Shown: piece after piece, positions 1 to 64,000 of the stretch | How the letters are laid out: every line of letters begins with the position of its first letter | Position numbering within the stretch: the stretch's first letter is position 1 | DNA from: Vitis vinifera | Lineage: Eukaryota; Streptophyta; Magnoliopsida; Vitales; Vitaceae | NCBI RefSeq assembly: GCF_030704535.1 | Contig: NC_081819.1 | Location: 19,998,001-20,062,000, forward strand | DNA length: 64,000 bases | Direction: 5' to 3' | Position numbers and translations under genes: made by a program | Notes under the pieces: model-generated | Databases searched by the model: none | The model's input: the letters and a program-made list of their open reading frames with translations, nothing else | Told to the model about the DNA's origin: nothing

Positions 1-1900
1 TATGTCACCTTGGCATAGTGCCCCAATGCTGTTAAATCTAGCCAAATCAAGAGTGACATGAGTTCAAAATACCTCTTACCACAGATAGGTAAAAGTAACG
101 ATGGCAACCACTGGATTCAAGATGCATCGGGCCTACTCCGTTCATATGCTCTTTATGAAAATCTATTTTTGTCGCATGTGTGAGACAAGTCAATACCCGA
201 ACCCTCTCACCCATTTATCTTCGTATAAAATCTGATCCATCAGGGGCAGATTTGGGCGAAATTCCCATTTTTTTAAAATTCATTTCCTGATTTTGTTGCC
301 ACTCTCCGATACCCAATCTTATCTCACTCTGCCATGTTCCTCTACCTCAAAACTCTCGTCACCTTACGACCTAACATAAATGGCCCTCGGCAATTAAGTA
401 GCCTTACATAAACAAAGAAAAAAATATGTTTGGATGATGAGAAATTACGGATTTTTGAATTTATATTCTTGGAATGCACACTTGGTGTATGTTTTCTCTT
501 TGGAAACGTTCTGTAAATTTGGGTCTATGGGTGGAACTACAAGATTTGGGCCTGCAGAATTCACAAGGAAATTTGCAAATTAAAGATGATGGTTCTACTA
601 AATTTAGGTCCACTGATCAGTTCCACAATTTGGGCCAGCTCAATGTTGATTTTAGGTTGTTATGGGCCGGAAAAATTGGTGGCCCAGATCAAGTATGTGT
701 TTGAAATCCTTGGCTCTGCCTTAATCACACTGGTTATGGCATTGGAGTCCTCATGAGTTTGGATAAGGCCAATGGCCCACGATCAGGCCCATCAATGCTG
801 GGCCACTTGCACTGTGGGCTCAGGCCCATATGAAGCAAAGAATCACCCTAAAGCTGGCTCATTAGTGGGTCCAACACAGCCCATCTTAGCCCACCCATCA
901 CCAGTGATTTCACCTCACAGCCATGTCTGAATTCTCCCGACTAGTTCTTCATATGATGCAATGAAACTCGGTGTTTCTATAAAAGCATGGGGCCAGCCAT
1001 TAATCCGACATAGTTTTAAAGCTGTGAGAGTCATGGGTCCAAAGAAATGTGTGGAATTTGGTCACCCAAGAATCACATGGACTACAATAGGGACATCTGC
1101 TCGAGACTTATAACCGATATGAATCATCTGATATATGTGCATACAAAAGTGAATCAAAACAACTATTTTGCACACCTAGAGATTGTAATTGAAGTAAAAT
1201 TTCCATTTCTTGATAGAAAGTTGAGGACAACCCATCTGCATAGGAAAGTGAATTAGTACCCTCTTCTTACATGGGAAAATGATACTTTTGTTGAATGAAT
1301 GCTCTCTCACCTGGTTGTGGGGTTTTGTAAGTAAAATATTGCCTGAGTAAAGCTGAAGACTGGACTAGTGTTCCACAACAAGTGTAAAGGCCTTGTTTGA
1401 ATGCCTAGTCTGAGACCCATAGTTCAATAGCTTGTACACAGCTAGGAGATATGGATAAAGCTACTACCATGAGGTCCTGAGCTTCCCAAATCCAACAGTC
1501 CAAAAACTTTGAAAAGTTTTTCCAAAGTCCTGGTCAAGTTGTACACACAGATCAATTATTCATGGAAAGTTGTGGCCATAAAGTTGTTGTTTTCCTCTAT
1601 CTATTGCTCTCAAATCATGGGTTAAAAGTAAAGCAAAGTAACAAGTGTTCTACTTTATATTTACAAAGTCAAAAAGATCCAAATTCCCAAAAGGCACTTC
1701 TCCACACAAACCATTCACACAAAGCCCTATTCTCAAACCCTCCCCCAAAGTCTCAACAGCAATGAAGATAGGGGTGAGAAAGTTTGATGACTCCCAAGGA
1801 TGTGTAATATAATGCCATGTATTAATAGTAAATAACAAAGAAAGAGAAAACAAAAAAAAAAAACTGACATTTGCTTCCTAGATTCCTAGCCAGCTTTTTG
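1..1900. other. Gene-free left flank with TGGGCC/GGCCCA clusters
   Basis: No open reading frame here looks like a real protein. Between about 545 and 900 there are many GGCCCA/TGGGCC hexamers (for example near 547, 632, 663, 772, 802, 822). These resemble site II elements known from promoters of housekeeping and ribosomal genes. They could belong to a gene lying beyond the left edge. I see no exon to attach them to. Confidence 0.4.
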
Positions 1901-3692
1901 GACATGAAGATTGAACAGTGATTCAAAATCAGAGGTGGGATCATCACAGCCCATTAATATCCATTTCATGGCTTGAAGAGCCATCCATGTCTGACCTTGT
2001 ATGCTGACGTGCTTCAAACGTGTAAAGAAGAATGGAGAGATAAGAGAGAGAGTGATTGAGGCTATGGGTGTAGAGGCCTGGTGACTCTTCCCTTAGCTGT
2101 CTTTACAATCAACTGTTTTCTCTGCATAGTTTTGACGAGTACTCTTTCTGAGCTCCCATGAAAAAAGCAAAGTAAAGGGAAAGTGAGATGGGAAAGAAAC
2201 ACAGACAGACACCAAAAATCAGAACCCCATTTTATTACCTCTTGGGTTCATCAATAATTCCCTATAAAGTGTAGTTTAAGATAACATATGAAGAAATTCA
2301 ACATCTTCTAATTGTGGGTTTACCCATTGAAGCTTGTGGGTAATTCACCTGCAAAATGCTCCTCAGAAACAACCCAATTAGAATCACACTATTGAACTCC
2401 ATGAAAGGTGGGAGCTTTGGTGAAAGCCTTGGGAAGATTTCTACCTAATATTTTATGAGTAAACCATGGATGAGCCAAGCTAGGGTTTTAGATGAGAAGA
2501 AAATAAAGCCATGACCAGTGGTCTGCCTCGGACACGCACCCAACAATTTGAAAGCAGGTTTTACTGCCTTAACTCTACTGCTCAAATCTATGGTATACAT
2601 GTATGTTACAGAAAATAAAAAGATCTAACATAAGACAAAACATCCCTATACAACATTATTGAACCCAAACCCTAATGCAATAATAGAATGAGAAAATCAA
2701 ATTTGCAAAAATATTATTCAATCACAAACCCCAAAATCATTAATGCAGATCCTTCTAATCTTTACCCATGCAAAGCTTACAATTGGATGATGGATCAGAA
2801 ACCTGGATCAGAATTCTAACAAAAAAGAAAAAAAAAATGCTTAGATGAAAGTGAAACAAAAGGGGACGGAGATTACAATGCTTCACAAACCTGCCCACCA
2901 TAAAGATGAGAAAAGGTAAAGGATACATCCAAAAGATAAATCAGAGATGAGTTGAGTTCAAAATGAAAGACAAGACAATCGATATGATATTACAGGACTG
3001 TAACAAGCAATGACATTGCAGGGTAGTACTTCTCTGATGGGTATTCTAGCTTAGTGTAGATAGACATTTAAGATCCAGTGATTCTGAAATCAAAAGCCCA
3101 ATCTGCACCATGAAGTAACCAGAAAGAAGAAGAAGAGGAGGAGGAGGAGGAGGAGGAGGAACGGTGAAAAACAAGAAGAGGAGGATGTGGTTTTGAGTTT
3201 AAAAAAGGTTGGGTTTCAAACCCAGATCTGAAAGTAGCAGAAACAGACAGATCAGATACTGAAAGCCATCATGAGCAACATCTGCCTAATGATGAACCAG
3301 AAAAGGGGCTATGACTGACAAAAACACCATGATGAGAAAAAGAAAAGAAAAATAAAAAGGAGTCATGATGAAATACTTTTATGCAGCTGATCAAGCAAAT
3401 GTATAATAGTCAAAATCCTTCATCATTACACCAATCTGCACATCCCTAACAACCTTAATTTCTCTAAAACCTAAAACCCTACCATTGTAAACCCCCTCTT
3501 GCTCCCAAAAACCGCAGGAAAAAAATCACTTCACCATTACACCAGTCTCCTCCTCAGCAAGAACCAAATCAATTTGCCTGAAAATCAAAAACCCATTACT
3601 CAAAACCCCCAATAATTCCCAAAAATGGACAAAGGTAACAAACCCGTTAGCAACTGCACGTGGAACCCAAGATCAAGCCCGAGAAAAGCTCT
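1901..3692. other. Gene-free stretch downstream of MIR166 (possible pri-miRNA 3' part)
   Basis: No coding signal was seen. The stretch lies 3' of the minus-strand MIR166 hairpin and could partly be primary transcript. It contains a purine microsatellite (see separate entry) and short A-rich runs. Transcript limits cannot be set from sequence alone. Confidence 0.35.
3126..3161. repeat. (AAG)n/(AGG)n purine microsatellite
   Basis: A run of AAG triplets passes into AGG triplets, giving about 35 bp of pure purine on the plus strand. On the minus strand, where MIR166 is read, it is a pyrimidine tract. Length variation between individuals would be expected. Confidence 0.8.
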
Positions 3693-3871
3693 CCATGGAA
3701 GCGATAATTGGGGGGAATGAAGCCTGGTCCGACGACACCAACACATGCTCAGTACAAATAAAAATACAATAATACATATATATAGGTGATATGGATCTAG
3801 AGAAACGGATCAAAGTTAAGGTAAGTGTCCTCGAGCCAGACAACATTCCCCTCAAAATAGAAGCTCCATGG
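3693..3871 (-). ncRNA. MIR166: MIR166 precursor hairpin
   Basis: On the minus strand the 3' arm at 3732-3712 is the mature miR166 sequence, beginning TCGGACCAGGCTTCATTCCC. The 5' arm at 3849-3829 is a good miR166* partner, beginning GGAATGTTGTCTGGCTCGAG. The arms pair almost fully, and pairing extends outward through CCATGGAGCTTC against its partner to a CCATGG at each foot (3693-3698 and 3866-3871). The foldback is about 179 nt with a loop of about 96 nt between the two arms, normal for plant MIR166. miR166 is known to direct cleavage of class III HD-Zip mRNAs (PHB, PHV, REV type), which sets leaf polarity, meristem and vascular pattern. No class III HD-Zip gene is in this window. The HD-Zip at 15 kb is class I and is not expected to carry the START-domain target site. 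The paralogue letter cannot be set without comparison. Confidence 0.95.
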
Positions 3872-5042
3872 CCTCCAATCTTCACCCCGTCAAAGCCTTA
3901 GCCTTTTGTGTGTTTCTCCCCAACTCTCTCCTCTCTTCTCCCTTTTATCCCCCCTAGACTCTCGCCTTTCTTCAAGGGGGATGAGGAGAGAGAATTATAG
4001 AGATAGAAAGAGAGATGTGTGTGTTGTGATCATGATGAAGAGAATGATTTGGGGGTTATAAGAAGAGTAAAAAAGAGTTGAAGGCCAACGTAAAACAAGA
4101 AGACAAAACCAATAGCCCCAGACCCAGACCCTACCATTTGGGTTCCAGAAATGACCACGACCCCATGCACCCTCTTTCTCTCTCTGAATCTCCACCCTCC
4201 ATTCCGTGTACCCTCTGTATCCACTTGTACCATAAACCCAAAACCCACCGTTTTGGACCTTTGGATCAATAGGGTGTAGAGTGATCCAATGTTGCGGTGA
4301 CACACCAGAACAGTGAAGGAATCAAAATAAAAAAAAGAAAAATTAAAGAAGCCCAAGAAATGAGTCAGAGGAGTGGTTGAGCTGGTGAGCTGCCCGATAA
4401 TGGAAAACCTCATTTAATATTATTTTTCCATTTTTTAAACTTTTTAAATTTATTTATTTTCGAAATTTTAAAATCATATTTAATTTTTATTTTTTAATTT
4501 TTTTTCATGAAAAAAGGGGTCCTTCGTGTGTCGTGTCACTTTTAGGCTCGGCGATGAATTCGAGACGAGGACCGACAGATGGGATCAGGGGTCCACGCGC
4601 CCTCTTCTTTTTCTAGCTTTTTTTACCCCCTCACTTCCTCGGCGACTTTGTTCTTCCTCGGAACGACGTCGTTTCAAGGGCGGTGCAATTGTCAAAGCCC
4701 TTTGAATGTTGCTAAAAAGCCCAAAATTGATTATTGCTCCAAATATCAACCATATTCTAAGGAAAATGGTATGGCAACTATATGGACAATGACCCTAATA
4801 TACATTGTCTTGGTGTCCAGAAAGAGACTGCCCACAACTGTCATACCTCAAGACAGGTGGCCGGGCTACTCATAATTCATAGATCCAAGTTTTTTATTTT
4901 GTCTTTGTTTTGGTAGGCCATTTTCAAGGGTCCCTTCCTTAAAAAATTGATTTGATATGTATATTATTGTCCCGTTATTTGATGACTTCAATTTTAAGTC
5001 AAACAAGTAGAGTTTAATATAGTATAATACAGTATTATAATC
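3872..5042. other. Upstream region of MIR166, no protein gene seen
   Basis: Directly 5' of the hairpin on the minus strand lies a CT-rich, TATA-containing stretch (about 3900-4060) that plausibly holds the MIR166 promoter and start site. TATA-like motifs on the minus strand occur near 3998 and 4056. Neither is strong enough to call. Overlapping ORFs on both strands here have no protein-like composition. 4420-4510 is AT-rich. Confidence 0.35.
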
Positions 5043-5192
5043 TTAAGTGATGTTTATTTTTTGATTTTTTTATTCAATTAATAAATTCACTTTATTTATG
5101 TTAGTTAATATCAATAAGACACTTTTAACTTAATAGAATAGGTTAAGTATTTTGATTTTTTCTATTCAGCTAAAAAACAAACATCGCCTTAA
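5043..5192. mobile_element. hAT-like MITE, about 150 bp
   Basis: The left end reads TTAAGTGATGTTTATTTTTT. The right end, reverse complemented, reads TTAAGGCGATGTTTGTTTTT. This gives terminal inverted repeats of about 20 bp with few mismatches around a short AT-rich core with no coding capacity. The ends resemble hAT-type miniature elements. A target-site duplication is not clear. Confidence 0.6.
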
Positions 5193-8100
5193 TCTATAAA
5201 ACATCGTAAAGAGTATCTCTGAGAACATGTTAGGGTTTTAACTTTTAACCCGATGATTGAGTTTGATTAAAGGTAATAACAGAGTCCGATGGTACTCATT
5301 GCACAAGTGGGAAAAATCCATGGATTGTTGGGTTGGTAGATATCAAGTGTGGAAGTTGTTCATGGTTTGATGGTCCAATGTGAAATCGTTGGCATGAGAA
5401 GTACTGCATGGGGACTGTTTGATTGCATAGAAAATGAAATTTTACTTTCAACCCTTTTGAAAGAGTGTGGCTGCTAGTAGTACTAGTGCATTCAGTCAAT
5501 TTTTAACTTAAAAAAATACTATGGATTTTGCACATGTCAATTGCCTTTTCTTGTGTTTCTTTTCTTCCTATATTTCATTTCACATCATTTTGCCCAAAAG
5601 TCTATCAAAAAGGAAGAAGAAAGACAATCTTCAAAACCCTAAAAACCAATGGGAGCAAAAAGTAAAAACCAAAAGCAAAACCACAAAGACTTCCCCCCAT
5701 GCAGGTGAAGGAAAAGAGAAGATTGTCAGCAATATTCACAGTTTGTTGATTTGCTTTAGAGTAGAACAAAGCCTACTGAAACCCTCCTTGTCCTCATCCT
5801 TCAACTTGCTAATAAAGTTCAAACCCTTACATCTGGCAATGATGAAAAAAAAAAACTATACAATTCATGTCATTCCTGGGCGTCTACTTCCCAAAATATT
5901 GATTTTGCTTTCTAAATTAAACCTACTGAAAACATTTTCTATGTGTTGAATACCATTTTGTATCTCTTTAGGGAACACAGATTTTGTAGGTTAAAAACCC
6001 TTTCATGGGAATAACTAAATAAGAGTGTGTTTGATCTTCAAAAATTAAAAACACTTTCTATGTTCACCCCAAACACACCCTAAATCTCCCCACAAAAGGG
6101 TTTGATGGGTGTGATAAAAAAAAATATGTCAACTCCATGAATGAATACAACCATGTAAAACGTCATTGTTATAGCTGCAACACACCTATATTTGTTGGGA
6201 GGAAAGCACTGAATGCAGAATGGTCTTTGACCCTAAAAAACTGGTGAATTTGGAGCTACATGTAGAGCTCTGTTGAACACAACTCACTGTATTTGCAGAT
6301 GGGTGCCCGGAGAATGAGGCAGCCAAGCCCACCACCAGCACCCCACCATCACTCTCTCTCTCTCTCCATCTTACTGTACATCAGAGTGACAAACGGAGAG
6401 GACGATACGGGTGGCTCCAATTTCAACACTTCTTCACAGTCTTGAAACTTGTGCAGACACCCATTTACAAAAAAAATTAGAAAAGAAAAAGGCAGTGGGA
6501 AAGAAACAACACGTAAATGTCAAATCCTCCATCTCCCAAGCAGGTTGTCTACACTTTTTATCATAAAAATCTAACCATACAACCTTATAAAAATCACACC
6601 AATGACTCATACCCATGTTCAATTTTTTACACCCGCACCTGGGTTTTTGTTCACTCTACCCAAAAAGTATGGTCACGTGCTCCTCTTTCTCCATGAAAAC
6701 CCTATGGAAAAGCAGGGTGTTAATAGGAGTGGTTGAAAAGGAGGAAAAGGTTAGGCAACTTTTGGAGGCTTAGCTTTTTGCCACCCAAGTCAATTTGGAG
6801 TGTCGTCGATCGAGATCAAAAGAAGATACTCTGCATAGAAAAACAAGGTTGATAAAAGGAAATTAGGAAAAAGGAAAGTTTTAAATTTCAACTCCTTTCC
6901 CCTCTGCAACCCACCTTTTTTCAATCCCCAATCTTCAATTCTTTCAAATTCCTAAATTTTTTCATCTCTGCTTGCTTTTCTCTTTCTCCCTTTTCAGAAC
7001 CCATCTTCAGTACTTCAAAACTTGTAGTCTAATCGCCTTGTAATTGGTGAAAGTGGCAAGTACACACTCCCACCCTTCTCTGCTTTGTTTCCTTCCTTTT
7101 ATCTCCTGCCCACTTCCACTGTGAGAGAAAATTCAGAATTTTTTCGATAAAACTCCATGGATTGCTTTTGAAGCTATCATCATTCATCCCATGTTTTTAC
7201 TTTTTTCCTCTTCTCTTTCCTAATTTCCTTCACTCACAATTATGCCATGGTTTTAGTGGGATATATAAAATTTTCATTTTTTTCTTTCTTAATTTCTAAA
7301 AAATGGGCTCACTTAGTTTGATGTCGTGTTGGAATTGACTTTTGAAAAGTCGAAAATATTTTCTTGCAGACTTAAAAATAAGTTATATGTTGAATTTGTT
7401 GACTTTAACTTCCATAAAAAAGCAATAAAAAGTTAATGTAAATGAAGTCTCCACGATTTTATTAATATATTTATGACTTTAAAAAAGTTAAAGTTTTATA
7501 ACAAAGAAGACTTCCAATATTACCATGAAATCCTTTCTCACTTATGTAATAATATTTAGGTTATTTGGTTTTTGAAAAGTACTAAAAAAATAAAGAAAAA
7601 AATATTAAAAAAATAGTTTTCTCGTATCACGTTTCATTATAAAAAATATAAAAAATAAAATAAAATAAATTAAAATTTATATATTTTAAAGTTATTTAAT
7701 CTTTATATAATAAAATAAATTAAATGAATTTAAAAAATATTTAAAAATAATTTATTGATTTTGATTTTTTTTTTCTTCCATTTTTCTTTTCTTTTGTCTT
7801 TTATCTTAACTTTTCTCCAAAAGTAAAAAAAAAAACTATCTTTGAATTATTTGTCTTTAAAGTCCTATTTTGAGAGCTCTTGTGGTGGTTTAAGTAATTT
7901 AATAAAAGAGCTTTTGGTTAAAAGAAAAAGTTTTGAAGCAAAAATATTATTGTTTTTGGTAAAACTTATTTGATAAGTTATTTCATAAATAATTAAACTT
8001 TCAAAATACTAATATCAATTTTTAGAAAGCATAAATTTAATTTCAACTTTAACTTCTAGTTGAAGTAAAAACTCAATCTACTATTCAAATTAGGTTTCAA

Positions 8101-8510
8101 TAATTTTATATTATATTTGGTTCTCATAAATTTTGAGAGAAAATGTATGGAGAAAAAATATAAATAAAAAAGTGAAGGAGAAAAAAAGTAAAAGAAAAAA
8201 AAAAGATTTAATGTAAATAAATTATTTTTATATATTCTTTAAACTTAGTTTACTAATTTTGTATAATTTTGTAATTAATTTAAATTATATTTAATTCTCT
8301 TTCTTATTTTCTATAGTAAAATTAAACATGATAAAATTATTTTTCTTAGAGAATAAACTTAATCTTACTAAGACAACTCATGGAAAGCAATATTATTTCA
8401 AAAATCCTTTTTTCTGCATTATGATAAGCACTCATATTTAATGAATCATAATTTTACTTTTAGCACTTTATTAAAGCCCAAAGCAAGAAGTTATCTTGAA
8501 TGCGGTCTAA
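5193..8510. other. Gene-free AT-rich spacer
   Basis: No credible gene was seen. The ORF at 5521-5949 is lysine/serine-rich with no domain and looks random. A possible MITE remnant lies at 6020-6083. From about 7300 the sequence becomes strongly AT-rich with many homopolymer runs. Confidence 0.5.
6020..6083. mobile_element. Very short MITE remnant
   Basis: About 64 bp are bounded by TAAGAGTGTGTTTG on the left and its approximate inverse, CCAAACACACCCTAA, on the right. The motif matches the GTGTGTTTG-type ends of other MITEs in this window. It is probably an internally deleted copy. Confidence 0.4.
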
Positions 8511-8866
8511 GGGTCTGTTTGACAACTAGTATATAAGAAACGTTTTTAGCCTAAAAAATATTTTTCTTTAGAAAAAAAACAAGTATTTGACAAAATTTAG
8601 AAAATACTTTTAAAATTTTTTTAAATCATTTATAATGTTGAAAAATCACTTATAGTGTTTTTTAAATATACATTTAAATAGTAATTCTCCTAAAAACACT
8701 TTGAGTGCGTTTAGTAATGATTTTAGGGAGTATTTCTAGATTTTCTAACATTTGAAAATTTTTATTTTTCAAGTATTAGAAATTTTAGAAACACTTCATA
8801 AAATCACTATCAAACACACTCTTTCTTAAAAAACACTTCGAGTAAAACATACTGTCAAACTCACTC
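8511..8866. mobile_element. Outer hAT-like MITE, interrupted by a second MITE
   Basis: The left end reads GGGTCTGTTTGACA. The right end, reverse complemented, reads GAGTGAGTTTGACA. Internal arms (AAAACACTT-type motifs) also pair. The element is split by the MITE at 8703-8821, which has its own complete terminal repeats, so the outer copy is the older insertion. Confidence 0.55.
8703..8821. mobile_element. Inner MITE, about 119 bp, long palindrome
   Basis: Starts GAGTGCGTTTAGTAATGATT and ends with the near-inverse, whose reverse complement is GAGTGTGTTTGATAGTGATT. Pairing continues for over 50 bp on each side, so the whole element is a near-perfect foldback. It lies within the MITE at 8511-8866. 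Confidence 0.7.
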
Positions 8867-11800
8867 TAGAACCGGAAATCTTCAAACATGGGCTTCTCCA
8901 TGCCCATATTCTTCATCACACAACCCCGGTGGGCCTCCCCAACAACCCAAAACCCAAACACACAAAAAGTTGGCCCAACCAAGACAACAAAGCCCACGAT
9001 CTATTTGGGCCCGTAAGAAGCTCCCCCAGAATGGCACCTGAACTGGACCAACAAAATCCAGCCCAAACCAACACATAATCACACCCACCCAGCGCGCACA
9101 ATTCATACCAAATTCCGTATTAACCAAAATTTCCAAAAATTGAAAGTATTAAAAGCTGTTAAATCCGAAACATCTTATTCCCAGAAACAAGTTAACACCC
9201 ACGGCACATAGTATTAAAATCAATCCTAATCTTATTTTCCAGAATACACCTCGGGATTGGTCCGACCGGATAAAATTATTCTCCATACGAAACAAATTCT
9301 AATTATAGTCCTGCCTAATACAGATAAAACCATGGGTCTTAATCACTCCAACCAAGTTGTATCAATTTCTCTCACATTTTCTTTTGGAAATTTCATAATT
9401 TTTCTTTGAATTGTTTTGTTGAATGGGAGAGTTTCTGCTTACAAGAATAGTATGAATGATGCCTTGAGATGTTGAATATGGATCTTCTATCTTCTAGAAA
9501 TTTCTTTTGATTCAGTCAATACTAATGGAGACGTAATAAGTTAAAAGACAAATTTGTTTTAATTAGTTTAGTCATCTTGTCTTTTTGTAATTGGTTTTTT
9601 TTTTCTTTAGATTTTATAAATTTAAGTGATCTTTGTGGCTTTATTTTATTTTATTTTATTTTATTTGTAGTGTAGTCACCTCAAATGATTAAAAAAAAAA
9701 AAAAGAATTCTCTACTTGGAGTAAAAACAAAATTAAGTTAAAAAATAAAATCAAAATTTAAAAATATTTTTTAAAGTTATTTTCTCTTAATTAAAATTTA
9801 TAAATTATTATACTTTTTTTTTTTTAATGAAATCATTATATTAATGCCGATCCTCATTTTTTTCTAATGTCAATAAAATGTTGTTTTGTAAACTAACTTA
9901 ATAACTTAAAGTTATTTAATAATTTAATTTAAGTTATTAAATAAATTAAGCATATTTAGTAAAATAATTTATTAATATAATTTAGAGTAAAAAACCAAGT
10001 TTAAGTAAAAACAATTAACCTAAAGTTTTTTTTTTTATCTTCGTTTGCCTTAATTACATCAACGATTTTCTTTACAGTTCAACAACTTCCATTATTACTG
10101 GGCCTTTTTTATTTTATTTACAATTTATCGAGATAAATATATCAATTTGATGATTTATAATAAGTTTTAAGTGAATTTTATTAAATAATTTTAATATTTA
10201 AAGTAAGAATTAAGTAATAAGTTTTAAATAAAAAGTTTAAGTATAAATTAACTTAAAATCAACTTAAGTCATTAAATAATGAATACTAAAATTTACCAAA
10301 CATTTAAAAAAAAAAAACTTAATTTATTTTATATTATTTTTATCTAAACTTTCTTTCTTTTTTGAAAAATAAAGTTTAGTTATTAAATTTTATTTAGTTT
10401 TAAACTTTCACTCAAGTCACTAATCATATTAAAAAAGTTTTATCATTTTATTTAAAAAAAATTAATAAAACAAAATTACTCTTTGAAAATGATTGAAAAA
10501 AAACTTTGTTATTGAATTTCTTGTTCTATTACATTGAGTAGCAACTTTCTTGACTAAAAGCATGCATGAATAGAATACAAAAAGACAAAAAAGATAGGTA
10601 ATCAGGGAAGAATGGATGGATTTTAAGCAAGAAATCAATTTTTTTTTTTTACCATTTTAATTTTTTTTTTCAACTTTTATTTTAGAGAAAAGTAAGTTTT
10701 GACTCATTAATTTTAAAAAATTTAGAAAAATGAACCTCAATTTTTATAAATTAGTTTTATCTTCATCAATTTAAAAATATTTTAAAATTATGCATTTTTT
10801 TTACAAGTCAAATAATTATTTCTTAAAATGACCTTTTACTTATCATGTTAATAACACTCATTCACAATTTTTTTTTATAAATTAATAAAATAAGAAATTT
10901 TAAATTTTAAAATATAATTAAAACTACAATAAAAACCTTAAAAAATAAAAATGTAAAAATAAAATATTAACTTTCATTTAACTGAAACACAATAGTAGAA
11001 AATACCGATTCGAGAAAGAATTGGAAATTCAATGAGAGTTAATATTTTATTTTTAAAATTTTTAAGTTTTTTTTTTATTTTAATTGTATTTAATTTTAAT
11101 TTTTTTGGATTTAATTGTATTTGATTTTTAATTGTAATTTCAATTTTTACAATTTCTTATTTTATTATTGATGTCAATTAACAAAAATTTTATTCAATTT
11201 TATTAAAAAAAAATGAGAAGATGAGTGAGTTTATATAATATTAGATATAAAATCCTTATTAATTAGAGAATTAGAAAGATTTTATTTATCATTTAAAGAT
11301 CTTGGAGATTTTTTTTCAAAATAATTTATATATTATATTATATAATTAAAAATTTATAATACATTTATTTGTAAAACACTTTTATCAATTTAAAATGATA
11401 AATTAATTTTTTAATAATTTTATTTAATATTATCAAATAGAAGGGTATTTTAAAAAATAATTATAAAAGTGCATGTATTTTAAAATATTTTTAAATGGAT
11501 GAATGTAAAACTAATTTATAAAAATTGGAATTCTTTTTTTAAATTTTTTCAAATTAGTGAGTCAAAACACACTTTTTTCTTTATTATTATTTTTTTATTT
11601 TACTATTGATCAAACATTTTTCAAAAATAATTGATTACAAGCAAGTTATTAAGAAGATAATGAATAAATAAAGAGAAAAATTAAGAAATTAAGAGGAAAC
11701 GATCCTAAACCTTTTAGTACCTTTTAGTTTGAAAAGTTGTTTGTACCTACTCTTCTCAAGTTCTTAATCACACGAGAATTTCACTATTTTTAAAACTTGA

Positions 11801-12730
11801 ACCACATTTTTTTAATGTTTATACTTAGATCCCAAAGTTTCATCGATAAACCTTTATAACTTTTCAAGTAATCCACATGTTTGAATAAATTCTCTCAAGA
11901 GAGTAGATGATGGTGAATTTATGAACTCAAAGCTTAGTAGTAAGTTAAACTTATAGTACAAGAAAAATTAGGAAGGACTTGAAGGTGCATAAAAGAGGAT
12001 TTGCAAGTTTAGAATTAAATGCACTTATAAGAGATTTGAATGAGAACAAAGATGATTTTTCAATTAAATATAGTAATTCACATGTCAATAAATGCTCTAG
12101 AAGATTTCGATAAAATTATTGTTATCTAAACTAGCTTTATTTTAGAATATATATATATATATAATAATAAGAAAATTAATATAGAATTAAGTATGGGACT
12201 TTACATTTGCCTCTTAACTTCAACTTTAAATTTTAAGTAAATTAATGACTAAATCCATCTCAAATGGACGACTTTGAATTTTAAGTACATTAGTAATTAA
12301 AATACATCTCAAATAAAGTCTAAATATGACTTTCAAGCGTTAAGTGAGATGCGACGGAAATGTACAATTGCGTTTGTCAACCACTTTATCTTAATAAAAA
12401 TAAAACACATTTTTGTCTAATGAATTCATACATAAATTTCATAGTATATTATACAAGTTATTTTCGAAACTTGATAATTGCATCTCTAGATGATGGTCTT
12501 TTCATTTATTTCAATAAAGATGACTCTGATAAAACAAGATTTTACTCGAGTTTTAGATAATATATTAAATAATATTAAGTTATTATGTTGATTTATCAAA
12601 TATTTTATCATTTATTTACCAATAACTCGTATGAAATCTTTTACTCAATTCATCAAAATTTCTTATGATTTTGAAGAAAATAATGATGTATTCGATCTCA
12701 TTTCAAGACCAATTACCATAACCAAATTCG
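8867..12730. other. Gene-free AT-rich desert
   Basis: Dominated by A/T runs and short imperfect repeats. No ORF has protein-like composition and I recognise no RNA gene. It contains a TTTTA microsatellite at 9641-9667 and AT dinucleotide runs near 12145. It separates the MIR166 region from the HD-Zip gene and its distal ABRE cluster. Confidence 0.5.
9641..9667. repeat. (TTTTA)n microsatellite
   Basis: Five tandem TTTTA units in a T-rich context. Confidence 0.75.
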
Positions 12731-12884
12731 TGTCACATTTAAAATGATTCCTCATAAGGTCATAGATCTATAAATCAGAATAAAAAAAAAATAAAAATAA
12801 ATAAATAAATAAAACAAAAGGAATAAAAACAAAAGAGAAAGAGAAAAGTCCAAGAAGCACAATTTTATATGTACAACCAGTACG

Positions 12885-13150
12885 TTCATTACACGTGGCA
12901 TCGACTTTATGGTACCACTAACAAAAGACCACGTGGCCCGGAGATTAAACTTTATTATAAAAAGCCATTGAGACACCCTTGTACTTGGTGTTTGCATCGT
13001 CGACACATGTCCCACATGTGACCACATAGCTTTATACGTAGCCCCCAATTCCACTGCCACGTCGATGGACTAGTTCTAGACTCCAAAGGCAAAAACGACG
13101 GCCTGGGTTTGACTAAGGGGCAGGTGGCGAAGAAATATTGGGCAACGTGT
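12885..13150. promoter_or_regulatory. Cluster of ABRE/G-box (ACGTG) elements
   Basis: Within about 260 bp there are ACACGTGGC at 12891, CCACGTGG at 12929, CCACGTCG near 13057 and AACGTGTG near 13144, plus two ACATGT motifs near 13003-13020. ACGTG cores next to each other are known binding sites for ABF/AREB bZIP factors in ABA response. The next gene downstream on the plus strand, about 2 kb away, is an ATHB7/ATHB12-type HD-Zip I gene, a subclass known for ABA and drought induction. That this cluster controls that gene is inference. A TATA-like TTATAAAAAG at about 12956 might instead mark an unrecognised local transcript. Confidence 0.5.
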
Positions 13151-13170
13151 GATTTGTGACAAGCCCTTGT

Positions 13171-15016
13171 CCAAAGGCAACTTTTTCTATTGGCTGATTT
13201 TTTATTTTTTATATTTTATTTTAATATTATATTTTAATGGTTTTTAACTTTTTATTATTATTTTTATTTTTTTAATTTGTATTTGAGAGGAGGAGAACCC
13301 AAGTCGGACACGTTGTTACTGTGGCTTTAGCGGTGGCCATGGCTCAAGCCTCCTCTTGAGCCGCCGGCTTAGCCGCTGCCTACAACATTAAATTTATGGC
13401 TTTTTAATTGTATATTGCAATTTGTTATTTTTTAATTATTTCCTACTTTTCAAAAAATTTAAAAATTATTTCGTGGTTTTAAAAATTTATAATTTTTCTT
13501 AAAACCTTTTTTTGTCAATCATTTTAGTCAACCACGACATTTATATAAAAAACGTTTCTGAGAAAAATAATTTAATATTAGAATATAATATAAAAAACAT
13601 ATTCTTAATAGGACTTTTTATCTTATTTTTTATTATAATATGTTATATAATAAAAAAATAAATTTAGAAGAAATCATAAACAGGATGTTATCTAAAAGAA
13701 ATTAAATTAAATAATTCTTAATTGACTTTTAAAATTTTTTATCACACACTAACAAATGATTATTAAAAAGTGTTTATAACTTTTTAATATTTAAAAATAT
13801 TTTCATTGTAAAAATTTGTGAAGTTAAAGATACTTCCCTACAAAACTCAAGCGTTGAAAAGCTTAATATGATTCGGGGGTGAAGATGAACTAATAAAGTT
13901 CATAAAATTATATCATATTTACGGTTTTAGTCTATCAATAAAATTAATTTTAGGGTTTAAGATTTAGAGTTTATGATAATCCAAAATTTAAAAATGAGTA
14001 TGTTTCATGATGTAATGTTTCAAAAACTCTTTTTCATGCCAAGACAACAAGAAAGGAAAAAACAGACACAAACATGGCAGTATGGAAGGACACGATCTCT
14101 TTTAGGCTAGACATTGCACCTGATTCTAATGGGGGCATCACAGCTCTGATCCATTCTCCAGTTGTATGTGGTCAAAAGATTGATCACAATTCAGCAAAAA
14201 AGAAAAAGATATAAGCTAATATTTGGCGAAACAAATGCATATGACTCAGGCAAATCATACCAAAATCTCCATTTTTTTTCAAAGTATTCTCACTGAATTT
14301 GGCCCACCAAGTAGGCAGGCAGGCAGGCATCAATATGGCCTACTCACAGCATTTTATATCACTAAATCTTGACACCTGCAGCTATGGAGGCTAAGAAAAT
14401 GATAAAAGCAGGAGAATCAAATGGGAGATCTGGAAAAGATTGAAATCATGGATTAATTAAGAATTATGTAATTTAAATTAGTACAACGTGATCCATGCAA
14501 CCGACACGATGAAGAGCTATGACAAGGTGAAGAATATAATATCATTGGGATTTGTTTTCTATCATGTTATTGACTTAAGATAATAAGATATTGGGTGATA
14601 AGCGCACTAGATTAGTAAATAAAGAAGCCGGCTTGTGTCTGTAATCATGGGAGAGAGCCAGTGATCTGGATTATCTGAGCTTGATTGTGTAGAGGGAATT
14701 CATCTAAGGAAAAATTTGTGTAAGTCAGTGTCGAAAAAGAAAGAAATGGACAATATCAACAAGGCACTGAAGGAAAAGCATTCCTCAATATGGGGCCCTG
14801 TGATTTTGAGGCGTAACAACACCAGAACCAGAGTCTGACTCAAAGCTATAAGATACTATCCATATCATCAGCTGATAAATAGATGCATATCTCGAAGCCC
14901 ACACAGATCAAGAACATTCTGATATTCTCATTTCAGTCATTCCCCACTTTCCTCACTGCCTGCAAAGCTGTTTTGAGTAGTTGGTCTGAGGAGTTTTTGG
15001 GTTCTGGCTCAAGGGT
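13171..15016. other. Upstream region of the HD-Zip I gene
   Basis: No gene was seen. An unusually GC-rich foldback sits at 13321-13380 in AT-rich DNA. A (GGCA)n run lies at about 14313-14328. The last 170 bp hold a possible weak TATA (CTATAAGATA near 14846) and presumably the 5' untranslated region of the gene starting at 15017. Confidence 0.4.
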
Positions 15017-15861
15017 ATGAATCTGAATGAGATGTTAGGTGGGGAGGAGTATAAGTATTCTCCCATGGCAGCAGTGGATGATGGGTCTTTGGCTTGTCTG
15101 AATTCAATTGCAACCGCCAGAAAGAAGAAGGAAAAGAACAAGAGGAGGTTCAGTGATGAACAGATTAGATTATTGGAATCCATGTTTGAGTCTGAGACAA
15201 AGCTTGAACCCCGAAAGAAGCTGCAGGTGGCGAAGGAGCTGGGGTTGCAGCCACGGCAGGTTGCGATATGGTTTCAGAATAAGAGAGCTAGGTGGAAGTC
15301 AAAGCAGCTGGAGCGGGACTACAGTATACTGAGAGGGAATTACAACAGCCTGGTTTCTCGGTTTGAATCCTTGAAGAAGGAGAAGCAGGCCCTGGTTATA
15401 CAGGTACCCCATCTATCATTAATTGAGATTTTCTTTTCCTAGTAATCACTCCGAAGGCCTTTCATTCAGAAATCTTATTTGGGTGTTTTGGTTTTTGTTA
15501 GCTACAGAAGTTGAACGAGATGGTACAGCAGTCTGGAGGGGCAAAACAAGATTCTGAGCAGCGGCTAGTACAGAACAGTGCTGAGAGTGAAGCAGACAAC
15601 AGAGACAATGGCAATTGTGAATCTGAAGTGAAGCCCAACTTGTCGTTGGAGAGATCAGAACATGGAGGAGGTGTCCTTTCGGACGATGATAGCAGCATAA
15701 GGGCTGACTACTTTGTGATGGAAGAAGAGCCCAGCCTTCTGACCATGGTGGAACCTGTTGATGGTTGCTTGACATCACCGGAAGATTGGGGCAGTTGGGA
15801 CTCTGAGAATGTGTTTGATCAGTCTAGTGGTAGTTATCAGTGGTGGGATTTCTGGGGTTGA
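15017..15861 (+). CDS. HD-Zip class I transcription factor, ATHB7/ATHB12-like (2 exons)
   Basis: The coding exons are 15017-15403 and 15502-15861, joined at CAG|GTACCC ... TTAG|CTACAG in phase 0, giving 248 residues. A basic stretch and homeodomain occupy about residues 35-95, with the recognition helix around W85-F86-Q87-N88 and R90, the residues that contact DNA. A leucine zipper follows directly: leucines at 98, 105, 112, 119, 126 and 133 are exactly seven apart, and the intron falls inside the zipper after residue 129. This arrangement is that of HD-Zip proteins. The lack of START and MEKHLA domains, the short length and the C-terminal tryptophan-rich tail (QWWDFWG, an AHA-like activation motif) place it in class I. 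Such factors bind CAATNATTG as dimers in the nucleus. The ATHB7/12 group is induced by ABA and water stress. The ABRE cluster 2 kb upstream fits, but linkage is inferred. Confidence 0.93.
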
Positions 15862-17756
15862 ATGATAGATAGAACATTAGAAAATATGGAGGAAATGTAT
15901 GCAAATAATCTTCCTTCAGTTGATAGAGGCAAAGTCAGGGGCCGGCCATTTTAGATGGCAATGAGCCTAGATTTTGAGGATTGTGGGGACTACAAGTAGA
16001 GAAATGAAAAATTTTCATCCTGATCTTTCTGATAGGTGGATGCTAATCTCACTACCCTGTCCAAAGAGGCAATTGCAGTCTAGTCCTGACCTGGTCACAG
16101 AAAATGATGTGGTTCTTCACAAAGAACCAAAAATAAAATAATGGGCCATGGAAGCAGGATCAAAAGAAGACGAGACCGGGCGAATGTGTGGTCGGTATGT
16201 GCCCTTGTGTCTGTCTCTGTGTGTGGGAGAGGTTTTGTCCAAGCAGGGAGAGATTTTCATCCAGAGAGACTTTGTAGTTGGCAATGTGCTCAACTAAGAA
16301 ACACAAACCTTTGTTTCCTTACCTAGTTTCCAATTATCTTCTTTATTTAATGGTGTTGCATGGCTGTTTAGATACTGGATCTTCATATTCCACATGATCA
16401 GAGACCTCTAAACATACCAAAAAATTGTAGAAAGCTTAAGGGGCATTGAGGGCATCATATCAAACTAACCCAGAAGAAATCATTCAATAGAAAATGGCTG
16501 CTCAGTCCGCTGCATCCTAAACATCCTGGCAAACTGAAAAGGACAATCAAGGTTGTGCAGATAACACCATTTAAACCACAAAAGCAACTAGTTCTATGCT
16601 TGGTCACAAAGAAAATAGAATACAAAAGGAGAATTGGGGATTTTACAGCACCCCCAAACCCAATCTGTCATAAGCTTTCAGGTTCTCATTCCTCATCTGG
16701 GAAATCCATTCCCTCATCATCCAACAATTGCAGTTTCATGTACTAGTCCTAGTTTTTCCCATATTGCATAAAAAGAAACTGCATGTACTCACAAAAACAT
16801 ATGACAACAAATGTCAGTTACATCTATGGATCAGAAAGAAAAGATACATTCAATCCAGTCAAAGACTGCAGTTGAGAAACAATATGTAAGATTTTCATTT
16901 GGTTGAACACAGATTTTTTTGTAAGATGATGTGCTTAAATTTACAAGTACCACACAGAAAGAATGAACGTAAGACTGATTCTCAGACAATTTAACACATG
17001 GTGACAAAAATTATTAGAACTGACTTGGTTTCTTCATCCTCAGTCTTTATCCTCCTGTCTCCATTTACTAGGACTACATTTCTGCAAGCCAGTTCTATTC
17101 CTGACAGGAATTAACCAAACTGAGTAACAAGGTAAAGCAATCTGTGCATACCCATTAAAGAACACAGCTAGTTTAAATGCTAAATATGGGTGATTAAGGA
17201 GCCGAGTTATAGAAACTGCTGTACATACCCATTAAAGATCAGAAAACAATTGAAAATGGGAAATAAAATTAGTATTCAATATCAACTACCCAAAACAAAA
17301 AGTTAACCAAACTGGGAAAGAACAATACAAGGAAACCCAAATTCCTTTTCTCATTGTTAGCTAGCAGGCATATCAAATTATAGGAAATTGAAATCAATAA
17401 TCCAAGCTAGATTCTATACACAAACTGCAAACCTCCATGAATCCCATACCATAAATGGCTTCTACATTCTGGGTGTGCTTATTCACCAATATCATGAGTG
17501 GAGGGATTTTTAAAATCAAAATCTTGTGTAATGATCTATTTGCTTAATGGGTAGAACTGAAGCTTGAGTTCTACTACTTTCACCACAATTCTACATAATG
17601 CCCACAGCAGCAGAGAACTGAACTAGATATTTAGGCTGAACCAGAGATCCCAATTCAAATCTAAGTCACCTATTTGCTTGATGGGTTCGAGAGGGAGTAC
17701 ACCTTGGAGGCATCGGTTTTTGTTTTGATGACCCAGTGTGGATTTTAGACAACAAC
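15862..17756. other. 3' flank of HD-Zip gene and spacer, no gene seen
   Basis: The first few hundred bases are probably the 3' untranslated region of the HD-Zip gene. The remainder shows no coding signal. The short ORFs at 16141 and 16555 have no recognisable features. Confidence 0.45.

Positions 17757-17836
<80 letters not shown>
17757..17836 (+). tRNA. trnL-UAG: tRNA-Leu (anticodon UAG)
   Basis: The acceptor strand GACAGTT at 17757 pairs with AGCTGTC at 17829-17835 (one G-T pair), followed by discriminator A at 17836. The anticodon stem CCAGA/TCTGG closes a seven-base loop TTTAGGC, giving anticodon UAG, which reads CUA leucine codons. A variable arm (GTCCGAAAGGGC region) and a full T arm with GGTTCAAATCC (B box) mark it as a class II, nuclear-type leucine tRNA. 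The A box TGGCCGAGTGG is intact. No CCA is encoded, as expected for eukaryotes, and there is no intron. A T-run at about 17849-17854 could terminate Pol III. Confidence 0.97.
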
Positions 17837-18113
17837 TCTTTATTCAAATCGGAAATTTTTTACTCACATAATCATATCCCACGTGGCACTAGAAAATAAT
17901 TTATGAAAGTATCTGAAAAAGGGGTGACGTATCATGAAATCCAAACATTTTTTGAAACTAGAAGTTGTTAAATTCTGTGACAAAATTATTTAAAAATATT
18001 TTCTGCCATTTTCCTCTCTTCCAAACGGAATATTGAAAAAAGATATCATTTTTGCCTCTATCTCTCACTTACAAGGCCAAAACTTCACTGTGATTTAGTA
18101 GAGAGAGAGAGTG

Positions 18114-21100
18114 ATGAACGACCTCTCAAATGCTTCTTCAATCCAGAGCCATTGCTACAGTTGCAAGCCAATTCCATCGCAAGTTCTCTATGTTCTGGTG
18201 CCTCTCTTCTTCACCGGCTTGGCGGTCTCAATCTTCATCCTCATTGCTGTTCACAATGCCTTCTTATTCGTCTCTCTCCTCTGTCTCTCAGCTCTCGTCG
18301 CTGCTTTTCTCATCTGGAACACCGTCAACTGGAGGCGGAGCAGAGCGCTCTTTTGCTATCTCCGTTCTTTCCCCGACTCCGACCTCCGCCTCGCTCGTCA
18401 CGGCCAGCTCGTTAAAATTACCGGGGTAATACGCATTTCTTATTATCGTCAGTCGATTCTGTTTGTTGGGTTTTGGTTTTTTGTGCGTTTGGGTAGTGGG
18501 ATTGTGAAATGAGAAATGGGAAGTTGGATTTTGGGGGGTGTGGTTCTTGGAGTTCTACTTTTGGCGAAAATGGGAAATTTCAATTCAAGAAGTAAAATAT
18601 TTTTGGGTCGAAATTAAAATTTCAGTTATTTTTTAGGGTTTTGATGATGAACAATTTTGGGTTTGAAGATTTTAATTTCTATGCTTTTTCCGCATTTTTG
18701 TGGACTTCTAAAATCGGGTGAATTGTGGAGCTATTTTGATTTTTGATGTGAATTGCTACTGGGACTGTATAGTTTCTTTTTTTAGTAGAATTAGAAGATA
18801 GATTGTATTGGTAATGAGAAATGAGCAATGCAGCATTGATTCTCTAGGTTTACAGTAGGGTTTGTTGTTGGGTATAATGAGAGGAAAGAAAATAAAATGC
18901 TTTGCTTTCAAATCGTTGATTGCAAGAAAAGTGTTAAGGCTAATTACTGGGGAAACCCCACCAATGTGGGTAGTTGGGAAAGGGTGGATTGCAAAGCAAC
19001 CAAAAATGGGTGGAAGAGGTCATTTTCGGCTCTTGATGCAGCATTGGATTGGTCTAGGGTTTCAAAATTATCTCTGGGGAACCTTTATGCTTGCAAATGG
19101 GTGTTTTGGAATTTTTAACAAAGGAAGAAACTGGCCAAAAGTGACAACATCTTATGGTTGTTGTGAAAAACAGTCTATTCAAGCAACCATAATTTTGATG
19201 TAGATGGAAAGAAACAACACAGATCAACTAACCCCGGGTTAGGACCTTATGTTACATAATCAACCTGTGTCTGGAAGGGCAGCTAAATAGTATGAGCACC
19301 ATAAAACAAAATTGGCATGGTGGTGAGGAGGGAGTGATAGGGTGTGAAGAAGGGGGGAAAGCTTGAACCAGAGGAAGGCAGGAAAGTAGGTTGCTGGAGG
19401 GGAAGGTAATGGTCTTCCAGGCCTCTTGAACAAAAGCTTGCAAACTTGCAAGATTCAATATATGCCATGAGGAAAGTTTAGAAAAGAAAAGGAAAAAAAA
19501 ATAAAGAAAGGACGAAGGAAGGGGGAGCCTTCCCTAATTTTCTAAAGCAAGACCCTAACCGGGGATAGGGTCTTTTGCTTTAGAGGGAAGGATACAACCT
19601 TAGAAGTTCAAAGAATGTATAATCCTTACAGTAATGATGTAAATCTATGGGGAGAAGTTTTAATCTGCTTAAGTTGTCATGTACCGAACATATAGCAAAA
19701 TGACATACACATTACTTGGCTAAAAATGAAAACTTTTCCTGAAAAAGAAGTGCTCATGGCAGGAAGTGGACAAAAATTACTAACATATGAAACCTAAGCT
19801 AGATCACTTGCTTAGGCCAATCAAAGTCTGCTGTATGCATAAATAGGAAAAAGGATACTTTCTATTTATTGGTCAAGTTTGTGCAAATTTCTTCAAATGA
19901 AAATTTTGACATTGCAAACTTGAGAGTTTGAAATTTAAATGGTGTTGACAGTTATAATTTCATTTCTTCTTGATCATGAACTAATAGGGTATTTTTGAGA
20001 ATTAGTGAATAAGGTTTTTACTCGATCCTTGTTTATTTGGACTAAAAAATCTTTGGGTGATGGATGTTTCTCTTAGCCATATCATTGATAGTTTTGGTTC
20101 TTGCTCCCCCCCTCCTGTTCCAAGTTCATTGTGAATATTCTATTTGCACATCGGGAAGTAAAAAATAGTCCTTTTTGAACAAGAACAATCCCAATTGACT
20201 TGTATGCTTATGTCGAAGACCTGATGCAGAAATTCTATCAAATTAACTTCTGTTTAATGTAAATGATACAAGATGATCATGTATTTCAATATTTGTCCAA
20301 AGATGTAAATACCTGCATTAATCGTCATGATGCCCACTTCATTTTGCCGTATTTTTATCCATTATGTGAATTTTGCTCATGGTAGATAGTATCTGCAGTT
20401 AAGTTGATTGTGATCTAACAGCATTCTAATCTTCTGGTGATTTTCAGCTAGTATCATGTGGGAACATCTCCCTGGAATCTTCATACGAAAAGGCTACCCG
20501 ATGTATTTATACATCTACTCTTTTGTATGAATACCCAGGACTTGGTTTGAAGCTTGCAGATGCTAAAGTGCCATGCTTTGGATGGGGGTTAGCATATTGT
20601 GAGGTATGTGAATTGTATATAACAACAAAAGTAAAAATCTCAATATCTAATATATCTATGTTAAAAAGATAATGTGCTAGGGCTTTCTCTCTGGCAGAGG
20701 TTCTCCACAGACTTTTACATCACTGATAGTAAGTCGGGCATCAGAGCTTTGGTGAAAGCTGGCTCAGGCTCAAGAGTCACTCCCCTGATCGTTGAGAGCA
20801 GACTGGTAAACACCACAAGAAAATGCAGATTTCTGTCTTCTCACTTCAAGAAATGGCTAGCAGAGCGAAACATCTCAGGCCAAGCTCGTCTATTGCGTCT
20901 AGAAGAAGGGTAACTCTCTTTTTAGTTGTTTTTTCTACTTGTTTTGATATAGGTCTTTGAGGGAGCTTATAAGCTGCAGCTTGCAGGTATGTCAAGGAAG
21001 GCAGCTCCATGGCTGTAATCGGAATGTTGCATAGAGATAATGACGCATTGATGATTGTTCAACCCCCGGAGCTCCTCTCTACAGGATGCCTATGGCGAAA

Positions 21101-21203
21101 GCTTCTTCTCCCAGTTGATATTGATGGGGTGATTCTGGGTGTTCCTGAGATGGTTGGCCCAGTGGCCAATCCCCCAAGTTCCATGCAACAATGGGAACAT
21201 TAA
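18114..21203 (+). CDS. SHOU4/At1g16860-like membrane protein (4 exons)
   Basis: The coding exons are 18114-18425, 20448-20603, 20698-20909 and 20987-21203, all with GT-AG borders and consistent phases, encoding 298 residues. The ATG at 18114 is the first in frame. Two adjacent hydrophobic segments (about residues 23-46 and 49-69) are followed by a soluble region with GQLVKITG, then VSCGNISLESSYEKATRCIY, DFYITDSKSGIRALVKAG, VKEGSSMAVIGMLHR and STGCLWRKLLLPVDIDG. From memory these match the family of Arabidopsis At1g16860 and At1g78880 (SHOU4 and SHOU4L), annotated in places as ubiquitin-specific protease C19-related. I see no catalytic protease motif. SHOU4 proteins are reported to restrain exocytosis of cellulose synthase. 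This copy lacks the long N-terminal tail of those proteins, so it is a shorter relative whose role may differ. Intron 1 is about 2 kb and contains a strong foldback. Confidence 0.85.
19529..19590. repeat. Strong inverted repeat inside SHOU4-like intron 1
   Basis: TCTAAAGCAAGACCCTA at 19541-19557 pairs with TAGGGTCTTTTGCTTTAGA at 19565-19583 around a seven-base loop. Outer arms CCTTCCC and GGGAAGG extend the stem past a six-base bulge. It could be a MITE relic or a structured intronic RNA. I do not recognise it as a known miRNA. Confidence 0.7.
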
Positions 21204-22085
21204 CTTGACCTTATAGAGGAATATAGGTGTAGGATATATTTTTTTTTTTGACATTCTTTTTCAGCTGCTTGTCACGGTCTCAGGCCCATGGGAGGGTCAT
21301 TTGGAGCATGTAGTGACATGCTGCTGCTAATTATCGTATGCTCGAGCACAAAAAGATACAATCTAAAGCAATTGATTTTCAATCTTGGCCTGGTTGATGG
21401 TACGCCTACCATGGTATTTTCTCAACTTCCATCCTGATTCCTGTGCTATATTCTTTATTCCTCTTTTTGCACTGGCCATGGCTATGAAGCATTACATGGT
21501 CCTGTAGATTTATTATCCAAACCTAACTTACTCTAGCAGGAAATTCGAATTCCAGAAGTGATTGTTCAAAATAAACCCTAGAGAATGAAATTATCCCACA
21601 TTCAAGTCAATTGAACCTGCAAATTAAAATCAAATTGGAGCTGCTGGGAATTCTCATTCAAGATTCAATATCCACACACAAGGTAATCAGTATTTGCTCC
21701 TGAGAATTCATTCTGTGCCTGAAACTCTCAACATAAAATCTGATGGCCCAGCCTGAAATCTCCATATCCTCCATTGCCATGCATTCTTCGGAGGAAGCAC
21801 AGTTTCTTGTGGAGTTACGTGTTATGATGGACAATGGGCACAAAAGAAAAATATAATTCAATATATGGTTAAAGTAAAATTGGATGATATGATAACATCT
21901 ATAACAAACTAAGTGAACTCTCATGTTTCAACCATCATACCAATGACCGTTTCAGTGACCGGCCCAACTATGAAATGGCAGCAATCAAATTTCAAAACAG
22001 TTCAAATTCAAACTCCCCAGGGGTCTGCATTTAGATGTATCTATCAACCTACTCCCAATACTTTAGGGGGACTTCAAAATGACAT
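21204..22085. other. Spacer between convergent SHOU4-like gene and eL40 pseudogene
   Basis: Begins with the 3' untranslated region of the SHOU4-like gene. No coding features were seen. The two flanking genes converge here. Confidence 0.45.
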
Positions 22086-22506
22086 CTACTTGATCTTCTT
22101 CTTTGGCCTCAACTGCAATTAAGACAAACAATAAATAAGATGAGATCTCCATATTAAGTAAAACCATCAAAGCAAAGAGAAAAGCACCTGTTTGCTATGC
22201 CCATACTTCTTCCCGCAGAAGACAGCGTGAGAATGTTGAAAAGCATACCATCTGCAACACAAATTTTTTTTTTTGCCAATGGGTAAAGTTAGGCAAGATC
22301 AAAATCAAGAAAACACAAAGGAATCATGTTAAATATCCAGCATAATTAAAATTGTCACTGCTATGAAGAATGTGCCAGAATAAGAATACTGATCATACTA
22401 GGAACACTAATCATACAAAACGTAGATATAAAAGTTGAAAAATCAGAGATTGGACACAACAAAGTATGATAGAGACATGTGCCAAAAACAATTTCATTGA
22501 TGAATC

Positions 22507-22568
22507 TAACAAATGGGATTGAATGCTTTTTTTTTTTTTTTGATAGGTAACAAATGGGATTGAATGCT
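22507..22568 (-). mobile_element. Minimal 5'-truncated LINE/SINE insertion with 21-bp target duplication
   Basis: A 21-bp sequence beginning TAACAAATGGGATTGAATGC occurs at 22507-22527 and exactly again at 22548-22568. Only about 20 bp lie between, a T-run followed by GATAGG. On the minus strand this is CCTATC followed by a poly(A) tail. That is the pattern of a target-primed retroposon that copied only its extreme 3' end. It lies in the intron between E3 and E4 of the eL40 pseudogene. Confidence 0.8.
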
Positions 22569-23426
22569 CCTTTACATCAAGTAATGGTATTTCTATGGTT
22601 GACTCAGGTCCCACATTCAGACTTTTTTAGAAGGTTAATCTTGAATTCTGGAACTGTAATATATCACAAATTAGCTATATATACAAGGGATGGTCTAATT
22701 GACAACAGGATTGTTAAAGAAACCGTATGTGGCCTAAAGAGTCCCTCCAGCCATTCATCTCAATCATACAAATGGGCTTAAACCCATCAACCTTGTTTTC
22801 AGAAGGAAAGTCCTTGGGCAAATATTACTATTCATAGTTGTGCAAAAGAAACCGAACCCACCTTAAAACAGTGAATAGGCGTAGGAAATGACCAAAAGTG
22901 GAAATATTCCATATTTTTTGGACAAACAATGGTACAAATTGTATTATGGGACCGGTATGCACCAACCACATATGTCGAAGCGCTCTTTGTATAAGTAAGG
23001 CTTTCTGGTTTATGGGAACATTAGACATCACTAAGGACCCCATTCACTTGTCTCTTTGTATAATAAGTGCGCCTCTTGCCTTTTAAGTCATGCATAAAGT
23101 TTTGTTGCATGTGAATCAGTGGCAACTAGTTAAGTTCATGATATAAGGGTTTTATAACATAAGTTCTTGTAATCTAGAAGACAATGCAAACAAATTAGCC
23201 ACATTTTGATGGAAAATGTAAAACAAATTAATCTATATTCAAGCAATGAAATATCATAAAATCCTGCAAAAAGGCATCCAATTGAGGGTAATATGATAAC
23301 TCCACAGAACTTACTTCCGGCGTATCATCTTTATACTGGTTGCACTTTCTGTCCCATGCCATCAAAGACGGTTCGATAATAATGACACTACGAAGCGTTC
23401 ATCCTACACGTTAAAACACCCCTTCA

Positions 23427-23552
<126 letters not shown>

Positions 23553-23630
23553 TTACACGTGCGGCGGAATCCCTAAGAAAAAAAAAACCAATAGAATTTA
23601 GAAGATATGATATAATCAGATCATTGAACC

Positions 23631-23747
23631 CTCGTTTGGTAGGTGAGACTCCGTAGAAAGTTAACAAAGAAAAAAAAAAAAAAAAGAGAGAACTTCATGG
23701 AAACTCAGAGCCTTCCTCTTTTCCTTGATTTTCTCATCAACCAAACA
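23631..23747. mobile_element. Possible MITE in pseudogene intron 1
   Basis: The left end CTCGTTTGGTAGGTGAGAC and the reverse complement of the right end, ATGTTTGGTTGATGAGAAAA, are loosely alike. The core holds a poly(A) run. The inverted repeats are imperfect, so the call is tentative. Confidence 0.35.
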
Positions 23748-23934
23748 TAAAATTGAGATTTTTCACACAGAACCTTCCATGTTCGGAATCTTGGCCTTGA
23801 CATCGTCGGCAGTGTCACTTGATTCCACCTCGACGGTGATGGTTTTCCCAGTTAGGGTTTTGACAAAGAGCTGCATTTTCTCGACAGTTTGGCCGATTTG
23901 GGATGATTTCGTGTTTGGAGAAAGAAATATTTGC

Positions 23935-24065
23935 AGTTGGGCTCAACACTAGGGCACCGAATTTTACTGGGCTCGGAGTATGTAGTGGACCTTATGGTTG
24001 AGCCCACTTGTACCAAGGCTGGCCCACGCAATAGGTCATCGGGCCTGTAACTGGGCCTGCTTACA
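23935..24065 (-). promoter_or_regulatory. Site II (TGGGCY) cluster upstream of eL40 pseudogene
   Basis: Just 5' of the pseudogene's ATG on the minus strand are several GGGCC/GGCCC motifs (near 23939, 23971, 23999, 24022, 24044, 24054). TGGGCY site II elements are known in plant ribosomal-protein promoters. Their retention indicates the duplication included the promoter. Confidence 0.5.
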
Positions 24066-24139
24066 TCTTAATTGTCGTAACTTTCCAAAGGGGTTGAGCC
24101 CTAGGCTCTTACTCAGGAAAAGTTCTCATAAAACATGAC

Positions 24140-24171
<32 letters not shown>

Positions 24172-24398
24172 AATATATATATATTATCATTATTATCGAT
24201 TTATTTATTTATTTATTTTTACGGCAATAAAATTTTCCTGCGAGATCAAAATGTGAAAGAAAATTTTACGACTCAACAAAAATGCCGAGAAGAAATAGGA
24301 GGTAATAACTGTTTTAGTTAATTGCTTTTTTCAGTTGTAAAATTGGCATGGATGATCTAAAATAATCGGGTGTTTACAACAATGATAAAGTAGACTAG

Positions 24399-24563
24399 CC
24401 TCCGTTTGGTTGCTGAGAAATTGTAGGAAAATAAGTAAAATTGTGACTCCAAATTTTTCAAGTTGGACCTTTAATCAACTATAATAGTATGCTTATACAA
24501 CTTTAGTTCTTTTCTTTTAGAGGGCTGAATATTTTGTAATTTTCTCGAGAACCAAACAGACGG
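24399..24563. mobile_element. hAT-like MITE, 165 bp
   Basis: Starts CCTCCGTTTGGTTGCTGAGA. The reverse complement of its end is CCGTCTGTTTGGTTCTCGAG. The terminal inverted repeats are about 25 bp and continue into AAATT/TAC motifs. It has no coding capacity. Confidence 0.65.
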
Positions 24564-27500
24564 TTCTGCTGCTAGGTATATGGAAATAGAGGGATTGCTT
24601 GTATCGGTGTTTGAAGTATTTGTATTGCCTGCAAAAGTGAAAAATTTGTGTTACATTTTATCTCTTTAAATCGAGAAAAATACTTCTAAATGGTTTTCAC
24701 TGGAAGCGAAAGGAAGCTGGAGATAGAGTTGGGGTTTGTGCCCATGGCTGAGCAGAGTTTGTGAAATCCTTATTCTATTCTTTTTTCTTTTTTTAATCGG
24801 AAATTGAATAAGGATATTCTTTAGATTTCATGAATTTGATTTCACAAATACAGGTATCAAGTAACCTAATCCAAGCCCCTTTCTTGAATGGCCTGCAGGT
24901 ATTAGTCTATTGGGGCCTTTCTTTGTTTTTATTTCTTGGTTTTTCTCCAGATTTGTATACTGGTACTATCTACATTGATGTCATTCACGTTAAATTCTTA
25001 TATTCTTTGATTGTGACTACTTAAGAAAATTTTCTATTTCCGGGATATTCGGGGATGGGCTCAGATTGCTATGGCTTCAAAGAATTGGTTTGTCTTGTTG
25101 GGAAGTTAGTGATAAACATCTGCCCCTCTTTCTCTTGCTTGGACCATTTATAATGACACTGTTTGTTGTTGTTGATCTTTATTGTATGTCTCTAGGTTAT
25201 AATGCCAATGACTTGGATTCAGATGATTCGAAGAGCTATGAAAATTAAAGAGAAAAATACTTTCCTGTCAAATTCCACAATGAGAAAGTGAGTTCAATTT
25301 GCTACCACTTCTTTCCTATTTGCAGAAGTGGCAAATCAATTTGTTTCATTTGATTGAAGACTTGTGAGCCTTATGCATTTTATAAACGAATTATGTTGGG
25401 TTACGCACTAATGCAAAAGCCTCTATACATGGAGCATTTGTCACACCCTATTCACTATAATTTTAAGCCGCACTTTCTCCACTTTATGTTTTTCCTTTTG
25501 GTCCGCATTTTATATGCTGTCTTCAATAATTTCCTACAATAATTGCCTCTTGAATATTGAACCGAAGTTCTACGCCCTTGGTACACTAGGACACTTTCAA
25601 TGGTCGAAAATGACAGTATTGGTCATTGAATCAGGAGGTCCTGTTGTATGTCAGTCTTGGTATTTAATGATATGCACAATATGCTATTGTAGAAGCATGC
25701 ATAGAGGGTTTAGAAATCTTATGGCGTGTTTGCATGCCAACTGTTTGATTTTATTGCACTGTTGGTTTGGTGGAACACCCATCAAATGATCAAAATCGCT
25801 TTCAGTAGGAGGATTCAGATTAATATTCTCATGCACCCCTTGATGCATAACAAGAGACGATTCACAGACTTTATTTGTTTTTATATTTATGAGGAGGTAT
25901 ATTTGGTGATGTGGTACTAAATTTGTGGTTAAAGTCTGACAACTGGCAAATGCTAATGTCTGGTCCCCTAACAATTCAACATTAATTAGTGAGTTTTGAA
26001 GAAAATACATACAGATATATGCACCTACTCGCTTTCTTGTTTGAACTCTAGTGAATGGTGGAGTAGGCACACATCACATCTCACTCCCTCCCCCTGTGTA
26101 TGATGGCAGGGGAAAGGATGCCACTGCCAATTGCCAACCTATGAGGCTCAAACGTCCTAATAAATTGTCCACTAAATTAAGCTAATCAACTTTCCAAGTT
26201 GACCTCCATTGGTTTATTCTATTGACTTATCAGTCAACAAAAAATCTGTACAGCTAGTTTCCTTCTGTTTATGAGTGCCTTTTTAACTAACTCACTGTTA
26301 TTAATGTATTGTTCTCTGCCTAGGAAAATACATGGGTTTTAGCACTTCATAATGCGTTTTGTTGACATAGCAGTGTTGAAAAGATCTGTCCTGAAATCGT
26401 TTTGATTCTAAAAATGGGTGATTGGGCCTCTCTTCTGGAGTAATGTTCTGTTGTCTCTTAAAATTTAAGCAGTAGTAGAAATATGGGGATTCAAACAAAA
26501 GGGTATCTAGGATCCGCCTAGATTACACTATACCAAAGAATTTGCACATTTTTTATCATAAAATATTTGCACTATCGCTCCACTAGATTGTCTATTTTAA
26601 TCTCCTCCCAAATCACAAAAAGCTTCAATAAGCATGAGGGGGAGAATAACTTGACCACCATGAGAAGATTGAAACCAAGATATGATTCGTCCACAGCCAG
26701 AGTTTATATTCATTTCTTATCATGGTTGATCTATAATTCAGATTGAAAATCTTAAACAAAAACATTATTGACTATTCTAGTTTGCATAATTTAATGATCT
26801 AGAGCTAGGTTTCCTACAGTGTGATGTAGCTCATTTTTGTTTCATATGCTTTTAGTCCCTTGAAAAGCATTTCTCCATTTGGAGATGGTGGCATGTGCTC
26901 TGTTTAGTAGATCTATGAAACTGTAACGAAGTTGTTCATCACCAACCATTTTTAATAAAGAAAGGAAAGAAAATTAGGAATGGAAAGAAAAGAGGGTTGG
27001 TGAACTTTAGGCATGCAAGTTGCAGGAGGTGTTCATTCATGATTAATTATTAATTCTTTCCTGAATCAAATCTTTGCACAGGATCAAGGGAATATGAGCT
27101 CATAGATTTTCCTTTTGTTTATCTATTTCCTCACACTTAATTTATGCTCCCAACATGTCCTAAAGTTCTCAACTACACAAAGATGAGTGCTTCTCTCAAG
27201 TAAGTGTCTCCTTTCTCTATTATTTGAACTCATGTATTTGTGTATATAAATGCTATAAAAATACTGTTTTTTTTTTTTTTTTAGGTTATGGATCATAGCA
27301 TTATTTGATACAAAATACTGAACCCAAGTTTTCTTTCTCTTTATTCTTTTTAATGTCCAAATCGATATTTCAGAGTCCTTATAGATCCAAATGTAGGACC
27401 AAGCATGCTTGGAAAAGTCTGCTGTTCAACCTTTTTCAGTCAAAGGCAGAAGTGGCATTGAAAAGGTGACCCCTCACCAACTTGTGGGTGACCAGAGGGC

Positions 27501-30299
27501 AGAGAGAACCCATAAAGAGGGCTTCTCAAAGGACCACGGATTTAAAGGTGAACAAATTCTTTGCTCTATCGTTCAAAGATTCAAATTTTGAAAAGAGAAA
27601 GAAAGAAAACAGGGAAAAAAGAAAAATGAAAAATGTCAAGAATCTTTAGACCTGACTTCCCCCACTCCCCCAACCAAAGCCAGTCAGAAAGTAATTTCCT
27701 GGTTAGATTATGGCATCGAATCCAATCACCGTTCGAGTTGTTTAAACCAAGTGGGTTAGGCAGTGACTGTCCCACTGAAAAAACCGAAATTTCACCTTCA
27801 TTCCCGTGTAATTGATTATCAAGTGTTGGTTTGGTTTGAGAATACATTTATGAACCGGCATCAATACACGAAAGATGCGGATAATACCCATTTGCAGATT
27901 GGACATATAATAATCTATGTTGTTGGGTTGTCTTGTGACTTGTTGTCTAGGGTCATGGGAAGAATTATATATATATGGCACCATGAGAAGCTTCTGGGAA
28001 GTTTTGCTGGCTTTCCAAGGAGACAACAACAACAAAGACAGGTATATTTGATTTGCATATGGTCTTCACTTTATAGTATTCAAAGGGCTTGTGGGAGATA
28101 TGGATTTTACTTTATTGATTTATTCATGTCCATCTCTCAATCATGCTTAAAGATTTCATTTGTTTACTAATTAAAAAATGCGTCAACCTTTTAAGGTTCT
28201 TTCTAGTAGTTGAAAGTAGATGGCTGTGTTTAATTAACTAACAAGAGAAAAAACTCTGCTTGGCTTCCCGGAAACTCATCACCTCACCTTAGCCTATGGG
28301 GTGGGAGACCATAGTTTGTATCATTCATGGATAGTGATTGGATTACCAGATTATATGTATGAGTTCTAATTCCTTTTCTCGCCGTGTACTATGGTTGAAC
28401 TCATTTTCTTCACGTGGAAGGAAAGTGAGAGAAAATTTGTTCTTGGTATAGCAAGTGCATTATTGAATTGGTTTTTAGTGTTTATTAGGGTTGGTGAAAC
28501 AGTGATTCGTGTGTACATGTATATCGTCATGAAAACGAATATGGTTGACGAATTGGTGAGATAAAATCTCCCTATCATATTAATCAAATCATCCCACACG
28601 TGCGCTTAGAAAATACCCATCCCTAGTCGTTTCTGGTTTTTTTTTTTAATAAAAGGTTTCACTAAATATAAAATAATTTATATAAAATTTTTATAGTATT
28701 AATATTATTCCTATAAATTTTAAAATTTTGGATTTTTTTCAAGTCAAAAAGCAATGATTATTGTGTAATAATAAAAAATTAGAAAAAAAAAAACACGAAG
28801 AAAAATTACTCCTATTGACCCAGTCACCCAGGTCAAGTGTCGTCCTCGGTAATTGGAATGGAAAAGGAAAAAGTGAAATTGAGAGCATTGATGTATAATA
28901 TAATAATAATAAAATAGAGATATATTTGTCTGCTGTGGATTTGAAGCAGCAAAATCAACGGCGAGGGATAACTGAAGGAGCAACGTCACCGTACGAGCCT
29001 ACATCCAGTGCAGACAGACATACAGCTTAAAAGTGTAGGACCCTTCGTTCTGCTTTTTCTTTACGCCATCTTATGATCATACCATGTGTGTTGTCTGATC
29101 CTAATTTCCCCATTTTACCCCTTCCTACTTATTCCTCAAATTTTTATGAAAAAAAAATTGTCTTTTAAGTCATTAAATTATTTTATTTGAACCCTTTGTT
29201 TGTTGAAAATGGCTTTTTTTTTTTTACAATATTTTGTTTATTTATTTAAGTATGATTAAGAAAAAAGATTATTCAAACATAGAAACTTATTACTTGACTT
29301 GGATAAAAAAAATTATAGCTTAATTTATCTATAAGCAGTGCGAGTCTATTTTTAAAATATTTTTATTAAAGATAAAAATAAATAAGGTATTTTAAATTAA
29401 TTGAGAATTGTAGGCTTCGTAATTAAAAATGATATAAAAGACATAAATGGGGGATAAAGGGAGGGTAGAATAGGAAATATAGGAGAGGCAGTGGAGAAAT
29501 GTGTACCGTGAAAAGCGCTGTCACACAAAAATTAACCCTGTATGAACGCCGCGTGTACAGATGCGAAATAAATAGCTTTGGTACGCGGGTAGGAGGAGTT
29601 GTCACCATCATGTCCACACTCAGCATGTACCGCCACGTGGCATCCCCTCAATAACCCTTCATTTGTTGTTATTCACCCTCCGTCTCTCCCATACTCCCCA
29701 AAATCAGTGTATGCGCCATGAGTGCATGGGCCTCCTGTGCACCCACCCTTATGACCCGACAACATCCAGCCACAGGACCCCCACGTGTCGAATTCACACA
29801 CATGTAATTTACTCCTCCATGTTAATTTGTCTCTCCCTCTCCATCACGCGCTTGCTCCCCCGTCCGCGCGTCCCTCCCTACTCTTGTACTTTATTATTTG
29901 TATTGGTTTTTGGTAATTGGGTCGAATTTCCTTAAACCTCCGTCCTTGTGTGCGAGAAATACTTGCCTTGTCCGTCAAGCTTAAGTTTAAAACTATTATT
30001 GATTTATAATAAATTTTTAATTAAAATATTATTGATAAAAGCATTTTCGCAAAATATTTCTTACGTCAAACTTAAAAATAAAAACAAGTGAGGGAGTGAT
30101 TAGTTGAAAGTAAAAACAAAATGTAGAATTTTTTTAAGAAATAAAGAAATTCAACCCCTAATAAATACAACAGACAAGATGCAGAAAAAAGTGTACAATA
30201 ATTGTGGGAGTCACTCTCCACTAAATGAATATGGGAGTACGGTCGGGTCTGAAGACATAGTAAACGTAAGCAAGACAGAGCCTAGGAGCACATGATCTC
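24564..30299. other. Gene-free spacer between eL40 pseudogene and CYP78A
   Basis: No ORF has recognisable domains. The short reading frames at 24830, 25354, 25684, 27409 and 27763 look random. Poly-T runs occur near 27268 and 28638. G-box-type motifs GCCACGTGGC (29632) and CCACGTGTC (29781) lie about 0.8-0.9 kb upstream of the P450 ATG and may be distal elements of that gene. Confidence 0.45.
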
Positions 30300-30470
30300 A
30301 TCTGATTGGCTCGTCCAATCCACGCGCCGTACTGTCTCTCACTCACACCTTTCCCACCATTCCTCTTGCTTTCGTGACGGCGCAGCATAGTTTTTTTCTC
30401 TTTATTATTTCCATATATATTTTCAGTTATACGGTCCTACTTCTCGGTATAACGGTTATTTTTAAGCTTC

Positions 30471-30481
30471 ACTATATAAAC
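30471..30481 (+). promoter_or_regulatory. TATA box of the CYP78A gene
   Basis: TATATAAA at 30473-30480 lies about 83-90 bp before the ATG at 30563. It is followed by a CT-rich leader including a TTC/TTCT run, as in many plant 5' untranslated regions. CCAAT-type motifs occur upstream near 30307 and 30315. Confidence 0.75.
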
Positions 30482-30562
30482 CCTTACTCCCTCCCTAGTT
30501 TTTGCCCCAAAAGCAAAGCCTCCTCTTCTTCTTCTTCTAGCGTGACTGTGCTGCAACCCATC

Positions 30563-32260
30563 ATGGGAACACATGTTGAAAGCTTTTGGATCTTCGCTTT
30601 GGTTTCCAAATGCGAAGCTCTTTCTCTGGCCAGCATTGCATGGGTCGTTTTCTTTGCTTGGTTTCTGCTGAGCATGATTTTTTGGGCTTACCCTGGTGGC
30701 CCCGCTTGGGGGAAGTACAGGTGGAGGAAAGCTTCTCCGTCGGCTTCCATGGGTAAGCCGATACCGGGTCCGAGAGGTTTTCCGGTGGTTGGGAGTATGA
30801 AGCTTATGGCCAGCCTTGCCCACCACCGGATTGCTGCGGCGGCGGAGGCCTGTGGAGCCAAGCGGCTTATGGCTTTCAGCCTGGGCGAGACTCGGGTTAT
30901 CGTTACCTGCAATCCTGATGTTGCGAAAGACATTCTGAACAGCTCCGTGTTTGCTGATCGTCCGGTGAAGGAGTCGGCTTACAGTCTGATGTTCAACAGA
31001 GCAATTGGGTTCGCTGCCTACGGAGTTTACTGGCGAACCCTCCGGAGGATCGCTGCCACGCATCTCTTCTGCCCGAAACAGATCAAAGCCTCGGAGGCTC
31101 AGCGAGCGGAGATCGCCGCTGAAATGGCGGCAATGTTTGGAGAAAACACAGAGCCTTTCCGCGTCCGAGACGTCCTGAAACGGGCTTCACTCAGCAGCAT
31201 GATGTGCTCTGTTTTTGGACGAAAATACCAGCTCGATTCCTCCAACAACGAAGCTCACGAACTCAGGACTCTTGTCGAAGAAGGCTACGACCTCTTGGGC
31301 ACTCTCAACTGGTCCGACCACCTTCCCTTTCTCGGAGACTTTGACCCACAAAAGATCCGCATGAGATGCTCCAACCTTGTCCCCAAAGTCAACCGCTTCG
31401 TTACCAGAATCATCGCTGAACACCGTGCCCGAACCACTGAAAAAATCCGAGATTTCGTCGATGTTTTGCTCTCCCTTCAAGGGCCTGATAAATTATCCGA
31501 CTCCGATATGATCGCCGTCCTTTGGGTAAGCAAGTACTTCAATACAATTATCTTTTCTTAATCCTGAATTAACACATAATTAAATGAGACTGATGGTAAT
31601 TTAACTCTTGTTTTGTTCTAGGAAATGATATTTAGGGGGACTGATACAGTGGCGGTTTTGATCGAGTGGATACTCGCGAGGTTGGTGCTCCACCCCGACG
31701 TCCAATCACGAGTCCACGACGAGCTCGACAGGGTCGTCGGAGAGTCACGCGCTGTCGCCGAGTCTGATATCACGGCCATGGAGTACCTCCCCGCGGTGGT
31801 GAAAGAGGTTATCAGGCTGCACCCTCCTGGTCCACTCCTCTCGTGGGCTCGATTGGCTACAACTGATACAACCGTTGATGGGCATCACGTGCCAGCTGGG
31901 ACTACAGCCATGGTCAATATGTGGGCCATCACCCGGGACCCGAACGTGTGGTCAGACCCACTCGAATTTAAGCCCGATAGGTTCTCTGGAATGGGAGCTG
32001 ACACCGATATATCTGTATTCGGTTCTGATCTTCGACTCGCCCCGTTTGGGTCGGGCCGCAGGGTCTGCCCTGGAAAGACTCTTGGGTTGACCACGGTTAC
32101 CTTTTGGGTAGCCTCGCTTTTGCACGAGTTTGAATGGAAGCCGTTGGATGGGAATAATAACGTTGACCTGTCGGAAGTTCTGAAGCTGTCGTGTGAGATG
32201 GAGAAGCCCCTCACCGTCAAAGTGCACCGTAGGCGTAGTACTAGTACCTCATCCCCATAA
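30563..32260 (+). CDS. CYP78A: Cytochrome P450, CYP78A family (2 exons)
   Basis: The exons are 30563-31525 and 31622-32260, with a phase-0 intron at TGG|GTAAG ... CTAG|GAAATG, giving 533 residues, the normal CYP78A length. An N-terminal membrane anchor (about 20-43) is followed by the proline hinge [12 protein letters not shown]. The I-helix motif FRGTDT sits at 325-330, ExxR (EVIR) at 383-386, PDRF at 439-442 and the haem loop [10 protein letters not shown] at 463-472, with Cys470 as the iron ligand. CYP78A features include [12 protein letters not shown] near the N terminus and [11 protein letters not shown]. By memory it is closest to the CYP78A6/A8/A9 group rather than to KLUH (CYP78A5). 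CYP78A enzymes sit in the ER and promote organ and seed growth, and their substrate is not settled. The ATG at 30563 is used because the frame upstream has no other ATG and crosses the TATA box. The gene looks fully intact. Confidence 0.95.
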
Positions 32261-35077
32261 ATAAATAAATAAATAAAAATCAAATAGCCCAAAAACTATA
32301 AGAAAAAAGAATGAAAAAAGAAGTAAAACTTGTGCAGGAGTTGTTAAATCTCAACCGTTTATCTACCCTCTATATATATCCCGTGTTGCTCTGCTTGGGC
32401 TCTGTTTGGGTGTCATGTTTTTGTTTTTTGTTTTTGACAAGTTTAGAATCAAGGCCTTTTATTTTATTGAACTTCCTAAACCGTTGTATATATTCGGAGT
32501 GAAGTAATACCATCAAGGGCAAGTTCCAAGTTTCTATCTTCTTATTTTCCTAGCTTGCATATCTTGTATGAAAACTTTCCCACATTATGTCACATCAATT
32601 CAAACCTAATTAAAAATTCATCATTTCACAGAAGACAAACCATCGCACTTTAGTCCAATTTTATCATTCGAAATTATCGACCTATACTAAATATTCTAGT
32701 TTAGGTTTAGGTTTAGGTTTGAAACATTGTAGTAAAAAATTCCCTTAGCATCCATAAAAGTAGTGTTTGGTGTATAACATTGTAGTAACAAGTAACAACC
32801 TCTTTTTGGGATTTTGAGCCCATGATGGGACCATGATCCTTATTGTACACGTGTTTAGCCAAAATTTAGAAAGTTGTGATCATGAGCAACTCAACTCAAA
32901 GCCTCCAATGCATCATGGATCCTACAAGTTGTAGGATTGAGTTCGATGGGTCCCCAAGCCCGGGACGGCTTTCCTTATATATATACAAGCGGTTTCCTCT
33001 TGCCTCTCCTTTTATATATCATATTTTGCTCCAACATTTTTGGAAACTATAGCCCAAACAACATCCCAATATGGTGGATATTTCACTTCCTGTGGGAGAC
33101 GTTGATGTTTTCCGTTTCCTTGATATTCTCTCATTGTCCGTAATAAAAATCTTCTTAGGCTTGTAGTCAATTAAATCATTTGTATTGAGTTCGTAATTGA
33201 CAAGAAAAGAAAGGAAGAGTTTTCACCCTTATTATCTTTTTTATTTTTCTTTTAATGGTAGATTTTTGAGTGTCGGTATTACATGCACGTATGAATAATA
33301 TTTATTGTTGAATCGTATTAAAATCTTATATTTTTTTATTTTTTATTTATACTCTTTAAATCATATTAAAATTTTGTTTTATTTATTTATTTATTTTTAT
33401 TTATACTTGTATACTGCTTGTTAATGGTTTGAAAAATGGGTTAATTTATTTGAACATCTTACCAAGTTAAGAGTATTGAAGAAGAAATTATTGATTAATG
33501 CTTTCATTTTAATATAATCTTTTCTCTTTCCCTTTTCCTCCAAAAAAAAAAAATGTTTCTAAAATTGGAACATTTCAAAGTATATATATACATATGTATA
33601 CTCATTTAAGAGTACTTTGTTAAGTCATGCCCAAAAAAATGTCACTTGCCACTGTTAAAAGGGTTCATTTATAACATAGAACCAAACTTCATGACACTAA
33701 GCTATATACAATACTCAATAATCTGCAAATCATGCATTGAAATTAAATAATTCCGAAAAAAAAAACCCGAATGTACAGTCATGGAATGTGATAGATTTGT
33801 CGTGTCGAAACCTAATTCAAATTGCTAATAGCTAATTGCTAATTACAACATCGTGATTGCGTCAACCATTGATAAGCATATGTCATGGTGATTACCAATG
33901 GTTATTAGGCTGAATAATAAGATATAAAGTTGGTCCCTTGTCAATTATTATTTTTTCCTTTCCATATGATTGGTTTTTCAAGTCCCCTAACAGCACAGCT
34001 TATTTTTTAATTGATCTGCCGCGTCATTACGTTGGTTTTCTTGCCTGATTGTAAGGAACATTTAGACTAATCAGTAAGTAATTCAAGTCCATCCACTAAG
34101 AGCTTTCAACACATAAAAATATGTCAAATCTTATCTAGCTATTTTTGGTTTTCTAATCATTTAGTGACACAAAGTTTGTACCCAGTCAAGTTGTGGACAT
34201 GGACATATGACAAGACGAGTAGAGCAGCATCTGCATTATCAGAAGAGTTTAAGATTAGTCTTATTGTTAACAACTGGTGTCCCATGGAGATGCCCCCCCT
34301 TGATCGAAGAGAAACTCCGACAAACTCCGAAAATTTAATGGCGAAATGAACTAAACCTTAGGCATACCATGCTGATAAGTTGCTGTCACCCGTTTGGCTG
34401 ATGCATTTAAGACAGTTGGAAGGAACACATGGAGCCATTGACAATGATCTAATAAACAATTTGAGCCTTCCTCTTAATTTTATTGATTGAGACCTCTCAC
34501 CGGTTCAATAAGTAGAATATTTTTTGTAGTAGATACTGTCCATCAAGGCAGCGAGAGGTGTCTCTAGGGCATGCCCTATAACCCAGGACATGGATCGCGA
34601 CCCTAAAAGTAATATAAGAGCAACCAAACAAGGAAGATGACTTCCCATGTTTGGATAAGGAACAATGAAGTTCAAAACGTGATGGTAGCTATATACTTGA
34701 TGTCCATTCCAATCTGATAACTCAATTGTATAATTAATTTATTGTTTAGACTAATACTTATTTAATGTGCAGTTGTTGTGGTTACCATTGCACGATATTT
34801 CTCAATACCCACTTGCTAATATTATATGAGGAGCACTTAGGATAATTAATTTAACCATATAGTTTATTTTTGGTTAATAATAAGATTATGGTGCATGACA
34901 ACTATACTTGTTCTTGGTGCATGACAACCATTCTTTGGGGGTTCTTGGACAAGGACCACAAGAGGGAATTGATGGGGGTAGTGTTCGATCTCAATCAAGA
35001 AGTTAGTGAATTTTCTTATACTTAATTTATTTTTTGTCAAGTACATTTGGTGCGTAGTGAACAATATGAACTTAATT
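32261..35077. other. 3' flank of CYP78A and gene-free spacer
   Basis: No gene was seen. A few GTTTAG repeats at about 32699-32720 resemble degenerate telomere-type sequence. The remainder is AT-rich with homopolymers and no protein-like ORF. Confidence 0.45.
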
Positions 35078-35133
35078 AACCTAGCCAGTACTGTGCATGT
35101 TCATGAACCTAGCCAGTACTGTACATGTACATG
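35078..35133. repeat. 28-bp tandem duplication
   Basis: AACCTAGCCAGTACTGTGCA at 35078 is repeated from 35106 with two substitutions in 28 bp. It is a recent local duplication. Confidence 0.8.
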
Positions 35134-35150
35134 AATACATCGATACATTG

Positions 35151-35169
35151 AGAGAGAGAGAGAGAGAGG
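35151..35169. repeat. (AG)n microsatellite
   Basis: Nine AG dinucleotides in a row. Confidence 0.85.
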
Positions 35170-35195
35170 GAGCGCGTGAAAGTACACCTCATTCA

Positions 35196-35745
35196 GGTGC
35201 ATAAAGCCCTAGAAAACCCTAGCAACTTGGAGTTGTGCCATTGTGAAGATATATGTAATGGGGTTTATATATATATATATATACCTATTGTGATTGCTTC
35301 AAAGCCCTAGAAAAACCCTAGCAACATGGGGATAGCCATTATGATATATCTGATGGAGTTCATGAGTTTCCAATTTATACATATACGTTCAACATGGGGG
35401 ATGAGCCATTATAGAGATAAATCTTTAATGGGTTTTTTTTTTTTAACACCTATTGGGATGGATTCAAAACCCTAGCAACATGGGGATGAGCCACTATGGA
35501 GGGATATATTCGATGGGGTTAATTAATTAATGAGTTTCAAAATTACATTTCCACCTATACATTGTAATTGCTTCAAGACCCTAGGAACATGGAGTGAGCC
35601 ATGATGATGAAGAAGTACATTTGATGGGGTTCATAACTTCCCAACAAAGAAAATTTCACCTCATATATGATTCTTCCAAAAACCCTAGAAAAACCCTAAA
35701 AACATGGGGATGCATATGATCCATGATAATGGAGTTCAAAGAAAT
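35196..35745. repeat. Degenerate tandem repeat with telo-box motifs, about six units
   Basis: A unit of about 80-110 bp recurs roughly six times. The pattern is: AAACCCTAG with AAAACCCTAGCAAC, then ACATGGGGATGAGCCATTAT, then GATATAT..GATGGGGTT, then GAGTTTC and CACCTATTGTGATTGCTTC. Units begin near 35196, 35300, 35385, 35463, 35572 and 35676. AAACCCTA is the plant telo-box. Units differ by indels and substitutions, so the array is old. No ORF runs through it. Confidence 0.7.
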
Positions 35746-38700
35746 AATTAAGCAAGAAAAAACATGTTACTTACCGATATTATCATGTCCATAGAGCAAC
35801 CAATGAGACTCATTTTCATAGCCCTAGTCATAATTTAGAAGATAAGGATGTTGAATGAATAGAGGCTAGCTCCCAAATGAATCTATTATGAAGGGCATGT
35901 TACATACTTTCCAATCTGTCTAGTTGGTGAAGTTGCTTATTCATCATATCTAATCTGCCTCCAATTCATAGCCATGGCATATCCCAGAAATCCCGCACCT
36001 TCGGACTTACATGCCATGCAGTCCAAAAGAACCTTATCATCTTGGCCATGCAATTTAGTTTTACCAAGCCTAAGAAAGATAGATCCAATGCCTAAGCTGA
36101 CCCTACTACACAGTCTTCTTCGTCGTGTTTCCGGAAGATTAACGTCGAATTATTTTTAGGGTAAACCTAGAAATTAGTTCAAACCCGGAAACATGTAAGC
36201 ATCAAAGTTCTAATACCATGTTAAACTACTCCTAAATTTAGATATTCAAATTAATGGTAGATGTCAAGCTAGTTAATATTAGATGAATTAAATTCTACGT
36301 ATGCATGTATGAGTGTTCAGGGATTTCATATATTTGTTGATATTGATTTTCTTTAATTATAAAAAATTAAGTGATGTAATGGGTGGTTACATGCATGAAA
36401 GAATATTATTCAAAAAAAAAAAAAAAAAAATCCAATAAGAAGCCAAAAAATCAACTAATCTTCCAACTTCAAATTCAAGTTTATTTCTATTCATCTTAAT
36501 AATTATTTTATACTTTAATCACATTATTTATATATCGGTAACAATTCAAGTCTATTTCTATTCTTGATAATTATTTTGCTCTTCATATTTTTATTTTGCA
36601 TGTGTTTACGTAAGATCTTCGATCAAGGAATTTAATTTGGACTAATTTTGGTGGGTGTTATTCATTTAATTAATTAATTAAAATTAAAATTTTAGTCAAA
36701 ATTTCTTTTTGATTGAAGTAATTTGATGAAGTTACTGCATGGACCCCTGAACTGGTGGATACAAGATATTATGATTGCAATCACATGGCAGAACAGTCTT
36801 CTAATCAATATGCTTTTTGATTATGCATTGAGAGACAGTTTACTTGAACTTTGATTATATATTTGGCGACAAATTATTGTTGCTTTAAAAGTAGAAAAAA
36901 AAAAAATTCAAAAGTAGAATAATGAGAAGCAATAAACAGATAATTTTTATGATTACATATTAAATACTTCCAAAATTTGCCTAAATTTTTGCATTATGTT
37001 TCCTGCAACCCCACAAAAAACAATTGAAAAGAATGCCCTATTTAATCATTGTTAATAAAGACAACTCAATATCTTCAACCAAATCAACTCACTTTTGAAT
37101 TTTTTCTTTTTATCAACTTATGTTGTTATCATAACCAATGCCTTTAGAATCCAAGTCTGGTTCAACATGACTTTTTAAACATATCATTTATATTATTAAA
37201 ATAAAAAATATATAAATAATTTTAAAATTTAATAATATTTCATTTTTTTTTATTTTTAATATCATCAAATTAAGTTAGATAAATTCAAAATTTTAATTTA
37301 TGCTATCCCACATCCCAATGAGTAAAAGTTGTGAGCTCCTTACAGACCATAGAAGGCTTTAAGACTATCCCACTTATAAATAAATTATGGGATCTTTTAA
37401 GGTTTGCAAAGCAAATAAAGGCATTGAAGATTGACCAGAGAGAAGGGGCTTGGGTCGAAAATTTGTGCGGCCCAATAGCCTCAATTCATACAAGGATATA
37501 GGGCAATGGATAGTGGCCCAAAGAGGAGGAACACGGGCCCAAAATCATTGCAGCCCAATAACCCACTAGAGATAAGAGCTAAGATAGTGGCAAACCCCCA
37601 AGCCTTCCATGGGTCCCATCAATGTCAATAAGTACGAAGGTTTGTAGTAATGTGAACATAACATCCTAAGCATAAATTTTATATATTATTAAAATTAATC
37701 ATAAAATATTTAAAAAAATATATAAATAATTAAACATTTTAAAATATTTTATCTTTTGTCCTTATTATTAAAAAATAAATTATTATAGGAATAAAGGGTA
37801 AATCTATTAATATATTTTATTTTATTCTATGTTTGAATAGCTGCCTTTACTCATTATACATCCTCATATATAACAACCATGTATGAACCCTACTCAAATT
37901 ACCTTTCACTTTAGCTTGGGCAGACCCTAAAGACATCTACATATCTTCAAAAATTGATAGAAATCCTTAAAGTTGTGTGAAGGATTTTAAAGAATTCTAT
38001 ATATCTCCTATACAAAGCATTTTAGAAGTATAGGAACCATAAGAGTCCCACATGTGTCTAAATAGGACGAGTCTCTAGCAAGACTCGAAATGTTGTTTAT
38101 TCATCCGTAACTTCTATGACATTGCTTGTGATGTGCTTCATGATTGATTAGTATAGTTTGGAGGTGACACAAAGTGTACGTTCATTTGTAAGATTGCCAA
38201 CAACTCTTTTTACCTTTACAAAATATTCTACCATCATTAATGAGTTTTTCTTGATTGATTGATTGGAGTTGGATACATAATTGTAACACTCTTGCCTTTG
38301 ATTGAGAAGTAAAGAGTTTCTCTAGTGTAAACCATACTTTGGAATAACTAATCACTTGGGTGAGTACTCCTTCAAAAGTTGAGGATAATAACCAACTCAA
38401 CAAGAGTTGGTCTTGTTGGTGCCATAACATATATTTTTTATTTATGATTTTGCAAGAATCAAGATCTTAGATCTTCGTTAATGAACTTAAGAGGGCATTT
38501 GCTTATGCCATCAATGATATTGAGATCAAATAGTTATCTTGATCTAATTTAGTCGATAGTGTAGTTGAATAAGTTAGAGAATGGGGATGTAGAATTCATC
38601 AACTTTTGTGTAGGGGTTGACGAACTTGAACTTGGCATACTCAATGTTGTTATGACTCTAATACCATGTTAGAATGTCTGCAAACTTGTATTTGATGTTG

Positions 38701-41700
38701 AGAACAAAATAAGAAATCGAGAGTGAAAAAAATAGAGTAGAATAGAGGAGATGAGAATCACAACATGTGAAATATGTCGAACCATACTTTCTTCTTTCAT
38801 TTTTTACCTTTACGGTTAACGCGATTCCAATTTCTAAATTTATCTATCATATTCTTGTATTGTATTATCACAACATTCAGGCTTGACATCTCTTATATTG
38901 TACATGGCTTTGGTGTATGAGCTCTCAACCTTGAGAGGAAATAAACTTGTGCTAAAGTAGTCAATAACTTTGATTTATGAGTGATACCTTAAGATGATCA
39001 TATATTCCTCATGTATTGAATTACTATTAAGGGAGTCGAGTGGTCAGTAACACTTTTTTATATGATATACAAAATGTTTCATCCATTTGCACAAATGGAA
39101 AGTTATAAGAATATAGATAAGCATAAAGAATATGACTATGGATAGGAAGAATACCACCAAATATGAAAATGTAATAAAAAAACATAAAAAGTATTATCAA
39201 ATGTGCATAAAGTATAAAAAAAAGTAATAAAGATTATAAACAAATGTAGTCAAGATACAAAGAATGTGAAAAGAGTAACAGGACACGAAGAATGTACCTA
39301 AATATAAAAAATAGGACTAAAGGTATAAATAATGTGAAAAACTATTACACTTCCATATGATACCTTTTCAATATTATAAAATTAGAAAACTTTAAGATAT
39401 GAAAGATGTATTTATCAAACTTTTCATTTCGGCCATTCAAAGTGTATAATAAAACTTAAACTATTAGATGATGATATAAATAATAAAATTAAGATATAAA
39501 AGAATGAGGTGAGTATACAAAGCCATGAAATGGACTTTGTATAAAGCCATGAGACAATACTTAGTATAAAATAATAATGCCTAAATAAATAGATAAAAAA
39601 ATATAATTAATCATGCTTTTCAATATACACCAAATTAGTACTATTATCTTACCTAATCGAATTAATTTTATGTATGGAGAAAAATAATACATTCTCCTTG
39701 GGGCTATTTTACAATATTTAAAGTTAGTTGGAGGATGTAGCTCATCAAGGCAAGGGAAATAAGAGATTTTATAATTTTGTTTACACATAGGACATTTTTA
39801 TTGGAGAAAATGAGGACTAATTTATTTTTAAAACAAAAATGACATAATAACACAAGTTTAATAATGTTTTTTTTTTAAAAAAAAATTCTCAAAATTTATC
39901 ATTTTTAATGTATTGTTTCCCAATTTCCCATGTTTTGAAAACCACAACAAATACTATTTTCTATTTTTGAAAATAAAAAAATAAAAATAAAGAAACACAC
40001 ATTTCATAAAATAATATTTTAAAAAATAATTCATTGAAACCTTTTATATGTCTTTCAAATATTATCACTCTTAAGTGTTATAACCATGTAGAGGTATATA
40101 CATAAGTTAAAAATGGATAATTTATCAAGTCCATTGATATTAAATTATTATTATTTTCCTTTTTTTTTATATTTAACTTTGGGAGTAATAATAATATAAA
40201 TTGGATTAAGGTATTTCATAATTGATAAGAGATGGACCACCAATTGACCTCCTTATTATTGAAGGAATTCTTAAAACACACTCATGCAAATGGGAAAATA
40301 GTCCCATCAAATACTTCCAAACAAAGAAAGAAAAAAAAAAGAAAAAAAGAAAAGAAAAGAAAAAATGATATGGTTGGTAATTAATTTTTTGGTTAATCAA
40401 AGGACCAAACATGGTATTAATTTGAAAGAAAATTAAGGTTAAATCATCAAAGCATTAAGGATCACCAATTTGCACACAAAAACATGTAGTAGAATTCCAA
40501 AACATAATCAAAACATTGATCTTTTATGACAACCAAACTTCCATCAAACGATGATAAAGCCAAAATAATAAGGGAAAGATCACAAACTAAAAATAGCATG
40601 GTCCAACAATTTGTTCATATACATGAAACCCTAATCAGCATAGTCCTTTAGCAAAGTTCTTTTATGACACATAGGGATACATTAATTTCAACAAACATAA
40701 GGGGGATCCATCCGCTCACAATCACCTCATCAAACCATGGTAGCATCTGCAACATAGACAAGGAACCGATATTAGCACTTCACCATTGAAACCCTAATGC
40801 TTGATGACATGATGATATCGCTAGAGGAAGAAGTACTCCTCTCCTTCATCTATTCCTCAAGGGTGGCAGACATGGTTGGCCCATTAGAGGCCGGAAACGA
40901 GGACGATTAGAGGATGAGAACCGTTGGATATGTGTGTGATTAAATATGAAACCTTTCTAGTTGGAGTTATGTTGAGTGATTTTTCCTTGGAGGGGACCCA
41001 TTACAACTATATGATCACTATCATATTGCATGAGAAATGACAGAGGAGATAGATTCTTTTCAATCCAGCTGCCTTGGCCTCAGCATTCGTCTTCTAATAA
41101 TACTGATAGAGCATGTACAAGTAGAAGAAGATACTCATCATGTGGTATAAGAAGAAGAAACAAGCTTGGGTTCGGTGGAGTGTTGAAAAAAAAAAAGAAA
41201 GAAAAAAAAATAAAAATAGCAAAATTTAAAAAAAAAAGGAAAAAGAAAAAGAAAAAGAGGAAAAGGTGTTGATAGGGTGAAATGTAGGGATATTGTAGAT
41301 TGATATTAAAGCAAGACTTGATGGTTTGAGAGACAAGACATTGTTTCACATGTGAAGCAACTAAGTGAAAACCAGCTTGCATTTCTTAATTTGGTGCCAC
41401 TCTATCTAATAGGTGTATTTCTACTTCTATCATAACAAATATTGGTATAACACAATTAAATTAATTTTTTGATATCATATTTTTTTTTTAAATATATGTT
41501 AATAATAAACTGTCACATAAGTCACTTTTTGATATCATATATTATTTTAATATATGTTATTTATCAACTGTCACACACACATATAATCAATATTAGACAA
41601 AGGTATCAAATTAGTCAACACATCAACAATTTTATGCATCAAAAAGTGACCTTTCATTTCAACTTTTATGATATAAAAAAGTCGGCATATATATTTTATT

Positions 41701-42190
41701 ATATGACGATCCTTATCATAGTGTTACAATCTATACCAAGACATATGACGCATGTCACAACCCATTATATACTTTAATATGATCCGCATTAATACGGAAG
41801 AATTAATGAAAAAAAAATTGATATAAATTGAACTAGTAACAACATAAGATTAAGATTTTTTGACACACTAATAAAGAATAATTTAGAAATAGAATTTTTG
41901 TTTTCATGCATAAAAGACATTCAAAGAACCTAATCCAAAGAAAACAGCACTCCCCACAGTGAATCAATTAAATCACATCAAGATTGGTGTCAGGTAAGGA
42001 ATCTCAACCCAAGCTAGGGCAAGAAGCCAATTCCAATTTCCATCTCATCCGGACAGCTATGCTAAAAGAAATCATCTCAATGGTAACCTCTCCAAAGAAA
42101 CCATGCACGTGTCATCTCTCTATTGGAATGGCACCTAGATATGTATTATATATGTGAACCCATAAAATAGAATATGTGAAATGCAAGATG
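35746..42190. other. Gene-free spacer, probably TE-derived in part
   Basis: No credible gene was seen. The ORF at 35974-36159 (61 codons) has no recognisable domain. 37,300-37,640 and 37,900-38,450 have more mixed base content and look like old repeat debris. A purine/poly-A rich run lies at 41192-41264. Confidence 0.4.
38646..38872 (-). mobile_element. Possible LTR retrotransposon remnant (primer-binding site plus LTR)
   Basis: CTCTAATACCA at 38656-38666 resembles the reverse complement of the initiator tRNA-Met primer-binding site of many plant LTR elements. It is followed by TGTTAGAATG, a typical LTR start. A second LTR and coding parts were not recognised, so it is at best an old fragment. 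A similar ..TAATACCATGTTA.. occurs near 36213. Confidence 0.3.
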
Positions 42191-43578
42191 CTAGAGGTAT
42201 AAAATTATAGAACCTTGGGTTTGAAGCAGAGAGACTGATTCAATAGCTCCATTTCCAACAGTGGCGAGACCTCCAACTGCAGTACTGGCCTTGATCTGAT
42301 CCTCCGGTTTTTGAATCTTTCCTTCAAGCTCTGGATGGATCTTCCTCTTTAACATCCTTGTCATCAACTGCACATAAACAAACACGTATTACAGAAATTC
42401 AAAAATTCAAAAACCCAAAAAAAAAAAAAAAAAAAAAAAAAAAATGAAGAAGAAAAAGGAAAAAGAAAAAGAAGAAGAGACATTAGTATTGTAGTTGATT
42501 AAAATCACCAGAAACAAAGAAACCCAATCCCCATAATGATCATCATATCTCATTGAATCGCATAACATGAGATTATGCCTCCTAAAGTGTAGCCAAAATC
42601 TTAAACGCTTGGGCAAAAAGAGATGGTCCAAAACCAAAATGGATTTTCAGAGAGGGAGTTAGCAATTCTACTCACTTGGTGCAGTTTCTTTATGGGGCGT
42701 GAGTCCTCTCCGACTCGAGGGATGAGCTTCTTGGCAAAGGAGAGGCCGTTCTTGGAGCGAGGTGCTGGTTTTTTGCCGGAATCAACCTTGAGTCCCTCAG
42801 GATCAACCTTAGCTCTAACCTCAGAATCAGCTGAGAACAAGTCAGCCAGTGTGGTCCTCTCTCCTTTGCTCTTCCTCTGATCATTCTCGGTGGTGAAAGA
42901 CTCTATGCCCACTTCATGAGAAGACCCCACAAAACGAGAGAGTGGAACTCCATCAACTGTCATTATGGGAATAGGCTTTGGAACATTGTCTCCAAATGCT
43001 GAGAAAACCAATGGGTTCACCTCAGTTTCATCTTCCTCATCTTCATCTTCAACCTCTCCATTCTCATTGTTCAGAGAATAAACCTCCTCTTCTTCCTCAT
43101 CTTCTCCTTCTTCTTCATCTGTCATAGCACATTCCTTCTCAGAACTGAAAGAGTAGAGCGGATCATCAAACCCCAAAGTCCCAATAGCCAAAATGCCATC
43201 TTTCCAACCATCAAGCATGTCCACAAGTGCAACATGCTTCAGCAAAGCTTGTGTATCAGTATCATTGGTGATCGACTCCACCTTCTTCAGATTTGCAGCA
43301 AGGCCATCTTCCAAAACCCACAAAACAAACCCCCCAAAAAATTCAATTTCTGTAAGGAAAATGTGTAACTTCACGTAAAAAAATGTGGGTGGATCAGGAA
43401 ACAGACCTTTTTGGAGAGAAATTGGCGTGGAATGGACATTGTGATTGAACCTCCGGTGAACCCAATTGAAGATCTGTGAAACAAACACAAAAATAACATT
43501 AAATTTACATAGAGACTCGTGAGGATTACTAGCAGAGCCGGAGAATTAAAGCCGAAAACCCAGAAGACCAACCTTCAT
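42191..43578 (-). CDS. TAC1: TAC1 (TILLER ANGLE CONTROL 1), IGT family (4 coding exons)
   Basis: The exons on the minus strand are 43578-43573, 43473-43407, 43307-42676 and 42367-42191, with GT-AG borders and matching phases, giving 293 residues. The first coding exon holds only Met-Lys. Exon 2 continues with IFNWVHRRF, the conserved N-terminal motif of TAC1/LAZY proteins. Exon 3 contains DTQALLKHVALVDMLDGW and the family signature GILAIGTLGFD (IGT at residues 66-68). A long acidic Glu/Asp tract and a basic region (KKLIPRVGEDSRPIKKLHQ) follow. Exon 4 has MLKRKIHPELEGK and ends soon after. The C-terminal EAR-like motif that marks LAZY proteins is absent, which defines TAC1. TAC1 widens branch and tiller angle in rice, peach and Arabidopsis and is thought to oppose LAZY action. 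The last residues could differ if an extra splice lies near 42210. A 28-base poly(A) run sits in intron 3. Confidence 0.88.
42417..42444. repeat. Poly(A) run in TAC1 intron 3
   Basis: Twenty-eight A bases on the plus strand, so T on the coding strand, about 50 bp upstream of the exon-4 acceptor (at 42367). A length-variable site of this kind near an acceptor could affect splicing. That effect is speculation. Confidence 0.85.
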
Positions 43579-45249
43579 GTTTTCTCTCTGAGAGTTAAGC
43601 AGCAGTTTGGAAACGTGAGAAGGAGTGGGAGAAGAAAAAATTGATAACGGGAGGGAGGGGAGGCAGCGAGGGGCCGACCGGGTGGACACTTGGGAAAGCG
43701 ACACGTGTCCTTTGCGTATAGTGGGCCCACAAAAATTAGGGTATGTTTGCGACCGCATGGCATGTTTTGGGTGGTTTTGACGACCATCGTATCCATGGAC
43801 CTATCTTTGATGTGGCCTAATTTATTTAATTTTAAATTTTTATTTATTTTTAATTTTTATCCAATTATTCTCATAACCCTCTTTGCTTAATCTCTCCCTC
43901 TCACTTGTTTTCTGTGTTGTTCTATTTTTCCACGTCAGCAGGAGAAAAATCAGCATCCATTTTCATCACTCATAATCACTGCTAGGTCCATTCCACTTTT
44001 CCTTTGTGATAATCTAACTATTCTATCACTGATCAAGCATCATCCATATTTAACTTTATTCACAAATAATTAATGTAATTTCATCATTTTTTTACGAATA
44101 TTAATATTTAGTCTTATGTTTGTGAAATTCTATTTAGTAAAACAATCTATGTATATAATTTATTTTAAGTTATTGAAATAAATATTTGTCCTTTGAGATG
44201 TAGCTCAATGATAATGTCAAATTTTAAGTCTTTTCTCCATATTTAAGTGGTGTAGAAAGCACAAATCACCTAGAACCTACTCTATCACTTCAAGATAAAT
44301 GTGATTTGCTTGGCGATACAAACATTTGAAACTCATGAATTATTAAGAATTGATGTTTATTTTGTGATCTTTATCACTACTTATTTATCTATCTATTTTC
44401 ATTGGATCAATGAGAATGAGAATGAGGAAGTGAATTAAGTTCTTGTGACACAATTGAATATGTGAATCAAAACTATGTTTCCTTAGTTTGCTAGAATTGT
44501 TTTATTAATATTTGTCATTAGCTTTTCAGAAATTAGAATCCTAGTTTTATTAAGAATTTGGTTTTTATTAGAATTAGATTAGATTTATATATAATATAAT
44601 AAAAAGTGGTGAATTAAATATGACACTTATATTTTGGATATTTAAAATTTGAAATTAAAAATTTTATTAGTGCTAAGAAGATAGTTTTTAGTTTGTAATT
44701 ATCCAAATGAAATTTGTAAAACATGTATTTTAGGAAAGAAGCATAGAAACCTTTTCCTAAAAATAAAATAAAATAAAATTATGGAGAGTAAGAAAGCCTC
44801 TTAAGCTTATTTATTCATATTTATATTTAATATTGGAGGTTCTCTCAAATGGAGATTACCGATATTTTATTAGGTTTATTCATGAGGCTAGTTAGAAGGA
44901 TTAGGTTTATTTTTTTAAAGAAAAAAGTGAATGCATGTGAAAATTTCAAAATTTAAAACTTATGTGACAAAATAAGATACACATTCCATTAAAATTTTGA
45001 AACTATCTTGGATTTTTTTTTTTTGAAAAAAATGTGGTATTGAGGGCCAATTGATTCTAAAGCACACTTCGTAATAAAAGGGAATCACAGAGAGAAAAAA
45101 ATAGAACATTATGGATGTAATAAATTATATGTAGTACTTAAGATAATTGCTTTTTTTTTTTTTTTTTGACAAAATTAGTCTTTTGTGTAGTTTATTTATT
45201 GAATAGTTGCCCTATCTAAAAATGTTTATGAAAGGATTCCATAAGTCAT
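43579..45249. other. TAC1 upstream region and gene-free spacer
   Basis: 43579-43800 is relatively GC-rich and likely the TAC1 leader and promoter, with GACACGTGTC near 43700 and GGGCCC near 43723. Beyond about 43800 it is AT-rich with no gene seen. Confidence 0.45.
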
Positions 45250-47270
45250 TTTGAGTTATAGGAAGTCTAGCATTGATCATCTAAGGGTGTTTGGTTGTAT
45301 AACATATGCTCATATGCCCTTTGCATTTCGAAAGAAACTTAATGATAAAGGTGAGAGCATATTTTATTGGTTATTGTTGAGTGACAAAAGACTATAAATT
45401 ATATAACCTACAAACTAAGAGTGTTATTGTCAATCATAATGTGATTTTTTATGAGACAATAATATGATATCAGGTGTTAGTATTAATCTTGAAGAGCAAA
45501 ATTAAGACCAAAATGTACAATCCACTAGTACTCCAATTATAACTGTGTTTTGAAAAATCATCAGCGCGTCCATGTGTTTTACTTGTAGGTTTACAAGATT
45601 ATGTTGTTGGTGATAACAATGATTCAATATATGAAGAATTGATGAATTTTGTTTCATTTGACGATGTAATCCATTGAGTTGTGAGAAAGTTGTTTGTGAT
45701 GATTGTTGGCTTAAAGTTATGAATGAAAAAATCCATACAATTGAAAAGAAATATATAAAATCATATCAATCTTCTTAATTCTAAGAAGTTGATTGATGTT
45801 AAATAGGTTTACAAACCAAGTATAAGCTAAATAGAGAAGTTGATCCTTTCAAGGCAAGATTGGAAGCCAAGGGTTATAAGCAAAACCTTTATATTGATTA
45901 TTTTGAAGTATTTGTACATGTTATAAAACTTGACATTATTTGCATGATTTCTCTTACTATACAAGCATTTTTTTTTATGCATGTCAAATCAACTTTCTTA
46001 AATGGTGAACTAGAAGAGGAGGTTTATATTGAGTAACTTGCAAAGTACGTGAAAAAAAAAGAAACAAAATTCGCTTCTATAAACTAGAAAAGATTTTGTG
46101 TGGATTGAAACAAGTGTCAAAAATATGATGCATTGATATTTATTTTGTTAATAATAGATTTCAAAGATGTGCTTATGAGCCTACTTTATATCTCAAAACT
46201 ATTTTGTAAGGTGACCTCCTTATAGTGTGTTGTATTTATATGTGGATGATTTAATTATTCCTGCTAATAATTTGAGATAATTAAAAAATTTAAAAGAGTT
46301 ATGATTAGTCATTTTGAGATGCTAAATGTAGGATTAATGTCTTATTTTTTTTTTGTAATTAAAGTAATTCAATTAGATAATAGTATCATTATTATTTTTT
46401 AGAAGAAGTATGCAAGTGATGTTCTTCAAAAAATTAAAAATGAAAGTTTGTAAACCTATTTTAACACCAATTGAAGAAATTTTGAAATTAATTAAAGAAA
46501 AGCTCACATGAGTTTATTTATCCTACAAATTTGTGAAGAATTAAGGGTTGGGAGTTTACGGTTATTTTAACTTCTATAAGACCAAATATTATGTATGAAG
46601 TAGAACTTGTAAGGAGATTTAAGGATTCTCTATGTTAGTCTTGCTTGCAAACAGTATGTTTTATCATATGATACATTAAAGGTCATAAAGTTGAAGTGAT
46701 TTTTGATATATCCATGTGCAAATAAAATGAAGCTTGATAGATACACAAAAAGTGATTGAGTGGGTAATGAATTGGATAGATGATACATAGAGGCAAAAAA
46801 ATAATTCGAACTATGCATTTAATATTGTTCAAGAGATTTTTTTTGGTTGTCAAAGAAGGAACAAACAATTATTTTGTTAACAATAAAAGTTGAGTATATT
46901 GTAATTACTAGTTGTGCTAATCAAATAGACTGCTTTTTTATTTGAAATATACTCAAAAAGTTCCTATAAACATTTTTTGAGATAACAAATTATCAATCAC
47001 ATTGATCAAGGATCCGATATTTTATAGAAAAAGTAAATACATTGATTTTAAATTTCACTATATTCATGAGAAGGATCTAATATTTTATAGAAAAAGTAAA
47101 TACATTGATTTCAAATTTCACTATCTTCATGAGGTGATGAAAGACAAAGAAATTACGTCCCTATCTTTAAAAAAATCCCACTTAATTAAATTCATTCATT
47201 TAATTCACAATGAAGTTTATTTCATTTTTAAGAATTTTAAATTACTAGCTTATATCTTATAACTTATAAG
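45250..47270 (+). mobile_element. Ty1/copia retrotransposon pol fossil
   Basis: Translated pieces in order match copia pol: the integrase C-terminal part (RVFGCIAYAHMPF near 45290), reverse transcriptase (FKARLEAKGYKQ and TFLNGELEEEVY, about 45860-46030), and the RNase H region with the final SKYIDFKFHYIHE-type segment (about 46700-47130). Gag, protease and clear LTRs were not recognised. The element is heavily broken, with many breaks, and is old. Confidence 0.8.
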
Positions 47271-49834
47271 TGCTTTAGTAGACCATCAATTCGACTAGTG
47301 TATTTCGTCATGCCTGTCATTACGTTTTCTTCTTCCCATATATTTCTTTTATTTTACTGTATCTTCATTAATATTCTCTAAAGAGGGCATGGAAGTATGT
47401 GATTAGTGCTAGCTGCAACATTTATGCAACGCATTATAAAAAGCTCGATATTTTTTTTCTACTTCTGTTAAATATTTCATTTTCTTTCAGTTTCTGTATG
47501 ATTTACATATTTATTTATTTTTATTTTATATTGCAAAATCCTTTAAAAAGACATAGTTTGGTAGAGCATAGTCATAAATCTCTGTAACGCAAATTGAGGG
47601 AAGGTCCAAAGGAAAGTCTTCCAACCCAATGAGAAAAAAAAATGAAAGGACAAGTACTTTGTCACGAACTCACTAATTTCCAACTAGACTCATGAATTCG
47701 GTCATGTCTTGTTTGTATATTTGTATCTTCACGCGCTCATGCCTTTGAGTGTTCCATGTCTGGCCTTTATAGGAACCAAAAGCATTTCTTGACCCCCAAA
47801 TTTTCCTCATATTGGCTTTATTGCACCGCCTCATGCCTAAGCTTTAACCCAATGCTATGAAGCCCTTTGAGTGTCTCATAAGTCATATGTACCATCCTGG
47901 CTTCGACTCATGTGTAGATATTATCGTATATAGTCAATTTTGGATCATTTTATCTTAATACTTTAAAACATGTACTTATAGAGTACGAGAAATACTGATT
48001 TTAATATTATCAATCAAGATTTACTTAAAGATTAGTGGTTTTGGACTTAATGAGTTACATTTTCATCCAAATACTTGAAATCAATTATTGTCTCAATTTT
48101 ACTTTATTTATAGCTAGGGATGATCCTTAGAATCAATGATTGCCCCAATTTTACTTATTTATGGTTAGGGATGAATTTTGGTATCATTTATTGAGATTCC
48201 TATAAATGCTTTTTTACTTTAGATCCATTGATATGATGATTTTAAAACACATTTACATGCATGCGGGGAGTCTCTTTCTCATCTCATGGGATATTATACC
48301 TTGATATTTGACAAACACGACAAGCATGAAGGGGATATCATATCAAATAGGAATTAAATTGGAATGAGCTACAAAAGGGCAAAAGAGGACTAGACCCATG
48401 TGAGGGAGATGGCAATCACGCTTATCTTAAAACATTGAAGAGCAAATTAGAGGTCCAAAAATAGAATGTCGTGTGGAGAAGAAAGGTTAGGTGGAGTTGA
48501 GGGGGTCGGAAGAGCGAAGGTAGCCATGGAAATGAATGGATGGGAATTGATGAGAGGGGTTGCTGTAAATTTGACACTTAGTGGTGTGTCTGGATGTAGA
48601 GGAAGCGCTACAAACAATTAAGATGAAGGGCATTGTCCGGGTCTTGCTGCTACCTTAAAGCTACTGCCATCAGGTCCATCTCCCTGAACAGGCCGAACAG
48701 CCGCTTCGGATTCTTCTTAGAGCTAACTGATTTTTCTCTTTCGGAGCTCGATCTAATCTCATGGAGGGGTCACTTGTGGTCCACCCTTCCTCTTGGTTCC
48801 ATGCACCACAGCTTTCACTCCTACTCTTTAGCTGGTTGCCACATACTTGGAAGAAAAAAAAATTAAATATCCTCATATCTCCATGTATAAAATGTAGGGT
48901 TTTTCAATGTAGTGGCTTTTCATACATTTACCATAACGGTACCACATTCAATGATAGAGATGGCCTCTACCAAGCGACTTAACAAAATGAGTGAAGGATA
49001 TTGTAACCAGGTTAATTATTACTTTTCTAATTAAAGTTATGGAGTCGATTTTAGTACAAAATAGTACTTTTGGAACCATACGGGGTGTTCCCTTCTAAAC
49101 GAGCCACCATGTCTGATTATTTAGACTTATTCGCATCTTCATTCCAAATAAATAAAATAAAGGGGATAAAATGAAATGGATATGAGAGTTTTCTACCATC
49201 ACATCCTTTTTATTGTTATTTTTAATTTTAAGTTGTATTAAAAGTAAGTATAATTTATAAATAAATAAATAAATAATATTATAGGCTTTTATAATTTATT
49301 TTTATGAGAAGTTATATATATATATATATATGTTTAGAAAGGGAAAAAAAAAAAAATTAAATTGATTTTTCATCTAATTATATATGTAATCGGGTGAGAT
49401 AGAATGGAAAAAGGTAATACTTGAATTCGACTCATGTTTTGTTTTAGAAAGGGAAGAAAAATCTGAGACTTATGTCTAACCCATTTAATATTCATTTTTA
49501 ACTTGTCCGGTACCAAACATGATAAGGTGGGAATCCTTGAAAAAAAAAACTCATCCCGTGGCTCTTAAACAAATATATCAATATGATATATGACTTGAAA
49601 TATGTGCTAAAGAAAGTGATCAATGAAAGAAATGATGTGATCATGGTAGGAAATTTGGGTATGATATCTTTCAACATCGTTGAAAAACTTTGTAGATTAA
49701 GATGCAAAAGTTGCAAAGTATCAATTAATCCCCTAACTTTGATTTGACCTATAATCAAAGAAGACCCATATACCCAAAAATCTTCCAATTTTGCATGTAA
49801 CTTTCTCAAGTACTGTGAATAAAGTTTAGATCTT
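47271..49834. other. Gene-free spacer
   Basis: No recognised gene. 47,640-48,000 and 48,400-48,880 have a higher GC content and may be repeat or gene-fragment debris. The ORFs at 48633 and 48670 carry no known domain. AT microsatellites lie near 49311-49330. Confidence 0.4.
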
Positions 49835-50640
49835 TGGAAAGAGTCAAATACGATGCAACATCTGCTTCCTAAGCCATGGTCTAGATGAAGTGAATTCCTC
49901 ATAGGAGTTGACCTAGCCATCCTAATCCTTTAAGAACCAATGCCGCCACAATCTTAATTTATACCTTCATCATTGCCCTTGTTACTCTCATTGAACTATA
50001 CATATACAATGCACATGCCCTCTATGATCAAGAAGACAACTGCTTAGATGTATATTACATTGTAGACGTTGTCCAGAAGATCACTTGTGTTACGAAGGCC
50101 ACAGGCACCCCACGTAGCAATCAGAGGAATTAATATTATAAAGGAATGTGAATGGGAAGAGATAGATGGATAGATTGGTCTATCCTCTTAAATTATCTAA
50201 GGGAAAAAAAGGGAAGACTTTATACAGCAGTTTGGACCCACTTTAAAGCTTGATATTATCAATATTATCAAGCTTATGTGCCAAGTCCGGTGGATGAAGG
50301 AGATATCCCATTAGCTCATTTAAAGTTTGAGGATGTAGTGGGATCCATGTCCATAAAAAACACAGGGAAGATCAACTGTGGGATCCATGTCCATAAAAAA
50401 CACAGGGAAGATCAACTGTGTTTACTGCTGTTTAGTATGGAATGTGGAGCCTTGGACCTCTTCCGGGCCTCCGGCCCTCACTTTTAAGGGCACGTGAGCC
50501 TTGAAACCATCCACTGGCATTCGATAATTGGAGTATCTTTTGGAAAATTTTGCACTCTAGTTATATTCTGTTTTTCATAATTCAGAAACATGTCAGGCGA
50601 GTGATACACTTGAAACCCTAATTTTTATATATTAGAGAAA
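49835..50640 (-). repeat. Orphan upstream segment of the proline-rich gene duplication (unit 0)
   Basis: This matches the regions upstream of genes A and B, for example ACATCTGCTTCCTAAGCCAT, CAGTTTGG.CCACTTTAAAGC, GATGAAGGAGATATCC and GGAGCCTTGGACCTC, in the same order and orientation as 57200-57760. The gene itself, expected to the left, is missing and the homology stops at about 49835. It is a truncated extra copy of the duplicated block. Confidence 0.75.
50341..50420. repeat. Exact 40-bp tandem duplication
   Basis: The 40 bp at 50341-50380 (starting GGATCCATGTCCATAAAAAA) are repeated without a mismatch at 50381-50420. The related unit B sequence near 57511 has a single copy, so this duplication arose after the blocks separated. 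Confidence 0.95.
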
Positions 50641-52059
50641 AATAATTGATTAAAAAAAATGGAATACTTAATCGTCTCATTTAAAAATTAATTGATATTT
50701 AGGAAACATAGATAAAACTTTTTATAATATTCGATATCATACCTTGTAAGTCTATTTTAAGAGTTATCATTTGAGTGATCTATTTTCGAACTTAAAATTA
50801 ATATTACTACATCTTAATAACAATGAATTTGAAATTTTTGTTCAATGCAAATTAAAATAAGCTACACTTTTTCAATATCATTAAAGTATTCTTGTGATCC
50901 AATCGAATCCAAAGTTATTTTAATTTTAAATGATAAAAGGCACAATATATTTGAAATTTCAAATTCTTTTATATTAATATTTAGTACTACTTGTACTTCA
51001 TTTACTTTGTGAAAACCTAGTGAATTATTGGGGGGAAAAAGGTGGACATGACAATTGAGAAAGAAAAGTGAACTCGCTTAATAAGCTTTGAAGTGCTTTT
51101 TATTTTAAAAATACATTGAACCAAGTGTCACTCATCTCAGTTTCTTGCTAGAGAACAGCTTCGTATCCCTAAGAGATGCCAGCTCTTCCATTACAAACCC
51201 CCATCTATATAATCCAAATTGATTCTCTTTTTGTCTAACTCAATTCTTCTCTTCATTCATGGTTGCATGAGTAATGATTGGGCTCCGATTCTCCTTGTTA
51301 TTTCAATGAAAAAACAAAGCATTTAGGTGATATTTGGAGACACCTTATATTTTTAATTTTTAAAAATAAAAATTTATATATAAAATCTATGAACTTTAAT
51401 ATAATTTTATATAAAGAACTACTAAACTCAATTACTTATTTTCGTCACTTTTAAGTTTTTTATCGAAGTCTATTATTTTGTAAAGGTTTTTAAAATGAAT
51501 CAGTGATGGATTTCTAGGTTTCACAATAATAATAATAATTTACCTTGTATTCATTATTTTTTTTTCAAAATTTTTAAAAATGGGAAAAGTGAAAATTTTT
51601 ACTTCATTAAAAAAATTTTGAAAAGTGTTTTCAAATATGCCTATATTTTTTTTTATAATAATTCCTTCATTTGTATAAGATTTTCTATTTTAAAAAAACA
51701 AAAAATAGGAAATCTATCCAAGTAGTTGCTCAGATTTTTTCTAATGCAATGCAAATTGTTAATTTTCTTATGTTATTTAGTGAAGTCAAAATCACAAATA
51801 ATAATAATAATAATAAAACACCCAACCCCAGGTCCCCAACTTGAAAGTGGAAGTTTTGTGGTGAGTCAGTCTGTCTTCTAGCGAGTGAGGCCCAGCTTGA
51901 AGGAACCTTTCTTTAACTTGGGCCAAACCCTGGCACAATGATCAAAACTTGGACCAGAAACTTGATCTTAGTTACCCAAACAGAACAACCAATGGGCCAA
52001 GGTGACCAAAGACAATCAGATTGTGAATTGCATGATATGGTTAAACTTCTAATAAATTA

Positions 52060-52099
<40 letters not shown>

Positions 52100-52830
52100 T
52101 TGTTAGCTTATAGGATAACACATTGGCTGAAATAACTTTTCATTTTTTTTTTTTTTTGACTAATTGAAGCTGAAGTCAATTTCCTACTTAATACATTTAG
52201 GATCTGTCAGGGACAATTTCTAATTTTGAGTGGGAAAGTGAAACCAAAGTCAAAAATATAATTTCCAAAAGATAATATTATTATTATAAAAGTTTTATTA
52301 AATATGAAATAGGTTTTTTTATAAATCCGAATAAAGTTTTTACGATAAATAATATTTTTTTAGCTTTTATATTAAGATCTTTTTCAATTTATGATTTCTT
52401 TTATAAAAATTAGTCAAATAGAGTCTATTTAAAGAAAGTTCTTGATTTTTAATTTGATAGATAAAATAGTATGAAGTTGTCAATATTAACTATTTTTATG
52501 AATTAAACTTTTTTTTTTTTCTCCGGCAGCAACTGCTCCTCAAGGGAAGCCCACACTTCATAAGCTGTCTCAACACCCATCAAGTTTAGGACATCTTCCT
52601 TCTCCTTGTCATCTTTTAATTTTTTCAATGGGTTTTTTCTCCATTTAATGAATGATGGAGAACATCACGACTACGAACTAAAGGAGTGATTCGGTTGTAC
52701 CACAATAGAGAGTTGGTAGTCCTCAATTTGATAGAAATCAAGCTAGAACATTGGTGAAAGGATTGAATGTTTAATTCGGGTTATGTTTGTGGGGTGGAGG
52801 ATGAAAGCATGTTTAAAGACATTTTTCTCG
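50641..52830. other. Spacer within the duplicated region, no gene seen
   Basis: AT-rich. 51,990-52,290 is similar to 54,655-54,950 (GGGCCAAGGTGACCAAAGAC, then TTGTGAATTGCATG, then a shared AAGTCAAA..ATAATT stretch), so duplicated sequence extends here too. It contains (AAT)n runs. Confidence 0.5.
52060..52098. repeat. (AAT)n microsatellite
   Basis: About 13 ATA/AAT triplets in a row. A shorter run of the same motif lies at 51798-51816. Confidence 0.9.
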
Positions 52831-53096
52831 GCTTGCAAGTGCTAATTGCACCTTTTATTTCTTCCCTATTCAACATTAACTCACTCTTACAGACACATAA
52901 ATATTCAAATGAGGGCAAGGGTCACCATTCCATCCGAAGATCTGGAACACAACCATGGAAGATCAGAACCCACGCCCTTTTATCATTACAAGTACTCCCT
53001 TTTATTTATTCTCTTACATACATATCCTTTATATAATGTAAGAATTTTGAAAATGAAAAAGCTTAATTCATTTTATGCATGCAGGCTGTTTGATCT

Positions 53097-53930
53097 CTAG
53101 TTATTTTGCCCATCTCCAGAGTCCTTGAGATGCAGTCCACGGCCACCACCACCAGAGAAGAAAACATGGACACCAGGATCGTGGTGGGTGAGAGAGGTGT
53201 TGAAGAGAATGGAGTTGTTAATGGCTTGTACATTGCTGTTCACGAATGCACTCATGGGTGGTGAGGGGGTCCCCATTTTGTTTTCAGTTTTGTCCATCTT
53301 TTTCGATTTCTCTTCGTAGTTGCTACTGGTATCGCTTCCTAATTTGTTTGAGCTGGCGAGGCTTAGCTCCATTATGGCTCCTTTATTGTCACCTGCAACC
53401 GTTATGACCTCCATGCTAGCATCCTCAGAGTCTGCTTTCTTGTGATTACCTTTGTGGTCTTTGGACTCCATGTCCTTGGTCAGCTCACGCTTTTCGTAGT
53501 TGGGGGAAATGCTTGGCTTTGCAGTGTCGCCCAGTACACCATTGGAGAGCTTGAATGGTGGGTTGGGCTTTTGCAGAATCTTCTGTTCAATCGGCTCATG
53601 AGTGGATTTTGCGCGGGCAGGAGGCAGAGTCAGAGCAGATGGGGGAGGAGAAGGTAGTTTGATTTTCTCAGGAGGTGTGGTTTTCCGACTCGGATTAGAT
53701 GGAACAGATGAAACATTCCCAACCCAGAAAGGTGGAGCTGCAGTAGCAGCAGTCAGTGGTTGTGGTGGAGGCCGGGTTGTAGGCCTAAATGCCTGACCAA
53801 ATGTTGGTCGAAAAATAGGTCGACGAGGGGCAGGAAGTTGAGGTTGAGCCTCAGGCGCTGGGGGTGGAGCTACTGGCCTCACAGAACCTAGGATGGGCCA
53901 TGGGCGAGATGGGAGAGGCTGGTTTGCCAT
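53097..53930 (-). CDS. Proline-rich tandem family protein, copy A
   Basis: Single exon, 277 residues, with the ATG at 53930 shared with the other copies. The N terminus MANQPLPSRPWPILGS and the motif PIFRPTFGQAF are conserved in all four copies. Residues up to about 120 are proline/glutamine/alanine-rich, the middle is charged (Lys/Asp/Glu-rich), and the C terminus has NSNVQAINNSILFN, HDPGVHVFFS and GRGLHLKD. There is no signal peptide or membrane segment, and the composition predicts disorder. I do not recognise the family. Compared with B it lacks a short segment in the middle and has KILQKPNPPF where the others have a longer stretch. An AATAAA-type signal lies at 53010-53001 and a TATA box at 54040-54033. 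Whether it is expressed cannot be told here. Confidence 0.75.
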   Translation of the reverse strand: MANQPLPSRPWPILGSVRPVAPPPAPEAQPQLPAPRRPIFRPTFGQAFRPTTRPPPQPLTAATAAPPFWVGNVSSVPSNPSRKTTPPEKIKLPSPPPSALTLPPARAKSTHEPIEQKILQKPNPPFKLSNGVLGDTAKPSISPNYEKRELTKDMESKDHKGNHKKADSEDASMEVITVAGDNKGAIMELSLASSNKLGSDTSSNYEEKSKKMDKTENKMGTPSPPMSAFVNSNVQAINNSILFNTSLTHHDPGVHVFFSGGGGRGLHLKDSGDGQNN

Positions 53931-54032
53931 AATCCAACAGAATTAATCCTAAGCAGGTCGCCCAAAGACTTAACCTGAACAAGAGGCCAAGGAATGGGCA
54001 CAGAAAATAAGTTCGATGAACTTGGTATTTAC

Positions 54033-54040
54033 TATTTATA
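54033..54040 (-). promoter_or_regulatory. TATA box of proline-rich copy A
   Basis: TATAAATA on the minus strand, about 103 bp before the ATG. The same motif in the same context (CTTATAAATA..) precedes copies B (57082-57075), C (60326-60319) and D (63522-63515). Confidence 0.7.
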
Positions 54041-55023
54041 AGTTCAACACCCTAGAAAAAGAAAAATGCAGATCACATCTAAAATCCTAATACAAGTGCT
54101 CAAAAGAGTCAAAATACATGGGCAACCATATGGAGACAGAAAGAGTATCGTACGGAGTGTCCTCTTGAGATTGACCACATGTTAGTCAAATATGATCGAT
54201 GAAACATCTGCTTCCTCAGCAATGGTCTAGAAGAAGTGAGTTCCTCATAGGAGTTGTTGGCTTTAGAGATATTAATGATCCTTTTGAGAATCAATTAATG
54301 CCACCACAATCATTATTCATGCATTGCCCTTGTTTCTCTGATTGAATCTTGCATGCAAATACAATGCACAGCAGTTCACCACTCCACAAAAGGGCACCAA
54401 ATCAACCTATACATGATGCGGGAACGAGAATATCGGCGCGCACAGAATAATAGAAAAGATGTTGTACGATCTAATTGGGTTGTCCAAATTCGTTATCAGA
54501 ATCATAGTACAATGGTGGATAGGAGAATATGGTTTTGTACTGCAAAAACAAAATAAAATAACCATTCCTTACAGCATAAATGACCCTTTCCAAACTTTAA
54601 AGCTTGATGCTATTAGCTTATAATATTTCAAGTCCAATCAATGTAGGAGGTCTACCCTATTGGCCCCTAATGGGCCATGGTGACCAAAGAGACTGAGATT
54701 GTGAATTGCATGCTAATTCACTTAGAATATAGTTCAATTTCTAATAACTTTTTTTTAAAATAAAATTGAAGTTGTTAGGTGATAATAGGATAAACGACAT
54801 TTGGAATAACATTTTTTTTTATTAGATATTCTCTTAGTGATAATTTCTTGTTTTTAACTTTGACCAGGAAGGAAGTGAAGCCAAAGTCAAACTTATAATT
54901 CTCAAAGGACAATATTGTTGTCGTAAAAATTTTATTTATAAAAATAGTTTTATCAAGTTGTTTTAATAGATGAATATTTCTATGAAATAAAGCTTTAACA
55001 TTATATTCAACTATAAATTAAAC

Positions 55024-55089
55024 GGTCTTATAATGTTATGTAAATTGACTAGCATTGGTCTTATAATGTTATGTAAATTGACTAGCATT
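55024..55089. repeat. Exact 33-bp tandem duplication
   Basis: The 33-bp unit starting GGTCTTATAATGTTATGTAA at 55024 repeats exactly from 55057. Confidence 0.95.
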
Positions 55090-55154
55090 TAACTATTGTA
55101 AGCCATGTGATAAATGGACGGGAGTAATAGAGTTGAGCGTATGGAAGTATATTT

Positions 55155-55280
55155 AGAACTTGTTTGAGAATTGTTCTAAAAAGTACTTTTACCTTTTTTA
55201 ATACTTGAAAATTTTTATCATTTAAATGTTAAAAAAATTTAAAAACATTTTCTAAAATTGTGTTGTTAAACACACTCTTA
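55155..55280. mobile_element. Possible MITE, about 126 bp
   Basis: The left part AGAACTTGTTTGAGAATTGT and the right part ending TGTTAAACACACTCTTA are loosely inverse. The core, with ATACTTGAAAATTTTTATCA, resembles the foldback MITE at 8703-8821. It is weaker than that copy. Confidence 0.45.
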
Positions 55281-56076
55281 GCTAATGGACCTGATATCCA
55301 AAGCAAAATCACCTAAGAATTTCAAGACTGCTAAATTAACATATGGATGCATAGCTTAATTATCAGATCTCCTTTATGTGCCCTTCAAAATTATTAAAGG
55401 CTACTAAACCAAACACCAGCATATAGAAATAATTAAATCTTGTTAAATTCTCATACGTAGAACCCAATTGGGCTAGAAATTAAATTAATTTCCAGTTGGT
55501 TTAAGTCAAGTTTGAATGCTTGCTTAGTTTGAATGAAGCCAAGGGAAGCCCAAGCCTGGCCCGAATTCAATGCAATACATGAAGGCCGACTGTTTACATG
55601 CCTAATTAGAGGTGCTTTTAGAGTAAATAAGAATTATAGCACATATCAACTGCTGTAAACAAACAAAGAGATTCAGAAGGTCAAAGAAAAATAATTTCGA
55701 ATTTCGTATTAATAGGTGAAAAATGACAGCATACACTGTAAGGCTAGTTCTCATCCCTCACAAGGTGATCAAATTGCAACTCATACACTCGATACTAATA
55801 CAAATCAAATGCAAATTGCATCTTTTATTAATTTCTTCCCCAGTCTCCATCACCTCACTCTTACAAACACATAAATATTCAAATGAGGGCATATATGGGT
55901 CACCATCTTAGGTTACATTCCATCCGAAGATCTGGAACACAACCATGGAGAATCAGAACCCATGTCGTTTTCTCCTTATCAGTTGCTTTTAATTATTCTC
56001 TCACTTATATAATGTAAGGATTTTGAAAATGAAAAAGCTTAATTAATTTTGTGCATGCAAGCTGTTTGTTATATCT

Positions 56077-56979
56077 CTAGTTATTTTGCCCATCACCATG
56101 AGAGAAGAAAACACGGACGCCAGGATCATGGCTGGTGCAAGAGGTGTTGAAGAGAATGGAGTTGTTAACGGCTTGAACATTGCTGTTCATAAATGCATTC
56201 ATGGGTGATGAGGGGGTCCCCATTTTGTTTTGAATTTTCTCCATCCTTTCTGACTCCTCTTTGACGCTGCTACTGTCGTCGCTTCCTAATTTGCTGCCCC
56301 ACGAAGTTTTGGGGTTGGTCTTGATGAGTGTGTTGGAGTCTCCTTCGGGGTCGTGTTTCTTGCTGGCGAGGCTTAGCTCCATTATAGCTCCCTTGTTGTC
56401 TCCTACAATTGTTATAATCTTCATGCTGTCGTCCTTAGAGTGTGCTTTCTTATGATTACCTTTGTGGTCTCCGGTCTCCATGTCCTTGGTCTTCTCACGC
56501 TTCTCGTAGTCAGGGACAAAGCTTGGCTTCGCAGTGTCGCCCACGTCCTTTTGCAGTCCACCATTGGAGGGCTTGAGTGGCGGGATGGGCTTTCCGATGA
56601 GCATGGTCTTCTGCTCAATCGGCTCAGGAGTGAATTTTACGTGGGCAGGAGGCATAGTTAGAGGAGATGGGGGAGGAGCAGGCGTTTTGATTTTCTCAGA
56701 AGGAAGTGTGGTTTTCTCACTCGGATAAGATGGAACTGATGAAATATTCCCAACCCGGAAAACTGGAGCTGCAGTAGCAGCAGGCGGTGGTGGTGGTGGC
56801 GGCTGCTGAGGCTGGGTTGAAGGCTTAAATGCCTGACCAAATGTGGGTCGAAAAATAGGACGAGGGGCAGGAGGTTGAGCCTGAGGCTGAGGCTGAGCAT
56901 CAGGCGCTGGGGGTGGGGCTACCGGCCTCATGGAACCCAGGATGAACCATGGCCGAGATGGGAGAGGCTGGTTTGCCAT
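56077..56979 (-). CDS. Proline-rich tandem family protein, copy B
   Basis: Single exon, 300 residues, the longest copy. It has the conserved N terminus (MANQPLPSRPWFILGS, PIFRPTFGQAF), a proline-rich first half with PPPPPPPAAT, a lysine-rich middle (DHKGNHKKAHSKDDSMK, GDNKGAIMELSLASKKHDP), and a segment absent from C and D (LIKTNPKTSWGSKLGSDDSS onwards, about residues 205-250). The C terminus has NSNVQAVNNSILFN and HDPGVRVFFSHGDGQNN. It lacks the GGGRGLHLKD block that the other copies carry just before the end. No targeting signal was seen. TATAAATA lies about 96 bp before the ATG. Function is unknown to me. Confidence 0.75.
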   Translation of the reverse strand: MANQPLPSRPWFILGSMRPVAPPPAPDAQPQPQAQPPAPRPIFRPTFGQAFKPSTQPQQPPPPPPPAATAAPVFRVGNISSVPSYPSEKTTLPSEKIKTPAPPPSPLTMPPAHVKFTPEPIEQKTMLIGKPIPPLKPSNGGLQKDVGDTAKPSFVPDYEKREKTKDMETGDHKGNHKKAHSKDDSMKIITIVGDNKGAIMELSLASKKHDPEGDSNTLIKTNPKTSWGSKLGSDDSSSVKEESERMEKIQNKMGTPSSPMNAFMNSNVQAVNNSILFNTSCTSHDPGVRVFFSHGDGQNN

Positions 56980-57074
56980 AATCGAACTGGATCAATCTGA
57001 AGCAAGTCGCCCAAATACTTAACTTGAACAAGAGACCGAAGCACAGGCACAGAAAATAAGTTTGAGGAACTTGG

Positions 57075-57082
57075 TATTTATA
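57075..57082 (-). promoter_or_regulatory. TATA box of proline-rich copy B
   Basis: TATAAATA on the minus strand about 96 bp upstream of the ATG, conserved with copies A, C and D. Confidence 0.7.
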
Positions 57083-57839
57083 AGTTCAACACCCAAAAAA
57101 AAAAAAAAAAATTGCAGAACACAAAATCCTAATACCAGTGCTGAAAACACATGGGCAACTATGTGCAGACAGAAATAGTATCGCACGGAATGTCCTCAAA
57201 TATGATGAAACATCTGCTTCCTAAGCCATGTTCTAGAAGTGAATTCAATTTAGGAGTTGACTTAGCCATGTTCATGATCCTTAATTTTGAGCGTCGGCCA
57301 ATGCGAGAATCCTTATTCATTCATTGCTCTGGTTACTCTTATTGAACTATGCAAATGCAATGCATATCATCAAGAACCATCTAAGGGAAAAGCAAGACTT
57401 TAAAGAGCAGTTTGGGTCCACTTTAAAGCTTGATACTATTAGCTTATGTTTCAAGTCCAGTGGATGAAGGAGATATCCTATTGGCTCCTTTGTAGTTTTG
57501 GATTTTAGTGGGATCCATGCCCCCGTTAAAAGCGCAGGGATCGAAGTAGATCAACTGTACTGTCTACGACTGTTTACTGTGGAATATGGAGCCTTGGACC
57601 TCTCCCTCACTTTTAAGGCCCTGAACCTTAAAACCATCCATTGGGACTGGATAATTAGAATAGATTTTGGAAAATTTTACACTAAAATATCCCATTTTTC
57701 ATAAATTAGAAACATGCCAGATCTTGTGATGATACTTAAAACCCTAGTTTTTATATGTTTAAAATAGCAATGGAGAATCAAATACAACGTTTTAAAAATG
57801 TTTAAATGGAATTCTAGAATGTGAGCTCTGATTCCTAAG

Positions 57840-58850
57840 GGTCTGTTTGGTTGCTATTTTTGAAAATTATTTTGAAAAACAGTTTTTGAGAATAATTTTT
57901 TTTGTTTTCAGAAAAAAAATCTGTGTTTGAAAATTGAATTTTGGAAAACAATTTTTGTTCTCAAAAACAAAAAAATCATGTTTGGTTGGGTTAATAAAAA
58001 AGTTTTTTAGAATAAGTAAAATAAAAAACATGTTTGAAAGTTGTTTTTTTTTTTAAATTGAATGTTTTTTCGTAACTCCTCTCGATTAATAAAAAAATAT
58101 ATAAATAAAATAAATTCAACAAAAGATAATAATAATTGGTTTTGTTTTTAGAATTGAGTATTTTCTTTAACTAATTGATATTGTAAATATATAAATAATT
58201 TTTACATTCACACAAAAAAAAATTGGTTGTTTGATTTACTTTGTGTTTTTTTTTTTGTTATTCTTTTTTCTTTTTCTTTTTTGTTCCAGTTGTTTGTTTC
58301 TTTAATATTGTTTTAGGTATGGTCTTGTTTGGTTGTTGAAAAAACTTGAGGGAGGGAGAATTTTGAGGTTTCTGTTATTGGTTGTGTGGAAAAATAAATG
58401 ATGAGGAGTTGTTGTGTTCTCTCGGATCCTAACAGGGATAATCTTCCTTGTTTCATACCCATAAAAGGAAAAATAAAAGAGGTGCATGTCTGGAGAGAAG
58501 AGAGAGCAAAATGCAAAAAAAAAAGGGAAAAGTTCATGCAATCTCCAATGGATAACAGTTTCTCCACACCAGAGCAGCACATCCGTTTGAACTGAAGAGT
58601 GAAAGAATCCGTGAAGGCCAAAACCAGCCATGAAAAAGAAGAGATTAGGGCGAAAACACGGAGAACATCCCATTTTTTCTTGTTATTTGAATAGTGTAAA
58701 AAACAACAAAAACATCTTTAAAATGTTCTCTAAAATCAGGGTATTTGAAAACACAGAAAACAACTTAATACTCCTTGGCCAAACTAGTTTTCAGTGTTTT
58801 TTTGTTCCCGAGAATAGAAAACAGTTTTTAAAAACATCAACCAAATCTTT
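57840..58850. mobile_element. Non-autonomous TIR element, about 1 kb
   Basis: The left end is GGGTCTGTTTGGTTGCTATT followed by TTTGAAAA and CAGTTTTTGAGAA. The reverse complement of the right end is ATTTGGTTGATGTTTTTAAA followed by AACTGTTTTC. The inverted arms are long but imperfect. There is no transposase. It is inserted in the B-C spacer and abuts a copia RT fragment on its right. Confidence 0.45.
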
Positions 58851-58985
58851 GAAAGCAAAGTCCTTTCTTAGATGAGAGACCAACTTATTGATCAGCTGTG
58901 GATTATTTCCGATGAGAATAACATCATCTAAATAAACAAAGAGTATTAAGTATGTTAGTGTTACGCTTATAAGTACAAAAAAAAA
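58845..58985 (-). mobile_element. Copia reverse-transcriptase fragment (fossil)
   Basis: The minus-strand translation gives FVYLDDVILIGNNPQLINKL and LRKDFAFKDL, the YxDD region of Ty1/copia reverse transcriptase. It is only a short piece of an element, with no LTRs or other domains, and is clearly a broken relic between units B and C. Confidence 0.75.
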
Positions 58986-59377
58986 TATCAGCCCTGCTGC
59001 ATGAAAAACCAATAGTATTAATGAGTGAAAAATAACAGCATACATATTCCAAGGCTAGCTCTCATCCCTCAGATGGGGATCAAATTGCAACACATACATT
59101 CAACATTAATACAAATAAAGTACCTTTTATTCCTTCCCCATTCGCTATCAAATCACTCTTACAAACACATAAAATGAGGGCATGAGTTACCGTCTTGGGT
59201 TGCATTCCATCTGAAGATCTGGAACACAACCATGGAGAATCAGAACCCATGCCGTATTCTCATTACCAGTCACAGCTTTTATTTATTCCCTTACATATAC
59301 ATTCTTCGTATAATGTAAGAATTTTGAAAATGAAAAAGCTTAATTAATTTTATGCATGCATGCAAGCTGTTTGATCT

Positions 59378-60214
59378 CTAGTTATTCTGCTCCTCTCCAA
59401 TGTCCTTGGGATGTAGTCCACGGCCACCACCACGAGAGAAGAAAACATGGACAACAGGATCGTGGCTGGTGCAAGAGGTGTTGACAAGCATGGAGTTGTT
59501 AACGGCTTGAACATTGCTGTTCATAAATACATGCACGAGTGGTGATGGGGTCGCCATTGTGTTGGAGTTGCCTTGGGGGTCGTGTTTCTTGCTGGCGGGG
59601 TTGAGCTTCATTATAGCTCCCTTGTTGTTCCCTGAAATTGTTATGATCTTCATGCCGTTATCCCTAGAGTGTGCTTTCTTGTGATTACCTTTGTGGTCTT
59701 TGCTCTCCATGTCCTTGGTCTTCTCAAGCTTCTCGTAGTCAGGGACACTGCTTGGCTTCGCAGTGTCACCCACATCCTTTTGCAGTCCACCATTGGATGG
59801 CTTGAATGGTGGGTTGGGCTTTTCGATGAGCATGGTCTTCTGCTCAATCGGCTCAGGAGTGGATTTTACGTGGGCAGAAGGCAGAGTTAGGGCAGATGGG
59901 GGAGGAGAAGGTGGTTTGATTTTCTCAGAGGGAGGTGTGGTTTTCTGACTCGCATAAGATGGAACCGATGAAACATTTCCAACCTGGAAAGGTGGCGCTG
60001 CAGTAGCAGCAGTCTGTGGTTGTGGTGGCAGCTGTTGAGGCTGGGTTGAAGACTTAAGTGCTTGACCAAATGTAGGTCGAAAAATAGGACGAGGGACAGG
60101 AGGTTGAGGTTGAGGTTGAGCCTGAGGCTGAGCCTCGGGCGCTGGGGGTGGGGCTACTGGCCTCAGGGAACCCAGAATGAGCCATTGGCGAGATGGGAGG
60201 GGCTGGTTTGCCAT
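59378..60214 (-). CDS. Proline-rich tandem family protein, copy C
   Basis: Single exon, 278 residues. The N terminus is MANQPLPSRQWLILGS, then an AQPQ-rich run and PIFRPTFGQAL. The middle has EPIEQKTMLIEKPNPPFKPS and DHKGNHKKAHSRDNGMKIIT. In place of the B-specific segment it reads KKHDPQGNSNTMATPSPLVH, an in-frame deletion shared with D. The C terminus has NSNVQAVNNSMLVN, HDPVVHVFFSRGGGRGLHPK and EEQNN. No signal peptide or membrane segment. TATAAATA lies about 105 bp before the ATG. It may be functional since the frame is open, but no known domain is visible. Confidence 0.72.
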   Translation of the reverse strand: MANQPLPSRQWLILGSLRPVAPPPAPEAQPQAQPQPQPPVPRPIFRPTFGQALKSSTQPQQLPPQPQTAATAAPPFQVGNVSSVPSYASQKTTPPSEKIKPPSPPPSALTLPSAHVKSTPEPIEQKTMLIEKPNPPFKPSNGGLQKDVGDTAKPSSVPDYEKLEKTKDMESKDHKGNHKKAHSRDNGMKIITISGNNKGAIMKLNPASKKHDPQGNSNTMATPSPLVHVFMNSNVQAVNNSMLVNTSCTSHDPVVHVFFSRGGGRGLHPKDIGEEQNN

Positions 60215-60318
60215 GATCCAACAGAATTAATCTGAAGCAAGTCGCCTAAGGAACCCAAATGCTCAACCTGAACAAGAGACCAAGGAATGGGCACAGAAAA
60301 TAAGTTTCAAGAACTCGG

Positions 60319-60326
60319 TATTTATA
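60319..60326 (-). promoter_or_regulatory. TATA box of proline-rich copy C
   Basis: TATAAATA on the minus strand about 105 bp upstream of the ATG, in the conserved context. Confidence 0.7.
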
Positions 60327-60859
60327 AGTCCAACACCCAGAAAAAGAGAAAAAGCAGAACACATAAAATTCTAATACTAGTGCTCAAAACGCATAAACAA
60401 CTATATGCAGATAGAAGGGTATCGTACGGAATGTTCTCTTGAGATTGACCATACCATGAAAGTACATCTGCTTCCTAAGCCAGTCTAGAAGCAGGGAATT
60501 CCCTGTAGGAGTTGACTCAGCGATCATGACACATTGCCCTCGTTACTCTTTTTGAGCCATCAACACATGACGCGGGAATGAGAAGCTTCTTTGGAATTTG
60601 CGTGCCCAAAAGTGATGATGTTTCAAATGTCGCGAAGAGGCATTCAGGGTATTTCATTTCTATCCTCTGTAGAGTAAGGGAAAATATTAGATTGGGAGTT
60701 TTTTTTTTTTTTTTTTCTTTTCTAGAAGTCATTTTGTTCTTTCCTCCTTGTGTTTTGCAGAAAACATGTCGGGATGCAGAATAATAGAATGGATGTTATA
60801 GGATCTGATCGGGTTGTCCAAATTCGTGATCAGAGTCATAGTAGAATGTTGGATGAGAT

Positions 60860-62120
60860 ATTAATAGATACATCAGTAATTCAACTTTATTAATATATCA
60901 GGATATATTAAAAAATATTAGTAGATATTTTAACTTAAAATATCGATAATATAAAAATTAATGAAAATTATAAAAATATTAAAAACAACTCTAAAAGATT
61001 ATATAAGAAGTAAAAATAAACATTTTTTTGGCAAAAATTGATATATGTAATTTGTCATATTTAATGATAATAGCGTTTATGTTGATAAAAAATATAAATT
61101 TTATAAATTTATATTTATTATTAAGTTACATTATATATTATTTTATAATAATATTATGATAATATGGATAATTTTAAAATATATTTACTATTAAAATTAT
61201 AATTTTTTGATTTTAAGATCGGGAGGAATTATTAAGTAAAAATAATTCTTTAATTACATCATGTTCTTGAATTATTTTATTATTTGTCATATTTTACTTG
61301 TAACTATTTACATCCTACGTAGATATTATCTACTTTTAATCCAAAAAAACCTTTACAACTTTAAAATGCATTCATATCGTTAAGAGGAGAAAATAGACAC
61401 CCTTTATGGGGCTAAACAAATCCCTACTCAGAATCAAGGATTGGTTTTGATAGCATTTATAATAATCTACACTTAATTGTATAAATATTGTCTACTTTGA
61501 ATCCAAAAGAGTTTTCATAGTTTTAAAATATGTCTTCATATAAGTTAAAAGGAACTCATATTTATATACCACAAAAAATTTTCTCTTATATTCAATATGA
61601 GATATCATATTACTTTCTCATGAGTTTGTTCTTTGAGTGTGCAGATATTACAAAAGTTGAAATTCATTACATAAGGAAAGCTTTATTTTGGTTTGAGTCA
61701 AGTTTTTTTTTTTTAGAGTTATGAAAGGCCTTGTTGTAACTATTTATTTTGTCATAATATTGCTAAAGGGGATATTGTTGATATATCAGGGTTAGGTGAT
61801 AATTTTATTTCATTTCTTACTAATTATATACTATATACTTTTGTGGGTCTTATCGTTATCAATTTAACTTAAGATTTTATCAAACTTGACTTGTACATAT
61901 TCAAAATCACCAATGTTGACATAAGTAGGCATTTATGTTTAATAAAGATTATAGAATGGCTAACACATGAAAATGAGATAGAAATTTCAACTGCAAAATA
62001 AAAAAGTTAATAATGGTCGGGACAACAATCAAATGATATGAGGAAGTTCAAACGTCTTCAAGGAGTTCAAATGCCCATATTCAGACGTCCCTTATGGGTG
62101 TTCAAACGTTTGGTCTTCCC
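60860..62120. other. Spacer between units C and D, repeat-derived
   Basis: AT-rich with no gene. At 61319-61390 and 61485-61555 two related stretches share ATATT.TCTACTTT.AATCCAAA and TTTAAAATG.. motifs followed by a purine-rich ..GGAG/GGAAC. Their pattern (a TTTAAAA core after a 'tctactttgaatcc' block) resembles plant LTR/TRIM terminal sequences, here degenerate. Confidence 0.35.
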
Positions 62121-62579
62121 ATTTACATGTCTAATTGAAGGTTCATGTAGAGTTCAAAACGGCCCAAAACAAAGGCATGCAAGCACCCAATAATTATATA
62201 TAGCGCATATCACTTGCTGTAAAGATACAAAGAAATTAAAAAAATGAGGGGTAAAAAACAACTTCAAATTTAGTATTAATGTGTGAAAACTGACAGCATA
62301 CGGTACAAGGGGATCAAATTCAAACCGTACACTCAATACTAATACAAAACAAGTGCAAACTACAACTTTTATTTCTTCCCCCATTCACCATCAACTCACT
62401 CATACAAACACATAAATATTCAAATCAGGACATGGATCACCAACATAGGTTACATGCCATCTGAATATCTGGAACACAAACGTGGAGAATCAGAACCCGG
62501 GCCTTTTTCTCATCACCAGTCACTTTTATTTATTCTCTTACATATACATCCTTAATTAATTTTATGCATGCAAGCTGTT

Positions 62580-63419
62580 TTATTTTTGCCCATCTCCATA
62601 GTCTTTGAGATGCAGTCCACGGCCACCACCACGAGAGAAAAAAACATGGACACCAGGCTCGTGGTTGGTGCAAGAGGCGTTCACGAGAATGGAGTTGTTA
62701 ACGGCTTGAACATTGCTATTCATAAATATATTCAAGAGTGGTGATGGGGTCGCCATTGTGTTGGAGTTGCCTTGGGGATCGTGTTTCTTGCTGGCGGGGT
62801 TGAGCTCCATTATAGCTCCCTTGTTGTCTCCTGCAATTGTTGTGATCTTCATGCTGTTATCCTTAGAGTGCGCTTTCTTGTGATTACCTTCGTGGTCTTT
62901 GCTCTCCATGTCCTTGGTCTTCTCAATCTTCTCGTAGTCAAGGACTCTGCTTGGATTCACAGTGTCGCCCACATCCTTTTGCAGTCCACCATTGGATGGC
63001 TTGAATGGTGGATTGGGCTTTTCGATGGTCATGGTCTTCTGCTCAATTGGCTCAGGAGTGGATTTTACGTAAGCAGGAGGCAGAGTTAGAGCTCATGGGG
63101 GAGGAGAAGTTGGTTTGATTTTCTCAGAAGGAGGTGTGGTTTTCTGACTCGGATTAGATGGAACCGATGAAACATTCCCAACCCGGAAAGGTGGAGCTGC
63201 AGTAGCAGCAGTGGGTGGTTGTGGCGGAGGCTGCTGAGGCTGGGTTGTAGGCCTAAATGCCTGACCAAATGTGGGTCGAAAAATAGGACGAGGGACAGGA
63301 GGTTGAGGTTGAGCCTGAGGCTGAGCTTGTGATGCTGCCGCAGGTGCTGGAGGTGTGGCGACTGGCCTCATGGAACCCAGGATGAGCCATGGGCGAGAAG
63401 GGGGAGGCTGGTTTGCCAT
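62580..63419 (-). pseudogene. Proline-rich tandem family, copy D, with internal stop
   Basis: The frame matches copies A-C over its whole length, but an in-frame TGA at 63092-63090 follows KIKPTSPPP, where copy C continues with SALTLP. That leaves a 108-residue N-terminal ORF (63419-63093) and a downstream part (63032-62580). The downstream part carries GGLQKDVGDT, DHEGNHKKAHSKDNSMKITT, the C-type deletion junction (GNSNTMATPSPL) and the C-terminal HEPGVHVFFSRGGGRGLHLK. The very end differs: an extra A gives GQK and a stop instead of GQNN. The TATA box and 3' flank are retained. It is either a young pseudogene or an allele with a single nonsense change. The N-terminal ORF could still give a short proline-rich peptide. 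Confidence 0.75.
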
Positions 63420-63514
63420 AATCCAATAGAATCAATCTGAAGCAAGTAGCCCAAATACTTAACCTGAACAAGAGATCAAGGAATTGGCACAGAAAATAAG
63501 TTTCAGGAACTCGG

Positions 63515-63522
63515 TATTTATA
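63515..63522 (-). promoter_or_regulatory. TATA box of copy D
   Basis: TATAAATA on the minus strand about 96 bp upstream of the ATG, conserved although the gene carries a stop. Confidence 0.65.
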
Positions 63523-63529
63523 AGTTCTG

Positions 63530-64000
63530 CACCCCTCAAAAAAAATGCAAAACATATCTAGAACTCCAATAGTACTAGTGCTCAAAACACATGGGAAACT
63601 ATATGCAGCCGGAGAGAGGAAATAAGAACAAAAAAAAAAAGCATCCGATTCAGGAGATTGCACCCTCGTATGGGTTTCGATCTTCTGGATTGTTTAAGGA
63701 GAGTTGGCCTCCTTTTTGGGTTTCATACGGAATGTCCTCTTGAGAATATGGATCACATGCATGTGAATGTGATCAAACATCTCACCTCTTCTTCCTATAT
63801 GGTCTAGATGGAGTGAATTCCTTAGCAGGAGTTGACTTAGCCCATCATGTCCTACATTCATTCATTGCCCTGGTTACTCTCTTTGAACCATGCAAGTACA
63901 ATGCATATCATCAATATCCATCCAAGGGAAATGCAAGACTTCATACAGCAGTTTGGATCCACTTTAAAGCTTGATACTGTTAGCTTAATTTTCAAGGCCG
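63530..64000 (-). repeat. Upstream block of unit D, running off the window
   Basis: Matches the upstream blocks of units 0, A, B and C (CATACGGAATGTCCTCTTGA, GAGTGAATTCCTTAGCAGGA, CAGTTTGGATCCACTTTAAA). A segment at about 63610-63725 is not present in the other units and looks like a small insertion. The array may continue past 64000. Confidence 0.6.

Follow-up and report, generated by a model that had tools for sequence, protein, structure and literature searches.

The window, a stretch of 64,000 nucleotides of grapevine DNA analysed as a whole, carries an array of four copies of one gene, designated c1 to c4, on the minus strand (Table 1). The copies are mutually homologous far beyond chance (pairwise tblastn, E = 1e-78 to 2e-125), and their ATG-to-ATG distances, taken from the copy coordinates, are 3049, 3235 and 3205 bp. 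The initial annotation had described four single-frame copies on this strand; four homologous frames spaced by ~3.0-3.2 kb were indeed found, but c4 is interrupted by an in-frame TGA, which splits its frame into 108 + 150 aa and hence leaves no single open gene. Each copy was also said to possess its own TATA box and 3' flank, which agrees with our results: TATAAATA lies 103-112 bp upstream of the ATG in 4/4 window copies, and in 6/6 units when the further members c5 and fd are included, and the 3' flanks of c1-c4 can be aligned to one another. The extent of 49835..64000 given for the array had to be revised at both ends. From 49835 to ~52800 no coding copy was found, just the upstream-flank remnant of a further unit, and the intact copy c5, fragments and fd lie beyond 64000.

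Table 1 Features of the array, its longer member and the paralogous loci
Feature	Location	Strand	Remark
Copy c1	53097..53930	-	intact single-frame CDS, 277 aa
Copy c2	56077..56979	-	intact single-frame CDS, 300 aa
Copy c3	59378..60214	-	intact single-frame CDS, 278 aa
Copy c4	62580..63419	-	frame kept, TGA at codon 109 (63093-63095)
N-terminal block of c1	53787..53930	-	MANQP...PTFGQAF
N-terminal block of c2	56827..56979	-	
N-terminal block of c3	60056..60214	-	
N-terminal block of c4	63255..63419	-	
C-terminal module of c1	53154..53414	-	GDNKGAIM ... NSNVQAINNS ... PGVHVFFS
C-terminal module of c2	56101..56424	-	
C-terminal module of c3	59435..59653	-	
C-terminal module of c4	62634..62852	-	downstream of c4 stop codon
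TATAAATA of c1	54033..54040	-	110 bp before ATG
TATAAATA of c2	57075..57082	-	103 bp before ATG
TATAAATA of c3	60319..60326	-	112 bp before ATG
TATAAATA of c4	63515..63522	-	103 bp before ATG
Upstream-flank remnant of further unit	49842..50633 (49842-50015 + 50195-50633)	-	distal part of flank
fd	C15:20098908-20100191		single-frame, 427 aa, 37 kb past window end
Paralog C18	C18:10776316-10778400		694 aa, start codon chosen by analyst
Paralog C2	C2:2532190-2532666		158 aa, start codon chosen by analyst
Paralog C7	C7:7875901-7876341		146 aa, start codon chosen by analyst

In a search of the whole genome (495.6 Mb, including the window), the cluster was found to contain, besides the longer member fd, four short genes that are intact (c1, c2, c3 and c5), the interrupted c4, four degraded fragments and one remnant made up of flank only. 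Two of the fragments are in the opposite orientation. The short copies lack ~110 residues that are present in fd and are without its five SVPTSP repeats; S/T-P sites, counted in fd and c3 only, numbered 13 and 5, respectively. In an unrooted tree, c4 grouped with c5, followed by c3, c2, and c1 and fd (bootstrap 100, 100 and 90). The window array consists of tandemly duplicated short paralogs of the longer gene fd in the same cluster. Arranged head to tail, its units include copies that are intact, carry a nonsense codon or are truncated, and that differ in age; they form a tandem birth-and-death cluster, which is ordinary as a genomic feature.

The encoded protein is composed of an N-terminal block (consensus MANQPxPxRPWxxLGSxRP ... 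RPIxRPxFGQ), a low-complexity stretch rich in proline and serine, and a two-part C-terminal module, in which GxNxGAxM is followed by [YF]xNSNxQxxNNS...PGV. The end motifs listed in the initial annotation were recovered, but they are not identical throughout: PWxILGS, PIFRPTFGQAF and NSNVQAxNNSIL each occur in 3/4 copies and HDPGVHVFF in 1/4. GxNxGAxM is a further conserved block that was absent from that list. The proteins had been called probably disordered, and AlphaFold2 with a 5-row alignment gave a mean pLDDT of 42, and of 43 for the C-terminal part with a low-confidence strand pair; these values of 42-43 weakly support largely disordered proteins, as shallow alignments likewise lower pLDDT, and no fold can be derived from models of this quality.

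Searches of Pfam found nothing near the cut-off for c1-c5, fd and the C2, C7 and C18 paralogs, and no match was obtained in NCBIfam for c1-c3, the only copies tried, or in PDB for c2 or the C-terminal profile; the few sub-cut-off matches were taken as chance. The family is unassigned in these databases, as had been stated at the outset. Viral contigs queried with c3 and prokaryote genomes queried with c2 yielded no relatives, none being expected for a plant gene, and a literature search by motif strings gave nothing relevant among the matches listed, with no text containing two of the strings. Taken together, the missing database, viral and prokaryote matches would suit a lineage-specific orphan family without relatives, as the wording of the initial annotation implied. 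We consider such a family highly improbable, given that paralogs at three unlinked loci of this genome have the C-terminal module in common with the array and that the locus is syntenic with At2g46630. An HMM of the module built from five C15 members scored 46.4 bits for C2, 44.1 for C18 and 27.1 for C7, against 11.9 bits for the best of 3000 shuffles, while the GxNxGAxM half alone was weak in C7 (1.5 bits). Judged by these scores, the module is common to the C15 array and three unlinked loci, and it matches no Pfam family. With c3, C2 and C18 as genome queries, at least four loci (C15, C18, C2 and C7) make up the list. The C18 paralog resembles the C15 members in its C-terminal module, single open frame, proline-rich composition and MAEQ start, but differs by its own RSPPFAAA-type repeats; the N-terminal likeness between fd and C18 is marginal (1% of shuffles as good). 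The C2 and C7 paralogs share the module with C15 but are without the proline-rich part and the N-terminal block; C7 has, by eye, a hydrophobic tail at its end.

The gene order at the locus is HD-Zip I, P450, a gene with an IGT-type motif, the array with fd, and then an AAA ATPase gene beyond fd. The HD-Zip I and P450 neighbours were identified by Pfam, and the IGT-type motif is GILAIGT (TAC1-like). We take this 43-kb gene to be TAC1, a naming that goes beyond the IGT motif; the P450 in the window is presumably CYP78A, a name that fits grape VIT_15s0048g02900, and the 18.1-kb frame is presumably SHOU4L-like. At2g46650 is assumed by us to be a cytochrome b5 gene, and the HPGG motif of cytochrome b5 was not found in the six frames of the window. 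Published sources on the neighbourhood, the IGT motif and phosphorylation (PMC13054138, PMC5090222, PMC9102059, PMC7286026, PMC12026657, PMC10671646, PMC6448822, PMC5609062, PMC5895676) give the order At2g46620 - At3g61870 - At2g46630 - CYP78A9 on B. napus A09, and name At2g46640 as TAC1, At2g46660 as CYP78A6 and At2g46680 as AtHB7. There, At2g46630 is printed as 'unknown protein', T3A4.1, the mentions found being table rows; its B. napus counterpart BnaA09G0560000ZS is also named in running text and spans 690 bp, i.e. at most ~230 codons. Compared with the B. napus A09 order and the Arabidopsis gene numbers, the neighbourhood of the At2g46630 group is conserved: like At2g46630 and BnaA09G0560000ZS, the cluster has a P-loop/AAA ATPase gene on one side and a CYP78A-type P450 gene on the other, and in Arabidopsis TAC1, CYP78A6 and AtHB7 are numbered close to At2g46630. 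The cluster occupies the place where gene order, rather than sequence, predicts At2g46630. A single gene is listed for B. napus, compared with six near-full-length copies plus fragments here. As BnaA09G0560000ZS is shorter than any intact copy of the cluster, the long form is possibly not the ancestral one. At2g46630 is reported to carry pS102-pT105-pT111 in a Ser/Thr phosphoproteome of Arabidopsis membrane and cytoplasmic fractions. These phosphorylation data belong to the Arabidopsis protein, not to the grapevine copies.

Proline makes up 14.8-16.5% of the array proteins, and their N-terminal half is proline-rich, a composition like that of secreted hydroxyproline-rich cell-wall proteins (HRGP) of the extensin, arabinogalactan or PRP class. 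Sequences of this kind are often labelled automatically as cell-wall HRGP, for which the thresholds are recurrent SPn, YXY or PPV motifs, or PAST >= 50%. A literature search for gp1-like cell-wall labels returned nothing usable. Unlike HRGP, c1-c4 show neither a signal-peptide-like hydrophobic stretch at the N-terminus, as judged by hydropathy only (best 12-residue mean 0.59-1.01 within the first 46 aa), nor SPn/YXY arrays, with SPPP 0-1, YXY 0 and PPV 0-1 per protein and PAST at 38-40%. The positional counterpart At2g46630 was reportedly found in the membrane and cytoplasmic phosphoproteome. A cell-wall protein is thus disfavoured by hydropathy and motif counts, and we regard it as very unlikely.

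The middle of the protein had been said to vary by in-frame indels, and in the coding alignment of c1-c4 the pairwise gap runs were multiples of 3 in 35/35 cases, compared with 23/67 in the upstream and 15/49 in the downstream flanks; pairwise runs share events and are not independent, and the upstream alignment is partly poor. Selection was estimated by YN00 and ML beside NG86, since NG86 alone would overstate constraint. Among the four window copies dN/dS was 0.39-0.64 (NG86) and 0.57-0.94 (ML). The value near 1 over all copies that, together with missing transcripts, had been named as contrary evidence did not appear with NG86, but several ML pairs approached 1, and c1-c2 reached 1.00 when c5 and fd were added; the young pair c4-c5 reached an ML value of 2.1, on few changes. 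In the four copies, the N-terminal block had a ratio of 0.29 as a whole (reached or undercut by 1.5% of 5000 random codon sets) and of 0.20 without its PQ stretch (19/5000 as low). In six copies, the first N-terminal block had a ratio of 0.34 (2.4% of 3000) but a pN that was not unusual (13%), and the second was low in pN (2.3%) but not in ratio (12.5%); blocks were picked by eye, and these P values are uncorrected for block number. Within the array, permutations of four and six copies showed no significantly stronger constraint on the C-terminal block than elsewhere and gave no support for strong selection on it; its core is nevertheless present again in paralogs at three unlinked loci. Of the conserved ends and flexible core described earlier, the N-terminal end holds moderately and the C-terminal one does not stand out within the array. 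Overall, the array copies are under weak selection, with the N-terminal block as the one, moderate exception.

Such ML values (0.57-0.94 in the window, above 1 for c4-c5) would also fit a decaying by-product, in which fd would be the sole functional gene and the short copies would be duplicates becoming pseudogenes without a function of their own. The nonsense codon in 1/5 near-full-length short copies and the four degraded fragments point the same way, as does an upstream flank identity of 77-84% (c4-c5 apart), which by eye is about the synonymous expectation (pooled pS 0.19). Against decay, the reading frame is kept in all coding gap runs, unlike in the flanks; c1, c2, c3 and c5 retain open frames of 277-300 codons at an NG86 dS of ~0.2; the N-terminal block keeps its lower ratio; and TATAAATA is preserved in 6/6 units. 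We treat decay as a serious but somewhat doubtful explanation.

The explanation that we tentatively favour, at a probability of roughly 0.45, is that the locus encodes a disordered intracellular phosphoprotein or adaptor, with short tandem duplicates of an fd-type gene at the At2g46630 place under birth-and-death. The protein would be an intracellular, largely disordered adaptor with the N-terminal block and the C-terminal module as putative binding sites, and the SVPTSP repeats of fd would form a tether that may be phosphorylated in a proline-directed manner. Short copies would retain both ends but lack the tether, which they may have lost or fd may have gained, and unequal crossing-over together with decay would drive their turnover. 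The At2g46630-type gene would thereby gain a testable anatomy, consisting of an N-terminal block, an S/T-P-rich repeat tether and a C-terminal module without a Pfam match, and tethered and tether-less natural forms occur side by side in one cluster. Should the module prove to be a binding domain, a common function would follow at once for four loci of the genome.

An extension of this explanation, which we think unlikely, holds that the C-terminal module is a new small plant domain and that the array supplies tether-less forms that retain the two binding ends and would serve as competitors or dosage buffers of a longer force-responsive At2g46630-type phosphoprotein.

Four minus-strand frames of one family were found in the window, as the initial annotation had proposed, but the fourth is interrupted by an in-frame stop codon that had been missed there. 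Protein identity between these copies (c1-c4) was 61-82% (tblastn). In every unit, TATAAATA was kept 103-112 bp upstream of the ATG and the 3' flank could be aligned. A further unit was represented by distal upstream flank only, and tblastn found no coding remnant in its two stretches. When the genome (495,616,077 bp, 21 contigs), in which the window occupies C15:19998001-20062000, was searched with c3, 18 stretches matched at E ≤0.001, 17 on the array's contig (C15) and one on C2. The matches resolved into c1-c4, an intact fifth copy (c5), four fragments and a longer member (fd). These results show that the cluster extends past the window. Retroelement polyprotein frames lie between the array fragments and fd, one with RVT_1, RNase H and protease domains (L008) and one assigned by eye (L009).

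Features of the array, its neighbours and the wider cluster (window positions unless a contig, C15, or a stretch outside the window with its own coordinates, L, is named)
Feature	Position	Strand	Remark
Low-G+C stretch	10001-12000		2 kb, G+C only 18%; several degenerate T/A-rich short repeats
HD-Zip I gene	14990-15439		Pfam Homeodomain, HALZ
Frame	18102-18512	+	no Pfam match above cut-off; presumably resembles At1g16860 (SHOU4L type)
P450 gene	30296-32257		Pfam
IGT-motif gene	42601-43545	-	TAC1-like, branch-angle family; GILAIGT near 43.2 kb; beside array
Copia-type reverse transcriptase fragment	45803-46033	+	by eye
Two-copy tandem duplication	47008-47133		63 bp, 93%
Remnant unit	49842-50015, 50195-50633		distal upstream flank only
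Two-copy tandem duplication	50338-50420		40 bp, 100%
c1	53097-53930	-	
Two-copy tandem duplication	55024-55089		33 bp, 100%
c2	56077-56979	-	
Copia-type reverse transcriptase fragment	58794-59045	-	weak RVT_2 match, under Pfam cut-off
c3	59378-60214	-	
c4	62580-63419	-	TGA at codon 109 (63093-63095)
c5	C15:20065227-20066069		intact, 280 aa
Family fragment	L001:4888-5009	+	
Family fragment	L001:6152-6910	+	
Family fragment	L001:7675-7972	-	
Family fragment	L002:1790-2210	-	
Retroelement frames	C15:20071501-20091500		L008, L009
fd	C15:20098908-20100191		427 codons
AAA ATPase	L006:9553 to L007:938		AAA_assoc, At3g28540-type lid; beyond fd

Along C15 the order is HD-Zip I, P450, IGT-type gene, array, fd, a frame in which no Pfam match was found, and the AAA ATPase. 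The IGT family motif is printed as G-Phi-L-(A/T)-GT. In Arabidopsis, AtTAC1 is numbered At2g46640, CYP78A6 At2g46660 and AtHB7 At2g46680; the published gene list for B. napus A09 runs At2g46620 (P-loop NTPase), At3g61870, At2g46630 and CYP78A9. The HD-Zip I and P450 genes of C15 would fit grapevine, whose chromosome 15 entries include VIT_15s0048g02870, with ATHB7 as its listed Arabidopsis match, and VIT_15s0048g02900, called CYP78A3p. Comparison with the Arabidopsis numbering and the B. napus order places fd and the array at the position expected of At2g46630. The neighbouring Arabidopsis gene At2g46650 we take to encode a cytochrome b5, and no cytochrome b5 motif (HPGG) was found within the window. 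At2g46630 is labelled "Unknown" in a manganese-deficiency table, and its row for pS102-pT105-pT111 in another table has a fold change of 0.5 and stands among rows marked inversion-specific in the footnote. Arabidopsis At2g46630 is altered in phosphorylation on inversion and a TAC1-like branch-angle gene adjoins the array, a positional coincidence that may merit attention.

The C2 paralog (158 aa) aligned with C15 members at VRIITLAGSNTGATM and YVNSNFQSVNNSIMM...NDPGVHM, in the C-terminal module. As a query it matched C15, C7 (E 1e-4) and C18 (E 0.01), and the C18 module matched C15 and C2, not C7. An HMM of five C15 members scored C2 at 46.4, C18 at 44.1 and C7 at 27.1 bits (best of 3000 shuffles of these proteins, 11.9), the first half of the module being weak in C7 (1.5 bits). 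No Pfam family covering the module was found. Structure prediction told little: pLDDT was 42 and 43, and the pair of strands modelled at the NSNVQ block had low confidence. The C7 paralog (L004:2902-3342) carries the module and a hydrophobic tail, membrane-anchor-like by eye.

Hydropathy revealed no signal-peptide-like or membrane stretch in the short copies, and the positional counterpart At2g46630 is among the proteins reported from a plant phosphoproteome; an intracellular protein is therefore more likely than a wall protein. The N block and C module, together with the S/T-P-rich repeats present in fd, are suggestive of an adaptor whose tether is under regulation; the short copies would retain both ends without the tether.

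The main rival to such an adaptor is decay without function. Pairwise dN/dS among c1-c4 was 0.39-0.64 (NG86), 0.60-0.90 (YN00) and 0.57-0.94 (ML); with c5 and fd added, ML gave 0.57-1.00, except 2.13 for c4-c5, which has very few changes. Constraint on the copies is therefore weak. Blocks, picked by eye, were compared with 5000 (four copies) or 3000 (six copies, kappa weighting) random codon sets, uncorrected. The initial annotation had called both protein ends conserved; a lower ratio was seen for the N block, but not significantly for the GDNKGA block (0.43, 29%, four copies; 0.52, 21%, six) or the C block (0.51, 37%; 0.88, 71%). In four copies the whole N block gave 0.29 (1.5% of sets as low), and 0.20 without the PQ stretch (19/5000). 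In six copies the first N block gave 0.34 (2.4%), aided by high pS with ordinary pN (13%), and the second had low pN (2.3%) without a low ratio (12.5%). Gap runs were in frame in 35/35 coding cases vs 23/67 and 15/49 in the upstream and downstream flanks. The upstream count takes in distal sequence that aligned poorly, and changes of repeat length in the PQ stretch account for some of the coding gaps.

Five SVPTSP units occur in fd, in which 13 S/T-P sites were counted; among the short copies the count covered c3, with 5. About 110 residues of this region are missing from the short copies. These may have been lost by the short copies or gained by fd, as the tree has no root and the counterpart of At2g46630 in B. 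napus is listed as spanning only 690 bp. In this tree c4 and c5 joined (bootstrap 100), followed by c3 (100) and c2 (90), and c1 and fd lay at the opposite end. The NG86 distance between c4 and c5 was 0.013 dS and 0.020 dN, and the c4 stop codon is therefore young, c5 being its intact twin.
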